Assembly: GCA_031763025.1 (NCBI GenBank)
Contig: JASSKH010000030.1
Coordinates: 627,197 to 691,196 of the forward strand
Source: Macrocystis pyrifera
Taxonomy: Eukaryota; Sar; Phaeophyceae; Laminariales; Laminariaceae
Length of the DNA stretch: 64,000 nucleotides
Direction of reading: 5' to 3'
How positions within the stretch are numbered: position 1 is the stretch's first letter; each line of letters starts with the position of its first letter. Shown here piece after piece: positions 1 through 64,000 of the stretch. The notes below the pieces were generated by a model. The model ran no database searches. It was not told the origin of the DNA and saw only the letters and a list, made by a program, of their open reading frames with translations. The position numbers and the translations under genes are program-made.

Positions 1-459
1 ACAAGCCAGGCACCGTTTTGTATGTACAGCAGTAGCGCGTGCAGCGGAGAGACGCCAGTTGTATTTTCTTTGACAGCTTCTATGGGAGGCCTCGTACCAA
101 TCACCAACAGACCCGATTCCATCCCCCCTCCTTCTCTTACCCCCCCCCTTCTCCCCTACGTGTACACATTCACCATGCGGTTTCCTTTCGTGATTGCGTC
201 GCCAATATGTACTACTACTATACTGTTCGTACACGTACACTCACTTTTTATCTTTCTGCTCGTTGTGTGCTTCCATTTTTTTACATCGCTCTCTCTACAT
301 CTCTGTCTCCCCACTCTCTCTACAATGGCGGTAATGGCGATGGCGGATGGTGGTTGCAAACGAATCCACAAACAAATAAACGCCTCTTTGGCGCTTTGCG
401 ACTGACTGCTTCTCTGCCTAACTTGCCACACACCGGCGCGGGCGAGAGCAGTCAAAAGC
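1..459. other. 5' flank of RPS23
   Basis: This stretch precedes the RPS23 start codon. It is pyrimidine-rich (CT tracts around 120-165 and 250-320) and holds no reading frame that looks real. The transcription start cannot be placed from sequence; the CT-rich part would suit a ribosomal-protein leader, but that is inference. Confidence 0.4.
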
Positions 460-3400
460 ATGGGCAAGGGAAAGCCGGCGGGCATCCGCGCGGGGCGCAA
501 GCTCCGCATCCACCGCCGTAACGAACGGTGGGCGAGCAAGGTAAGCGTTTGCCACAAGTGTGCAAGTCTGATTTCTACTGGCACTACTATCGATAGGTAT
601 CAACAGCAGAGAGTACACAGCAGTACCTGATGCCTGGTGCTCGTAGAGCCGCCTTGTGCAAAATATTATACACAAGGCCAGCCGACAGTAGACTCGGCAC
701 TAAAGCGGCATCGGGCACTACTCCGCACGCTACCACACCGCTTGGGAATCCCACCTGCCCCAAGCGATGGGCATTATAGACAACCGGCGCTACAGAGGGA
801 CCACTACTGCTTGACCGGTACGAGTATACGTCGGGTACCGGGTATTCGTAGCACATACCGCACCATAAATTTATTTATCCCGGTGTGATTCGTACCAGTA
901 TGCTACCGCGTTTTGGGTGCGCCGTGCGTGCCGGCTGAGCCCTGGCGGAGCAGGTGCGCAGCTGGAGTAAAATAAGGGTCGTAAGAAAAGGGCGAATCGC
1001 GGAGTTTGGGTGCAAGAAAACTTGTACGTCTGATTCCGGTTGTAGCACAAGACGCTTGCTAGACTCGTACCAATCATCAACGAGGAAGGTCGACACCAAG
1101 GCGGGCAGGCGCAATAAGGGTAAGGGAAAGAAGCGGAAAGAGTCAGAGCACGACGAGGACCCGTCAAGGGTCCCAGCTGGATCTCTGACCCAGGTAGTAC
1201 GGCGGCGCGCCACCGAAAGGCCCAAATGCGGCCACCCGGGCTGCCCTAAGCCCGTCGGCCACACGACGGCAAAGTGCTACCAACGCACCAGCGAGGAGAG
1301 GGTAGTTACCAAAGAACGCAGGTAGTGCGTACGGCAGCGCGCGCGATGAAAGGCCCGGTTGCGTCTATTGTACGCAACAGCCCGTCTGCCACTCGACGGC
1401 ACAAGTGCTATCAATAGCAGCGCATCCGCGAGTAGAAGGTGGACACCAAGGCAAGTTGTCCCCCCTCTCCTCGCGTATGCGCTGGTTGCACTTGGCTGCC
1501 GTGTGGCCAACGGGCTTACTGCAGCCTGAGTAACCGCGTTTGGGCCTTACTGTGCGGGCGCTGCCGTGCTACTTGGATGCGTACCTGCGTTTTTTTTTCC
1601 TTGATTAGGCTCGTATCGGTTTTGGTTACAATGCAGCAGTTTACAGTTGTAATATGTGTCCACCCAAAAGGATGGTTTCAGACTTTGGAACGAAGGTGGG
1701 AATTGCAGTGGGACAGGGGTACCCTTCTTGGGCGCCAGCATCTCCAAGGTGGATGGTGACAAGCGGGCAAAAGGCCGACGATGCACCGGTACCATAGTGC
1801 GAAGCACGGACCGGCTGAGAGTGCCGGGACGAGGGAAACATGGTTTCCCAAAGGGTTTCCAGGTATGAGCCAGTGACTCATAGTGGGGTGACGAAGGGAA
1901 CAGACTACGGTCGAGCGGGGCAGGGCTAAGTCTCTCCTCCCACGTAATGAGGACGGGGTGGCCTTTGCCTAGACCGCCCGCGGCATGGTCTTGGTATTAT
2001 GTTTGCCTTTGTGTGCTCTGGACTGGTCGCGATTTGTGGGGCCTACCTCCCTTCGTCCGCCTTAACATACCGGTAGTGCTGTATCCTTTTCCATAAGGTC
2101 AATGGTAATCTGGATTGTCGGTCGATAGGTCCGGTTGGTTGATCAGTCGTCTGGTAGGTGTGTTGAGCAGTCGTCTCATTGGTTAGTTGATCCGTGGTCC
2201 GGTCGGTCGACCAGTCTTGTGGTCGGTAGTTCGATCAGTCGTTTGGTCTATCAATATTTAGCCCGGTCGTTGAACCAGCCGCCTGGTCGGTTGATCCGTA
2301 GTCCTGTCGGTGGATCAGTCGTCTGGTCGGTCGATCGGTGGTAGTCCAGTCGATCCACCAGTTGTCTGGTTGGTTGTTCGGCAGTCCGGTCGGTCGATCG
2401 GTATCATAGCCCGTCCGATGGATCGATTGCCATGATGGCGCCCTCGGTCGATCAAGTTGATCTGTTTTGTTGATTGGTCGTTGGGTTTGCCAAGGTTCTT
2501 GCGATTGAGGCGAGCGACGGTGTGGTCGTGAATATTCCAAAGCTGCCCGAAAGTTGAGTGTTGCGTGTGGAAAATTTGAGAATACTTTCCTCAGGGTTTG
2601 ATTCCGCCCCCGCCGAGCAAAGATATAGATGTCGCTTGATAGCACTATTTGCCCCGTAGCGGACAGCCGCCAAGCTAAGGACCTCCCCACACCAAAAATG
2701 GTACCGGTGTAGTTTTTTTCAAAAGGCTTTGACGTGTCAAGACCGCCAACGGGCATGTTTCTGCCGACCACTTGACGGCACTCTTACCCCCATGACGGAC
2801 AGCCGCCAAGGACTCCCCCCCACACACTACACGTAGTAATTATTTGCAAGGCTTGACGTGTCAAGATCGTCAAAGGGCGTATTTGGGAACTACCGTCACC
2901 AAAACGAGCCTAACGTCTCTTACATACTTTTCGTCTTGTACAAAAAACTACCAGGTATCAATTAATTAACACGGTATAGTTCTCAAGCATAAGAGCACTA
3001 TACAGTAGATGAATCTGAAGAGAAGGTCTTGACGGGCCGAAACTATTGTACACCGCCACCCCGACTTGTTTGCTGCCTGGAGTCGGGTGGGAGCTGGTAC
3101 CTTTACAAAATCTACCAAACTTCCTCCTCTCCAGAGTAAAGGAACGATCACGGTTTGTCCATCCATCTTCCCCTGGTAACCCGCCCACCTTGATCGCTTT
3201 TCGTGTTTTTTCTGGTATTCTACGTTATTTCGTTGTGATACTGCATTGAAATGGGAAGCGGTATGCGTGCCGCGCCCATCCTTTATTTCTTGTTCTATGG
3301 GTTACAGGAGTATGGGCCCCTCAACAAGAAACGCCTACTCTGAGCTAAGCTGGAACCTTTTTGTAGCACGAAACGCCTGCATACTCTGGGCTACTGAACG

Positions 3401-6400
3401 CTTGAACCTTGTTCGGGCACCAACCTTAACCTTTGAGCATGTACAAGTATAGGCCCACGAATAAAAAACAAGCAAATAAGAACATCAATGCGTACTTTTT
3501 GAGGAACGTGTCGAGCAAAAGGAGTTCATAGAACCTACTCGGCGACGAGCGCTACACCTAGCCCTGAAGAATAACCCAAGCTTGAGGGTGTTCAATTCTA
3601 GGTGGTTCTTGTCGGCGCGCGCGCCCATACTGCTGTAGGCTACCAGCATGTTCTACGGGAGTGAGTGTAGCTCTCGTTTTCACTGCTGAGCATGATTTTT
3701 TGTCCCAATGTTCAACACGTCGTGCAGATAGATCATGATTTATCTGTAGATCAGGTAGATCCTGATCTATCTCTGTACGGATGATCTGGTTCCTCGACTG
3801 CCGCTGTGAGAAGTTGTGCAGGATCTGTGTATATAGTACAGATCCAACCCAGGAAACATGTGCTAGATCATGCAGATTATTACGGCTCCCACCCCGGCAA
3901 CACTTCGTAGCTACTGCTGTGGGTCAATGCAAGATCAGGAACGTATATTCCCTGGAAGATCTAGATCATGATCTGTCCGAGATGTGGGATGTTTTCTAAC
4001 CCTTTTTTATTTTATTTAGGTTGTAGTAGTGCGCTGCTGTACATGATGCATGAAGCTGAGCCTAGTTCCAAGCAGTGCATCCCTCAAACGGGACTGCAGT
4101 CCTACTGTAAAGGAGACGGGTTAAAAAAGATCGAAAACAACTTGAAACGGACTTATTCCCTGCGTACTATCTCGATGGAAACCCCGGAAAAGTTGCTCGT
4201 CGCCAGGCGTCGTCGGCTGGACTCCTGCCCTGTCTTGTTTCTTGTCGGACGGGGCTGTCACCCGTTACGTGTTGGATGGAGGGGTGTGACCCCTAATCCA
4301 CGCGCGATATAGTAACGCGGCGAACGAGTTGTGTTGGCGGATCAAGCACTTCACTTTTTCGATGCTTGATGGTTGCCACCGTGGAACGACTTTCGCCACG
4401 AAACGTTTTGCATAACCGTGGAAGGACCTCTCTCTGTCTGCATGCGTATAGCGGCGAGTGCAAAATGCCGTTGCATGCTTCAGGAAGCGACCGATTGAAT
4501 GTTTGATTGTAGTTATTTGGGAGATGTATGTACAACCATTTTTTGTAGTAATTACTTTTTTTTATTTTGGATCTCGTGATTTCAGTCTCGCCGTCTGGTG
4601 GCCTGGCCATGTGCTTGAACCGCAAGGATTTTGATGTATCGCTGTCAATTGCTCAATTTCTTCTCCCACGGCTTCGAAAATTGTATTGGAAATGGTAAAT
4701 ATGTTCTTCCCTGTGCTGTACTTGTTTATGTTTCTGTTTTTTTTTTCTGCGAGAGTGTGGTTTCGTCGTTTTTTCTTCGTTTTTTCTTCGTTCCCCTTAC
4801 CCCGCCTTCCCTCCGTGTTTCCGAACACGTTATTCTCTTGGCTGTGTGTTTGGTGACGCCTCTTCCAGGACTACAACAAGTCCCACTCCGTCACGGCGAT
4901 GAAGGCGAACCCCCTCGGTGGCTCTTCCATGGCCAAGGGCATCGTCTTGGAGAAGATGTAAGTTTTTGCCCCGTCCTCTGTCCCATGTCCCATGTCCCCC
5001 CCCCCCCACTCTTGGCCGAGGCACACGCGCATTCCTTCTGTTTGTACAGGATGTTGGCGTTTCTTTTCATTTTTTCAAGAGCAGTTCAAGAACGCACGAG
5101 CCAGCCCTTGTCCCCAAAAATTACATATTGATTGTAAACAACGTGGCCAACGCTAGTTTAGCGTTTACTCTGTCGGCTCGCGCTCGGCATTCTCTCTGTT
5201 TTACTCCAGGGAAGGGTTGGCCAATAGACTCACGGGTAAGGATAGCCGAACGTTGTATCGTGTTGAACCGCTCGTGCCCCATGCATGCGGTGCTTGTAGA
5301 TGTGGAGTGTGAAGCCCTCATCAATTGTGTTGATGTGTTTTTTTTTTTGTACGTGCGTAAGGGCCTTTTGTTGGTTCGAGTTTCCAGTTGGTCGCATGGA
5401 GCTCTCTCCTCAACGGGGTTTGTACAGCTTTGAAGGTTTTCTTGCGGTCTCGAGTCGTACAGTTGTACGTCTTGAGTTGCAATGTCACGTCAGCCAGGGT
5501 GGGGGGAGGAACTTGGTCAACTTTGCAGGTGTTTGTGCAGTTTACAGAGGCTTTGTCACGATCTCGAGTCTTACAGATGCACATCTTGAGCTGTTATCCA
5601 CGTCAGGCAGGGCTGTGGCATGAACACGGTCAGCCTTGCAGGTGTTTGTACCGTTTGTAGAGGCTTTTTTGCCGTCTCGAGCCTTTCACTTTACACATCT
5701 TGAGCTGTCACGCCAGGCAGGACGGGGACGGGAATTTGGTCAGCTTTGCGGTCGGCATCACCTTGTTGATTCAGCCAAGCACTACCGCCTCTGCTAGCGC
5801 CATGCTCCATTAAGAATCAGTTTATCGCAAGCCGCGTGCTGTACGTTGTCATGTAGGCTTTGGCCTAGATTTCGAAAAAAATGGTCGGAATTTTCTCTAA
5901 AATCCCGAAAAATCTGGATCACCGGGGATTTTGTTCGGAATGAGAATCTAGTTGTATAGTTGAGTGAGAACCTACCGGCATATGCCGCAAGAGAACGTCA
6001 AATGTAGAAACCGCGCGCAAAAAAAACCTGCTGAGCATACTTGCGAAAACATGTTGTAGGCATCCCACTATTAATAATAGACAAGGAGACGTTATCCGCC
6101 AGGGGCTGACGCCAACATCTCGAAACGGCTGAATATAAAATGCAAACCGCATATGAACGTGAGAACCGCTGAGAAGCGTGTACCGGCATTACACCCCCCC
6201 GCAAAAGTTTGTATGGAATACTCGCATGTGTCAGACGTCTAGTCGAAGCAGCACCAGGTCATCAACACAACTTCACTGGACACGTCAGCCACCCGTTGTT
6301 TAGCGGTCGTAATAACTGCTGTTTCTTCGTGTCCCACCCCTCGTTCCTTGCTTCGCGTACGCCGCCCGGCCCTGCCTTGCGCTCGCCCCCCTGCTTTGCC

Positions 6401-7458
6401 TTGTGCTGCCCCGTTTCTTAATCAAAACCCTGTCGGCACGGAACAACCATCACATCGACGACTTGTTGTTTTTCCCGGGTATTTCAGCGGTATCGAAGCG
6501 AAACAGCCTAACTCCGCTATCCGGAAGTGCGTGCGGGTGCAGCTCATCAAGAACGGGAAGAAGCTGGCGGCGTTCGTGCCCCGTGACGGTTGCCTCAACT
6601 TCACCGACGAGAACGTAAGTACTGACCTCATAGTTATCTTGTTTTTTTTCTCTCGTGTTTTTATATATCAGTTTGCACGAATTTCGGTTTTCGTCTTGTT
6701 GTTTGTGTTTCTGCCTTCCAGGTGTTAACTTTTGTTTTTTTTTTGTTGTTTTCTGTGTTTTGCTCAGAGCCTGTTTCGTTTTTTTTTTCGCGTTTGATGA
6801 TCTGCTTCGTAGCGTTAGAAAGTTGTCTTGACGAGGTGTTTGATAGAAATAGAGGCATGTGTCTTGGGGGAAAGAGCTTTGGTTGCCTCTGCATTTCCGG
6901 CCTTAGAAGCCGAAAGGGGTATGTATGTACGTACCCACCGCTGCGATAAATACAGGTAGGCCCTAGTCGAGGGAATCAGGTGGGAGCGTAACAAGATTGC
7001 TCTACGAAGTCGTCCGGAGTACTATGATGGGGAACCATAGTACATAGGGCCAAATCTTGTTAGTAATAATCGGGAAATATATAGTTTTTTTTGTGTACCA
7101 TAGGTCCTATTTACTATGGTGCTGTTGTACGTTAATTGTGGAGTCAATATGTACTAGTGAAACTGTCAGTGACGTCGGTTCCATACCGAACCCATGGACG
7201 GTTCCGCTTCGTTTTGTTTATACTTTTTTTTTTCATTTTTTTCTTCTCCCGACTTATTTCTGTACACAAACGTATTCACCCGTCTGTCGCTTCGCTTTGT
7301 ACTTTTGGCTTTTTCAGGACGAAGTTCTTATCTCCGGATTCGGACGCCGCGGTCACGCCGTGGGTGACATCCCCGGTGTCCGCTTCAAGGTCGTCAAGGT
7401 GGCGGGCGTAGCACTGCTCGCCCTCTACAAGGACAAGAAGGAGAAGCCGCGCTCTTAG
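460..7458 (+). CDS. RPS23: 40S ribosomal protein S23 (uS12), four exons
   Basis: This gene encodes uS12, which sits at the decoding centre of the small ribosomal subunit and helps check codon-anticodon pairing. Exons are 460-540, 4869-4957, 6488-6614 and 7318-7458; all introns are GT-AG, phases agree, and the product is 145 residues (human RPS23 has 143). The protein starts [20 protein letters not shown], carries the family core [19 protein letters not shown] with the universally conserved KQPNSAIRK loop, and ends KKEKPRS before TAG. The start is the first ATG in frame and matches the family N terminus. The introns are 4.3, 1.5 and 0.7 kb, long for a ribosomal protein gene, and they hold a retroelement fossil, tandem repeats and a MITE. 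Nothing in the coding part looks broken. Identification is secure from the protein; the exon ends follow splice consensus and codon phase. Confidence 0.97.
954..1450 (+). mobile_element. Gag zinc-knuckle-like LTR retroelement fossil (Ty1/copia-type, tentative)
   Basis: A basic stretch ends in a zinc-knuckle-like cluster ([18 protein letters not shown], around 1228-1280) of the style seen in copia-type Gag proteins. A related second copy of the same segment follows at about 1335-1450. No LTR, integrase or reverse transcriptase is visible, so this is a short old fragment inside RPS23 intron 1. Family assignment rests on the knuckle alone and could be wrong; a cellular zinc-knuckle fragment is the alternative. 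Confidence 0.4.
2109..2440. repeat. Degenerate GGTCGGTCGATC minisatellite
   Basis: About 330 bp consist of diverged units of roughly 20 bases built from GGTCGGT, GATCAGTCG and CTGGTCGG. It lies in RPS23 intron 1. Long frames through it are by-products of the repeat. Confidence 0.8.
2659..2890. repeat. Two-copy tandem duplication
   Basis: A segment beginning GCGGACAGCCGCCAAG and containing TTTGACGTGTCAAGACCG (2659-2768) recurs at 2793-2890 with GACGGACAGCCGCCAAGG and CTTGACGTGTCAAGATCG. Copies have diverged by substitutions and small gaps. A shorter duplication of a GAAACGCCT...CTGGAACCTT segment follows at about 3328-3412. Confidence 0.7.
3700..4012 (+). repeat. GATC-rich dispersed repeat, copy 1
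   Basis: This copy is dense in AGATCAT/GATCATG words. It shares the core ACAGATCCAACCCAGGAAAC followed by TGCTAGATCATGCAG and CCGGCAACA with copies at 20826-21118 and 31482-31740. Related reverse copies lie at 22430-22700 and 61085-61440. It has no coding capacity. It resembles an old non-autonomous element, class unknown. Confidence 0.65.
4078..4115 (-). repeat. MITE-2 terminal fragment
   Basis: AACGGGACTGCAGTCCTACTG matches one end of the MITE-2 family seen in full at 20709-20801 and 47827-47915. Only one arm is present. The rest of intron 1 from here to 4868 shows nothing I can name. Confidence 0.55.
5418..5755. repeat. 113-bp tandem repeat, three units, in RPS23 intron 2
   Basis: Units start at 5418, 5531 and 5644 with GTTTGTACAG, GTTTGTGCAG and GTTTGTACCG. 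Each carries a GTCTCGAG box, a CATCTTGAGCTGT box, a CACGTCAGCCAGG-like box and CTTTGCAGGT. The period is 113 bases both times. Units differ by 20-30 percent, so the array is old. The intron after it (5760-6487) shows nothing else. Confidence 0.85.
7026..7122 (+). mobile_element. MITE-1 copy, decayed
   Basis: GGGGAACCATAGTACATAGG at the left and TAGGTCCTATTTACTATGGT at the right are the inverted ends of the MITE-1 family. The outer TATTACGG ends are lost. It lies in RPS23 intron 3. Confidence 0.75.
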
Positions 7459-7560
7459 AAAAAACGCATCGCCTCTCATGCGCAAAATCTATGGGGCGGG
7501 GGGAGGTTTCGGATCAACGAGTTAACGTAGTTCAAGGCTGGGCGCGGGGGCGAGAAGAAA

Positions 7561-7686
7561 ACAAAGGATAATTTCTTTTCCTTTTTTTTGGTGGCTTGCT
7601 TCTTTTTTGGCCTTCGCATCGAAACAAAGGATTATTTTCTTCTCCTTTTTTTTTGGTCGTTTGCTTCTTTTTGGCTTTCGCATCGC
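7561..7686. repeat. 63-bp direct duplication downstream of RPS23
   Basis: Two adjacent copies (7561-7622 and 7625-7686) each run from ACAAAGGATAATTTC or ACAAAGGATTATTTTC, through a long T tract and TTGCTTCTTTTTGG, to CTTCGCATCG. This is probably within or just past the RPS23 3' UTR. Confidence 0.8.
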
Positions 7687-7689
7687 TTT

Positions 7690-9689
7690 CGGGTCTCCCG
7701 AATTGGGTACGGTTTGGCTTACCGCTCCGTCTTGAGTACCAGCGTATCCCTCCCTCCCCCCCTTCCTCGTCGACGTTTCTCAAGCCTGTTGGCCGTTTCC
7801 GTCCTTCGATGGGCGTAACACGTTGCGAACGGGCTGGGGATTTTGCGGAGGCGAGGTTGTGCTGGAGATTATCGGTTGTTGTTTGCGGATAAGGGGTTTC
7901 CAAAGACGACTTGTCTGCCGCGCTGCTTGGGGGCCGGGGCCGGCGTTTGGCCGGCACCGCGTAGAACATCGTCACGCTGCAAAATGAACGAATGTTTTTT
8001 TTCCTCTTGAACGTTTCTTGATCTGTTTTAGGGGTCTCTGTTTGTGCTCTATCGAGTACATGTTTTACTCTGAACGATTCTTCTTTCGACGGGTTGTCTT
8101 TTTGTACTCCCCTCAAGGAATTTGACACTCGAGCGGTTTCGCTCGTTGCGTCAGCGTTGCGCCAGGGCGATATAGCTGCATGAGCGTTGCGCAAGCCGTA
8201 TAGCTTGCGCGCCGTGCGTGCTCTCTCTGCCTGTGGTTCTCTGCGGCTTCCCTACTGGTGATGTTTGCTCGCGCTTGCGGTGTACTGCTGCTACTGTGCT
8301 GTTGTGCTGGGTCTTTGTCTAACGCACACGCTGCCATATGCACCTACGAAGACGCCATGTTCGCACCTGCATCGGCCCGTCACGCCTCTCGAGGCACCCG
8401 TCCGTTTGCCGCATTTTCTCCTAATGCATACATACGCGAGTCTTTTGCGTTAGTACGCCTCGCATAATTCGCGAGTTCACTGGGGTCTATTTGGGCGGAA
8501 AGTCGAATGTGTCCAACTCGGAAACCGCCGGTTTGATCCTGGTAACGAGACACGGGCCCCTGTTGTGCATTGCATCGTTATGCTTACCCCCCGCTGCTAT
8601 GATCTTGCTTGAGGTGGCTGTCGCTCAATCCTTTTCTTGCCGTCAAGTATCCAGGACTATTTACGTACGCACGTCCGATGTCACCTCACATACAGCATTT
8701 GCAACGCATTGCATATTCCAGCACGAAGTTATTTACGAACCACATTTTTTTCTCCGGTACTTCAATTGGGACGCGGGCCGTTCGACGCAAAACGGCAAAC
8801 CGGACAGAAAACCGTCTATATGCACCGGGGGCATGAACGATTTTGTGTACCTTTAAGTTTCGTTGCGCCCTGTGCCGAAACAAGAAGCGTACACCGTCTA
8901 CTGGAGTCAAAACCCATGCGCACCATTTTACGGCGGTTGACAAGATTCCAGAGAAAACACTAAAACAATGCGGTATAGTCGCGCCTCGACCAGGCCGGAC
9001 TACTGTAACGAAATGTGGAAATGCGTTGGGGGCACAGAATATCAATTGGACGGACAAGTTCCCTACTGTTTTTCGAGTGAAAATCGATAGGACAAAATTA
9101 GCTTGGTTTTAAAACGGAAAGTCGATCGGTTGAAAAACATACTTTCCAATTTTTGAGATCCCAGGAGTAATCTCACACAGCAACCTCGTAGTCGTTAAGC
9201 CGCTCACTGACTGGGGAATTTACAAGTTACAATTTTTGGGACCTTTTCATATTCTTATAGCTGGGATGTTTTGAGGTTTGTAAACCCTGGCGGAGGAAGG
9301 CTGCCGGGCAATCTAATTATTATTTTTCTCGATTCTATGTATTATCTTCGCCCTACCTAGTCTCCCGCTCTCTCCCAGTGGTAACTCAAATCCGAGGTCA
9401 CGTTGCGGGCGCTCCTCCCTATCTGGTACTACGGTCGGTACGTGCCTTGATTTTTATCACGGGAAGAATTCAGCATTTTCTTCCCTCGTCCACTGGCGTC
9501 AAATTTTGAAAACTCACCTTTTCTGCATTTCTTTTCACCAGTCAAAATCCGCCAAGGCTGGACTCTAAAGCATGGTCTTGGGGTACGTAGTCACAAGGTC
9601 TAACCGCTGTACCGCCGGAGTTGCCGGTAGTATACTGGCGGTGTCTACTGTATATCATACCAACACTATTTCGGGCCTTTTCCCCCGTC
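7690..9689. other. Intergenic, nothing recognised
   Basis: No reading frame, foldback or tandem array stands out between RPS23 and the LINE relic. A short GCGTTGCG-rich patch occurs near 8140-8215. Confidence 0.5.
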
Positions 9690-11044
9690 CCCAAGAGATA
9701 TCAAAGGACAGCTATTGGGATACACATATAGCAAAAAGTAATAGGAAAGGGTAAAGCACACGTAGGCAAGATGGATGCGATCCTAACAGACTCGCACCTT
9801 GACACTAGGATTAAGATATGTACCCTGATGAATGTGATAGTACCAAAGCTAAAATATGCAGGAGAAGTATATGGGAAGGGAACGCGAAACTCGTAAAACA
9901 GTGTTTGGAAACAGTACAAATGACAGCAGCCAAGAAAATCCTAAGATGCTCAAGTACGACTAGTAACAGCAGCCTATTCTGATGTTGCAACGGGAGCTAC
10001 GGGCTAAATTGACACACGACACCAAATTGGAACGTGGAAGTGTGGTGAGCTTAAGCTTTATTTTTACCAATCCGCCGGAGGATAAAAAAAAAAAAAACTG
10101 GTAATACAGTATTAAGAGCAGAACTAGGAATGCACCCACTCAAGACAAATAGAGACATGAGAAAGTTGAAATGTTTGTAATATAAGTAAGGAACATGCCA
10201 AAAAAGAGGTTGCCAGCCATAGTTGATAGAGCTGTATGGGAGAGCGTAACAAAAGGGCGAGCTGGAATAAGGTGGAATGGCGTAGTTGAGAAGGTATAGA
10301 AGGATACAGGGGGAAACCAAGAAGAGATGATGTCCGCCGGGAAGTTTGGGAGGTACAAGGCAGAAGTAGAAGAAAGGATAGAAAGAAGGCAAACGCTAGC
10401 GCTAAGAAACAAGGTAGAATCGGAAAACACTTGGAGATATACTGGGGATTGAGGGAAGGAATAGGAATGAAAACGTACTTGCATGGCCCAATGGACTTCG
10501 CGAAAACGCTGAAACTGCGCTTTCGTGTAGGCGAGCTGGACCTGCCAGAAAGAAGAAAGAGGTACCAGTCTGACCATAAATATAAGGTACATTTCGACAT
10601 TTTGTTGCCATCAGAACCTCCCTTATATTTACGATCAGACTGGTACACCAGTAGCCGGGAGGAGGAGGAAGTAGATGCACAGATGTGCCCGCGTGGCAAA
10701 ATAATAGAGTAGAACTCACATATCAGGAGAATGTGAAAGATACAAGGAGGAACTGGATGTTATTGGAAGAGATGAGAGAAATAGACGAATGTGACATGGA
10801 GGAGTTTGAAACACTAGATATGGCAACGAGAAAACGATCGCTATCCTAGCAGATAGATGGTGGCCACAGGCGGCCAAACAGGACGGGGATATGATTAGCA
10901 AAAAATTCTATGTAATATATAGAAACAACGTAATGAGCGCACAATTGTTGGAGGTGTCTCTATTAGGAGTATGAACGGTGGTCCGTCTCGAAAGGGATGC
11001 GTAGTCAATGGTCAAATGACTATGGCAAGCAACAAATGAATACT
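9690..11044 (+). mobile_element. LINE (non-LTR retrotransposon) ORF2 3' part, decayed
   Basis: Conceptual reading across several frames gives the C-terminal third of a LINE ORF2. It begins with the post-RT segment ILTDSHLDTRIKICTLMN and VIVPKLKYAGEV, then LETVQMTAAKKILRCSS. A cysteine-histidine motif follows (CPRGK...THIRRECERY, 10685-10740), and the end is GCVVNGQMT...SNK just before TGA near 11040. These are features of LINE C termini generally. The 5' part, with endonuclease and catalytic RT motifs, is missing, so the copy is 5'-truncated. It carries several stops and frameshifts and is further split by a 77-bp foldback element at 10566-10642. The terminal 100-250 bases recur at 19677, 26765, 36217 and 52699. 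Confidence 0.8.
10566..10642. mobile_element. MITE-3 insertion with GTAC target duplication
   Basis: A 77-bp element with ends CAGTCTGACCATAAATATAAG and its complement CTTATATTTACGATCAGACTG sits between two GTAC copies (10562-10565 and 10643-10646). It interrupts the LINE between codons for RRKRY and TSSREEEE. Single arms of the same family (CCTTATATTTCCG...CAGA) occur near 39365, 48345, 48680 and 49390. Confidence 0.85.
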
Positions 11045-11305
11045 GGCCACACCGGAAATTAAACTAGCTCATTGAAGCTGTCATCCATATGCAAGTCCGC
11101 CTCACAAGCGGTTCTTAGTAGGATGCAGCTCACCCTTCATGCGACTTGCCGGACACCTCATGGCGCTTCGCGCTTGTCTGCCTGGTCGGTGAAAACCCGA
11201 CATGCTCCGTCCGGGCATTGTAGGGATGCGAGGGTCTATGGTCATACGACTACGGCCATGCATGAGATCGAGTACATCTCTCCTATCGAGTACACCCCCC
11301 CCCCC
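11045..11305 (+). mobile_element. SINE-like element with poly(C) tail, full-length copy
   Basis: The element starts GGCCACACCGGAAATT, exactly after the GAATAC that ends the LINE. It contains CAAGTCCGCCTCACAAGCGG, a hairpin GGTCGGTGAAAACCCGAC and GGTCATACGACTACGGCCAT, then ends ATCGAGTACA followed by eleven C. It has no reading frame. Its start is defined by comparison with the reverse copy at 36377-36640. I see no clear pol III A/B boxes, so the class (SINE or truncated LINE UTR) is inference. Confidence 0.7.
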
Positions 11306-11760
11306 CGTCCCCCCGTCCCATTCACTATTTTCGCCGTCCTTTTCTGTCTTTCATATTAATGGTCAAACCTCAGCTCCGAGATCACATAGTAGGCCCTTCT
11401 CCCCCGTCCCCACGATGGTTAGTGTCTTCTTGCTTTTTCATCTTGAGAAGACTTCATCAGCCCTTTCTTCCTCCGTCAACTCTCGTCGGATTGACTGCGG
11501 AGGAGAAAAAGCGACAGAACAAATAGACACATATTAATACAGAGCAATGGCCCCCTCCACAGTGCCGGTATGCGCCAGCCAACACATCCGGCGCGATACG
11601 TAGCGGCAACCGGTACTATTAATAGCACACAGCCACACACTGGTCGAACCCAGCTGTGCCTATCGATTTCACAGGCACTATACGAGCGGGCAGCCGGCAC
11701 TCCACAGGGACCACTACTGTATAGTACAGCATCGGCCATAGGTACATAATACACCATTAA

Positions 11761-11869
11761 TATTACGGGGGGGCATAGTAAATAGGACCTACGGTACACA
11801 CAAGAACCTATATATTTACCTATTTTTATTACTAATATTTGGTCCTACTAACTATGGACCCCCGTAATA
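11761..11869 (-). mobile_element. MITE-1 copy
   Basis: The ends are TATTACGGGGGGGCATAGTA and its inverted partner finishing CCCCCGTAATA, with the internal ACCTACGGTACACACAAGAA typical of the reverse orientation. Confidence 0.9.
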
Positions 11870-12286
11870 AAATAGTAATTAATGTACTTCGTCTCCTCAC
11901 CGTGGGTCATTCGGTGTATTAATATTAATAGTAAGTGTTGGATTGGATAAGGCCTCCTGCGGCACCAGGTACCACAGGTATACAATAGCAACCCGCTGCT
12001 GCTGGGTCATGCAGGCGACGCTTATTTTACTACCGGGGCGACGGTTCGAGGAGCTTTACAGCATGCCAACCCGCACAACGTTCCCTCCACGATTTGGAAA
12101 ACAGTGTGTTGTCCGATCGATTATTCTTCTTGAAACCATGAGGAGTTTATCACCGCTCAGCGGGCGGCGAACCACTATATACTGCAGCTGTGTGTGATGG
12201 TTAACCCTTGGCGTCTCCAAAGCAATACATCTTTGGGCGGAAATATAAGGGTCGTTGGTACATTAATATGAATACCAAGCGGTCCT

Positions 12287-12394
12287 TATTACGGGGGACC
12301 ATAGTAAATGGGATCAAATTTGGTTAGAAAAAAATAGGGAAATATATAGGTTTTTGTGTACCGTAGGTGCTATTTACTATGGTCCTCCGTAATA
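12287..12394 (+). mobile_element. MITE-1 copy
   Basis: TATTACGGGGGACCATAGTA opens it and GGTCCTCCGTAATA closes it. The forward-type interior includes TATATAGGTTTTTGTGTACC. Confidence 0.9.
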
Positions 12395-12530
12395 GCGGTA
12401 GGCGGATAGTTGGTGGGAGCCCGCGCTCCTCATTCGTTTGGAGATTGTTTTTGAGTATGTAGGACTGGGGAACAATACGGCAATAATAAGCCAGCCGCGT
12501 CTTCGGCGAAGAACAAGGCACCCGACCCTT

Positions 12531-12612
12531 TTAGGACTGCACTCACTCCCGTTGTGGTGATAAACTACTCGAATTATAGGTACCTAGTCCCCGAAACGGG
12601 ACTGCAGTTGTA
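12531..12612. mobile_element. MITE-2 copy, decayed
   Basis: TTTTAGGACTGCACTCACTCCCG and GTCCCCGAAACGGGACTGCAG are the two inverted ends of the MITE-2 family. The element starts 137 bases after a MITE-1. Confidence 0.65.
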
Positions 12613-12619
12613 CAAAAGA

Positions 12620-14400
12620 AAAAAAAGAGAACCTAGCTTCTTTTTCGCCGAAAATGACGTGGGGGTGGAAGATCAACAAGGAAAAGGAATACACGTATGA
12701 ATACGTACGTATAGGGTAAACGAGGCTTTTCGTCAACGAGGGGGGGGGGGCGTGTAAGTCGGAGCCTAATAAGGGAAAATGAGGGGATTTACGTATTTGG
12801 TGGTTCAGAGTGACAGAAGAGAGATTGCTGTGTACTACACTACTACTACTACTACTACTGCTGCGGTATCGATTCAAGTCGGGCTGGAACTTGTACGACA
12901 CTTTGTCGGAAGGCAAACTATTAATAAATGGAACGAAAGACGCCTGAGCCGGGGGGAAAAACGGAGAAACCAACCACTTTTTCGGGGAAGGAAAAGACAA
13001 CATGTTCAACGATTTCAGTTTAATCACGAGAATTTAATCGTTGCTATTGGCCTAGACACCGAGCGACGAACAAGTACACGAAGAGTAGCATCGTCGACGA
13101 GCTGCCATCACCACACCAGGACCCAAGAACAGCCGATGATGCTCGAATATCTATTCCCGCTGTACATGCGTTGCTGTTGTATCTCGTAAGACACGCAGAA
13201 CACTTTCCAAACGGGGAAAATGACGCGGGACGAGACTATTCCCGCCCGACAGCAAAATAAATATTTCCGCGCTTCCTGTGGTGCCTTAAAGAATCCACAG
13301 CAGGGAAAGCGACATCAACACGCCTACTACAATAATCAACTTGCAAACCCAACAATAAATTACTCTGTGCTAGCTATTATCTCCAAACGAACTCGCAGGA
13401 GGGAAACCTTAAGCAACACGCCTACGCAGCTGCCAAACCCTGCGAGCACACCATTCCGGTAAAAATTTTTAGGTAACCCCGAACATTGCGCCCTTTCCTC
13501 GCACGCATGTACCAGCCCGAGTCCCGCGTGTACGATGCTGCCGAAACACCCGCCAAAACCTTTGTGTTACCACGAGGACTCCGCAAGACGCATCCTCCTT
13601 TTCCACGTACTTTATTTGACCACCCCCGAAAACACAAAAGGATATGTACGAGTGTATACGTGAAATTGTTGTTCCGGGCATAAAAGAGTAAAAAAAAAAA
13701 AAAACGACGACTACGTACCATCTTGTCGACAGATGGTGCATTGAGCATACCCCTCGCAGGGCAGTCGACATATGTACCCGAAGAAACAGACCCGGCTTGC
13801 TTGGAAACGACGCTCAGTCCATTGCTTGTGCACTTTGGTCACTACTACACGTACAAGAAGAGAAGCGGTGCTGCTGTCTGTCCTCCGCAAGTCCAGGTCG
13901 GGAGGCACCAGAAAAAGCATAACACCAGCAACACGCCAGTAAAACACCAGCTTGCACGGCTGGTTCTCAGCCGTTTCTCCCTTTCTCTCACGCACACACT
14001 ATGTTTCTCCAACCTCACATCATCCTCTCTCGTTTCTCCGACGTTATCTCAAAGCTATAGCAGTAGCATTGGCTCACAGCATGAACTGAGCTCTCTCCTT
14101 ATCTTTCCTCCTCACACGCCGGGCACGGCAACAGCAAGCCAGTGCAAAACAGCAGGAAGTTATGTCGACCGCCACCATCGTATCCTAGGCCCGGATAGAC
14201 AAGGGAGTCACACGTAGAGACCCAACCCCGCTCGGTCGTCGGTGACAATTCTCCGAGAACGACCTAAAACAAGAAGAAAATCGCTGGCCCCTCGCCCGCC
14301 CTCGCGCAAGCACGCCATATTTCATTCCATCGACTTGTGGATTACTGTTCACCATACCGTACCCCCCGCCCCCCTCCCCCGTACCGTAGGCCTCTTTCGG
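12620..14400. other. Intergenic, nothing recognised
   Basis: A (TAC)n/(CTA)n microsatellite occurs at 12836-12860. Open frames of up to 164 codons are present, but none has exon-like composition, motifs or splice signals that I can defend. Confidence 0.45.
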
Positions 14401-14795
14401 CTCGCGCGAGGCAGCTAATCAAAACAACCAAATCAAGCGGTCGGTAAGGAGTCCGGCAAGGCGGTTGGTAGAGCAGGCCTCTTCTTGCTCCCGCGAGTCA
14501 GCCAATAAAAAAAGCCAAATCGAACGGTCGGTAAGGAGTCCAGTAAGGCGGTCGGTAGAGCAGGCCTCTTCTAGCTCCCGCGAGTCGGTCAACCGAAACA
14601 GCCGAATCAAGCGGTCGGCAAGGAGGCCGGCAGGGCGGTCGGTAGGACAGGCCTGTTCTTGCCCCCGCGACTCAAGCCAATCAAAACAACCAAATTGAGT
14701 GGTCGGTAAGGAGATGCCACGAGTCAGCCAATCAAAACAGCCAAATCAAGCGGTCGGTAAGGAGGCCGGCAAAGGCGGTCGGTAGGGCGGGGACC
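14401..14795. repeat. 87-bp tandem repeat, five units, next to the DRE2 stop
   Basis: Units start at 14401, 14488, 14575, 14662 and 14717. Each reads CTCCCGCGAGTCAGCCAAT, then AAATCAAGCGGTCGGTAAGG, then GCGGTCGGTAG and GCAGGCCTCTTCTTG. The first three steps are exactly 87 bases; unit four is cut short after GGTAAGGAG. The array ends 18 bases before the DRE2 stop codon, so it lies in the DRE2 3' UTR or just beyond. Confidence 0.9.
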
Positions 14796-14812
14796 TTCGG
14801 CCGGTCAGCTAT

Positions 14813-17800
14813 TCAGTCATCCTGCTGGGAGCCTAGGTCCGACAGCATGATGAGCTTCTCCTGTCCCTTCTCGAACGCGGGCTTGCCCAGGAAGGGACAA
14901 CCGCCGCATCGGAAGGCGTCGCCCTTGTCAACCATCGCGGTAAATAATGGTGGTGGTGGTGGTGGTGGTGATGTTGTTGTCGATGGTGGTGGCGGTGGTA
15001 GCGATGGCGTTGTGGTGGTCGTGGCGGCGGTGATGATAGTTTGGTGGTGTTGGTGGTGTTGGTGGTGTCGGCATTGGCGACGGTGGTGATGTTGGTGTTG
15101 GTATTGGTGGTGATAGTTTTGGTGTTGGTGTTGATGTTGGTGTAGCCGTTATTGTTGATGGTGTTGGCATGGGAAATAATGGTGGTGGAGGTCAAGCGAG
15201 GCAAAAATAGGCACACGTGGGCGGGAGGAAAAATGAGCCAAAAACAAAACAACACATATTTCGAAAAATTGAGCCCTGCCATGACTTTACGAAGCCTAGC
15301 GCCAGCACCAATTAAAAAAAACAAAAGGGCGAAAGAGAGAAAAACAAGGAAATGAAAAACAAAACGGACAAAACAAAACGGCTGCGGGGCTGCAAACAAA
15401 ACAACAAATCATACACGTAGACAATTAGTGCGAGCGCACCAACAAAGCTGTGCTTCAGTTCAACAGCAAGGATAAGAGAAGAAATCGCCAACACCACATA
15501 TCCTTCCTCCTGTTCTATTTCCTCGAGTTGTTCTCACGCTAGCATTCCACGAACGGGGCTCGTACCCCCCCCCCCCCCCCCACCCCCAGCCCCCCTCCTA
15601 CCCGAAATAAACAAGCCAGAATATGATACCAGGTACACGATGATATATACGTAATGCGACCTTCGCCTTCTCCACACAGTCAGAGCGGCAGCACAAAACC
15701 GGTTGGAAAAAAACTTCAGAGAGGTGATTTTTCAGTCGGCGGCCGTCGTTAAGGCTCCCTGCACAGATTATTAAAGACATACCTGGTACATACGGCGGGA
15801 TTAGGCCGGCGTCGAACGGTACTTCAAACCAAAAAGCGTCGCCCGTAAAATCCGTAAAACACACCTTGGAGCAGTTTCCGCAGGCGGACGTGAGAGCATC
15901 GTCGACGTCCGCGACCGAGACCACAGGGCGCGGAGGCCCGGCTATCTCGCCCGCCTCCTCCATCTCGGCGCGCCCGCATGAGCAGTCCTTACACGCTCGC
16001 CTCTTGGTGGCGCAGCCGGCGGCGTCCTAAAAAACGCGCGTAAAATTAGGCGAACATAGAACCAGGGTTCATCCTTGGACACATGCTACGGAAGCCTACT
16101 TGACTTTGGGGCTCTTCCCTTGAGGAGGTCTAGTCTATCATATATTTTATACAAGGGGCTACGACGGCGGTCGCAGACACGCGTGCAGGGAGTATAAAAT
16201 ATGAAGTAAAAAGTAGAGGAGTATAAAGAGGCAGAGACTCGAAGCCGAAAGATTGAGAGCGTGCGCTCCGCATTCCACTCTGAGATTTTATTGTATGTCC
16301 TCATAATAACGGCAAACCGAGGAATGAAAAGGCGGCAGAATACTGACGATTACTTGCCGACTAACCGAAAAGCGGTGTAATCCTAGAAAGCGGTGCAACT
16401 AGCTTCAACTCAAGGGGTACGCGATTACCGACGGCGCAGCTCCGCAGAAAGGTGCCGTCACAGCAGCTGCTGTAGCAGTACTGTGGCAGCTGTACATCTC
16501 CGCAGTCACATAGTACAGCTCCATTGCTGCTGCCGCTGTACGATAGCGTACACACCATAAATGCTGCTGGCCGCCACACGAGCTGCTGGCTGTAGGTGAC
16601 ATGCGATATCTCTTTTATACTTCCGGGGGAATATTTGTTTGTGGATAGCAGTTCTCCATTAAGCCTGGGTGGCACGTGCTATCGGGGCGTTCCATCGATG
16701 TTCCAGACACAGCCATCCGCGCAGGCCTCCACAATGGCGACGCCGGCCGGGTACGTGACCCTCCCCATGGGTCGGAGGTCGGAGAGGACGTGCCGCAAAC
16801 AATCACGCGAATGCATATTCTCTGTCGAGAGACTATGGCGCAGAACACTGAAAGGGCAGGGATTTTCGGAGATTCCTTCGTAGATCTCAACGTCAAGGCT
16901 TCGCGCGGTCGCCACGGCGCTGAGCGGGCGGATCCTCCGACGCCGGGTGGTTCAGGCGTGGAGGGGGAACGGCCCGGCGGAGAAACCGCTCGGAAAGACA
17001 GTCAGAGGCGGGAGATATCCGCCGACTAAGAATTGATCGGATAAAGCTTAGGATCATAGGTATATTTATTATAATACAGGTACATATTATGGGGGTCTAT
17101 AGTTAATAGGACCTATGGTATACATTAAAAACCTATATATTTAGGTATTTTTACTAAAAATATTTGGTCCTATTTACTATGATCCCCCGTAATAGTACAT
17201 ATATATTAGATCATTATTGCTATTCGTAAGTCACCCAGAAACTGGCTTCGAAAAAAACTGAAAGTGCAACCCGATGGTTTATAGATAAATAACACGTGAA
17301 CATCCCAAGTGGCGTTCCAACAAAGATGGGGTAGTTATTTCAGTGCCCTTAACCCCTACCAGGTATAAGACTGCAGTCCCGTTTACAGGACAAACCAATC
17401 AATTATTTAAGTAGTTCGTCTCCAAAACGGGACTGTAGTACTAAAAGTGTTGAGGATCCCCGCCAAGTCAGAAGGGTCTTGGGACAAAGAAACTGCCACC
17501 CCTATCCCCTCTTGTAGCATGCGTCCTACATAAGAGTGTATGATAGCACGACAACAAACCAAGGCACGCGATGTGATACTGAAGACGGCGGGAAATTCGT
17601 TCGTGAAGACGCCCATCCTACACCCGTGTCCCAAACCCGACACGTTTCACTCGAGACGACCGACCGTCCGTCCGGCCAGCAGAAAACCTAATAGGCAGCT
17701 TTTTCTGGTAATAGCGGCGCGCTCGCGGGACCTCGACGGGAAAAAATGCCCACCGTTGACTGGACTACTGTGGCATGCTGTTGAAGACCAAGTTACTGGG

Positions 17801-19607
17801 TGGGTGTGCATGGGAAGAAAAAACAAGGTCGAAGGGAAGGAGGATGGGGGTACACGTACCTACTCTAATAGTAAAACCAGCCGCGGAAACGAAAAAGAAA
17901 CAAGAAGAAACACATACGGGTCATTAGTATCCGAAACCTGTGACCACCTGATCGACTGCACGGCGCTGCAGCATAACTGCAACATGACTGCAACAACGCC
18001 ACTGCGAGGGCACTGGAACATAATTGCACTGCAACATAATTGCACAGCACTGCACTGCGCTGTGCACTCGAATACAGCGCAATACAGCAACGAAAAACAG
18101 CAAACAAAAACACATCCACACCCCACCCCGCCCTATCCCACACCACGAGAGCACACACGCCTCACCGCTTCGCTGGCTCGCTTCACCGGCGCGGAGCCCT
18201 CCAGCAGGGCGTCCTCATCCACCAGGTCATCATCCTCCCCATCCCCCCCCCCCGCCTCCCGCTCCAAACATGCCACCGCCACCCTCATCCCCCTCGTCAT
18301 CGTCGTCGTCTAATGACAATGTCCACGTCTTCTTCACCGGCTGCGCCGCCTGAACCGAGCGGTCGCCACCCCCGCCACCGTTGCTCACACTCACACCGTT
18401 AGCCGGCGCCGGTTTCGTTCTGCGGAACGATACGCGGACTGGTGCGGAAGCCCCGGCGTCCCACGGCGCTCGCTTTCCGACCAAGACACGACCGTCTTCG
18501 GCAGACGGAGCGATCTCGATAAACCCGGCAAAGGTTAGGGCTCGTTTTGTCGAGACGGCAGGGTCGGAGGTGGGGATGGTGTCCGCTGGAGGCACAACCA
18601 CGCTAACTTTCCCGCCCGCCTTGAGGAGCTTTAGAACCTTTTTATTAGTTGCATAAGGGGTGGGGGCCGCGGTAGTAACTCAGTGAGGGGGGGCGCAATG
18701 AGAAAAAACGAAACAGAAGACAAGAATCAATAATGTCACAACCAAAACCCAAACCCAAACCCACACCAAATTCAACCCAACCTAACTCAACCTAACCTAA
18801 CTCAACCTAACCTAACCTAATCCAATAACCCAACCCAGACCAACCCAATCCAACCTGATCCAACCCAACCCTACACAAAACCCCACCGAAACCAAAACGA
18901 GAACCAAACCAGACCTTTCCCACCGTGCCCCTTCGGCAACACATCCGACCACGCAAGGCCTCCTCACCATCATTAGAGTAGCGATCATGATATCGATCAA
19001 CGACACGGTTTCAATTTTCGATACTCGGAACAGAGTTTCGATATTCGATATTCGAACGTCGATTTTTCCGTTCAGTGTACAAGCATAAAAACTACGGGAA
19101 CGCATAGAGGCCGAACCAGGTACATACGTCGTTTTTTTTTTTTTCGTTCATCCAGTGTACGTATCGGTATAAAAAATACGAGGATGCCGAGGCATGGAAG
19201 GCAAAACGCGCTCGGCACGATATACCTGTCGTACATGGTATCGAGTTTCGATATTCCGATACCTCAAACTTCGATATATCAGAAAAATCCAAGTTCAACA
19301 AACCCGATACATAGAAACCCGACAAACCCGATCAAAACCTTCGATTCGATATCCAACAACATTACTACAGTACTTCTCACCTCTCCCAGCACAGCGCCGC
19401 TCCCCCGCTCCCCGTCCTCTACGACAATCGAATCGTACGTTCCCGCCGATGCCACCGCGTGCGAGCCCAGGAAGCCCGGCGGACACACGCTCACCGCAGC
19501 CCCCGCCCCCCTAGAAGCCGACGCCCACGCCGCCGCCACCGTCGCCTCTTCCCCCCCCTCGGCGCAGACCACGAGGGCCTTCAAGCCGGCGGAGGCGGGT
19601 GCGATAG
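14813..19607 (-). CDS. DRE2: Anamorsin homologue DRE2/CIAPIN1 (cytosolic Fe-S assembly), at least four exons
   Basis: DRE2 accepts electrons from the diflavin reductase TAH18 for cytosolic iron-sulfur cluster assembly. Visible exons in transcription order are 19607-19381, 18637-18166, 16026-15865 and 14923-14813; junctions are GT-AG and in phase. The first two give the methyltransferase-like N domain ([13 protein letters not shown], then [17 protein letters not shown]). The second ends in the acidic linker [12 protein letters not shown]. Exon three has the [2Fe-2S] motif (C...CKDCSC) and SACGNCSK; exon four completes the twin CX2C site with [17 protein letters not shown]. The 5' edge at 19607 is an acceptor guess: no suitable ATG is seen, so a first exon is missing. 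Within exon two an 11-C run at 18243-18253 puts [11 protein letters not shown] one base out of frame with [11 protein letters not shown]; a run of ten would restore the family pattern, so sequencing slip or a tiny intron is likely. Confidence 0.93.
14948..15180. repeat. Imperfect GGTGGT/GTTGGT microsatellite in DRE2 intron
   Basis: About 230 bp consist of GGT, GTT and GAT triplets immediately upstream (in DRE2 sense) of its last exon. It acts as an acceptor-side CCA-rich tract on the coding strand. A 14-C tract also occurs at about 15567-15580 in the same intron. Confidence 0.85.
16620..17035. other. GC-rich island with open frames inside DRE2 intron
   Basis: Both strands stay open for about 80-117 codons. 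The reverse frame ends [19 protein letters not shown], which looks protein-like, but it matches no part of DRE2 and the neighbouring DRE2 exons already join in phase without it. It could be a relic exon of another gene or a nested gene. I cannot decide. Confidence 0.3.
17085..17194 (-). mobile_element. MITE-1 copy in DRE2 intron
   Basis: TATTATGGGGGTCTATAGTT and GATCCCCCGTAATA are the ends, with the reverse-type interior ACCTATGGTATACAT. Confidence 0.9.
17366..17442. mobile_element. MITE-2 copy in DRE2 intron
   Basis: AGACTGCAGTCCCGTTTACAG and TCCAAAACGGGACTGTAGT form inverted ends around a short AT-rich centre. Confidence 0.75.
18736..18880. repeat. Telomere-like CCTAA/AACCC repeats in DRE2 intron 1
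   Basis: The stretch is a degenerate mix of AACCCAAACCC, CAACCTAACCTAACC and CCAACCCA words, read as (GGTTAG)n on the other strand. It lies between DRE2 exons at 19381 and 18637. It is irregular, so it is either an old interstitial telomeric block or a simple repeat that resembles one. Confidence 0.7.
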
Positions 19608-19676
19608 CTAGCGGTGGTGCGGACGGGGTGAGTGCCTGTGACGGGCGAGAGCGGAGGGGCGGATGGGCGGGCGACG

Positions 19677-19782
19677 GGGGGGGGCGTGCTCATTTGTTGC
19701 TTGCCTAAGTCATTCGACAATTGATCACGTATCCTTTTCGAGACGGAGCACCGTTCCTACTCCCAGCAAACAGACCTCCAGC
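19677..19782 (-). mobile_element. LINE 3' tail fragment
   Basis: In the reverse direction the segment reads GGTCTGTTTGCTGGGAGTAG, GTGCTCCGTCTCGAAAAGG and AAGCAACAAATGAGCACG, then nine C at 19677-19685. It is the same ORF2 terminus as the copy ending near 11040. Another G run of about 13 (on +) lies just outside at 19788-19800. Confidence 0.8.
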
Positions 19783-19858
19783 GACGGGGGGGGGGGGGGG
19801 GATTGACGGGGTGCGTGGTAGAGCTACTATTAATAGCATAATCTTGAAACCATATAAA

Positions 19859-20083
19859 ACGGGGGGTCATAGTAATCAGGGCCCATCATACACACAAAAA
19901 ACCTATTTATACCAGTACTTTTACTATTACGGGGGTCCATAGTTAATAGGACCTATGGTATACATAAAAACCTATATGTTTGACTATTTTTACTAACAAA
20001 ATTTGGTCCCGTTAACTATGGATCCCCGTAATAAGCATCCTTGGACTAAGCATATTTGGTCCTGAATACTGTGGTCCCCCGAA
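19859..20083 (-). mobile_element. MITE-1 inserted in MITE-1
   Basis: A complete copy at 19925-20033 (TATTACGGGGGTCCATAGTT to GATCCCCGTAATA) is embedded in an older one. The older left half is 19859-19924 (ACGGGGGGTCATAGTAATCAGG) and its right half is 20034-20083 (TATTTGGTCC...GTGGTCCCCC). Both lie in reverse orientation. The outer copy is visibly more diverged. Confidence 0.85.
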
Positions 20084-20708
20084 CTGCAGCAGAAATCGAT
20101 TTGAAGGCCAAAGCGCGAGCGCCAGGAGCTGAGAGTAGAGTCGATACGACGATGCTACACAGTGTGGAGGTGAATGATAGTACTGACTATGCTGTCGAGT
20201 TGTGTCTGTGCGGGAGCGGCGAGGGCGGGAGAAGCGAAGAGAGATGTGGTTGTGTGGTGTGCTCGTACTCGTGCAAACAGCAGCGGTCGTCGTACAGTAG
20301 TAGAGACCAGTACGTAATCGTTCGGTTGCAATCGTGCTCATACGATACGAGACACGGCAGTAGCGTAGGGACCTCCTGTGAATCATCAAATCATCCAGTT
20401 TGGCCAGCCTCTCCGCAACTGCATCCCCCCGCCTGGGAACTGGCGAAGCACCCATTCACGAACTGCGGAGCTTGGGGTGATCGGGTCGGGCAACAACCGA
20501 GACACCCGTATATACCACGCGTGGGACGTCAAGACACATATATGCCCACGGCGACCCCAACGCTTGTGTGCATTCAGGACTTGAGCTCGAGAACGAGAGG
20601 GGCTGGCCTAAAAGGCAGAGAGGTGCTACTCGGCCTCCGTCCCGCTCCGCAAATATCAATATTCCCAAATCGCGCTGAATGTATATACAAACACACGAAC
20701 GCTATTGA
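20084..20708. other. Mostly unassigned; possible reverse exon near 20380-20440
   Basis: On the reverse strand a short stretch reads GDAVAERLAKLDDLMIHR, with CAG acceptors on its 5' side and AGGAGGTCC after it. It would suit a downstream exon of the small gene at 21335-21649, but the codon phase does not match the donor I see there. The rest holds nothing I recognise. Confidence 0.3.
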
Positions 20709-20801
20709 CCCTCTTAGGACTGAAATCCCGTTTTAGGGGGAAAAAACAGTCAAAATCTACGTAGTTGGTCCCCAAAACGGGACCGCAGTCTTGAAAGGGT
20801 T
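20709..20801. mobile_element. MITE-2 copy, near-complete palindrome
   Basis: CCCTCTTAGGACTGAAATCCCG and TCCCCAAAACGGGACCGCAG with CTTGAAAGGG are the inverted halves around TCAAAATCTACGTAGTTGG. This is one of the best copies for defining the family. Confidence 0.8.
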
Positions 20802-20825
20802 ACGTACTATTAACAGCGTTCAATG

Positions 20826-21118
20826 AAAAGAAGAATCACACGTCGTACACATAAATCACGATCTATCTATCTACTCTACAGATCACTACAGATCATCAAA
20901 GATCCTAACCTGCAGATACGAGGTGTGGTGAAGGAACTGTTGTACAAGTACAGATCCAACCCAAGAAACCACGTCCTACAGGTACGAGTAGACCGTGCAG
21001 ATTCTACGGCTTCCACCCGGCAACATGAGCTGTGTAATTGAAAGCAGATCCCTGCAGATCAGGCATATATACCTATCTTGCCTGGAAGACCTGAACCATC
21101 AAGTGGGATTCGGTGAGC
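20826..21118 (+). repeat. GATC-rich dispersed repeat, copy 2
   Basis: It shares ACAGATCCAACCCAAGAAACC and TCCACCCGGCAACATGAG with the copies at 3700 and 31482. Confidence 0.65.
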
Positions 21119-21334
21119 TGTCCGTGCCTCACTCATGTCAAGCGGTGTCCGATTTGTAAAAAAGCGGCTTCGTGACGACAGTAGCAGTCTGCCCACAAGT
21201 TTCTACTACTACGAGTCATGATACCAGAGGGTATTACATACCAGTCAGTACGCACCTGGTATCCAGTTTGGCCGCGAAACGACTGCAAAAAAGTATACAA
21301 TTCTAATTCCAAGTGATACGTTTTTACTGGAAGT

Positions 21335-21649
21335 CTAGATGTCCTCGGGTTTGAAACTTGTCGCGTGGGCGTAATCAACTACCCGCACTCGACGCACGAT
21401 CAACCGCCCAAGAGCTCTGAATGAAAACACCACGCCTCTCCCCCACCGCACCTCCTCCTCGGCTTTCTCCATGGCTGATGATGTACGCTTTTCTGTCGCG
21501 CTCTTATCGCTAGCCTGCTGCTGTGGCCGCTGTGGCTGCTGTCCTGATGACCTACTGGTACTGGCGGCGTAGACCACGATAGCGGTGGCGGCTATCAAGC
21601 CCAGAGCAGCCGTCGCGACCAGCAAGGGCGCCTTTCGAGTGGTGGACAT
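21335..21649 (-). CDS. Small single-pass membrane protein, function unknown
   Basis: I do not recognise this gene. The frame opens MSTTRKAPLL and continues with a clear hydrophobic segment of about 22 residues (VATAALGLIAATAIVVYAA). A Q/P/S-rich stretch and a charged one (SAMEKAEEE) follow. The N terminus is basic and the hydrophobic part has no obvious cleavage site, so a signal anchor fits best. As drawn it is 104 residues and ends at TGA. GAGGAG|GTGCGG at about 21458 could instead be a splice donor, leaving only the first 64 or so residues as exon one. The start codon lies 343 bases from the start of the divergent gene on the other strand, which suggests a shared promoter. Confidence 0.5.
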   Translation of the reverse strand: MSTTRKAPLLVATAALGLIAATAIVVYAASTSRSSGQQPQRPQQQASDKSATEKRTSSAMEKAEEEVRWGRGVVFSFRALGRLIVRRVRVVDYAHATSFKPEDI

Positions 21650-21992
21650 CTACAGCGGAGATATAAGCAGACGGTGTGGATCCGCAGCGAGTGCTTGAGC
21701 CAAGTTTGAAGCGCCTACACTCGCACAAGGTATCTGCTATGCAGTGAGTTTGCTGTTGTTCAGCTCGGTTCAGCACGAAGTTTTCGTAAATATTTGGGAG
21801 GATTCGTGTCCGGGGCTGTTTCGTTTTCGTTTTACAGTTAGTGGAACCGGCTGCCCCGTGTGCCCCACCAGTGCCACAGCCAGCAATAGATCAGTTGTCT
21901 AGAAGATCATATTGCTGTGCGTGCTCTGTGCTGTGTGCTGCCTAAACAACGAGCCAGATACTACTGCGGCACGACGGGACGTATAGTGATCG
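21650..21992. promoter_or_regulatory. Putative bidirectional promoter
   Basis: This 343-bp gap separates two divergent start codons (21649 on minus, 21993 on plus). It contains no repeat family member, unlike most gaps of this size here. I see no TATA box at a convincing place; the call rests on the gene arrangement alone. Confidence 0.35.
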
Positions 21993-24900
21993 ATGAAATC
22001 TCCTGTGGAATCTCCCACGGAGGGCACGGCGGCAGTGGTTTATGGAAGAAACACGGCGGCGCTGGATGCCGAAATCTACGATGATGATGATCGTACAAGA
22101 CTCGATGGTGTTATCAAGGATGTTATCGAGGATCATGGTCTTCAGGGGGCGGACAAGGAACGCGCCGAAGAGTTCACGCGGAAGGTAAGTCTGTCGGTTC
22201 CACCTCTCGAAAGATGCCCAGCAAGAAGTAAAGCGAGCGCGGGATATCTCATTTTTGACGAGACACGGCGGTGTAATCGGCAGCATTCCTTTCCCCAAGT
22301 AGTGTGTGTACTCTGTGTGCGTATGATATGATATCGATGCGATCCGTGTTTATTTACCGTATGTATGCACTTTTTGCGGTTGATGTACGTATGTATACGC
22401 CAGAGTATGATATCTTTCATAATGTGACAGATCTGATCTCATTTCAGGGTCTAGATCTTTCGGGGAAAGTAGATAGATCCCTGGTTGCTATGATCTGCAC
22501 GATCTACTGCTGTGGATCACATTTGCCGTGTTGGATCTTGTTTTAACACGACTTTTGCGCACATTTGTGCCGGGTTGGATCTGCATGTTAACGGATGATG
22601 CCCAACATGTATATACCAGGTACCAGGTATATCATAACGGCAAATATAGGATCTTGACGATCTACAAAGTACGCGTAGATCGTGATCTGTTCGGTGTGCA
22701 GTGTTGTAAACCGCGCCAAGGAAGGTGCGATACGATTATTGATATATAACGTGCCTTTACTTATTCTTGATCGCGATTATTAATCGTCGATGAAAAATAA
22801 TATCGCATATCGCACTTAATCGCGATATTCGGGCCCCAAGCGGTGCATTCCAAGAGAAACCCAACTTGTATAGAGCAGTAGTCATGGAAGTGCGCAGCAC
22901 CCGGCGCAGCGGCGCAATGCAAGTTTGAACCATTAACTACTGCTTGCGTCAAACGTATAGGCTGAATACAGCAGTTGCACGCACAGGAATGCATTACACG
23001 GAAGCAGCGAAACTGATTATGATTTGGGTGTCTGAGATCCACGTCCAGCCACGATCCCACAACCAGACTCGTGTTGTACTTCGAAGTATCTATACAATGA
23101 GTATCCATGAGTCCATGATCCATGAGCGATGTTGCCGTCTTGACTTGGTTGTTGTGTTCGTTACCCTGTGCTCAACATTATTTCACCACCTACAACCGCT
23201 TCCACCCTTTCACTCGTCACAACAACACAATCATCAGACACAATGCGCACACCAATGCACGAAGACGAAGACACAATCGATGGCGTGGTGCGTGCAGGAA
23301 CTGAAACTGTCACCTATTACGGGGGTCCATAGTAAATAGGACCCAATATTGTTAGTAAAAATAGGTAAATATATATTTTTTTGTGTGTACCGTAGGTCCT
23401 ATTAACTATAGTCCCCCGTAATAGCAGCCAGCAGCAGTCTTGCTGGACGTATGTTCTGTAGAGATGTATCGGAGGCTGTACTGAATGATCGTAATCGCGA
23501 TTTACGATCGCGATAGTTAATTACGATCGCGAAACGCGATTTCCAACACTGCCGGTGTGTGATGCATTTCAGGAACCTACTGCAAAAACTACCCAACTCT
23601 AATTCCATGTCATGATTAGAGCGCTGCACAACTGCTGTAGTTTCCCCCGAAACGAGTTAACTCTTTTTATAGTACTACTGCTGTAGAAACTATGCCACAG
23701 CAAGCCAAGTAGTTTATCCTCATAAACGTGGTACAACAGCAGTGTAGAGGGAAAGGAAAATTAAAAATGCGTCGACCATGAAGGATAATTAAAGCACCGG
23801 CCACACGAAGCAGCCCAGGCTGCTAGGGTAGGCGGTAGGGGATGGGGGATAGGGGATGCGTCTGAAGCGCAACGATATTACAGATGTGTCACACGTGCAC
23901 AGCATGATGATATTTATCCTGCCGTCATTAAGTACCGTTGCTGCATTTGTCCCATACCGTAGACGGTTGGTACGGCCGCACTATTGAGGACCGCACTATT
24001 GACATATACTGCTTTTCGGGTCGGTATACTATAATCAAGTCAAAATGCTGAGGTAACGCGTTGGGGACTCCTGCTTCCTGCATACCTGATATGTAGGAAC
24101 ACCTGCTGCCACGGGCTATCAGAGGTATCTATCTGATACCAAAATGCTGACACCCTGACTGGTCGTTTCCTATCCTCCTCGAACTTTTTAGGAGCTCGAT
24201 AAGTTGTACGACGACCCAATGGTACTCGAGTTGGAGGCCGTTCTCCACAAGAGGATTACCAAGGACGAGGCCAGGTGAAGTCTATGTCTTTCGTTTTTTA
24301 CGCGCACGAGTTTACCACGCTCCTCATACGTGTCGTATATGCCCATGATTCATCCGTACTGCTGTATCATGCCACCTGTTTGGTCGTATCGATAATTCTA
24401 CAGTGCTTACACTACGACCAAGCAGATGTGGCACCGTTCATATATAGGCCTACGCATCTTGCTCCAATGGCCAATGTCGCCATTAAAATACTGGTGCCTG
24501 GTTTCTCATTCGCGGACTTTTTTCCGACTTCATTCAAACTATCACGACTTACCCTTCAATGCCGTTCCGGACAGACACATCCTGTTCTTCCCGAGCGAGG
24601 ACCAGGCGGTCTACTATCAGGCGCTGATTCTGGACCCGCCAATGGGCGCCCCCCCGGAGCACCCACAGCGTACGGTGCAGGTAGGAGATACAGCGGCGCG
24701 AAGTCAGCTCGTTGTCCTCATACATACCGGCCAAGCGATCACAACCGAGCGTAGAACCGTGAGAGGAAGGCAAAAATAACCCTTCTACTGCTGCAGCGCA
24801 CAGCAACATACATCTGACTCTAATTCCAAATAATTTGTCTCCCAGACGGGAGTACACTCCAAATGGTATTACAGAAGCTTCTTGCTGAATTCTCCCCTGG

Positions 24901-27900
24901 GCTCCAAAGTTCGACATATTTTTCGGGGAGTTTTTTCTCCCCAACTAAAAAAAACATTATTACGGAGGTCCATAGTTAACAGGACCTATGGCATACATAA
25001 AAACCTATATAAATTTAGGTATTTTTACTAACAATATTTAGTCCTGTTTACTATGGTCCCCCGTAATAGTATTTTGGTTGAGACTCATACTGGTATCCAC
25101 AGTGCTTTTTTCTTGGTCAGGCACCACTGTAGAATTAAGTTGTGACCCAGCGCTCGGTCCAACCCTACCGAGGCGTTTGTGATGTGCCTACGCGTTGACG
25201 GACAGAGCGTCAGTCCGGCCGCGCTCTGGGCGTGTTTCCTCAACGCCCACCCGACCGTTGACGCACTCGGCTCGAAACAAATCATTACTACGATTGAAGC
25301 CAGTCGTCTCAAGCCTCATACCTTGCTGACGCCTGCTACAACTTGGAGCATGCGGTGCTTCGCCTCCCTATCGGGGCGCTCCAGTCTCGTAGTTCATCTC
25401 CGTTGATCCCTTTAGGAGTGCACTCCCGTTTTGGGGGCAAATTACTTGGAATTAGAGTTAGATACATGTTGCTGTGCAGTGCAGTGCTGAAAGGGTCAAA
25501 CTACTATGTCCTCACCCTAAAACGTTTCCTGTTGGTTCGTACGAACCTTTCGCTTGTCTTTTTGTTGCGTGTGCTTCGCCCCCCCAAAAAAAATGACTTG
25601 CCGCCCCAACATTAAACATTCTTAAAGCAGATCCCGCACCTGAGCCTCCTCTACATTCAGCACTGGAAACGGTGGGATTTTGTGACGGCATTCGTTCTCG
25701 CGGGGGGGCTGCACAGCCTCTGTTCCCTCTTCGCCCACGACAACCCCATCGTACGCATGAAGGCCATCCACACGCTCGTCAATATCACGGCGCACCAAGC
25801 GTTCGATTGGTTCCGCCCTCCGCCCCGCCACCGCAGCGGGGGCACGGTCGAGGCGAGGTTGCATCGCGCGCTGCTTGGTCTTCGCTCGGATCCCGCGTTT
25901 ATTTCGGGGCTCATCGCGAATTCGTGGGGTTCTTCTGGACGAGGGCGTGCCAAGACGGGGACCGGGGAGGGGGGGACGTTTCCTGGGGCTTGTCTGGTAT
26001 GTCTCGAGGTGAGTCTAGCTAGAAGTGACAACTACGGCCTTCGCAAACGCAACAAGTATCGGAAAAACTATAAATAGACACACTGCGCTGGGAAAATAGT
26101 GTAGGGCGGTATTGGGTAGGGGTCTGGCAGATTAATAGTAGACGAAAATTATGCGTTGGGGTTGACCTCGGATTGCATTGAGCCTTGCTGTTCGTCTGCC
26201 TGTTAATAAAACATTCCTCAGCGTCTCGTCCGGGAGGGTTTACTCGTGGTTCGTACTCTCGCCAATCCATCAATATATGTATCCTGCTGACGGATTAAAT
26301 CGTGGTTCGTACGTTCTGAGGTAAGCCTCATTAGATTTTTGGTCTAGCCGCAGTATAGCTGATAATGTGCGTGCACGGCCACTCTCTCCTGCACGAGCGT
26401 AAACGGCTTCTTTTTCACCCTGTACATCGGTGTCCGTGATCTTTCTGAACATTTTAAGCCTCCACAAGACCATCGCGATCGCGTTTGGCGTGTCTGAGCT
26501 TACCTCGTCGCCCGCCCGACACCAGTCCTGTCGCTCGCGGTTGGGGGGTGGGGGGCGGCGGGGGGGGAGGGGGGTGTACTCGATAGGAGAGATGTACTCG
26601 ATAGGAGAGATGTACTCGATCTCATTCATGGCCGTGGTCGTATGGCCGTAGACCCTCGCATCCCTGCAATGCCGGGACGGAGCATGTCGGGTTTTCACCG
26701 ATCAGGTAGACTTTGCTTGCGCCAAGCGCGAAGCGCCGTGAGGTGGCGGGGGCGGGTGGGGGGTACTCCTTTGTTGCTTGCCTTAAAAAATTGAACATCG
26801 GTGGTGGGGAGGGGGCGTACTCATTTGTTGCCCTTGCAGGGGGCGTACTCATTTGTTGCTTGTATTAGTCATTTGACCATTGACCACGCGTCCCTTTCGA
26901 GACGGAGCACCGTTCCTACTCCTAATAGAGACACCTCCAACAATTGGGCGCTCACTACATTGTTTCCATATATTACATAGAAACTTTTTGCTAATCTTAT
27001 CCCCTTCCTGTCTGGCCGCCTGTGGCCACCATCTATCGGGGGGGGGGGGGGGGGGGGTGCTCGATATCATGCATGGCCGTAGTCGTATGACGTGGGGGGA
27101 GAGGGATGAAACGGGGGGGTGGAGGGGTGGGGAGGGAGAGGGGCAGGGGATAGTAAGCGACAACCAAAGCCTTTGCTCATTGCACTTCCTGGGTGCAGCA
27201 CACCCGGCAGGTACTTCCTGAAGTCACAGCCCACCCAACCCACCCCTCTACCCACGTATTGGCGCGCAGTTACTGGCGATGTGGCTCAGTTGGGTCCGTG
27301 CCCTCCACACAGCGGACGGTACACTGCGGCTCAGTCGCCCCCTGTTTCGAGCCCTTAAGGAGTGGGGTGGGACAGGGGGTGAGCGAGAGGGTAGTGAGTG
27401 GGGGAAGGTGCCATGGGGACCGGGGCCGTTTCAGGATCAACCGGACGGCTCGTGTGGGGCAGTGGGGGTCACGGGAGAAGAAACGTCTGGCGCTCTCGTG
27501 GATACGACGACGGCGGGGATTGGGGACGGTTTTTCCAACGACGAGGCGGTTGCGCTTAGGGGCGAGGGTCCCGATGTTGACCGCCGAGAAGGAGTAGAGG
27601 TGGGAAAAGAAGCAGAAAGAGAAGGACGAGGACGAGGAGGAGGAGGAGGAGGAGGAGGAGGAGGAGTTGCCGTGACAGAAACGAGCGAGAGTAGCAATGA
27701 GAGGGCCACGATAGGTGAACCAGGAGCAGGAATGATGGATGAGCTACAGCCTTCTTCGTCGTCGTCACCGCCGCCGGCTGCCCAACCGCCGGAGAAGTTA
27801 AAATTCGGTGAACTATCGGTGGATGATGCGGAGCAAGCGAATGGGCCGGTGGTGGAGCCAGTTGCCAAAGAAACATGCCGAGGACGCCAAGAGATTATTG

Positions 27901-30900
27901 TCAGTACTGGACATGTCACGGGGAGGGAACCCACCAACTCCCAGCTCGAAAGAATCTTTGAAGCAGAACGTGAGGAGCGCACCAATGTAGTTGAACTCGC
28001 CGGGAAGCTTGTCGCAGATTTTGGCCGCTTCCCACCGGCGGAGCAGGAGTGGAAAGAAGTGGTGGAAGGAGAGAAAGAGGGTGGCTTTCGCGGGACACAC
28101 GGACACGACCTAGAAGCTTGTGCGTCGCAGAACTCCTCGTCGGCGGAGGCAGTCCCGCTTGGACAGGGAACCACCGCTGCATCTTCAGAGCAAGGGGCAG
28201 TAACCACTGTCCAGGCTAGCAGCGACACATGTGTGGGCGTCAACGACGGTGGCGCGCAAGAGTCTCTAACGCGCACCGACGCCCATGCCGCCGGCAGCCA
28301 CGACCAGAGGCAACAACCAAAACCTGGCACTATCGTGGAAACACCTGTGTCGAAGGCCGCTAAGGAAGCCGGAGCGCTGAAGATCGCGGGCAACGAATCG
28401 TTCCGAACGAAGAATTTCCAAGGAGCATACGACGCGTACACCACCGCGCTTGATGGCTTGGATGAAGCCGGGCTCGTGCCGCCGCCGCAGCCGCTACCGC
28501 CGTCAACACCGCCGCCATCGTTGGTTGATAAACCGTCGCCGAAAGAGGAACGACGCTTGAGCGAGGCGGTAGCGCTACGAGGAATTTTGCACAGAAACCG
28601 CGCCGCCGTTGCCCTGCGCATGTTCGAGTCCTCCGCAGCAGCGGCGGCGGCGGCGGGTGGGGGGGAAACCACCAGCTCTCACCCTGATGGAGGCATGGCG
28701 CGTGGCGCTGGTGATGGCGACGACGCTCTCGAGAAAATCGCAGATCGGCGCGTCCTACACGCTACTCGCACGGAAGCAGGGTCAGGACGGGCCGGAAGGC
28801 GAGCCCAACCGCCGGGGGAGGAGGAGCGGCGCGAAGAGAGGGAGGAGGAGGGGGAGGAGGAGGAGGAGGAACAAGCACTTGCTTTGCTGGAGCGGTGCGA
28901 AAGCGACTGCTTAAGCGCGATCGAGATCGACGCCGCCGATAAAAAAGCGCACTTCCGCCTGGCCAGGTGCCGCGAGATGCGGCGACGTTGTCGACGACAG
29001 GGTTTGGCTGCTGCCCTCGGCGAGGAGAAGGGTGTGGAACAAGAGAGAAGGTGGGGGCGGGGCGGAGCTGGTGTCATGGTTGGGCTTCCAGAGAGCGAAC
29101 GAGTCTCTCTTACTGCGAAAGATACATAGTAATCAGAGTCAAATACGGTCTGTAAACATAGGGGATGCCTGGTTCTTAGGTCCATCGTGGGTTCTGATTC
29201 CTACTACATATGGCCCCTCGTGATAAAAAACACACATTCCAGCAACGAAAAACAACGGAGTGCGTGCATACTTGGTGTGTTCCATTTATTAAGGGAGCAG
29301 TTACTCACTCTCCCTTTCGAGAGCCCGTTCTCGTGTGTGTATTTTTGTTTTGTGGAGTGCCGTTCCGTGCGCTTTCGAAGATTTATCGCCATAGGTGGTA
29401 GGCAATTCTATGTCGAAACCCTGGTGAGTGCCTCCCCTGCCCTCTCTTACTTCGCTGAACGCGTAGTAGGCTGTAGGCACACACTGTCAACCCAAGGTCA
29501 GACTTTAGTTTTAACCGCGACACACGCACCCTCTCTGTGCTGTCGATTGCAGGCGCCAACAGAGAAAGGAAGTCCTGATGGCGAAAATCCTCGCCCGAAC
29601 GGAAGGAACCCACGAGATCGTCGGTGGTAAGGGAGGAGGCGGAAGCGCCGGGGAGTCCAGGCCCGCTGCCGCTGCCGCTGCCGCTGCCGCTGCCGCTGCC
29701 GCTGCCGCTGCCGCTGCCGCTGCCACTACCGTTGGCGCTATCAACGAGACCGTGGCAAACAGTAGCCGCGACAACATAGAGGTACACCCGGTAGAAAACC
29801 CCTATACAAAGGCCATGCCTGACGCAGCAGGCGGTGCTATACCCAGGGACAGCGGCGATGAGGCTAGGACGGATTGTGACGGTGATGGTGGGAGCGAAAG
29901 AGACCCATTGGTAGAGGTAGAAATTAAGCTCGAGATTGACAACGCTGGCGATCACTTTACCGCATGCCGCGCGCCGAGGGAAGGGGGAGAGCTGAAGAGA
30001 ACCTCCACTACTCCAACTTGTGACCTGGCCCTTGCTGCTGACGTCACCGAGACGGCGGCATGTCGTGCAGAGTCAACTTCGAGGGCAACAGCGTCGGCTG
30101 GCGAGGGCGGCGGCGGCGGAAGCCTAACAGCCGTTGGAGGCAAGAAACTCTTGAACGGCTTGTCGAAAGAAACGACGAAGGAAAGAGCTGCAGTTGTACC
30201 AACACGGTCTCGATCGGCCAAGATGGTTGGGGCTGGGTCGAATGCTTCTGCCGCAACAGGTGCCGCTCGCGCCGACGTTGTAGCCGGAGCTCCTTCTGCG
30301 TGTTTGCCGTCGTCTCGCTTGCGAAAACTCCGCCGGAAGCTGGAGCGCCTTACCGCAATGGCGGCCGGAACTTCTGCTGCGCCGAGCGAGAAGGACCAAG
30401 AGGCGGACAGGGGAGGGGAGGCGGCGAAGCGGGTATGGGATTTTATCTCTCTCGTGTCCTTGTCTTCCGACTGCGGCAGTACCTCGCTTGAGAACCTGTA
30501 CGGCGACGGGATCACAGCGGACTCGCTCGTCGGGTTGGTGTATGGTCTGAGGTACGCTTGCGGGCTCGACGAGACACTTGTTGCCGGGGAACGAGCAGGA
30601 GGAGAAGGGGAAGGAGACACAACGGGTTGGAGCAACAACGAGAAAGCGAGCAAGGTGCGTCGATACGCCGACATTAGATACCGTCTTGGTGGCTAAAATT
30701 GGAATATTTATGCGGATTTGACGCAAGTTTGTTGCACGGCTGACGCTCGTCAGGAATGTGTTGAAGATTCACGAACGGTGCAGTGTTACAGAGCTGTTAC
30801 GTTCCACCTCACGAGAGGAGATCCAGGCGAACCCGAGTCGGCGGAAGTGTTTGTATGATTCCTGATAAATGGGTAAGCAACATATTACGGGGGACAATAG

Positions 30901-33900
30901 TAAATAGGATCAAGTCTTGTTAGTTAAATTAGGGAAATATATAGGTTTTTGTGTGTACTGTAGGTCCTATTTACTATGGTCCCCCGTAATAGTAAGGATC
31001 CAATAAAATTATACCTGGTATGGTACGAATGCAGTGCCGCACACGAAAGACAAAGGATTTGATTGTTCTCACCCGTTCTCACTTGCTACACTTCTGTATG
31101 AACATTCCTTGACGTTCTTTGGAGCAAGGGATAAACTCGGAGGACGGCTTACCCGTAGCGCATAACTTTCTCACACATGGGTGGAAGAGCGCCTTGTAGC
31201 TAATAGCCGCCAGTTGTAGTTGTACCGGTGGAATATATTCCAATCTGTGCCTCTCGGCATGGGTTTCCGTTGTATATGGCGGGCCCGAGAACAACTGCGC
31301 TTGATAGTAGAGGTGTCACTTCCAACCCATACCAACATCCATTTGAGCAATCGCTTTTCACCATTCCTTCCCCTGCCAAGCCTCCCGCGACACTGTCCAG
31401 GCTTTCACCTCCCACTTGAACTGCATTACCGTGAACAGAGAAGGTCGTCGGGCCGCACCTTGCACATATCGGACACATCATGATCTACTTGTAGTTCATT
31501 TATAAATAGATCGTTAATCCGCTGGTATGATATTGGTGTGCAGGATCTATACGCTGCTGTATGTCGTACAGATCCGATTCAGACAAAACATGTGCTAGAT
31601 CATACAGCTCATACGGCTCTGACCCAGCAACATGATGAGCTCTGTATGCCGTGCAAACCAGGAGATATGTCTCCCATGAACGAGCTAGATCGTGAGCTGG
31701 AGATGGGTGATCTGTCTGGTATGTGGAACCTTGGCACTGGCACTGACGTCAGCCACGGAGTCTTTCTGGCCTACAGTCGGGCTCTCCCCGTTATGTTCAT
31801 CGTTCGAAATATACTATTGATATTGTCAGAGCAGGATCAACGACATGCGTTGCTCTGCTGTTCCCCAGGTGTTCCCAAGTAGATCTTGCACAGTTTAAGG
31901 CAGATGGAACTACAAGGACGATGGGAATGAGGAGCGTGACAGACTCCCTGAAGCGGTCAAACTCGTAACTGCACCAAGCTACTGCGTTGGCGGTTCTTCT
32001 ATTTTTACTGTGTTCTGGCAATACTCTTGGGACAGCTTTCACTGTCGAGCGATGAACATTAGCGCAGAAACCTTGCGTGGTGGCTGGGTGAGTACGTGTG
32101 GGTGGGTGTCGGTTGGTGGTAAGTGAGTTGCTGGGTGCGTTGGTTGCTGCGTGTGCTTGTTGGTCGTTCCGCCAACTACACCACCCACCACCAGCATGTC
32201 ATTGTTGAGCGATGCACGTCAGCGCAAGAACTTGTGTGTTGGTTGGGTGGGTGGGCCGGGGGGGGCGGGGTGTGCTACAGTTGTGTGTGGTATTCGTTAA
32301 CGTTTCCTTGTGCAATTGTAGCTGTACGATTCGTATGGTATGAATGTCGTTTGGTATGCATATGCTCGTATGCATATCATAAGCTCGTGTGTATGCATTT
32401 TATACGCCGATAACTACAGCAGTAACTCTAATTTGTGTGCACCACTCTGCACGGTGTGGTAGGTAGCAGGGAGCTCGTCGCGCTCGCCTCCATATGCAGC
32501 GAGCGACCGAGACAGGCAAGATACCACCCACAGAGCCCACAGAGGTCTCCCCTTCGAGCCATAGGTTGTTTTTGATATGACCGCCCCCCCCTGCTTTTTC
32601 ACCCAGAGGAAGTGCTTGTTTGTGGAGTACTCTAATGGCAAAACAGGCAGCCCAAACTGTGCTATCAAATTGCTGTCGTATCGTGGCACAGAGCCGTGGT
32701 CCCCACATAGCGCCGGTTGAACAATGCCAGCTGCCCTATATAGCGCCCAAACTGCTCTGCTATACTGTTTGGATGAAGCGAAAAAGGCTCCTGAAGTTTA
32801 AATAGTCAGTCAAGTCTCCACGAGGCTTGCCCGGGCCGACGCCCAGTGGTCCTTCCACTCGGGCGGAGGGGACAGCCCTCCCCTGCACACGACGGCCAAC
32901 GCCACCGACGGCCACAAGCCACCACGATCAACAAGCTTCTGCGAGCAATAAGCTTCTGCTGCTCCTGCAGCTTAGCTGGTGGGGTGATGGTGGCGGTGGT
33001 GACAGGTTGTGGTGATGGTATTTGCTGGTAGTGATGGTAGTGGTGGTGCTGGGTGCTGGTTGCGCGCTCGTCTGGGACTCGCCACACAAGGCACCCCAGG
33101 AGGTGGGGTTTGGCTCATGCCGACCGTGTCGGTGAGGACTATCCATTTCCGCTGCGTGCGGCATGGGCGTCAACCGTCTGGAGCCGTTTTGGAAAAAAAG
33201 ACGTGCGTCGTCTTGCGGTCACTGAAAGGCAGAGGAGGACGGACGGACGGACGGACGGACAGCGTTTCATAAGCCCTAAGTAAACCTAGACAATGTAAGG
33301 AACTCTTGATTCACGTACCATGAGAGCGACACAGCAGTGTTTTTTGCTCTGAAAGGCAGTGATGCTGGTGTTGAGGACATTCTCACACTAGCATTTTATT
33401 TCTTAATTCCGAGCCCGTGGGCAAAAAAAAGCGTCCCGTTCTAACAAAAGCAAGCAAAAACAGCGCAGAGTATCCGTATTGTATAACACGCAAGATAACA
33501 CAAGCCCCTGGGAAGCTTTTCCGTGTCGAGTTTATCAAAACCATGCCTTAAAGAGGGCACGCACAACAAAAAGCGTGGCTTTGGAAAGATGTCGATGGTA
33601 TCGCTCCATAGACGCATCGCTCGGCGTTTGCGCCTTCTTCCCCGTTATCGAGAAAACCAGCTTCGAACCCCGTCGGGGTGTGTGTTATCATGCGTGCTAT
33701 ACGGTAATATAGAGAACGGTGTCCGGTCGTCCCCTGTCTGCATCGCAAGAAGAGTGCCGCCGGGCTGTCCTCTTACCCACAAACTACTCTTTCCATCTAT
33801 ACTCCACAGATCTTCCTTCAGCTCGCGGGGGTTAAGCGGGTCAGTCTGGCGTCTGCCATGTGCTCGGCATCGGACAGGCGGACACTGCAGGACGTCTCCG

Positions 33901-34061
33901 ACCACATCCGCCGCCACCAGAAGTTTCAGCGAATCACAGACAATGGCGGCGCAGATTCCCGGCGAACCAGATTCGACGACGACGACGACGTCGCCGTGGG
34001 GAGGGAGGACGACACCCGAGCCATATTCGAGGCAGCTGTGTCTGCGCTTGGGTTGGTGTAG
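21993..34061 (+). CDS. TPR and RPAP3_C-like protein (R2TP / dynein-assembly co-chaperone type)
   Basis: Exons I can support are 21993-22184, 24192-24274, 24575-24680, 25631-26008, 27270-28966, 29553-30654 and 33810-34061. Phases agree at every junction, giving about 1269 residues. Exon four looks like an alpha-helical armadillo-type stretch (DNPIVRMKAIHTLVNITAHQ). The TPR region begins near residue 610 (KEAGALKIAGNESFRTKNF...AYTTAL), is stretched by low-complexity inserts, and resumes with LHRNRAAVALRM and AIEIDAADKKAHFRLAR. The last two exons resemble the RPAP3 C-terminal domain (LENLYGDGITADSLVGLVYG; LAGVKRVSLASAMCSASDRR). In RPAP3 and SPAG1 this TPR plus RPAP3_C pair serves HSP90 co-chaperone work, including dynein arm preassembly; applying that here is inference. 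A further open segment at 25173-25405 may be another exon, but I find no good donor for it. The 28966 donor (AG|GTGCCG) was chosen by phase. Confidence 0.75.
22430..22700 (-). repeat. GATC-rich dispersed repeat, reverse copy
   Basis: Reverse-complemented, it contains AGATCCAACCCGGCAC and several GTAGATCGTG words related to the family core. It is more diverged than the other copies and lies in intron 1 of the TPR gene. Confidence 0.5.
23315..23423 (+). mobile_element. MITE-1 copy in TPR-gene intron 1
   Basis: TATTACGGGGGTCCATAGTA and TAGTCCCCCGTAATA are the ends, with interior ACCCAATATTGTTAGTA. The surrounding intron (22701-24191) shows no other named element. GATCGCGAT words cluster at 23480-23550. 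Confidence 0.9.
24778..24862 (-). mobile_element. MITE-2-related element, reverse
   Basis: It reads as the complement of the element at 25405-25495, sharing ACTCTAATTCCAAATAATTTG and CGGGAGTACACTCC. The pair brackets a MITE-1 and the unplaced open segment at 25173-25405. Confidence 0.75.
24958..25068 (-). mobile_element. MITE-1 copy
   Basis: TATTACGGAGGTCCATAGTT and GGTCCCCCGTAATA are the ends, with reverse-type interior ACCTATGGCATACAT. Confidence 0.9.
25405..25495 (+). mobile_element. MITE-2-related element, forward
   Basis: CCCTTTAGGAGTGCACTCCCG, TTACTTGGAATTAGAGTTA and CAGTGCTGAAAGGG mark start, centre and end. A close relative is at 39273-39360. Confidence 0.75.
26555..26760 (-). mobile_element. 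SINE-like element, reverse, with G-rich (poly-C) end
   Basis: Reading the reverse strand, the element runs from CTCACGGCGCTTCGCGCTTGG, through CGGTGAAAACCCGACATG and CATACGACCACGGCC, to three repeats of ATCGAGTACATCTCTCCT-like sequence. It then enters a C-rich run. The 5' part is missing. Confidence 0.8.
26765..27030 (-). mobile_element. LINE 3' end with repeated tail
   Basis: The reverse strand encodes DRWWPQAARQ, KKFLCNIWKQCSERP, SIRSRNGAPSRKG and NGQMT...SNK, the same terminus as the LINE at 9690-11044. After the stop the AACAAATGAGTACGCCCCC end occurs twice more (near 26835 and 26770), so three tails are stacked before the SINE-like element begins. Confidence 0.8.
27039..27095 (-). mobile_element. 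SINE-like tail fragment with poly(C)
   Basis: Only GTCATACGACTACGGCCATG and CATGATATCGAGCA remain, followed on the reverse strand by about 19 C. Confidence 0.75.
29664..29722 (+). repeat. (GCTGCC)n repeat coding for poly-alanine
   Basis: Ten or so GCTGCC units lie in frame inside exon six of the TPR gene and code for about 20 alanines. A GAG/GGA run at 27625-27665 similarly codes for poly-glycine. Both are likely length-variable. Confidence 0.9.
30883..30991 (+). mobile_element. MITE-1 copy in last intron of TPR gene
   Basis: TATTACGGGGGACAATAGTA and GGTCCCCCGTAATA are the ends, with interior ATCAAGTCTTGTTAG. Confidence 0.9.
31482..31740 (+). repeat. GATC-rich dispersed repeat, copy 3
   Basis: It contains GTACAGATCCGATTCAGAC, ATGTGCTAGATCATACAG, ACCCAGCAACATGATGAG and a terminal CTAGATCGTGAGCTGG, in the same order as copies 1 and 2. 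Confidence 0.65.
31760..33809. other. Rest of the last TPR-gene intron, nothing recognised
   Basis: A GTGGTGGT-rich patch near 32980-33060 and a (GGAC)4 run at 33237-33260 are the only simple repeats. No exon-like frame was found. Confidence 0.45.
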
Positions 34062-34468
34062 ATGCGTTGACTACGATATATACGCCATTGTCTTCCATCG
34101 AGACGCTTTTGTTTATATAGCCTGATTGGTGATCACGGGCTACAGTAGATTTCAGGGAAATGAGCTACAGCAGTACGAGCGAAGCGACATCATAATCACC
34201 ATCACATCATCTGTGAACGATTGTCTCTCGTGCAGCAAGCAATCTAGACTCGAGCGGGCATTTCCCGCCGTCTATACGCAAGCGCGTGACGTGACTCCGC
34301 CAGGGATTCGAGGGAGGTAGTGCGCATATTTCTTCCCTCTGGGCCGCGCGAGGTAATACAGTCACGCAAGGAGTTCGGGCGTACAAACACTAGAAAAAAA
34401 AAAAGAAGTTGACCTTGTGTGACACCATCCAGGAGAGTCACCGAACTATACTCGTACCTTTCACGAGC

Positions 34469-34751
34469 TCAGATCACACCCCTCCTTAGTACGCGCGACC
34501 GGCTTGATACGTGCAGCCTGCAACACAGTTTCGAGCAATCAATCTCACAGTTGGCGTGTTTTTCGACGTTTTGTCGTGAAAAACATTTTTGTTTTGGTCG
34601 AAAGAACAAGGTGGTGCCGGTCACCATGATGAGCACCACACCCGCCAGATTCCCTGACCAGGATGACAAGATAATCGGTCTCCGCTCAACAATATATCGG
34701 AAAAATAGACCAACGCGGGCGCCACGTAAAACGTAAACATTGTGACGAGGG
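34469..34751 (-). CDS. Possible terminal exon with one membrane segment
   Basis: On the reverse strand an excellent acceptor (CCTCCCCCCCTCCTGCCAG) opens a frame of 93 codons ending in TGA. It includes a hydrophobic run GNLAGVVLIMVTGTTLFF. A second frame over the same bases also looks hydrophobic (LVTMFTFYVAPALVYF), so the true reading is unclear. It could be a last exon of the large reverse gene ending at 35268, if that gene splices past its drawn stop, but I could not match phase to a good donor. Otherwise it is unassigned. Confidence 0.3.
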
Positions 34752-35267
34752 CTGGCAGGAGGGGGGGAGGGGTGAAGTTGTTGTTTGACAGTGCAGGAAA
34801 AGGGGGCGTTTTCTCAGGACCAAGGAGATGCGGCTTGCTCTGCGCGGGAGAGCCAGGAGGAAGAGCCACGCCGAAAAATCAACAGGAGGAAAATACTGAT
34901 GTTCATGCTTGACCGTGCATGGATTGGGTTTGGTTGGATAGCAGGACCGCTACGCCGCAAGGACGAAACAATGTCAAACTAAACCGAATGGATAGACCCG
35001 GGCGGCCATTAGAGTCTGACCGATGGACCAAAGCGCAAACCTGCCCCGTCCCCGGCCGCCGTACTTGTTACTAATTAAGACACAACTCCGCTTTCAGAAC
35101 CCGAAGGAAAACAACCTCCCCCCTCCCTCCCCTAGAGCAATCACGTCGCAGTTCCTCTGCGGCGGCGAGCTAGAGCTACCACTACCGTAGCGGAGGTCAC
35201 GATTTAAGAGCTATCGGTTCCACAAAAATACCGGTTAAAGAGAGTTCGAATGGCTTGGCACGGAGTT

Positions 35268-36178
35268 CTAAAAGCTACATAATATATGCCTATTCCCGAC
35301 ACACACACCCCTCACTAAAACCGTGACCAAGTGAGACCCCTTTGTACCCCTTGACCCTCTCATCACATCAGCCTTTCCATCTCTTTCTTCTGAACTCTCT
35401 AGACCCTGAGACCTCACCGCCACCGCCGCCGCCGCTCTCACCCTCCAACGCACCTCTATCCCCATCCTCATAAATATCTCGCCGCCTAGCCTCTGGCTTC
35501 CAGCGCTTAGCACCCCCCTTCGCACTGCGCGCGCCGGAGGCTCGGTTTTCGCCGCTGCCCCCGGTCCAACGCCACCACCGCCACCCGCGCTACCTACGCT
35601 GCTCAAGCCATCACCGGGCCGATCGCTGGTGAGGTCACCGAGGCCGGCGACCCCCTCTGGAGACGAGCCACGAAGAGCAGGCGCTCCTTTTTCCGAATCG
35701 GTGATTTTCAACCAGCTACGAACCAGCGGCAACTTCCACCATTTTTTCAAGCGGCCGCGGACCCCCCCGCCGCCGCCGCCACCCCCAGTCTCCGCGAGGC
35801 TACCCCCAGTCGGTGTTCCCCCGTCTCTATCGTTCCTCGGCAGCGAATCTACCACAACTGCGTCGCCAATCGATGACACAAGACTGCCCCAACCGCTCTT
35901 CTCGGCCTCGTCCCCGTTGACTGCGGCCCCTTTGCCCTTGGCCGTCGAACGTTGACCAACTCCAGGAGGGGGTGGGGCGCTTGCGGCGTTCGTAGAGAAA
36001 GTGAAGGATTTTTCATCGCCGCGCCCGTCGGCGGGCACTAGGGAAACGGGCGGAAGCTTCTGCCCTGCGGTGGCGAAGAGGTTGTCCTCCCCCTTCGTTA
36101 TGTTGGTCCAAGCTTCGTACCTGTGCGGGTGGCCGGTGTGGTGTTCGAGGCCCAGGAGGGCCGGGCAGACGGGGGGGA

Positions 36179-36216
<38 letters not shown>

Positions 36217-39200
36217 CGTACTCATTCGTTGCTTACCTTAGTCATTTTACCCTCAAACACGCATCCCCTTCGAGACGGAGCACCGTTTTTACCTCTAGAC
36301 ACCTCCAACAGTTGGGCGCTCATTACGTTGTTTCTATGTATTGCATGGGAACTTTTAGCTGATCATACGCCGTTCCTGGCGGGGGGGGTGTACTCATACC
36401 ATGCATGGCCGTAGCCGTATGACCATAGACCCTCACATCCCTACAATGCCGGGACGGGGAACGTCGGGTTTTCGCCGGCGAGGCAGACATTGCTTGCCCC
36501 AAGCGCGAGGCGCCGCGAAGTGTTCGGCGTGTCGCATGAAGGGTCAGCTGCATCCTACGAAGAACCGGCTGTGAGGCGAACTTTCTTGCATGTGGATGAC
36601 AGCTTCGAACGGAATTGATTCAATTTGTGGCGTGGCCACCTCCAGAGACAGCAATGGGTATAAAACGCACGGAACTGCCTCGCGGGTGCCTTACCATGTA
36701 CCTTGTACACACTAGCAGGGTACGTGATGCAATAGGTGGGTATAGTTATTGCCATGCATGGCCGTAATTTTACGGCCATAGACCCTCGAGGGCGGAGAGA
36801 GATTGCATCCTGGCGTATGGGGGGGGCTCGAATGCCTCGTCCGCGTCGCCTTATAACGCGATGCAGCAACAAAGAGGCAGAGACGCCGTCTCTCTATAAG
36901 CGATTAACTCCAAAAGCGATTGTCCCGTGGAAAAAAAAACGACAAGAATCGTGTCCCAGCCATTGTCTTCACCGATTTTTTATACCGACTCGTACGTACG
37001 GAGTTGCCAAACACAATATACTTTCGGTAAATACGTTACCGAACCTAAGACTGAATAGACGCGCGCTGCGATAGGGGCACAGGCACCTAATTCTTCCGGG
37101 GCTTCTCGCTTGAGGAGCCCCATACCTCAATACCTGCAGTAGTAGCACCCCAAACTGTGTTTTGACGGAACATGTAGGCTTATTTCCGATGAGCAATGCC
37201 ATGGCCTATGAACTATGGCCTAGGTGCGACCGAAAACTATCGTGGAACACAAATGAGATCCCAGGTACGTACATCCTTGAATTCTGCAGCTTCAGACTTT
37301 TGTCTTCCTCATATACTCATATACGGACTTGTACACCCGGCATGAGGCCATATAAAACCCGTATATAGTACGCGCGGTGGAGGCATCACTATTACGGGGG
37401 ACCATAGTTAATAGGACCAAATATTGTGAACAAAAATAGGGAAATGTATACGTTTTTGTGTGTAGCGTAGGTCCTATTAACCATGGTCCCCCGTAATAGT
37501 ATCAAACACAGCTTGCAAAGACGAGCTTCGACAAAATCCTCGATCCCACAGCTGTTGCTTTTTTTTATTTTATAAATATATACACCGGATAATCTCTCAG
37601 CTGAGGAGCGCTGTCAGTCAGAAATGCCGCGAAGAGGGTTGAGTTTGAAAAAACAGAGGGCGCAATCGTGTATTCAGCGCTCGACTTTTTTCCAGAAAAC
37701 GGGAAAAGGTTTTGCCAATACGTATCGAGCAAGGCGTTTTTCGTTCGGGGTATGTCGGTCGAGAGCCCTTCCCTGTCCAAGAATATAATACGTTCGACTG
37801 TTTTTCGGAAAAGATGCTGGTCGAGAGCCCTTCCCTTTCCGCGAAAATATAACGTTGAACTGTTTTTCGGAAAAGATGCTGGTCGGGAGCCCTTTCCACG
37901 CAAAAACTATACATACATATATATAGACGTTCGTCCTTTTTTAGCACCCTTTTTACCGTTGTTAAGAAAAAACGAGCACTGAAAACGACCGCAACCCTGT
38001 GCAAATTCAATTGTCCTTACGGTCGCTCGACCGAAAAGAGCCACCCTTGTCGTACCGCGGATCAATACCACAAAAACAAAAAAAAAAATCGTATACCACG
38101 ATTGCGGATACAGGGGAGAAGGGGCCGAACCGACCAGCTATGTACACACCACCGTGCCAACCATCCTCACCAGCTCTGCCACGGAAACAGCTCGGAAGAT
38201 TTCAGCAGGGTCCTCCTGGAAGGCTCCGCCAACGCCTCAAAAGACGCGTCGAACACTTTTGAAGCCCCGTCAAAGCCGTCTTTGGCGAACGTCACGGCCG
38301 ACCTCGCGGCTGTCGTGTCCAATCGGCGGCAAACGGGCGCGGAACGTGCTGGTTACTACCAAAAAAAAACAAAAAATGCTCGGAAAAACGTCATGATACA
38401 ACAACAAGAATGAGCTGCTGCAAAAAAATAAAAAGCAAGCAGGATAGCTTTGAGTGGGCGGTTGACCCCCCCCCCCCCCCTCCTCCTCCTCCCCCGGCCT
38501 TTCATTGGCGTCGGTCGTTACACTCAACGACCACGCTTGATGACAGGACAGCCACGTTCGGCTACCCCACGACTCGGTTAAGCGTAAGGCGCGCCGCGGT
38601 AGTTTCGAACCCGACAACAGTGGAAAGCACAAACAAACAATTTGACCTCCAACGACAAAAACAGGGTAGGTCTACGCAGGATCGAGCAGGGGAGCCAACG
38701 TCACGCACGCATTTCACACCTGACACACACCTGAAAGAGACCGGCAAATAAGTAGGAGAGCGCGATCGGAGCATACACACGCAGCTTGCAAAACATGAGC
38801 ATCGACGAAAATTTCCATCTCGCGGCTGAGTGTGTGTGTGTGTGTGTTTGTTTTATTTCTTATACTTTTTTTAAGGACCCATCACAAGGACGAAGAAGAC
38901 AAAGGGTCCCCTTGACGCCCCGCGATGCCACGCGTCTCTGCTGCACACGATTGGAGTTGCGGTAACGCCTGTGGAGCTTGAAACCCCCCTGCGCAAAAAA
39001 GCAACTGAGATACCGGTAGTACAGAGCAAGGGCGCAGGAGCGTCCGCCAACCAGGCCCAGTCCTTCAAACAAACAAAAAAAGAGTAAGATGAAAAAAACA
39101 ACAACAACAACAACAACAACTCTGTGGGGAAACACAAGGACCGCTGGGTCCTATTACGGGGGGTCCACAGTTATGAGGACCTATGGTATACGTAAAAACC

Positions 39201-42200
39201 TATATATTTGACTATTTTTACTTACAATATTTGGTCCTATTTACTATGGTCCCCCGTAATAACTATGAATGCCTCTTAGGAATGCAGTCCCGTTTTGGGG
39301 ACAAAATGACTTGGAATTAGAGCTACACACGTGTTTCTTGACAGTATTAAAGGCGTAAAACGTGTAAAAGTTCCTTATATTTCCGTACAGAGTGGTGTGT
39401 ACCAAACAGAAGAGGGGAAAAAAAAAAACGCGAAAAACACAAAAAAACAAAAAAAACAAAAAAAAAAACACAAAACACAAAACACGAAGGAGGTTGGATA
39501 TGATACGGTACACAGCAAGAAACAACGCCACCACCGTGGCAAAACAATTCTTGCATGGGCGGCCCAGCCATAAAAAAACAAACAAACCCGTCAAATGGCG
39601 GCAGCAGCGAGCGGCGACACGGCACGACGCTGCTCGCGCCAACATACCCATGGCAAAGGCCATGGTAGCACGGCAGAGGGATTACCGTGATTGACGTACA
39701 AAGCCGCCCCCTGAAGCCCGCTCGGCTGCGCGGGTGCCGACCGCACCAGGTCCGACTCTATGTCCTCGAGAGACTTGCGTATGTTGCCCTTCGAAAACGG
39801 CGGCAAATAGAACCACGGCGGCGGTTACAGAGCAGGGGAGGGTGAGCGGTATGCTGGCGGGAGGGATGCAAGGAGGGGGGGAAGGCGGGGGTGGGGGTGG
39901 GAGGGGTCCACAGGTGGCATCACCACCTCTCAAAGCCACGCGGTTAGGGTTGGCCTGTGTATTATTGTTGTTGTTGTTGTTGCTACTGCCGTCGGGGTGT
40001 GTGTGCGTCTGTCGCTGTCCGGTTCCGGGAACAGCTCGACATCGCTCGCACACGTACAATACCCGAAACTACTAAATTACACCGCTACGATCGTACCTTG
40101 CATCAATACCGGACGCGCACCCAAACGAGACGACGGAGTGCACCCCGCTCTCGAGGCGAAACCCGTCACAGAACCACAGCACAGCCGCCCTGGCACTCGA
40201 CCGTAGTATCTCCCGCTAGACACCGTAGTTCGGCGGGGAAAATCCGCCAGCGTATCCCAAATTCATATCTTCGTTGCAATTCACCAATCGACCGCCTCAA
40301 ACCGACGGTTTTGAAAGCACCAAGATTAAGGCGCAACACTAAAACCCTCTTAAGGGCACACCAAGCGCAACCAATTTTTTTTTTTCCAGCGAGCATAGTA
40401 ATAACCAGCGGTATATACGTGTCTCGCTTGTCTGCGCGAAATCACATAATAAGTGTCACAGATGTGCTCTCTCCTGAAAGTGTGCGCTTTTCGATGTGTT
40501 GTGTGACAGCTATGCACGCCCGGGTTACTCGCGTCCCTTACAGCATATTTCAATAGATTGTGCATTATCTCGACGCTCGCTGCGTCATTGGAGCCTTGTC
40601 ATGATCTATCGACGTCGAGGGGTAATACATAAGACGCACCTTGCACGGCTCAACGTAAATGAACATAGTACACGATCGAGTTCATGTAACCCCGGTCGCA
40701 ATCGTAGGGCAAAGGAATGCCTTGTTCCTGACAACGCCCTGGTTCCCTTTACGTCCGTATCGGCTACGTGACCACCCCTGTTTCCCATACCAATGGAAGA
40801 AACATGTCTTTGACCCGTGAAAAACGTGATGGCGGCGATTCTGATGAGCTCCAAGCATTCTCCGAGTGTTGTCCGAAGTCGTTAGTTTTTTCATCCGTGC
40901 TAACGTTCATGAGCGATCCCACGAAGGAATTTCCTTCTTCAAGGGGAATACTTCGTGGGATCGCTCGTGAACGAAAACATGGCCGACAACAGCAGCGACT
41001 TCGGACAGCACACGGGGGATATTTCGAGCTCATCATAATCGCTGTCATCTCCTTTCTTCTCCAAAGTTCAATTGTTTCTCTTCGAGAAACCAATTGTCCT
41101 CAGCGCACCGCGCCGGATCCACATGCCGTTATAAGCATCGTTCCTGTTTATTATAGGAGTTTCTGTTTGTACACGCGTATGCACCGACCGGTCTACATTG
41201 ACAGCTTCCGCTGTATTTTGAAATCGCCTTTCGCGCTCGCTGCTCGTCATGTGATTTGTTCATAAGATTGCACAAATAGTCGCGCAGCTTATCCTGGTAA
41301 AAATATGCACTTCGTGGCAGATACACTGCTACCTAGAGTACACACCGCATCACAACAAGCATGCGGGATGCTGAAGATCGACAGTCGCACAGCAAGGGAA
41401 CTTCTCGACTTCCGTCAAGCTCTACCGCAGATAAAACCATACACGAGGCTGGCCTACCTCTTCCGTGCAAGAAAGTACACACAAGGTACTTAAGTCCGCC
41501 TCACAAGCGCTTTGTTACTGTTGTAGGATGCAGCTCACCCTTTCACCCTTCCTGCGACTTGACGAACACCTCACGGCGCTTCGCGCTTGGTGCAAGCAAC
41601 GTCTGCCTGGTCGGTGAAAACCCGACGTGCTCCGGGCCGGCAATGCAGGGATACAAGGGTCTATGGTCATACGACTACGGCCATGCATGCACCCCCTCCC
41701 CAACCCCGACGGTTTTCTTAATCATGGCACATAAACGCCGGAACCCCTCCCCTCCCCGCGACGGATGCGAGGATCTACAGTCATGCGACTACGGCCATGC
41801 ACGACAAGGAGTACATCCCCCTCTTGTCGGTGAAAACCCGACGTGCTCCTCTGTCCCGGCGCTGTAGGGGGGCGAGAGTCTACGATCATACGACTGCGGC
41901 CGTGCATGACAACGAGTACCCCGCCCCCCTCCACCCACCTTTTCCCGAGGCTCACCTGCAGCCCTTCTAGCACTTCTCTGAGGTTCTCGATAACCTCTGT
42001 CTCGGCGGCAAGAGCCGTGTAAGTCATCACCCGGGTAACCTCCTCCGTGTCGTTGAGCCGCGCGGCTAACGACGCCAGCGTGACCTGCTCACAAGAGAAC
42101 ACACACACACACAAGAAGAATCTTGAACAAAAACAGCCTAGCTGTCGCAAGGAACTCACTCGTACAGCAGGATATTTTGAAACTGCCGTCAACTTGCGTG

Positions 42201-44226
42201 CGTTGCAGGACGGGGACGCGTCAGGAAATTCGAAAGGGGTTCATTCCTTTAGGGTGCTTCGTCGAAGCTAGAGACTTGCTTTCGTAAAAAAGCGAAGAAA
42301 AACGCGGGGGAAGCACGGGCGGCGTCCCCTCAGAAGCCCGACGATAGACGATGCTATGGGTTGCGGTGGCCGCCAACGACGTCGCCCGCATCTAAGCCTG
42401 GCCAGGCCGCAACAAACCCTCACTCACAGCTCGTGCAAAAACTACGACCGAGCACGACAGACGGCAAGAAGATAGTATATAGCTGTCGCTATTAAAATAG
42501 GAACGCGCGCAACGGGGAATGTCTTGTTCGCAGAAGGTATCTATATCATCAAACAAGAACCAAAACCAGCCCAACTCGTAATTTAGTTTTAGGGCCAAAA
42601 CTAAAAATAGGTACGAAACGTTGTTGTACCTTTTGGTATAAAGTACGGCGGTGTACACAGGACGATTTTAATGTTTGGGTGCCATCGACTTTAGAAAGCC
42701 GCATCCACTCGTAACAAAATTGTACGACGCTGTACAGGGTATATATACACGGGAAAGAAAAAAAAAAAAAAGAGAGAGAGAGAAAAAGGAGACAGAATCG
42801 TCGCCACGATATCGGAAGTGAAAACAAACTATCATAGCGGGTTGGAATTTGGTCAGAAATGAAATAAAACACTTTTTTTTCAGTTCTGGTTCACTTGATT
42901 TTTAGCAACACCCCCCCCCCTGTCAAGGACGCAAAAAAAAAATGTGGGGTGCCGATTTTTTTTTTTCGTGTACCCTTGAATTCACTCGTAGTAAAAACAT
43001 TACCATGCTGTACCCTAATGTAAGAAACGCTTGTATAAATACATTTAATCAAAATGGTTCCTTTATTTCGGGACAGAGCGGTAGTCATGGCAAGAATCCC
43101 GAAAACAACACCACTCAAAAACAACACGGGTGGAAGCACGTCCGATCCCGCACTGGCCTCGCGGAAACCACCGCCAGACCTACTCGCGAACACGCGCTTT
43201 CGATGGTCCACCGGGTGACACACGGGTGAGGATAAGGTTAGCACACGACCCCTGCACACGCTGAAGGCGTCCCTTATCAAGCACGGCATCCACCCTTTCC
43301 CCCCGCCCCCCTGCCTCCGCCGTCTTCCACCAGCCACGGAGGACCCCCTCCCCCTCCCCGCCCCGTCCCCAATCGGCACTCCGTACTCACGTCCGCTAAG
43401 AAAGCAGACTCGCACCCCCTCCCTCTACAAAAAACCAGCCCCTCCCCCACTCCCCCCCCGCCCTTGAGAAAGCAGTGTTCACGCCCTTTCCGCCTAAGAA
43501 ACCAATACTCACGTCCCCTCCTCCTAGGAAAGCAGACGCCTCCCCCGACAAAAAGGACGTCCCGCTCTCCTCCCCAGGCTTCCCGGTTGCCAGCAGCCGC
43601 ACGGCATCGGTGACGAGCGACGGGGGTACCGCGCCTAGCAGGAGGGCACGGTAGACCTCATCGAACGAGAGTTCTCCGATACCCTTCTCATCCAGCTTCC
43701 TGCGACGAAAGACGGACACAAAACACACGCATAAAACACATGCAGTACGCAACCAAAACAACGCACGCAAAACACGCACACATCGAAAACCGCGGAAGAG
43801 AAACTTTTGCGCGCACAAAAAAGGATGCTGCTGGTCACACAACACACAAGCCATGCACAACAACACACACACACACATTGCATCAACCAGAGACAAAAGA
43901 GATTGACGCGAAAGGAGGGTTGATACATATACATAGACAACACATGCACAAAATCAAAAACAGACGGAGGAACGCAGCAACCGAGAGAAATTGCGCCATT
44001 TCGTTCAGGTTTATAGCCCGCTGGGCTACTGGCAAATGGTTAAGCAATTTTCCCATCCGAACTAAGCCTTCTAACCAGATACTACACGCAAAGAGTTCTC
44101 ATGAATTCACCGTGTATGCGAGCGGCGGGGTGTACTCGATATCATGCATGGCCATAGTCTTATGACCTTTGTAGACCCTTGCACCCCTACAATGCCGGGA
44201 CGGAGCACGTCGAGTCTTACCGAGGC

Positions 44227-44267
<41 letters not shown>

Positions 44268-44318
44268 AGGGGGAGGTGTACTCATATCATGCATGGTCGT
44301 AGTGGTATGACCACACAA

Positions 44319-44356
<38 letters not shown>

Positions 44357-47300
44357 GGGGGGGGGGGGGTCTATCATCGCGACTAGCGAACGAGCTCTTC
44401 TTGGACAGCGCCGGCGGTGCGCGCTAAACAAGAGCTCCTGTCTGACGACGTCACCACTGCCTTTTCTGCCGAGCGAAGCATTATTTTACGGGTGTTGAGA
44501 CGAAAAGCCAACAGCCGTCCAAGGCACACACACAACCTCGCTGACCTGACGAGCGCTTCCAGGAGCGACAACTGCTCCTTCGTCTGCTGAGGCAGCAGCC
44601 TGCCTATCGACTCCTCGATGTTCCGATACGTGGCGTTAAGCTGAATCATCAAGCTCCCCTGCAAAACGTGGCGACGATAAAAAAAAAAAAAAATCCGCGA
44701 TTGTGAAAGTGACGCCCATCGATCATCGCTCATCGCCAGCGCGCAGCCCTTGTCTTTCGTCACACACGCATTAACGCGACCGGCGGGGCGGAGCCTACTG
44801 GGCATTCCTCGAGCGGACACACGATAGAAAGTACGCAGCACGCCCCTCCGCGCTGAAATCGCAACGGCGCTGACATCGCATACGACGACAGGAAAAAGCG
44901 AAAAACAAAAAAAAAAATGCCAGGCGCACGCGGTTGACCGTTCGGGAGCAACCAAGCAACCCAGGCGACGTGACTCTGCCGCGACGGGGCCGTGAGTTTG
45001 CCTCGCAGCTAGATAGAAACTCGTAGGGTGGTAAGAATTAAGCCAACAAACCGACTTCTACCTTTTTCATCGATAATTACCGTCGAACCACAAAATGCTC
45101 CAAGTCAGAGAGATGCAAACACGCGGAATTGTTGAACGAGGCCAACCAATGACCACCCAGTAATAGGCGGCGAGTTACAGTCAGCCAACTATCAGCCCTA
45201 CCAGATACGTATATAGTCGCGACGGTTTAACGTGGCGACCGTGCGTGCGCCCGCGAGCACGCAACCCTGGTCGGAAACGCGCGACTAGAGTCGCGTGCTA
45301 CGCGTATCGCGTGTTGCCCTATGCGCTCACAAGCGTTACGGAAGTACAGTAGTTCGAATCGCGCACGGGTATCGGGATCGTTCACGCCTGGTCTTGCGCT
45401 GCCGCCGTGAGACGAATCAGTAGTGATTATGTTTGTACAACAACTTGGACCAGCGTGGGAAGAACGGTTGTCAGTCCAGACTAAATCCTCACTACCTCTT
45501 CACTCCCGAGAACTTTCCCAGATACATCCCAGGCGGTCGGGGACACAGTGTTAGGGTTCAAAAGTTAAGCATATTCGAACCACATTGTAGAAGCTGGCCC
45601 AACGTCAAAATAATCTACAGCCTTCGGTCCGATCGCACACGACTTCGACAACGTCCTTCCGTCCGTCCACGCCAGGTAAGGCTACAAGCAGTACGTACGT
45701 AGAGCTGCGTTGTTGTTTGTCGGAAGCATAGCTATAGCCGTTCCCCGGAGGTGCCAACACCATCGAGTTGTTGAGATTTCCACTTTTGTGCACCAATAGG
45801 AAGGATTGTCGAAAGCAGGATACACATTTTTTTTTTTTTTTTTTCGCCTTTTTTAGGGCGCGCGCCCCTTGACCTGGAAAGGCTGGTTTGGTTCGCTTCG
45901 CTCGCCTGAGTCAAGTCGGCAAGTCGGCAAGTCGACTGAATGGCCATCAGCTGGCATCGCCAGCCGACTCGCCGACTAAAGTCAGATGGCTGGTTAACGC
46001 CACCCACCTACTGGCGACTTCACAGCTCTAGCAAGCAGTGTTTCTGATGTGTCGCCCCCCCTCAGCCTCACCTCGTCGGCGGGGAGCGTGATAGGCCGCA
46101 GCAACGCCCTCGTCTGGAGCTCGATAACCTCTTTGAGTAGCGCCTCCTGGTAGCTGTTGCCCACACCTCTCCGCTTCCAGTCGGCTTTCCCCGGAGAGGG
46201 GCAAAAAGGGAACAACGACAAAAAAGAGGTGGAGATTGGAGCCTTTTCGGGATGGACTTCTCGCTCGCTACGTGGGAAAAAAAAAAAAAAAAAAACAACA
46301 ACAACAGGGCAGGGCAGGGCAGCGACGACTACACCACAGGTAGACTTTGAAGGGCGTCGAAGTGTCAGTTCATCATCTGGAAAACCCTACAAAAAAAACG
46401 CGTAAGGGCGTCCAAGTGTCATCGTCACCGAAAAAACCTGACTGAATGTTCTTCTGTTAGAGCAGGCGGGGGTATATCGGGGGAGGGGCGAGCGCTCCCT
46501 CCACGAGGTTCGAAACAAAAAAAAAAGGCACGTACTGCCTACCGCAAAGAGCCGTTGGGCTCGCATAGGGATGCGATCGTTTCTCGGCGCTTGCTTTCTC
46601 TCTCCAACGGTCAGGAGGGTGATCGAAAAAAGTCCAAAAATGTTTTTTTTCTCGGAAGAAAGCTCTCCATCGGCATCTTTGCGAAAAGCCCTCCCTTGTT
46701 CGGTGTTGGCAAACCTTCTCGCTCTGGAGAAATCGAGCGCCAAAGCTAAACGGTCGCACCTCTCGTGCGAAGTCAACGCTCTGTCGCGCACTACGGTATA
46801 TACAAGGAACGTGCTCCACGTATGCACAAAACACATACCTGGTACAGACAAACTCTCACCGACTTCCGAGGGCCATGAGGAAGGCATGCTTTGGCAGGTT
46901 GGACTTCACGATTATTCCTTGTTTATAGTTGGCTAGCAAAGGTAACCGACTAACCGACTTACCAGTTGTCTTATCCACACGAAAAAAAAAAACACGTACG
47001 AGTCACAAAAGACGCGCCAGCCAGATACATAGAAGAAGAACTCCCCCATTTTTCCGGGAGCAACCAAAAAAACTGTACAGGTACGTACTACCTACCGGCC
47101 CAGCGCTCCGGGCGGAATTACAAGGAAGGTTGGGACTTCATATTTACGTATGAACACTCCTTATATTGTCGCTCAGAGCGGTATACGAGTAGCCAACTAA
47201 CAACTATAAGTCGGCGACATATATGCCCAGGACGGGAAGGTTGTCAATACCGAACCAAAGGGCGCTTTCGGAGAAGTTATCTACCTGGTCGAGAGAGAGC

Positions 47301-50300
47301 CTTCCGAAAATTTCATGTTCGACCTCCAAGTACCGTTACCGTTAATAAGAGAAAACGACCGTTGAAAACGATCGCACCCCTCTGCGGACGCAACGGTCAT
47401 TTACGGTAGACAGCCAATCAACTCCCAGCCTCGCAAAGTTCCACAGAGTCTCACCAAGTTGCGTGGTGAGGAGAGCGGCGTAGTCCCAGTTGGACTCCAC
47501 CAACTCGGCACCCCTGGCCTGCGACAAAAGGACGCGAGCGAAAGCGAGAGAGAGAGAGGGGGGGGGGGGGGTGGCTTACTTTTTTGTAGAGAGGGTTGGC
47601 TTATACTCGCAGCACTTACCAAGTATACGAGGAAATGGTTGAGGGTCACTGCTGTGAACAAGACGAGTAGAAACCACTGTAATCCCAACCCCAACCCTAA
47701 CCTAAACGCCCTTTTATTACGGGGGACCATAGTAAATAGGACCAAATATTGTTAGAAAAAAAATAGGTAAAATATATAGGTTTTTATGTCTACCATAGGT
47801 CCTATTAACTATGGACCCCCGTAATAGGAGTTCAGTCCCGTGTTGGGGACAAACCAGTCAAATTCTAAGTCGTTTGTCCCCAGAACGGAACCGCAGTCCT
47901 ACCGTAAAAGGTTCAAGCCAACCCGACCCAACCAACCGCTGCTTAGCGTTGGATCCCCTTCGCCTCCAACACACCAGTGCCGGGTGTGTGCCAACCATGT
48001 TATCGGAGTAACAAGTGGAAAGGTTATCACTTTGATGGAGACCACGAAACGCGACAGGGGGGGGGGGCGTGACGACCGGGGCGGCGCCTATTCGCAGCCC
48101 ATAGACTGACTGCATGCAGCCCTTGAGTGCAGTCCACACGCCACTAGTATAAGTGTTTTAGTGCTCTAGGGTGAAGCGGGGGGTACCCACCACCACTACT
48201 AGACCACACCTCCATCCTAATTGTTCACCCGGACCTGATCCCATCTGGCACCCTGTTCCCACTCCGTGGTGGCAGAAAAATACTGGGGAATAACTCTGAC
48301 CGAAAACATAACCCCCACTGGGACTCTGGGGGTCGATACTAAACGGTGACTATATTTCCGGTCAGACTGGTAGCACGCAAGATAACACGTTCGTCCCACG
48401 GGACGAATTTTCCGAGAAGATTTTCTCCGAAAGTAGGGGGGGTACAACGTACCCAGTACGATAGTAGTCATCAACAACAGTGTGGGTTTCGAAAGATCCT
48501 GTCGAGAGATCTTTCGACGGAGGCACGCACGCACGCACGCATCTCGCTCGTCGCGTGCGCACCGTCCCCATCGTCGAGAGCTAGAAAAACAGCCCAGAAA
48601 ATTCGCCCGAGGGGTGTGTGTGTGTGTCATCTCAAGTGTTGCTTCGTACGCAGGGCGTGCGTCCTATCAACGTCTAAACGATCCTTATATTTCCGGACAG
48701 AGTGGTGTGCGACAACGAGGACGACGATGACGACAAATATACGGCGTTGTCGGTGCAAGAGCGATGCAACGGGTACATAAAGAGGGTGCCACTTTCCGGC
48801 TCGACACTTTTGCCGACCGGTTTAAGCTCTTCCAAGTGAGAGCAACTATTAACATTGGTATAGACCGGTTACATAGTATGATTATTTTACTACCATACCC
48901 CACTCAGCTCTTCTTCCACGTGAGAGCAACTATTAACATTAGTATAGACCGGTTATATAGTATGACTATTTTACTACCATACCCCACTCAGCTCTTCCAA
49001 GTGAGAGTTACTATTAACATTAGTATAGACCGGTTATATATAGTATGATTATTTTACTACCATACCCCACTCAGCTCTTCCACGTGAGAGCAACTATTAA
49101 CATTAGTATAGACCGGTTATATAGTATGATTATTTTACTACCATACCCCACTCAGCTCTTCCACGTGAGAGCAACTATTAACATTAGTATAGACCGGTTA
49201 TATATATTACGGGGGACCATAGTAAATAGGACCTACGGTACACACAAAGACCAATACATTTCCCTATTTTTACCAACAGTATTTGGTCCTATTAACTATG
49301 GTTCCCCGTAATGGTATGATTATTTTACTACCATACCCCACTCTCGGCGTAAATACAAGGACCGCTTGGTCTTTATATTCAAGTCTAAACGGTCCTTATA
49401 TTTCCGCCCACTGGGAAAAATATGGTCGGGCTGTGCGAAAAAAATTTATATATATCGAAGAAAGGTTTTGGGTGAGAGGTTCTGCATAAGACCAACTATT
49501 ATGGGAAAATTTTGAAGGGGTCTCAGAACTGTTTTTTTTGGGCCGAAAACCCGCGATTTACTCGACGGGACTGTCAAAAACACCGGTAGACTCCTCAGAG
49601 TGCTCCCCTTAGTTTTCCAAGAGCTTTCTCGAGCACTTTTCCGTTTCTCCAGAGTCGTAGTCGGACTGTTCGTCCAACATTTCCAGTTCTGAGGGCATCA
49701 TGATTTTTCTCGCCCCAGTTCTGACCAACAGCCTTATTTTTGACCCTCCAGAGAAAAGTGATTGGCTGCTCCGAAATTTAAATTAGGACTCTGGAGAAAC
49801 GGAAAATTGTTCCTGAAAGCCCGCAAAAAACTACGGGGAGCATTTTGAGGAGTCTATCGGTGTTTTTTTGGCTTTTTCCCGCCGAGCAAAACGCGCGTAA
49901 TCGGCCTAAAACCCCAGTTCTGAGAGCTCAGAAATAATTTCCCGTAATAGTTGGTCTTTTTTAAGACCAAAACTTCGGACCCCACCAGTACTGCAGCGTG
50001 AGGAGCTCAGAAAATAAGGCACCATCTCTGCCGGAGCACTCGTCAACAACAACGCGGAAGCCGCGGACGCGGAAAAGCGCGCAAGCTTCCCTGGAGACCC
50101 ACAATACGTATCTCTCAGGACGAAAACGTAAGGACCATTGTGTCACAACCATGGGAGACTAAAATGTCATTACGTTTCCGCCCAGCGGGGTACTACTACG
50201 TAGACCGCGACCTCGGGCAGCAATGCCTTACGTGACCGAAACCCGCGCGCGTACTGCCAAGACAGTATAGCTGTCCCTATTACACGAGCTCGAGCAGCAG

Positions 50301-52894
50301 GAAACTTGTAACTGCCGTCAACTTGTGTGCGTTGGTGGATTCCCGTCCGTCGGTCGGTCCGTCGGTCGGTCAGTCGGTCGGTCGGTCCAGTCATCTCGAA
50401 AGGGGTATAGTACCTTCTTTGAGGAGTCGTGTGAATAATAAACTTGCATTCGCTCGTATACTTCGTACCGGTACGTAATTATTCTTAGATGTACGTACCT
50501 CAACGTTTCGGTAAGTCTCGTTCAGCAGCGCCCACGCCGGTCCCTTGACATTGTCCTCGAGTGCTTCCACCTTTCGACCGTTGAGTGTTCGCACAGAAGA
50601 GGTGTTTCGTCGAGGCACCGAGAAGACGACGAAGGGGAGCAAGAGCAGAGCAAAAAAAGTGACGCAAGCGTGATAAGGAGGCGTGTGCGTGCGTGTGTGT
50701 GGAGGGGGGGGGGGGGGGTGGGAAGCGGGGGCGGGGGGTGGCCGGATCAGAGCGAGGACACGCATACATGGGTGCGCAAGGTTGTCAGGGACGCGTGTCA
50801 GCGCGGGCATCGCCTTCACCTTGTCCGCGAGGAATCGCCCTACACTGTACTACCACCCGCAGCTGAATATTTCTGGCGGCCATGCTTGCCGAGAATACAC
50901 AAGAGAAGCCGCTGAGATTCCGCTGCTGATATGCTTGAAAGAACAATGTGCGCATGCGCGTTTGTCGCAAACGGAATACCAAGCGAACAGGACCCCCTAC
51001 ACACACACACACTGCCACCCCCCCTCCCCCTACCGGAGCAAAATGAGACGTTCGGTCCAGCTCGCCACGTATCACACGAAAAATCGTGCTTGTCAGAACA
51101 AGCAGAGTTAGCCGCTTGGGCTAAACGTTTACCTCCTCCCTCAAGACTACCGGTGAGACCATGGCAAAATACAGGGAGAGAGAGCACAAGCTATCGCGCG
51201 CGTCAAAATTTCTCAGCACAAGGAAAATGGGCGCGGCGGGGGGGGGACGGGGGTCCACCTTTCTTAGGCAGGATCGAGGAGGGTCACATACAAATACTGA
51301 GATTTAACAGTTCCACACCTGTGCATTGATCTCGCGCTTGGCAAGCTCGCCACCGGCAACTCCCACGACGAGCATTAGCGCCTCCCTCGGCATCCGGGGC
51401 ACTGAGTCCCTGCAGGGTACAACCGAGGCACAAGCCCGAAAAAAAAGAAGTCGACAAACACATAACCTTCAGTTCAGCGCCAAAAACAAACGCAATAGAA
51501 GAAGCACCAAACACCAAACCAGGACAAAAAAAATAATGGTGGCGCATGCGGTGGTGGAAACAGAGAGACCGCCACGGGCACATAAAAAAAGCGACGACGT
51601 ACCCGGAGGCGTTTCGGCGGTCGGGATCAGCAGCGGAGTGAGACAGAGGGCGGTGCCAATAATTTCCATACTTCCATGTCACGCGATTACATGATTTTAC
51701 GAGAAAAACGATGGCGCGCGAGCACGAAACGGCTTCATGAACCTTTCAAGCACTGCACCGGCTCTACGGGGACACTCACAAAATACAGAACATTTTCTCA
51801 CTCAGAAATACAGCAGATTTTTCCTACTCAGAAACACGGTACATTTTCTTGCGCGGTGGGCTAAAGTAAGAGGATACATACGAACACCGCAGGCAGGAAC
51901 CATGTAGCATCAGCTCTGCAGAAGACAACAGAGAGGGAAAAGAGACAGAGAGAGATAAAGAGATCCCTTTTCCTCCCGCTGACCTGATTGCCTGCTGCAT
52001 CCGCGCCGTGATACCCGTCTTCTCCATGAAGTTCACGGTCCACCGGCGCCACGGAGGGAGCACGTCACCCGCACTCCCGCCGGCACCAGCGACATTTTCT
52101 GCAGCCCCACTTTTTTTGGAACTCGCAACGTCCAGGTCGTCCAGGACGTACGGGGTAGGGGACGAGAGGAGCACGGCCCCGCACGAGAAATCCATCCCTT
52201 TAGACAGGGCGGCTTCCGCCACCCACCGCCTCTTGGCCTGGAAGAAAACAAACCACGCGGGTACAGCCAAGGTTTTCGTGTGAGACAGAGGCATGACGAG
52301 GGGATAGAAGACCCGAATGAAACCGAGAAGTTTACGGCAGCCTTGCTTCCATTTGAGAACTACGGGTCGTTTTTCATATGATCTGTTTTCACGTTTCCTT
52401 TTCGTCTCGTACAATATTTTTTTTTAACGCTCTATGCAGAAAAAAAGAAAGAAATAAACAAAGTGGGAAAACATCTCTCATCGCCCGCGTCGGTGAGATG
52501 CGACCGTACAGGCAGAACCACCGGCAGGGCGCGGAGCCTCTACACCCACCTCAACAACGTAAACAGCGCCCAAATGACGGATGTGTCTATTGCGGAGGGA
52601 CCATAGTAAGTAGGACCTACGGTACACACGAAAACCTATATATTTACCTATTTTTACTAACAATATTTGGTCCCGTTGACTATGGCCCCCCGTAATAGTA
52701 GGAGTAGGAACGGCGCTCCTGCTCGAAAGGGATGCGTTTTCAATAGCTAAATGCCGAAGGCAAGCACCGAACGAGTACGCCCCCCGCTACTCCCCCCCTG
52801 CCTGGTCGGTGAAAACCCGACGTGCTCCGTCCCGGCATTGTACGGATGCGAAGGCCTACGGTAAAACCACTTCGGTCACGCATGATGATGAGTA

Positions 52895-52982
<88 letters not shown>

Positions 52983-54123
52983 TGGTCATACGACTACGGC
53001 CATAGGCATGAGATAGAGTACACCTCTCCTCTCGAGTACACCCCCCCCCCCAACAACTTCAACCAGGCGACAGTCAGCAGTAGCTGCGCCCAAGGAACGC
53101 GAGCGGCTCACTGCATGCTAGCGGCGCGACAGTCCCGAAAAAGCGCACAAGAGAACGGACCGCATGGTGGTCCACAAACGAAGCCCCCCCCGAACACGCT
53201 ACCATTCCCTACCCCTCGCGTTCTTCAAGCCCGCCCCCCCGTCACGCTCCCTCCCACTCACTGCCATGCGCTGCTTCTCCCGCCTTGCGCGAATTGCATC
53301 CTTCCCCGCATCCACCACCGCCTGCGCAAAGTCGAAACCCTGGCCGGCCGGCGCCTCGGCAGCGGCGGCCAGCGACGGGAACCAGTAGCCGTTGACCATC
53401 ACGCCGGCCATGGTCTCTTTCTGGGAGGCGATTGGACCCGGTGCTGCTGATCCGTGGCGAGGGTCAGAGTCCTCCCCAGCGTCCCACGCCTTGGCGTTAC
53501 ACGCGGCACCACGGGCGGAAAACCGGGGAGTGGGGCATGATCGGGGGTCGGGGGTCGGGCGTCGGGGGGTACTCATGTCATGCATGGCCGTAGTCGTATG
53601 ACTGGGGGGGGGGGGGGGGGGGGGTTCGAATGCGTACTCAAGGTCCACGCACGCTTCGAAAGCGGCAAATACAACGCACGCCCCGCCCCTCCTCCGATAT
53701 CTCGAAAATCTTCCCGTTCTAAAATACATCGAGTGAAGCGCGATACCGTGCCACGGTCCCCTCCCTCTGCCCCCGCTCCCCTCTCCCCCCTTCCCCTCCC
53801 GCCCCCCCCCCCCATCCCTCACCTCCCCACCGACCCCCCCCCTCCCCTCCCGCCCCGCCTTCCCTCTTTAGCCCCCCCCCTCTCCCCCCAGGTTTCCAGA
53901 AAATACGGCGGGCGCATACCTGCGTGCCCGACGGGGCGGTGGCATCTGACCGAAGAAAGGCAAGAAAGCTGCTCAAAATCCCGACAAGAGCCTTTCTTTT
54001 GGCGCCTGCCGCCTCTCGTGAAACCCTTCCGGCGGGCGGCGGCAGTCCTTGCTCCTCCGACACGGTCGCCGCCGCCCGGCCGACGGCGACACCGACGGCA
54101 GCTTTCGTCACCGCGCCCACCAC
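35268..54123 (-). CDS. Unrecognised 13-exon gene
   Basis: I do not recognise this protein. Exons in transcription order are 54123-53920, 53489-53262, 52237-51984, 51409-51319, 50570-50499, 47518-47455, 46184-46072, 44658-44546, 43699-43513, 42084-41956, 39788-39686, 38348-38171 and 36120-35268. All twelve junctions are GT-AG and keep phase, and the sum is 2589 bases (862 residues plus stop). Recognisable stretches include VVGAVTKAAVGVAVGRAAAT, NGYWFPSLAAAAEAPAGQGF, KLDEKGIGELSFDEVYRALL, VTLASLAARLNDTEEVTRVM and SELFPWQSWYEAWTNITKG. Most of it looks helical; the last exon is G/P/S-rich and may continue as intron after GIE|GTGCGT near 35448. There is no ATG in the first exon listed. The signal-peptide exon at 60107-59670 ends in the matching phase and may be its true start, giving about 1008 residues. 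Introns are loaded with repeats. Confidence 0.7.
36182..36376 (-). mobile_element. LINE 3' tail with 35-C end
   Basis: The reverse strand reads ATGCAATACATAGAAACAACG, GGTGCTCCGTCTCGAAGGGG and AAGCAACGAATGAGTACG, then 35 C (36182-36216 on +). Confidence 0.85.
36377..36640 (-). mobile_element. SINE-like element, reverse, near full length
   Basis: The reverse strand starts GGCCACGCCACAAATTGAATC, contains AAGCTGTCATCCACATGCAAG, CCGGCGAAAACCCGACG and CATACGGCTACGGCCATG, and ends GAGTACA plus seven C. Together with the copy at 11045-11305 it defines the family's 5' end. A degraded CATGCATGGCCGTAA relic lies at 36750-36800. Confidence 0.8.
37390..37498 (+). mobile_element. MITE-1 copy
   Basis: TATTACGGGGGACCATAGTT and GGTCCCCCGTAATA are the ends, with interior ACCAAATATTGTGAAC. 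It is a near-perfect copy flanked by CAC and GTAT. Confidence 0.92.
37757..37905. repeat. 62-bp tandem repeat, two and a half units
   Basis: GGTCGAGAGCCCTTCCC recurs at 37757, 37819 and 37881, each followed by an A/T-rich part and CTGTTTTTCGGAAAAGATGCT. A relative of the sequence just after it (TACCGTTGTTAAGAAAAAACG at 37950) occurs near 47335. Confidence 0.85.
39152..39261 (-). mobile_element. MITE-1 copy, next to MITE-2
   Basis: TATTACGGGGGGTCCACAGTT and GGTCCCCCGTAATA are the ends. A MITE-2-type element starts twelve bases later. An (AAC)n run lies just upstream at 39099-39120. Confidence 0.9.
39273..39360 (+). mobile_element. MITE-2-related element
   Basis: CTCTTAGGAATGCAGTCCCG and ATGACTTGGAATTAGAGC match the element at 25405-25495. 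Confidence 0.7.
40804..41068. repeat. Inverted duplication whose arms read as related protein
   Basis: The left arm on + opens ATG and encodes MSLTREKRDGG...DELQ, then CCPKSLVFSSVLTFMSDPTK. The right arm on - encodes GDDSDYDELEISPVCCPKSL, then LLSAMFSFTSDPTK. The inner ends (40911-40926 and 40951-40966) are a perfect 16-base inverted repeat, GAGCGATCCCACGAAG. The arms elsewhere are roughly 70 percent identical. It lies inside an intron of the large reverse gene. Confidence 0.75.
41489..41700 (+). mobile_element. SINE-like element
   Basis: AAGTCCGCCTCACAAGCGC, CACGGCGCTTCGCGCTTGG, GGTCGGTGAAAACCCGACG and CATACGACTACGGCCATGCA appear in family order, ending in a C-rich run without the GAGTACA box. 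Confidence 0.8.
41757..41930 (+). mobile_element. Two stacked SINE-like 3' fragments
   Basis: CATGCGACTACGGCCATGCA followed by GGAGTACATCCCCC ends the first. A second fragment starts TGTCGGTGAAAACCCGACG and ends CGAGTACCCCGCCCCCC at about 41925. Confidence 0.75.
43385..43530 (-). repeat. Repeated donor-like motif
   Basis: On the reverse strand the exon end TCTGCTTTCCTAGGAGGAGG with GACGTGAGTA (43501-43530) is echoed by TTTCTTAGGCGGAAAGG and again by TCTGCTTTCTTAGCGGACG with TGAGTACGG near 43388. The bases around the splice donor have therefore been copied into the start of the intron. Confidence 0.6.
44129..44369 (-). mobile_element. SINE-like tails with G runs of 38, 34 and 13
   Basis: On + the order is GTACTCGATATCATGCATGG ... 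GGGACGGAGCACGTCGAG, then 38 G (44229-44266), then GTGTACTCATATCATGCATG with GGTCGTAGTGGTATGAC, then G runs at 44322-44355 and 44357-44369. These are two reverse fragments stacked with C tails. Confidence 0.8.
47715..47915 (+). mobile_element. MITE-1 directly abutting MITE-2
   Basis: MITE-1 spans 47715-47826 (TATTACGGGGGACCATAGTA to ACCCCCGTAATA). MITE-2 follows without a gap to about 47915 (GAGTTCAGTCCCGTGTTGG ... GTCCCCAGAACGGAACCGCAG). Confidence 0.85.
48827..49343. repeat. 81-84-bp tandem repeat, five units, split by MITE-1
   Basis: Units start at 48827, 48908, 48992, 49075 and 49156. Each reads CTCTTCCACGTGAGAGCAAC, TATTAACATTAGTATAGACC, GGTTATATAGTATGATTAT and TTTACTACCATACCCCACTCAG. 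Unit five is interrupted at 49205-49312 and resumes as GGTATGATTATTTTACTACC. Confidence 0.92.
49205..49312 (-). mobile_element. MITE-1 inserted in the tandem array
   Basis: TATTACGGGGGACCATAGTA and GGTTCCCCGTAATG are the ends. The target is the TATATA of the repeat unit, consistent with TA insertion. Confidence 0.9.
50340..50392. repeat. (CGGT)n microsatellite
   Basis: CGTCCGTCGGTCGGTCCGTC and further CGGT units run for about 50 bases. A moderately repeated segment (CTGCCGTCAACTTGTGTGCG) precedes it and recurs near 42185 and 62080. Confidence 0.8.
52588..52697 (-). mobile_element. MITE-1 copy
   Basis: TATTGCGGAGGGACCATAGTA and GCCCCCCGTAATA are the ends, with interior ACCTACGGTACACACGAAAA. 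Confidence 0.9.
52699..52785 (+). mobile_element. LINE 3' tail fragment
   Basis: TAGGAACGGCGCTCCTGCTCG, AAAGGGATGCG and AAGCACCGAACGAGTACG, followed by C, match the LINE ORF2 terminus. It is only about 90 bases and follows a MITE-1 directly. Confidence 0.8.
52800..53051 (+). mobile_element. Two SINE-like elements around an 86-C run
   Basis: The first starts TGCCTGGTCGGTGAAAACC and ends GATGATGAGTATG, then C from 52897 to 52982 without interruption. The second starts at once with TGGTCATACGACTACGGCCA and ends CTCGAGTACA plus eleven C. Confidence 0.85.
53555..53623 (-). mobile_element. SINE-like tail fragment
   Basis: On + it reads GGGGTACTCATGTCATGCATG and GCCGTAGTCGTATGAC, followed by 18 G at its upstream (5') side. 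Confidence 0.75.
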
Positions 54124-54129
54124 CTGGCC

Positions 54130-55679
54130 GGACAGTTACATCTCAGTTTCAGTTTCCTTTTCACCCTCGAGCACTTTCAACACTGAAAATAGCGTGTGGG
54201 TTGCAAACTATGGACACCCTCTCTTGTACGTCGGACCAGTAGACAGGCTCGTCGGTAGAATCTTCTCTATACTCATGGATAAAGATCCAAGGGTAGATGT
54301 CACATGGAAGATTCTAATGATCTTCACGAGGAGTGGACTTGACAAATCTCCCAACATACCCGAGCACAAGCTCGGAGAATAATCTCGAGAATGGCTCCGG
54401 ATTCGTGTTGCTTCCTAGGACACGGTATTCACCTAATACTGTATTGCAATTAGGCGCGGCTTGGTGGCACTCGGTGGGTCACGTGCAGAAGCCTGATGCA
54501 AGCAGAGCTCACCAGCACCGGAAAAGCAACTTATCTTCTTACCAGGCACAGAAGTACCACCGACATTTACTTCCGTACCCGGTACATTGATATGTATATT
54601 GTGTGCCTGGTGATTCATCCCTTGGCTTTAGGTATACATAAATCCAAGTATACGAAATACACTTTTTGGCGGAACACGTTTTTTCTCCCTTCGGGCCGCC
54701 GGTCTTCTCTCGCGCTCTCGGCTGCGTGGCACGCAGGGAGGCCGCGTGTACACCCCGGTACAAATGTGAGCCCCGGCCGAAGTCCGTGGCGCGTGCTCTG
54801 GGCTTTCAAAGTCGCGAATTCTGGCAACTAACTATGGGTAGGCATTCCGCGACCTGCTCGAGCCAAGCAGGACAATGGAAACCCCCACAGCTAAAAACAT
54901 ATTTCGTGTGCTGCATGCTGCTGGCTGCCGGCTGCCGCTGTATCATGTCTGATCACACCGTCCGTCGAGCTCTCTACAATGAGGCAGCCACGGCACAGCA
55001 GCAGTCGCACACCAAGCTCTTCATTTAGTGACGGCCACGGACGGCACCTGTGTGTGTCTGTGTGTGGGCCGTGACTCCTGTCGACTTAGAAAGTAGGAAC
55101 ACACACGTACATAATCTCAATAGTATTGGACGCTGCACAGGGGGAAGGATGGCGATACGAACCCACACTTTCTCGGTATTTCAACACCAACCGCGCAGCC
55201 TCTGCTGTACGCACTACAACAAGAGCAGTACGACAGCAGTGTTACTGTATGAATAGTATGTATGTGTTTGCAGTGTTCACCAGGAGGTATAATAAATACA
55301 CACGCGGTTGGGTTCATAATGGTCGCGCGAGCGCGAAGCGCTAGATTTTTTTTGTTTTTCTTGGTTTTCCAAGGAAAAAAAAACACCTTCATGACGGCTC
55401 GCATACGAGGGTAGGGTGCCTCATTTTTAGTTTCTCTGTTTGTGTGTGTATGTGTGTGTCATATTCAACGTTTTGTTAGGCCACGTTTCACCACCGCGCT
55501 CGACTCACACAGCACCAATTCCAGTCCCGGTGGGCTTTGTGCACGCACACACAAACGAAAACTTCTCACGCTGGTCCGGTGGCAAGTCGTTCACAGTTCG
55601 TCGAGCTGGGTGCGGCACGTGTGCAGCGAGGTGGCTGCGCCATGGTTTAAAAAAAACAGAACCGCAAAGTATAAAACGG
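54130..55679. other. No gene or repeat recognised
   Basis: Scattered GTACCGGTAC-type words and a short GT repeat at 55440-55460 are present. No frame or foldback here is convincing. Confidence 0.4.
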
Positions 55680-56440
55680 TTTTTGTTTTTTGGAGTTCTA
55701 CCTAACGAAACCCAACTCTACGAGTACTCGTAGGCAGACTGTGCCTGTCCACAGCGACGTTTGGGCCGTGTCCTAAGACATGTTGCAGGTGGTGTTGTCA
55801 GGCCCATCGTCCTACTACTACTGATGAAGGGACGGAGAAGCAGGACAAGCTCTACTGTAGATATGGTACGGCAGTAGTAGCGTGGTGGCACCTGTCATAA
55901 CGGTTATTCGTTTTTTGAGTTTTACTGAAAACTAACGAAACGTACGACTCTACGTGCACTCGAGGGTCGTCGTTCGGCCGTCGAGTCCTCCGCGGTCAAG
56001 GTCGACCGCCTCCGTAAACAACTTGACGCTGCTAAGCGCGAGCACGCGTCAAATATTTACGCTCGGGAGAAATCCCGCGAGGTCAAGGCAACCATCGACC
56101 GCGAAGCACTGGAGCGCCTGCTTTGTCGAGCGCAGGCGCTCCAGTGCCTCGCGGGCGATGGTTGCCTTGACCTTGCGGGATTTCTCCCGAGCGTAGATAT
56201 TTGACGCGTGCTCGCGCTTAGCAGCGTCAAGTTGTTTACGGAGGCGGTCGACCTTGACCGCGGAGGACTCGGCGACCGACGACGATAAGAATATGCCTGT
56301 CCACAGCAACGTGCGGGCCGTGTCCTAAAACATGCTGCAGGTGGCATTGCCAGGCCCACTCTCCTGCGGATGACGGGACGGAGAAGCAGGAGAAGCTCTG
56401 CTGGAGATGTCGTACAGCAGTATTAGTGGTGGCACCTGCT
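55680..56440. repeat. Duplicated unit, second copy carrying a large palindrome
   Basis: Unit one (55680-55896) runs from GTTTTTTGGAGTTCTACC via GTGCCTGTCCACAGCGACG to GTGGTGGCACCTG. Unit two has the same beginning (55909-55962) and the same ending (56292-56438), but 55966-56285 lies between them. That insert is an inverted repeat with arms of about 155 bases, roughly 97 percent identical, and a loop of about 12 bases. Each arm, read inward, encodes SSAVKVDRLRKQLDAAKREH and ASNIYAREKSRE. Confidence 0.88.
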
Positions 56441-56930
56441 ACGAGAAGCTCTTGTTGGACATGCCAGGTTGTAGACTTTTCGTCTCCAAATTATTAAACC
56501 GTACCGACTTTCGAGACCGGGAGCAGGAAATATATATATACAACAAATAATCGAGCACGTGTGCTGTACGTGTACAAAGGGTGCAAAGGTTAGACAGACA
56601 AGCCGAGCGTACAGCGACGCTGACCCTAGCCTCGTGTGCCCTACTGCTACAGCCTCTGTTGCTGTTTTGCTGCTGGAGAAGCTCTGATGTAGATGTCGTA
56701 CAACAGTAGAAGTGGTGGCACCTGCTACGAGAAGCTCTGTTGGACATGTCAGGTTGTAGATTTTCCGCCTCCAAAATTATGAAGCCGAACATCGAGGTGG
56801 GAGGCAGGAAACATGCAACAAAGATCGAGTATGCAAGGGTTTGACCGACAAGCCGAGCGTATAGCGACGCAAACCCTGGCCTTGTGTGCCCTCATGCTGC
56901 TGCTGCTATTGCTGCTGTTGTTGCTGCCGC
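56390..56930. repeat. Tandem duplication of about 255-285 bp
   Basis: Copy one (56390-56675) and copy two (56676-56930) share GATGTCGTACARCAGTA, GGTGGCACCTGCTACGAGAAG, GACATGYCAGGTTGTAGA and GACAAGCCGAGCGTAYAGCG. They continue the repeat series that starts at 55680 and end in GCTGCTGCT triplets. Confidence 0.8.
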
Positions 56931-57590
56931 CACGTCTGCTGCTGCTGCTGCTGCTGAAGACTTTGGGCTTCTTAAAATAATGAACCCAAACGTCGAGCAT
57001 GCAGATGACCGCGTACGTACGTAGATGTTCGTTCTTGTTGGTTCAGGCTATTGTAATCCGTATTCGCTCATCATGATGCATCGCAGATATGACTACTGCA
57101 GGTACTGAGGTCGGGCCTCAATACCACCAAATACTAGTATTTCCACATACAGCTTTAGAATCAAGCGCTTCGTTCAATCTCGTTCTTTCACAGCAGCAAT
57201 ACAGCAGCAGTACTCGGAGTAAATAGGGACGCCTGATGATGATGCTGCTCTCCCTTTTCAACTTGCGACACCCGCGGGACTCCAAGCCGACTGCATCCTC
57301 AAGGGGAACCTTGTACTCGTATGATATACTGTACCAGGTACCTGTTATACAATACGTAGAGGATGCCCTGTGGGTGCCCAGGCTCTCGACCCAACCGTCG
57401 CACGGATACGCCCTGCGTCGGTTCCACCATTTGTCGAGGTTCTCATATTAATAGAAATCTGCATCTTATTAGACACATATAAAACTCGAGAATATCGCGA
57501 TATTTGACCTTTAGAGCCAAATTATGTGCCTGACGAGTTTTATACGGACGTCGGGTGTAGGCGATATTTTCGCTATACGTGGTCCGCAAC

Positions 57591-57638
57591 ACACAAATAT
57601 ATGCTTGGGGTATTTTTACCCCAAGCATATATTTGTGT
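57591..57638. repeat. Perfect 22-bp hairpin with TTTT loop
   Basis: ACACAAATATATGCTTGGGG plus TA, four T, then the exact complement. It lies in the left half of the putative transposon. Confidence 0.9.
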
Positions 57639-57740
57639 TCTTTTTTTTGTTGGTAGAGCCGAATTTTGTAGACAAGATTGGACACACCTCAGACATAGCC
57701 TGTCTCCTGTACTCGGTCATCCGATCATCACGACGCCGCC

Positions 57741-58052
57741 ATGAGCAACAACAGCGGCGGTGGACGCGACGACTTGGTTGAATGCATAGGGCAGACAGGT
57801 TCTCCCGTGGTCGGGGACGGGCGGATGCCCGGGATGCCCGGGTTTAGCGACACCAGTCCAGAATCCAGTGTTCCGGCTAGGCGTCTCGACGATGGAGTCG
57901 CCCCAAATCCATGCCCCCAACAAGCCGTGCCACCCACCCTATCCGGCAACAAGCGGGTAGCGGTCGGCGCGCCGGATGCCCGGACAGGAGGAGGAGCCGC
58001 TTGGCGGCCACTTCATGTCGGCGCCATTGCCGTAACGTGTGTTCTGGTGTGA
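57741..58052 (+). CDS. Hypothetical 103-residue protein
   Basis: I do not recognise it. The start has a strong context (GCCGCCATGAGC). The product begins MSNNSGGGRDDLVECIGQTG, is rich in G, P and D, and ends with a short hydrophobic run HVGAIAVTCVLV. A run of MPGMPG occurs near residue 30. No domain is visible. It lies between inverted terminal-like repeats and may be cargo of a mobile element, a first exon, or chance. Confidence 0.35.
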   Translation: MSNNSGGGRDDLVECIGQTGSPVVGDGRMPGMPGFSDTSPESSVPARRLDDGVAPNPCPQQAVPPTLSGNKRVAVGAPDARTGGGAAWRPLHVGAIAVTCVLV

Positions 58053-58963
58053 ACTCTACCTACCACAGCAGCAGCAGCAGCAGCCACGTGCTCTAGCCCA
58101 TGTGATGTACATACGTGCTTGACTTGCTGGAGGATGACGTGGACTGTCACCTAATTAATCAGACTCTTCATAATACACCCGAGTTTTATATCTCAGGTGC
58201 TTCTGGCAAAAAAGGCGATATTGAGTTTTATATCGAGGGATTTGCCAATACGGAAATCGCGATATTGAATTTGACGTAAAGATTCGAAATATCGCCCTCT
58301 CTTGAGTTTTATAGATGTCTATTGTACGATTGCCTGTGGTCAGGCTTATTCCAAGATTATTTTCTGTGGTCAACCAGCTCCATATGTTGTCCCGTGCAGA
58401 AGCAACGACACCCCAAGATCCTTGGAGTGTGAGGCAAGGGCAGCCCCCTTGCCTCACTTTGTGTAGTTCATCCGGCTTGCCGTCAAGCCTGGATGCTCCA
58501 ACAACCTGGCGCGCTACTACTAATAGACACTACACAGACAAGCAAGCAAAGCGCTACAGGCTCAAGCCGAACCTGATGAGTCCGTACTCATATTGGCGTC
58601 GACGATAGGCTCGCGCCTGTGGCGGTTTCTTTCTTCACAATTATCTGGAACAGGTTTGGTTGAATGTTTCTTTACGTCGTACGAAGAAAAGCGTCGAAGT
58701 GAAAACAAGAAGAATGATCAACTCATCGTGAGTGAAATACCGCTCTCGTCTGTCGTTGCGACAAAGGAAGAGCGCTCTCCACTGCTCTCGTCGTTTAGAA
58801 GCGAAGGACGCTCGCCAATCGCTATGGTCGTACTGATGTACCAGTCTACCTCGGGGATCTATTTTCCTACCTGGTATACCAGCATTGTTGATGTAACTGC
58901 TGTAAAGCATCACCTAGGACCTTCGTAGTACAGCAGCAATATTATCAATGTATGGCTCATTCT

Positions 58964-59167
58964 GCTTTTTTTCCATTATTTCCAAAGTCTGGAAATAATT
59001 GGAGAAATGTATCAAGATATGGAGGCGTTCTGTCACTATTCGTGAAATTCTCCACAAGCAAAAAAATCAAGTTTGTTAAATTTCACGTATTTGGAAAAAA
59101 AAACTGGCGAATACATGGAAGATTGAAAAATTGCGCGAAAAAAATGTCAAAATTATGGAAAAAAAGC
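58964..59167. mobile_element. AT-rich foldback element (MITE-4)
   Basis: The ends GCTTTTTTTCCATTATTT and AAATTATGGAAAAAAAGC are 18-base inverted repeats around an AT-rich interior that has its own short hairpins (ATTATTTCC...GGAAATAAT; CGTGAAATT...AAATTTCACG). Base composition differs sharply from the flanks. A frame of 118 codons through it is a by-product. Confidence 0.6.
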
Positions 59168-59669
59168 TCTCCGATAAGAATGGCCCTTAAAGCAGCAGCA
59201 GTACCTACTATTATTAAAATAATAGGAGAAGAAGACAACAAAGATACCTTCATCCCAGACGGTTCATGTTTGCATCAACCATGGGTCCATGTACACAGAA
59301 AAGAGTGAAGCGGTTCCTCCCTCCTCCCTCTAGCGGTCTTTTATGCTGTTAGAGTGTGCCGCACGGGGCAGAGAAAGCTCATCATATACCCGCAAAATTA
59401 TGAAACCGCCGTTACCTCCTGAAGCGCCTTCCTCGTCCCACCACCGCCTCATTTCCAGCCTACAGCAGTAGGAAATCGTACATCAACTAGCTGTACAACC
59501 CCACACTGCTCTGCCGTGCCTGTTTCCCTCGTTAGCTTTCGAGCTGACGCGTGTACAAGATACACGATAACAATGGGGTCGTTGCACCGCTCGTAAAACA
59601 ACAGCGTGCTAACTGACTGTGGATGCTCCTGAGAACGTTCGTTGCCTGCTTTTCGTTGGGATAACTCAC

Positions 59670-60107
59670 CTCTGCGGCGAGCTCCATCTTCTCTTCCCCC
59701 TGCTCCCCGGCAGCAGCCATGCGTTCCCCCCCTCTCTGCCGTGCCGACATCCTCTCTCTCCCGTCGGGTCTGCGCGGAAGAGTCTGAGTGCGCGGGTCGA
59801 GCCCCCCGTCCAATAAGCTGCGACTGGCAGCCCCGACGTATCCTCCAGCAAACGATCCGATGAAACCAACGGGACAATCGACAGCTCGGGCAAGGGCAGG
59901 AGGTGGCGCTGCCTCTGTGTCACCTCCATGAGAGCTGAACAACAGCAGGGTTGAGAGCAGCAGAAGCAGGCCGAAAGCAAAGGGGTGATGCCCTCGGCAA
60001 GAGGTATGCACAGTCGAATTCTTATTGCTCGGCATCCTCGACACGGTGGGTCGCTCGAGCAGCAACGGCGAGGAATCAGGGGTCATCGTCTTCGCGTACA
60101 TCGCCAT
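59670..60107 (-). CDS. First exon with signal-peptide-like N terminus
   Basis: On the reverse strand ATG at 60107 opens 146 codons. The first 45 residues are polar, then HHPFAFGLLLLLSTLLLFSS forms a strongly hydrophobic core, followed by a small-residue stretch (APPPALARA). CPVGFIGSFAGGYVGAASRS comes next, then an acidic/basic tail ending EKMELAAE at a textbook donor, GAG|GTGAGTTAT. The long leader suggests a type II signal anchor or a bipartite targeting sequence rather than a simple signal peptide. A short reverse segment at 59459-59416 has acceptor and donor sites and might be the next exon. The exon at 54123-53920 of the unrecognised 13-exon gene also accepts this phase. Family unknown. 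Confidence 0.55.
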
Positions 60108-60276
60108 CGCGTCGAATCACCGTGCATATCCGGAGCGGCAGCGTCCCTGGGAGCAGAAAGTGGTGGCCTCATCAGCACATGCTGGGCGTTCTCGGATGAT
60201 GTTCACTCCCTTCACAAAAACGCCTGTCAATAAAAATAAAACCGCCGCGATTTCCATCAAATTCAACATTCAACAG

Positions 60277-60468
60277 GCAAAAGCTGCCGGTCATAGACTA
60301 TGAAATGAAGCTCCCAGGGCTGGTGCGGAGCAAGAGCAAGCGCCTCAACGAGGAGCTGGTGCGGGAGAGAGAAGGCCTCCACGAGAAGAAGCTGGAAGTG
60401 GCCGATCTGAGAGCGAACTTAGTGCACGAGGAGTACACGCGCAACGTGAAAGAAGTTTACGACTTTTC
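60277..60468 (+). CDS. Internal exon of a coiled-coil protein
   Basis: A 192-bp segment between CAACAG| and |GTAAGTTCG is open in one frame only. It encodes QKLPVIDYEMKLPGLVRSKS, then KRLNEELVREREGLHEKKLE and VADLRANLVHEEYTRNVKEV. The heptad pattern from about residue 18 on indicates a coiled coil. The frame enters in phase 2 and leaves after YDFS. Composition and splice signals are convincing, but I see no matching exons nearby; the gene must extend through flanking introns and may overlap the reverse-strand exon at 59670-60107. It resembles axonemal or cytoskeletal coiled-coil proteins in style only. Confidence 0.65.
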
Positions 60469-61084
60469 GTAAGTTCGAAAGTGCGCGAAAAACAGTCACT
60501 GGATTGCTGTACGTACCCTACCACGATATCATATCATAAGGAGGCTGACCCATTGCGTTGATGCTTACCGGCAGGAGAGAACCTGAGAACCGAGCAGGAC
60601 GCCGCACTGTTGTCGGTGCGACCGCGGCCGCTGTGTTGCGTACGAAACTGGCATTGTTGTGTACCGCCCATGTGAAGCATGTAGCTCCGATTTCCATTGG
60701 TACGATCGTACGAACGCTCGCGTTCATATGACTCGTATGTACGACGAAATACTAACGATCGTCCCCTGTGATGAAACGAAACAACGCTCGGCGGCGCGGA
60801 ACGCAGGACAGCAGTTTGATGGAAATTGCATAGATGCAGCAAGTGCTCCGGGCGTCAAGGCGGGCGTTTCGACTATCGGTCGAGGAGAACTACGAGGCAA
60901 AAAAATCGGCCCTTTTACTACCGCGTAGGCGTCGTGCGTGACGTTGCGACGTTGCGACCCGTCCCGTCTACTGCGTAGAGTCGAGTCCAGAGTCCCCGAG
61001 GCGAGATTCGAGATTCCTGAAGATCAGAAGATCAGTGATTGAACGATCAGTGCGGCGGGTCTAACACCGTTTCCATCAACCTTC

Positions 61085-61440
61085 TAACTTCTACACCTCA
61101 CAGATCTCGGACATAGATCAGCGATCCCTACTTCTTGATCTATTGTAGATATGGCGGGCCAGAACTACAGTAATGTTCCTGATCTTTCTGAGATCATGTT
61201 GCCGCCGCATAATAATCTGCTTGATTTTGGGCATGGTTCTTGTGGGTTGGATCGGTGTACAAGTATACTCGACGTGATACTGCATACTGCAATGCGTACA
61301 CAAGATCCTGCACATCTCATAACGGCAGGTTTAGGATCTTAAATCATAACGGCAGGCACGATCTAAAATCACAACGGCAGGGTTAGGATCTATCAATAGA
61401 TGGTGCAGATATTAATAGTGATATGTCCGAGGTGTGCAAC
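61085..61440 (-). repeat. GATC-rich dispersed repeat, reverse copy
   Basis: ATGTTGCCGCCGCATAATAA, TCTGCTTGATTTTGGGCATG and GTGGGTTGGATCGGTGTAC are the complement of the family core seen at 3850-3905. A short ATAACGGCAGG...AGGATCT repeat follows. Confidence 0.65.
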
Positions 61441-62199
61441 CTTCGTTCTTTTATTTTGTACACGGTGCTTCGTACGGATCGCTCCAGGTGATACATGTAC
61501 CTATTAATACCAGACACCAGTAAAGATACAGCCGGTAGAAGCGCAGTAGTAGTAGACAAAGATGGCCGCCCCTGGTTCTATCAGCGGAAGAAGTGTAGAC
61601 CACGAGCGACAGACAGACGTACTGCTGTACGTACTTCGTACTCCGCTATTAATAGTCAGCTTTCAAAGGTTGGTTGCTTGATTGCCCTCACAACAACTAA
61701 CTTTATTTACTGCTGCCGTCAGTTTGTTGGTTGCGTGTTACAGCAATTCCCACGCACGAGTACTAACGGTACCCAACGATACCCAGCATCCAGCACACCC
61801 AGGTCCGTACCCGTACATACTCGTATTGATTATGGGCGGCTATTGCACGCTCCGAGTAGTACCAGTTTCATGGTCTCAATCGACGAGTACAATTACAGTA
61901 CGACGACGGCGCGTATTACATTGGGAGTTGAGAAAAAAAAACCTTGGCTCGGATTTTGCCCGAGTCGTCAGTTTTTTATTATTATTGCTGAAAGTAGTGT
62001 TGGACACACCTTGCCTCACATAAGAAAGATAGTACAGCTGTCGCTAGGAACTTGAGCAGCAGGATATCTGTAACTGTCGTCAACTTGTGCGCGTTGGTGG
62101 ATGGTGGACGGCAGTTGTTGTTGGTGTGGACTCGTCGCCGAAATATATTCCGTGGTCACAAGGCAGGCTCCAAGTATTACATGATATTTTAGCCCGCTC

Positions 62200-62860
62200 T
62201 AAATCCTCCCCCAAAGAGCAACACACAGCAGCAGTAGCGGCAAGGCAACGAAAGCAGCGAAAACACCAGGACCGCAGCAACAGCAGCAACAGCAGCAACA
62301 GCAGCAGCGGTCACCCCTAGTCTCCCTGTGCAACGGCGTACAGTTGGGCCCTCTTGCATTTATTCCAGCGCTCCTGCTATGCTGCTTCTTTTTGTTTGTG
62401 CTGGTTTGGTGGACGTAGAAAATCGGCTTCAGCCAGCTTGGAACGGGTCCCAATAAAGAACCAACGCAACATAACAGTGACACAGCAGCAGCAAACACGA
62501 CAGCACCGCAGCAGCAGCAGCAGCAGTAGGAGCAGCAGCGGCTACCACTAGCCTTTCTGTGCAACGGCGTACAAGTGAGCCCTCTTTGTGTTGTTGAACG
62601 CTAGTGCTGTGCTGCTGTTAGTCTGTCTGTATTCGTTTAGCTTAGTGGACGTCGTAGGAAATCGGCTTCAGCCAGCTCGAATCAAAAACCAACACAACAG
62701 CAGCAGCATCTCAGCGGCAAAAGCAGCAAGCAGCAGTAGCAAAAGCAGCAGCAGCAGCAGTAGCAGAAGCGGCCACTCCTAGCGTTCTTGTTCAACGTCG
62801 TACTCGTAAAGCTTTGCCCTCTTGGTGTTGTTCAGCGAGCGCTGATGCTGTATCTACTGC
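62200..62860. repeat. ~230-bp tandem repeat with internal CAG triplets
   Basis: CAACGGCGTACAGTTGGGCC, CAACGGCGTACAAGTGAGCC and CAACGTCGTACTCG start at about 62331, 62562 and 62793. Each unit continues GCCCTCTT, a GTGCTGTGCTGCT part, GTGGACGT..AATCGGCTTC with AGCCAGCT, and then a CAGCAG-rich part ending GGCCACTCCTAGC. A partial unit precedes and another follows. Confidence 0.85.
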
Positions 62861-63509
62861 TGAATGGAGGCCCACCAGCCACCCTGGTCCCAGGCACCCC
62901 ACCGGTCAGGGTGTCAAGTGCAGATCGCCTGCACGATATTGGTTAGCAGAAAAACCGATAGGGCAGCAGAACGCAGACCCAGGAGCGCAGTACAGGCGGC
63001 TCCCATTCGTGACACTTGGTGCGCGCAGCAGCCGCGACCGCGCTGAGTGCCGGGGTGGAATTACTGGGCTGTTATTCTGTTACTTGCTGCTGTTGTTAAT
63101 GTCTCTTGCCTCGCGGCCCTTTTGTTTGTCCCCGCGATGAAAATAATATGTCTCTTTTATACACAGTACATTTATCAGGATTTGATGAAAAGTGCGGACC
63201 AAAAAGTGCGGACATTATTGTCTGTTTTGTCAAGTAAAAGAACGGCTTCGGCTATATGGCAAGGGGCCCCTGTCACGACTTTGGGATACATTAGGAAGCT
63301 CGCGTTCGCTCGTAATACGAACGTGCCTCATATGAGAGTGTGAAGTTGAGTCTGGCCCAAAATAAGAGTTTCGCAAGATAGTGGTGTACATCGGCGGCTG
63401 CTTGTCGTTATTCTTCCTCCATCGTAACGATTTTCCTCAACGTTGGTCGTCGTCCTCCCCTTGAAACTGGTGATGCAAACGCGACGAGAAGCCAGGGGAA
63501 AGATGCCAG

Positions 63510-63883
63510 AGAAGTGGGAGGGTTCGGGGAGGTGCAGGTGGTGCGCCACCGCCAGTCAAACGCCAAGTACGCCATGAAGACCGTGCCCCTCTCGCGCGTC
63601 AAGAGCCGGAAGGGCTTCGACTTTGCCTTGAGAGAGGTGGACCTCCTCAAGTCCCTCGATCACCCCAACATCGTGCGCCTCCAGGTAAGTTTTACATGCG
63701 GTCGACCGCTGCAGTCTCGGGAGGGCCGTGCGGTGGCCCAGACAGTACAAGTAAGGATCGTTCAGACCAGAGATCCGATTTTTTTTTGGGTTGTTGTTTT
63801 TGCAGGGCTGCCTCCGTGGAGAGGTCGAAATTGACGATTCCGTTGACACCCAACGCTGCGTGGGACGAAATTCATTAAACTAG
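63510..63883 (+). CDS. Protein kinase N-lobe, partial or truncated
   Basis: Exon 63510-63684 encodes a kinase start: a glycine loop GGFGEVQVV, the ATP lysine in YAMKTV, the helix-C glutamate in REVDLLKSL, and DHPNIVRLQ at the donor CAG|GTAAGT. The next acceptor, TTTTTGCAG at 63805, opens GCLRGEVEIDDSVDTQRC and reaches TAG at 63883 after 25 codons. Serine/threonine kinases normally continue here with strands 4-5 and the hinge, so either this is not the real downstream exon, the real one lies beyond 64000, or the gene is truncated. The 5' edge at 63510 is a guess by acceptor. The N-lobe call is firm; subfamily cannot be told. Confidence 0.7.
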
Positions 63884-64000
63884 GGCGCGCGAAGAACTCA
63901 AGCAACTACTCTCTCCTCTTGGCGGGGCCGTTCAGACAGAAAAGGGTCACATCTCGGCGGTGGGCTGTGTGTGGGCAGTCTGTGGCGTCAGTTGGTGCTG

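Follow-up and report, generated by a model that had tools for sequence, protein, structure and literature searches.

A LINE and a short non-coding partner with a common 3' end of predicted fold among poly(C) runs in Macrocystis pyrifera

In the genome of the brown alga Macrocystis pyrifera, a LINE of about 4.8 kb with endonuclease and reverse transcriptase (RT) domains and a partner element of about 0.5 kb, judged non-coding by its length, end in the same way: the last ~70 nt are common to both, are predicted to fold into one branched RNA structure, and pass into a run of C letters. We consider it likely, with a probability of about 0.8, that an APE-endonuclease LINE and its partner use this common fold as a template mark, are directed to poly(C) and give rise to chains seeded by C-runs. 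The evidence comes from a stretch of 64,000 nucleotides (the window; contig JASSKH010000030.1, positions 627,197 to 691,196) and from searches of the genome (537,376,219 bases, 223 contigs). The features of the window are collected in Table 1.

The LINE, its partner and their common end

The longest genomic LINE copies read have about 4.7-4.8 kb in common (loci L061 and L064). Pfam recognised RVT_1 in L060 (E 3.4e-32) and Exo_endo_phos_2 in L062 (E 3.2e-7, above the cut-off) and L064 (9.8e-6, just below it), and the RT matches ten distinct solved sequences, among them LINE-1 ORF2p and R2. No RNase H was detected by Pfam in the six LINE pieces scanned, and short LINE pieces and five window ORFs gave no match over a cut-off. 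All LINE copies read are decayed; put together from pieces, they show an apparent single ORF between about nt 600 and the stop. The frame NGAPSRKGCVVNGQMTKASNK-stop spans the predicted fold, and its stop codon TGA overlaps GAGTAC in the consensus and in copies. Between this stop and the C-run stand GTAC and usually one base, so that a 3' UTR is almost absent. RT and endonuclease domains, variable 5' truncation and target-site duplications (readable in few copies) place the element among non-LTR retrotransposons, and the APE-type endonuclease, the RT and the very short 3' UTR are found together in RTE and RTE-X elements. The LINE therefore appears RTE-like, an assignment made by domain content and short 3' UTR. 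Scans of IMG/VR and of prokaryote genomes found no relative. Brown-algal proteins presumably include some with a LINE C-terminus resembling the present one.

The exact 26-mer of the LINE end occurs 2900 times in the genome (1436 + 1464), and the reversed-pattern control 0 times. The first 30 of these loci in contig order left 26 after repeated flanks had been collapsed (three near-identical pairs are still included), and a C-run of at least 4 lies within 15 nt in 26/26; equally long runs of A, G or T occur in 0/26. The expectation of the earlier note that tails would be C-rich in most copies was borne out in this sample. A set of 30 loci chosen by similarity to a C-ended query, and biased for that reason, showed the C-run in 30/30 (by eye). 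The 5' truncation points of the LINE copies vary from 43 bp to more than 1.6 kb; a GAGTAC + C-run end with variable 5' truncation is what target-primed reverse transcription predicts, as had been proposed.

Several observations concern the LINE copies themselves. Near-identical loci lie on several contigs (L068 and L077-L080; L069/L071; L070/L072; L074/L075), a pattern as if from duplicated segments or alternative assemblies. An inverted repeat of ~85 bp (10562-10646, matching its own reverse complement at 69%) breaks the reading frame for the C-terminus in the LINE copy at 9694..11045, and a palindromic MITE-like element (52600-52695, by eye) splits the copy at 52529-52779. This element seems to have at least two further occurrences in the window, in similar stretches near 11766-11866 and 19905-20050 (by eye).

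The partner is longer than was first thought. GGCCAC, taken in the earlier note as its start, is an internal site, and copies in the genome extend a further ~250 bp upstream to a start at TATATAT..GGGTTGGGTTGGCG; the copy in locus L020 measures 516 bp. Because genome copies reach beyond GGCCAC in this way, the partner copy at 11046 is 5'-truncated: the SINE-like copy described as full-length and sitting exactly on the GAATAC end of a LINE does join it directly (11045/11046), and it is not full-length. Partner copies also exist in the genome apart from the LINE. Shortness, lack of coding capacity and a 3' end in common with a LINE are traits of SINE-type elements. No tRNA was found in the window, and Rfam, searched at E up to 5, gave no match to 11030-11310 (the partner's final ~250 bp). 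A search of the partner for the boxes of an RNA polymerase III promoter gave A-box-like matches no better than in shuffles and no B-box match. Since these searches were negative, we use 'SINE' in the sense of a short LINE-dependent element only. A known RNA family as the origin of the partner's last ~250 bp was rejected on the Rfam results (the window at gathering level, and 11030-11310). The terminal 18 bp of the partner (ATCTCTCCTATCGAGTAC) are tandemly repeated, with GAGTAC twice in many copies; the tandem was seen at 26570-26620, 11255-11294 and 53000-53040, and GAGTAC stands three times in the copy at 26576-26749.

The common end is well above background in the window. When one mismatch is allowed, there are 17 matches to GAGTAC-N-CCCCC where 1.09 are expected, a count reached by 0/100 shuffles, which confirms the shared end that had been noticed; for GGTCATACGACTA, allowing up to 2 mismatches, the counts are 14 and 0.96. 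The LINE and partner ends named before were recovered to within about 20 bases, and extra copies were found. The two elements had been called otherwise unrelated. This does not hold for their last ~70 nt, where 54/68 columns of hand-made consensuses are identical and GAGTAC closes the block. A partner profile found LINE ends at 36293-36200 (E 4e-4), 26910-26839 (E 0.012) and 10981-11026 (E 0.084), and a LINE profile found partner ends at 36442-36384 (E 0.007) and 11222-11264 (E 0.09). With the last 12 nt stripped, LINE_a against partner_a scored 34, the best of 35 pairs, while the highest score among 300 shuffles was 22; z was at least 3 in 16/35 LINE-partner pairs and below 3 in 19/35. When one genomic partner copy was compared with one genomic LINE copy by Blast (E up to 1), the tail was the sole match. 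Chance similarity of the tails was rejected on the motif counts against shuffles, the profile matches and the genome count of the 26-mer.

A partner that was merely the LINE's 3' UTR, or had arisen from the LINE by deletion, would also possess the common ~70 nt and would often lie next to the LINE, as the partner does. This explanation is highly improbable, since about 440 bp of the compared partner copy have no match in the compared LINE copy, partner copies are found without a LINE, and all 26 sampled LINE ends are followed by a C-run instead of the partner. The earlier note had held that its proposal would fail if the GGCCAC element were the ordinary 3' UTR of full-length LINE copies, and this was not seen in five compound loci: in L003-L006 (four of the five read) a LINE end is followed by a C-run and then by a partner cut at differing points, and in L002 LINE end and partner are directly joined, as at 11045/11046. 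The variable junctions, the C-run ends and the unmatched ~440 bp led us to reject the partner as a LINE 3' UTR.

Table 1. Coordinates of LINE and partner features in the 64,000-nt window.
Feature	Position	Strand	Basis or remark
C-rich 5' flank CCCCCGTCCCC of LINE/partner compound	9682..9692	+	sequence, by eye
C12-GTCCCCCC 3' of compound; with the CCCCCGTCCCC flank a possible target-site duplication		+	by eye
LINE copy, 5'-truncated, decayed: RT-domain end and C-terminal ORF, GAATAC end	9694..11045	+	start at 9694 taken from translation; relatives found in genome
LINE 3' RNA fold (predicted), in ORF end with stop	10977..11044	+	25.9 bits, partner-trained structural model
Partner, 5'-truncated, directly joined to LINE end	11046..11294	+	longer genome copies
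Partner 3' RNA fold (predicted)	11201..11276	+	training sequence of structural model
C12 run behind partner	11295..11306	+	
Target-site duplication, 3' copy C9-GTCGC	19671..19684	-	exact 14-bp match at both ends
LINE copy, 5'-truncated	19685..19780	-	
Target site, 5' copy C16-GTCGC	19781..19801	-	
Partner, 5'-truncated, terminal ATCTCTCCTATCGAGTAC unit repeated	26576..26749	-	
Two very short LINE-end fragments (26816-26826, 26763-26781), C-rich run after each	26763..26826	-	
LINE copy, 5'-truncated, C-terminal frame open, abuts C20	26844..27037	-	
Partner fragment, then C20 (27038-27057)	27058..27091	-	
LINE copy, 5'-truncated, then C35 (36182-36216)	36217..36377	-	
Partner extending upstream of GGCCAC, then C8	36389..36735	-	upper limit approximate, by eye
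Three co-oriented partner copies in chain	41431..41925	+	
Chain: C-runs (44322-44369), partner fragment, C38, partner fragment	44126..44369	-	
Chain: LINE (MITE-like insert ~52600-52695), partner, C86 (52897-52982), partner, C11	52529..53051	+	
Partner fragment abutting C21	53570..53624	-	opposite to chain ending 0.5 kb before
LINE ends	11045 (GAATAC), 19685 (GAGCAC), 26844, 36217, 52778		
Partner ends	11294, 26575, 36389, 44277, 53039		
Further partner copies	41431-41690, 41757-41815, 41823-41919, 44132-44221, 52798-52896, 27058-27091, 53570-53603		
Partner copy without C-run	near 36753		

The predicted fold of the common tail

The trimmed consensuses of LINE and partner, folded independently, are predicted to form the same branched structure. 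It consists of a stem P1 (GUGCUC/GAGUAC), whose 3' strand is the terminal GAGTAC, a hairpin P2 (CGUCYC-loop-GGGAUG) with the loop GAAA in the LINE and 9 nt in the partner, and a stacked P3 that ends in UGGUC-NNNN-GACUA. In the LINE the predicted fold sits within the end of the ORF, stop codon included. In an alignment made by hand, the two elements are identical in 43/45 paired columns and in 11/23 unpaired ones, and 0/75 circular shifts of the structure match this difference. On the same kind of alignment the LINE retains 21/23 partner pairs, while the same 14 substitutions placed at random keep 15.4 pairs on average and reach 21 in 1/20,000 trials.

A structural covariance model (R1) trained on seven partner tails recovered three of the five window LINE tails, at 25.9, 24.9 and 14.3 bits (E 2e-5, 4e-5 and 0.08); the fourth scored about chance level (E 1.9) and the fifth was missed. 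A sequence-only model gave these three tails 14.6, 12.2 and 7.4 bits, and LINE tails from nine genome loci scored 33.3-35.6 bits with the structural model against 17.5-22.7 with the sequence-only one. The sequence-only model was scored locally and the structural model end to end, and for this reason truncated partner tails were found by the former and mostly missed by the latter.

Pair changes in the window's seven partner and five LINE tails showed no excess over shuffles. A larger set of 110 distinct rows, drawn from 150 aligned genome and window tails out of 174 matches, has two-sided changes in 13 pairs against 4.4 in shuffles (0/500). This alignment was fitted to the structure, however, and controls in which the structure was slid along it give 4-12 pairs against 13 and 5-20 cells against 17; paired cells amount to 92%, compared with 29-45% in the slid controls. 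Folding gave modest z-scores (LINE -2.06, partner -0.81), and with extra 5' sequence the minimum free energy structure of the LINE switches to another stem. A 3' RNA structure conserved in LINE and partner, as in LINEs of the stringent type, is thus predicted with weak covariation.

The modest z-scores and the shuffle-level covariation among window copies would fit a tail that is shared through DNA-level descent alone, with a fold that has no role and a partner mobilised by another enzyme. We find this unlikely, because most positions at which LINE and partner differ are unpaired ones, and the two families share an unusual target and an orientation. A fold read in both RNAs is the interpretation we prefer. 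The overlap of protein and fold in the LINE ORF means that, with the fold written in the last ORF codons, one sequence would serve both the protein and the RNA mark; this overlap is observed, and selection may act on both layers.

C-runs at insertion sites and the chains

The C-run had been understood as a poly(C) tail. It does stand at the 3' end, and it is also found on the 5' side, which an ordinary tail does not predict: window copies carry a 5' C-run of 5 or more within 30 nt in 13/20 cases. Once duplicates recognised by their flanks had been removed, 62 genomic insertions (42 LINE and 20 partner) were left. Of these, 51 have a C-run of at least 5 within 40 nt of the 5' end, 59 have one within the same distance of the 3' end and 48 have both; at least one side lacks it in 14/62. 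G-runs at the same insertions number 2 on the 5' side and 0 on the 3' side, and in the background 5% of window 40-mers hold a C-run of 5 or more. Left out of this count were 13/60 LINE loci without a boundary in reach and partner rows below 88% identity, shorter than 200 bp or too near the locus edge; near-identical pairs (e.g. L070/L072) were retained, as were L042, L076 and L085, whose boundaries were placed too far upstream through joining another match. The partner insertions and one half of the LINE insertions were selected with C-ended queries, which favours C on the 3' side, and the 5' side is therefore the cleaner measure. No family member or tail motif was found within 110 nt upstream of 42/62 insertions, and 31 of these 42 still have the 5' C-run, which argues that it is a property of the target and not of a tail alone.

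Target-site duplications, which the earlier note had wished to see tabulated, are readable in few copies and unreadable where both sides are C. Those that reach from the C-run into other letters are the exact 14-bp case in the window (19671-19801) and L010, L011, L037 and L052. Duplications that span 12 bp or more and include no fewer than three non-C letters occur in 4/62 true pairs of flanks against 7/3782 mismatched ones, and those of at least 8 bp in 5 true pairs against 30 mismatched. From C-runs on both sides (48/62) and duplications that start within a C-run we conclude that poly(C) is the favoured target and is entered in one orientation. Microsatellite-specific elements likewise insert into a single simple repeat with a fixed orientation; here this is a strong preference and not a rule (48/62).

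Some 3' C-runs in the window are very long (86, 38 and 35), locus L052 has C7 on the 3' side against C5 on the 5' side, and lepidopteran RTE elements have been described as giving rise to microsatellites at their 3' end (PMC2887409). These points would suit a C-run made by the element, through a templated C tail of the RNA or slippage in reverse transcription, instead of a feature of the target. Such an origin is unlikely to be the main one, because it leaves unexplained the 5' C-runs of copies without an upstream neighbour and the starts of duplications inside C-runs (L010, L011, L037, L052 and 19671-19801). Untemplated addition of C to the cDNA end would appear as G-runs on the 5' side, and it was rejected on their count of 2/62. 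Slippage may add to the length of the C-runs. As a separate observation, very long C-runs of 34 + 13 (44322-44369) and 86 (52897-52982) occur in the window, and the longest one away from LINE and partner elements is 17.

Chains are a second regular feature. Another family member lies within 100 bp downstream of 22/60 LINE ends (20 partner, 2 LINE); all 22 neighbours are co-oriented, and 17 chains are left after duplicated loci were collapsed by hand. Short chains joined by C-runs occur on many contigs, and the copies inside each multi-copy cluster of the window share one orientation (9694-11306, 26570-27092, 36182-36790, 41431-41925, 44126-44369 and 52529-53051). At the window compound the LINE end runs straight onto a truncated partner with no C-run between and with C-rich outer flanks, and L002 is similar, as would be expected if chains were single events in which the enzyme jumped between RNA templates and no new insertion into an old C-run took place. 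For the chains in general we think this improbable, though a little less so than a C-run made by the element, since in 20/22 chains the next member begins at least 18 nt after the LINE end, usually beyond the C letters (by eye), and copies without an upstream neighbour also sit in C-runs. Because lone copies share this setting, one target rule covers chains and lone copies alike, and insertion of later members into the C-run of an older copy is the origin that we infer for the chains.

Proposed mechanism and comparison with known systems

In the mechanism that we propose, both RNAs would end in the same ~70-nt branched fold, which the LINE protein would read as a template mark, so that the ~0.5-kb partner could move by the enzyme of the LINE. 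In a poly(C)/poly(G) tract, the endonuclease would nick the strand of G letters, whose free G end would pair with C at the RNA end and prime reverse transcription. New copies are often 5'-truncated and mostly embedded in the C-tract. A C-tract kept or lengthened beside the new copy would then be a target for the next insertion, with the result that chains run head to tail in one orientation. The LINE/SINE-type pair proposed at the outset is retained as a non-autonomous partner with a common 3' end, and the C-run as an ordinary tail is given up in view of the 5' side and the duplications. On balance we also favour a wider description, in which this is a self-seeding, homopolymer-directed system: an RTE-like LINE and its partner would recognise poly(C), carry their mark in the ORF end and stop codon, and keep or lengthen the C-tract on insertion, giving genome-wide chains of both families.

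A system with thousands of copies could test how the RNA of a LINE with almost no 3' UTR is chosen, given that its mark can lie within the ORF, how one target can come to be favoured by an APE-type LINE, and how an element can create later landing sites. A homopolymer at a LINE end need not be a tail, and here much of it looks like target. The literature searched (titles and abstract openings, with supplements and most subscription journals outside reach) describes no poly(C)-targeting LINE, and self-seeding chains and an in-ORF recognition fold were likewise not found in it.

The following comparisons hold for the accessible parts of the sources cited. In the stringent-type LINE ZfL2 of zebrafish, the LINE protein binds a 3' stem-loop (PMC4176376); a 3' RNA structure as template mark is the likeness, whereas the fold predicted here is branched and lies within the ORF end. 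RTE-clade LINEs of Lepidoptera have, like the present one, an endonuclease and an RT, a 5' UTR and an extremely short 3' UTR by simple repeats (PMC2887409). Here, in contrast, the repeat consists of poly(C) and flanks the element on either side; the single ORF of the present LINE is an apparent one, put together from pieces, and its place in the clade is putative. Insertion into a simple repeat is shared with microsatellite-specific LINEs such as Togen at (TG)n; target-specific families belong mostly to the early-branched, Tx1 and R1 groups, and neither poly(C) nor an RTE target is mentioned in what is accessible of that account (PMC4640811). The Zepp LINEs of the green alga Coccomyxa also form nested copies in clusters, but with one cluster per chromosome, whereas the present chains are short, joined by C-runs and spread over many contigs (PMC3446292).

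The closest likeness is found in the brown alga Ectocarpus, where RTEX-N1_Ec32, a non-autonomous element of ~600 bp with a 5' part of unknown origin and more than 6000 copies, has its 3' end in common with the autonomous, often 5'-truncated LINEs RTEX-1 and RTEX-2_Ec32 of the RTE-X group (PMC12477816). A LINE and a short partner with a common 3' end and 5'-truncated LINE copies are therefore known in kind. A C-run, a LINE target site, an RNA fold and chains are absent from the accessible description of that set, the comparison being one with the description only (PMC12477816), and the Ectocarpus families and the present pair may be the same.
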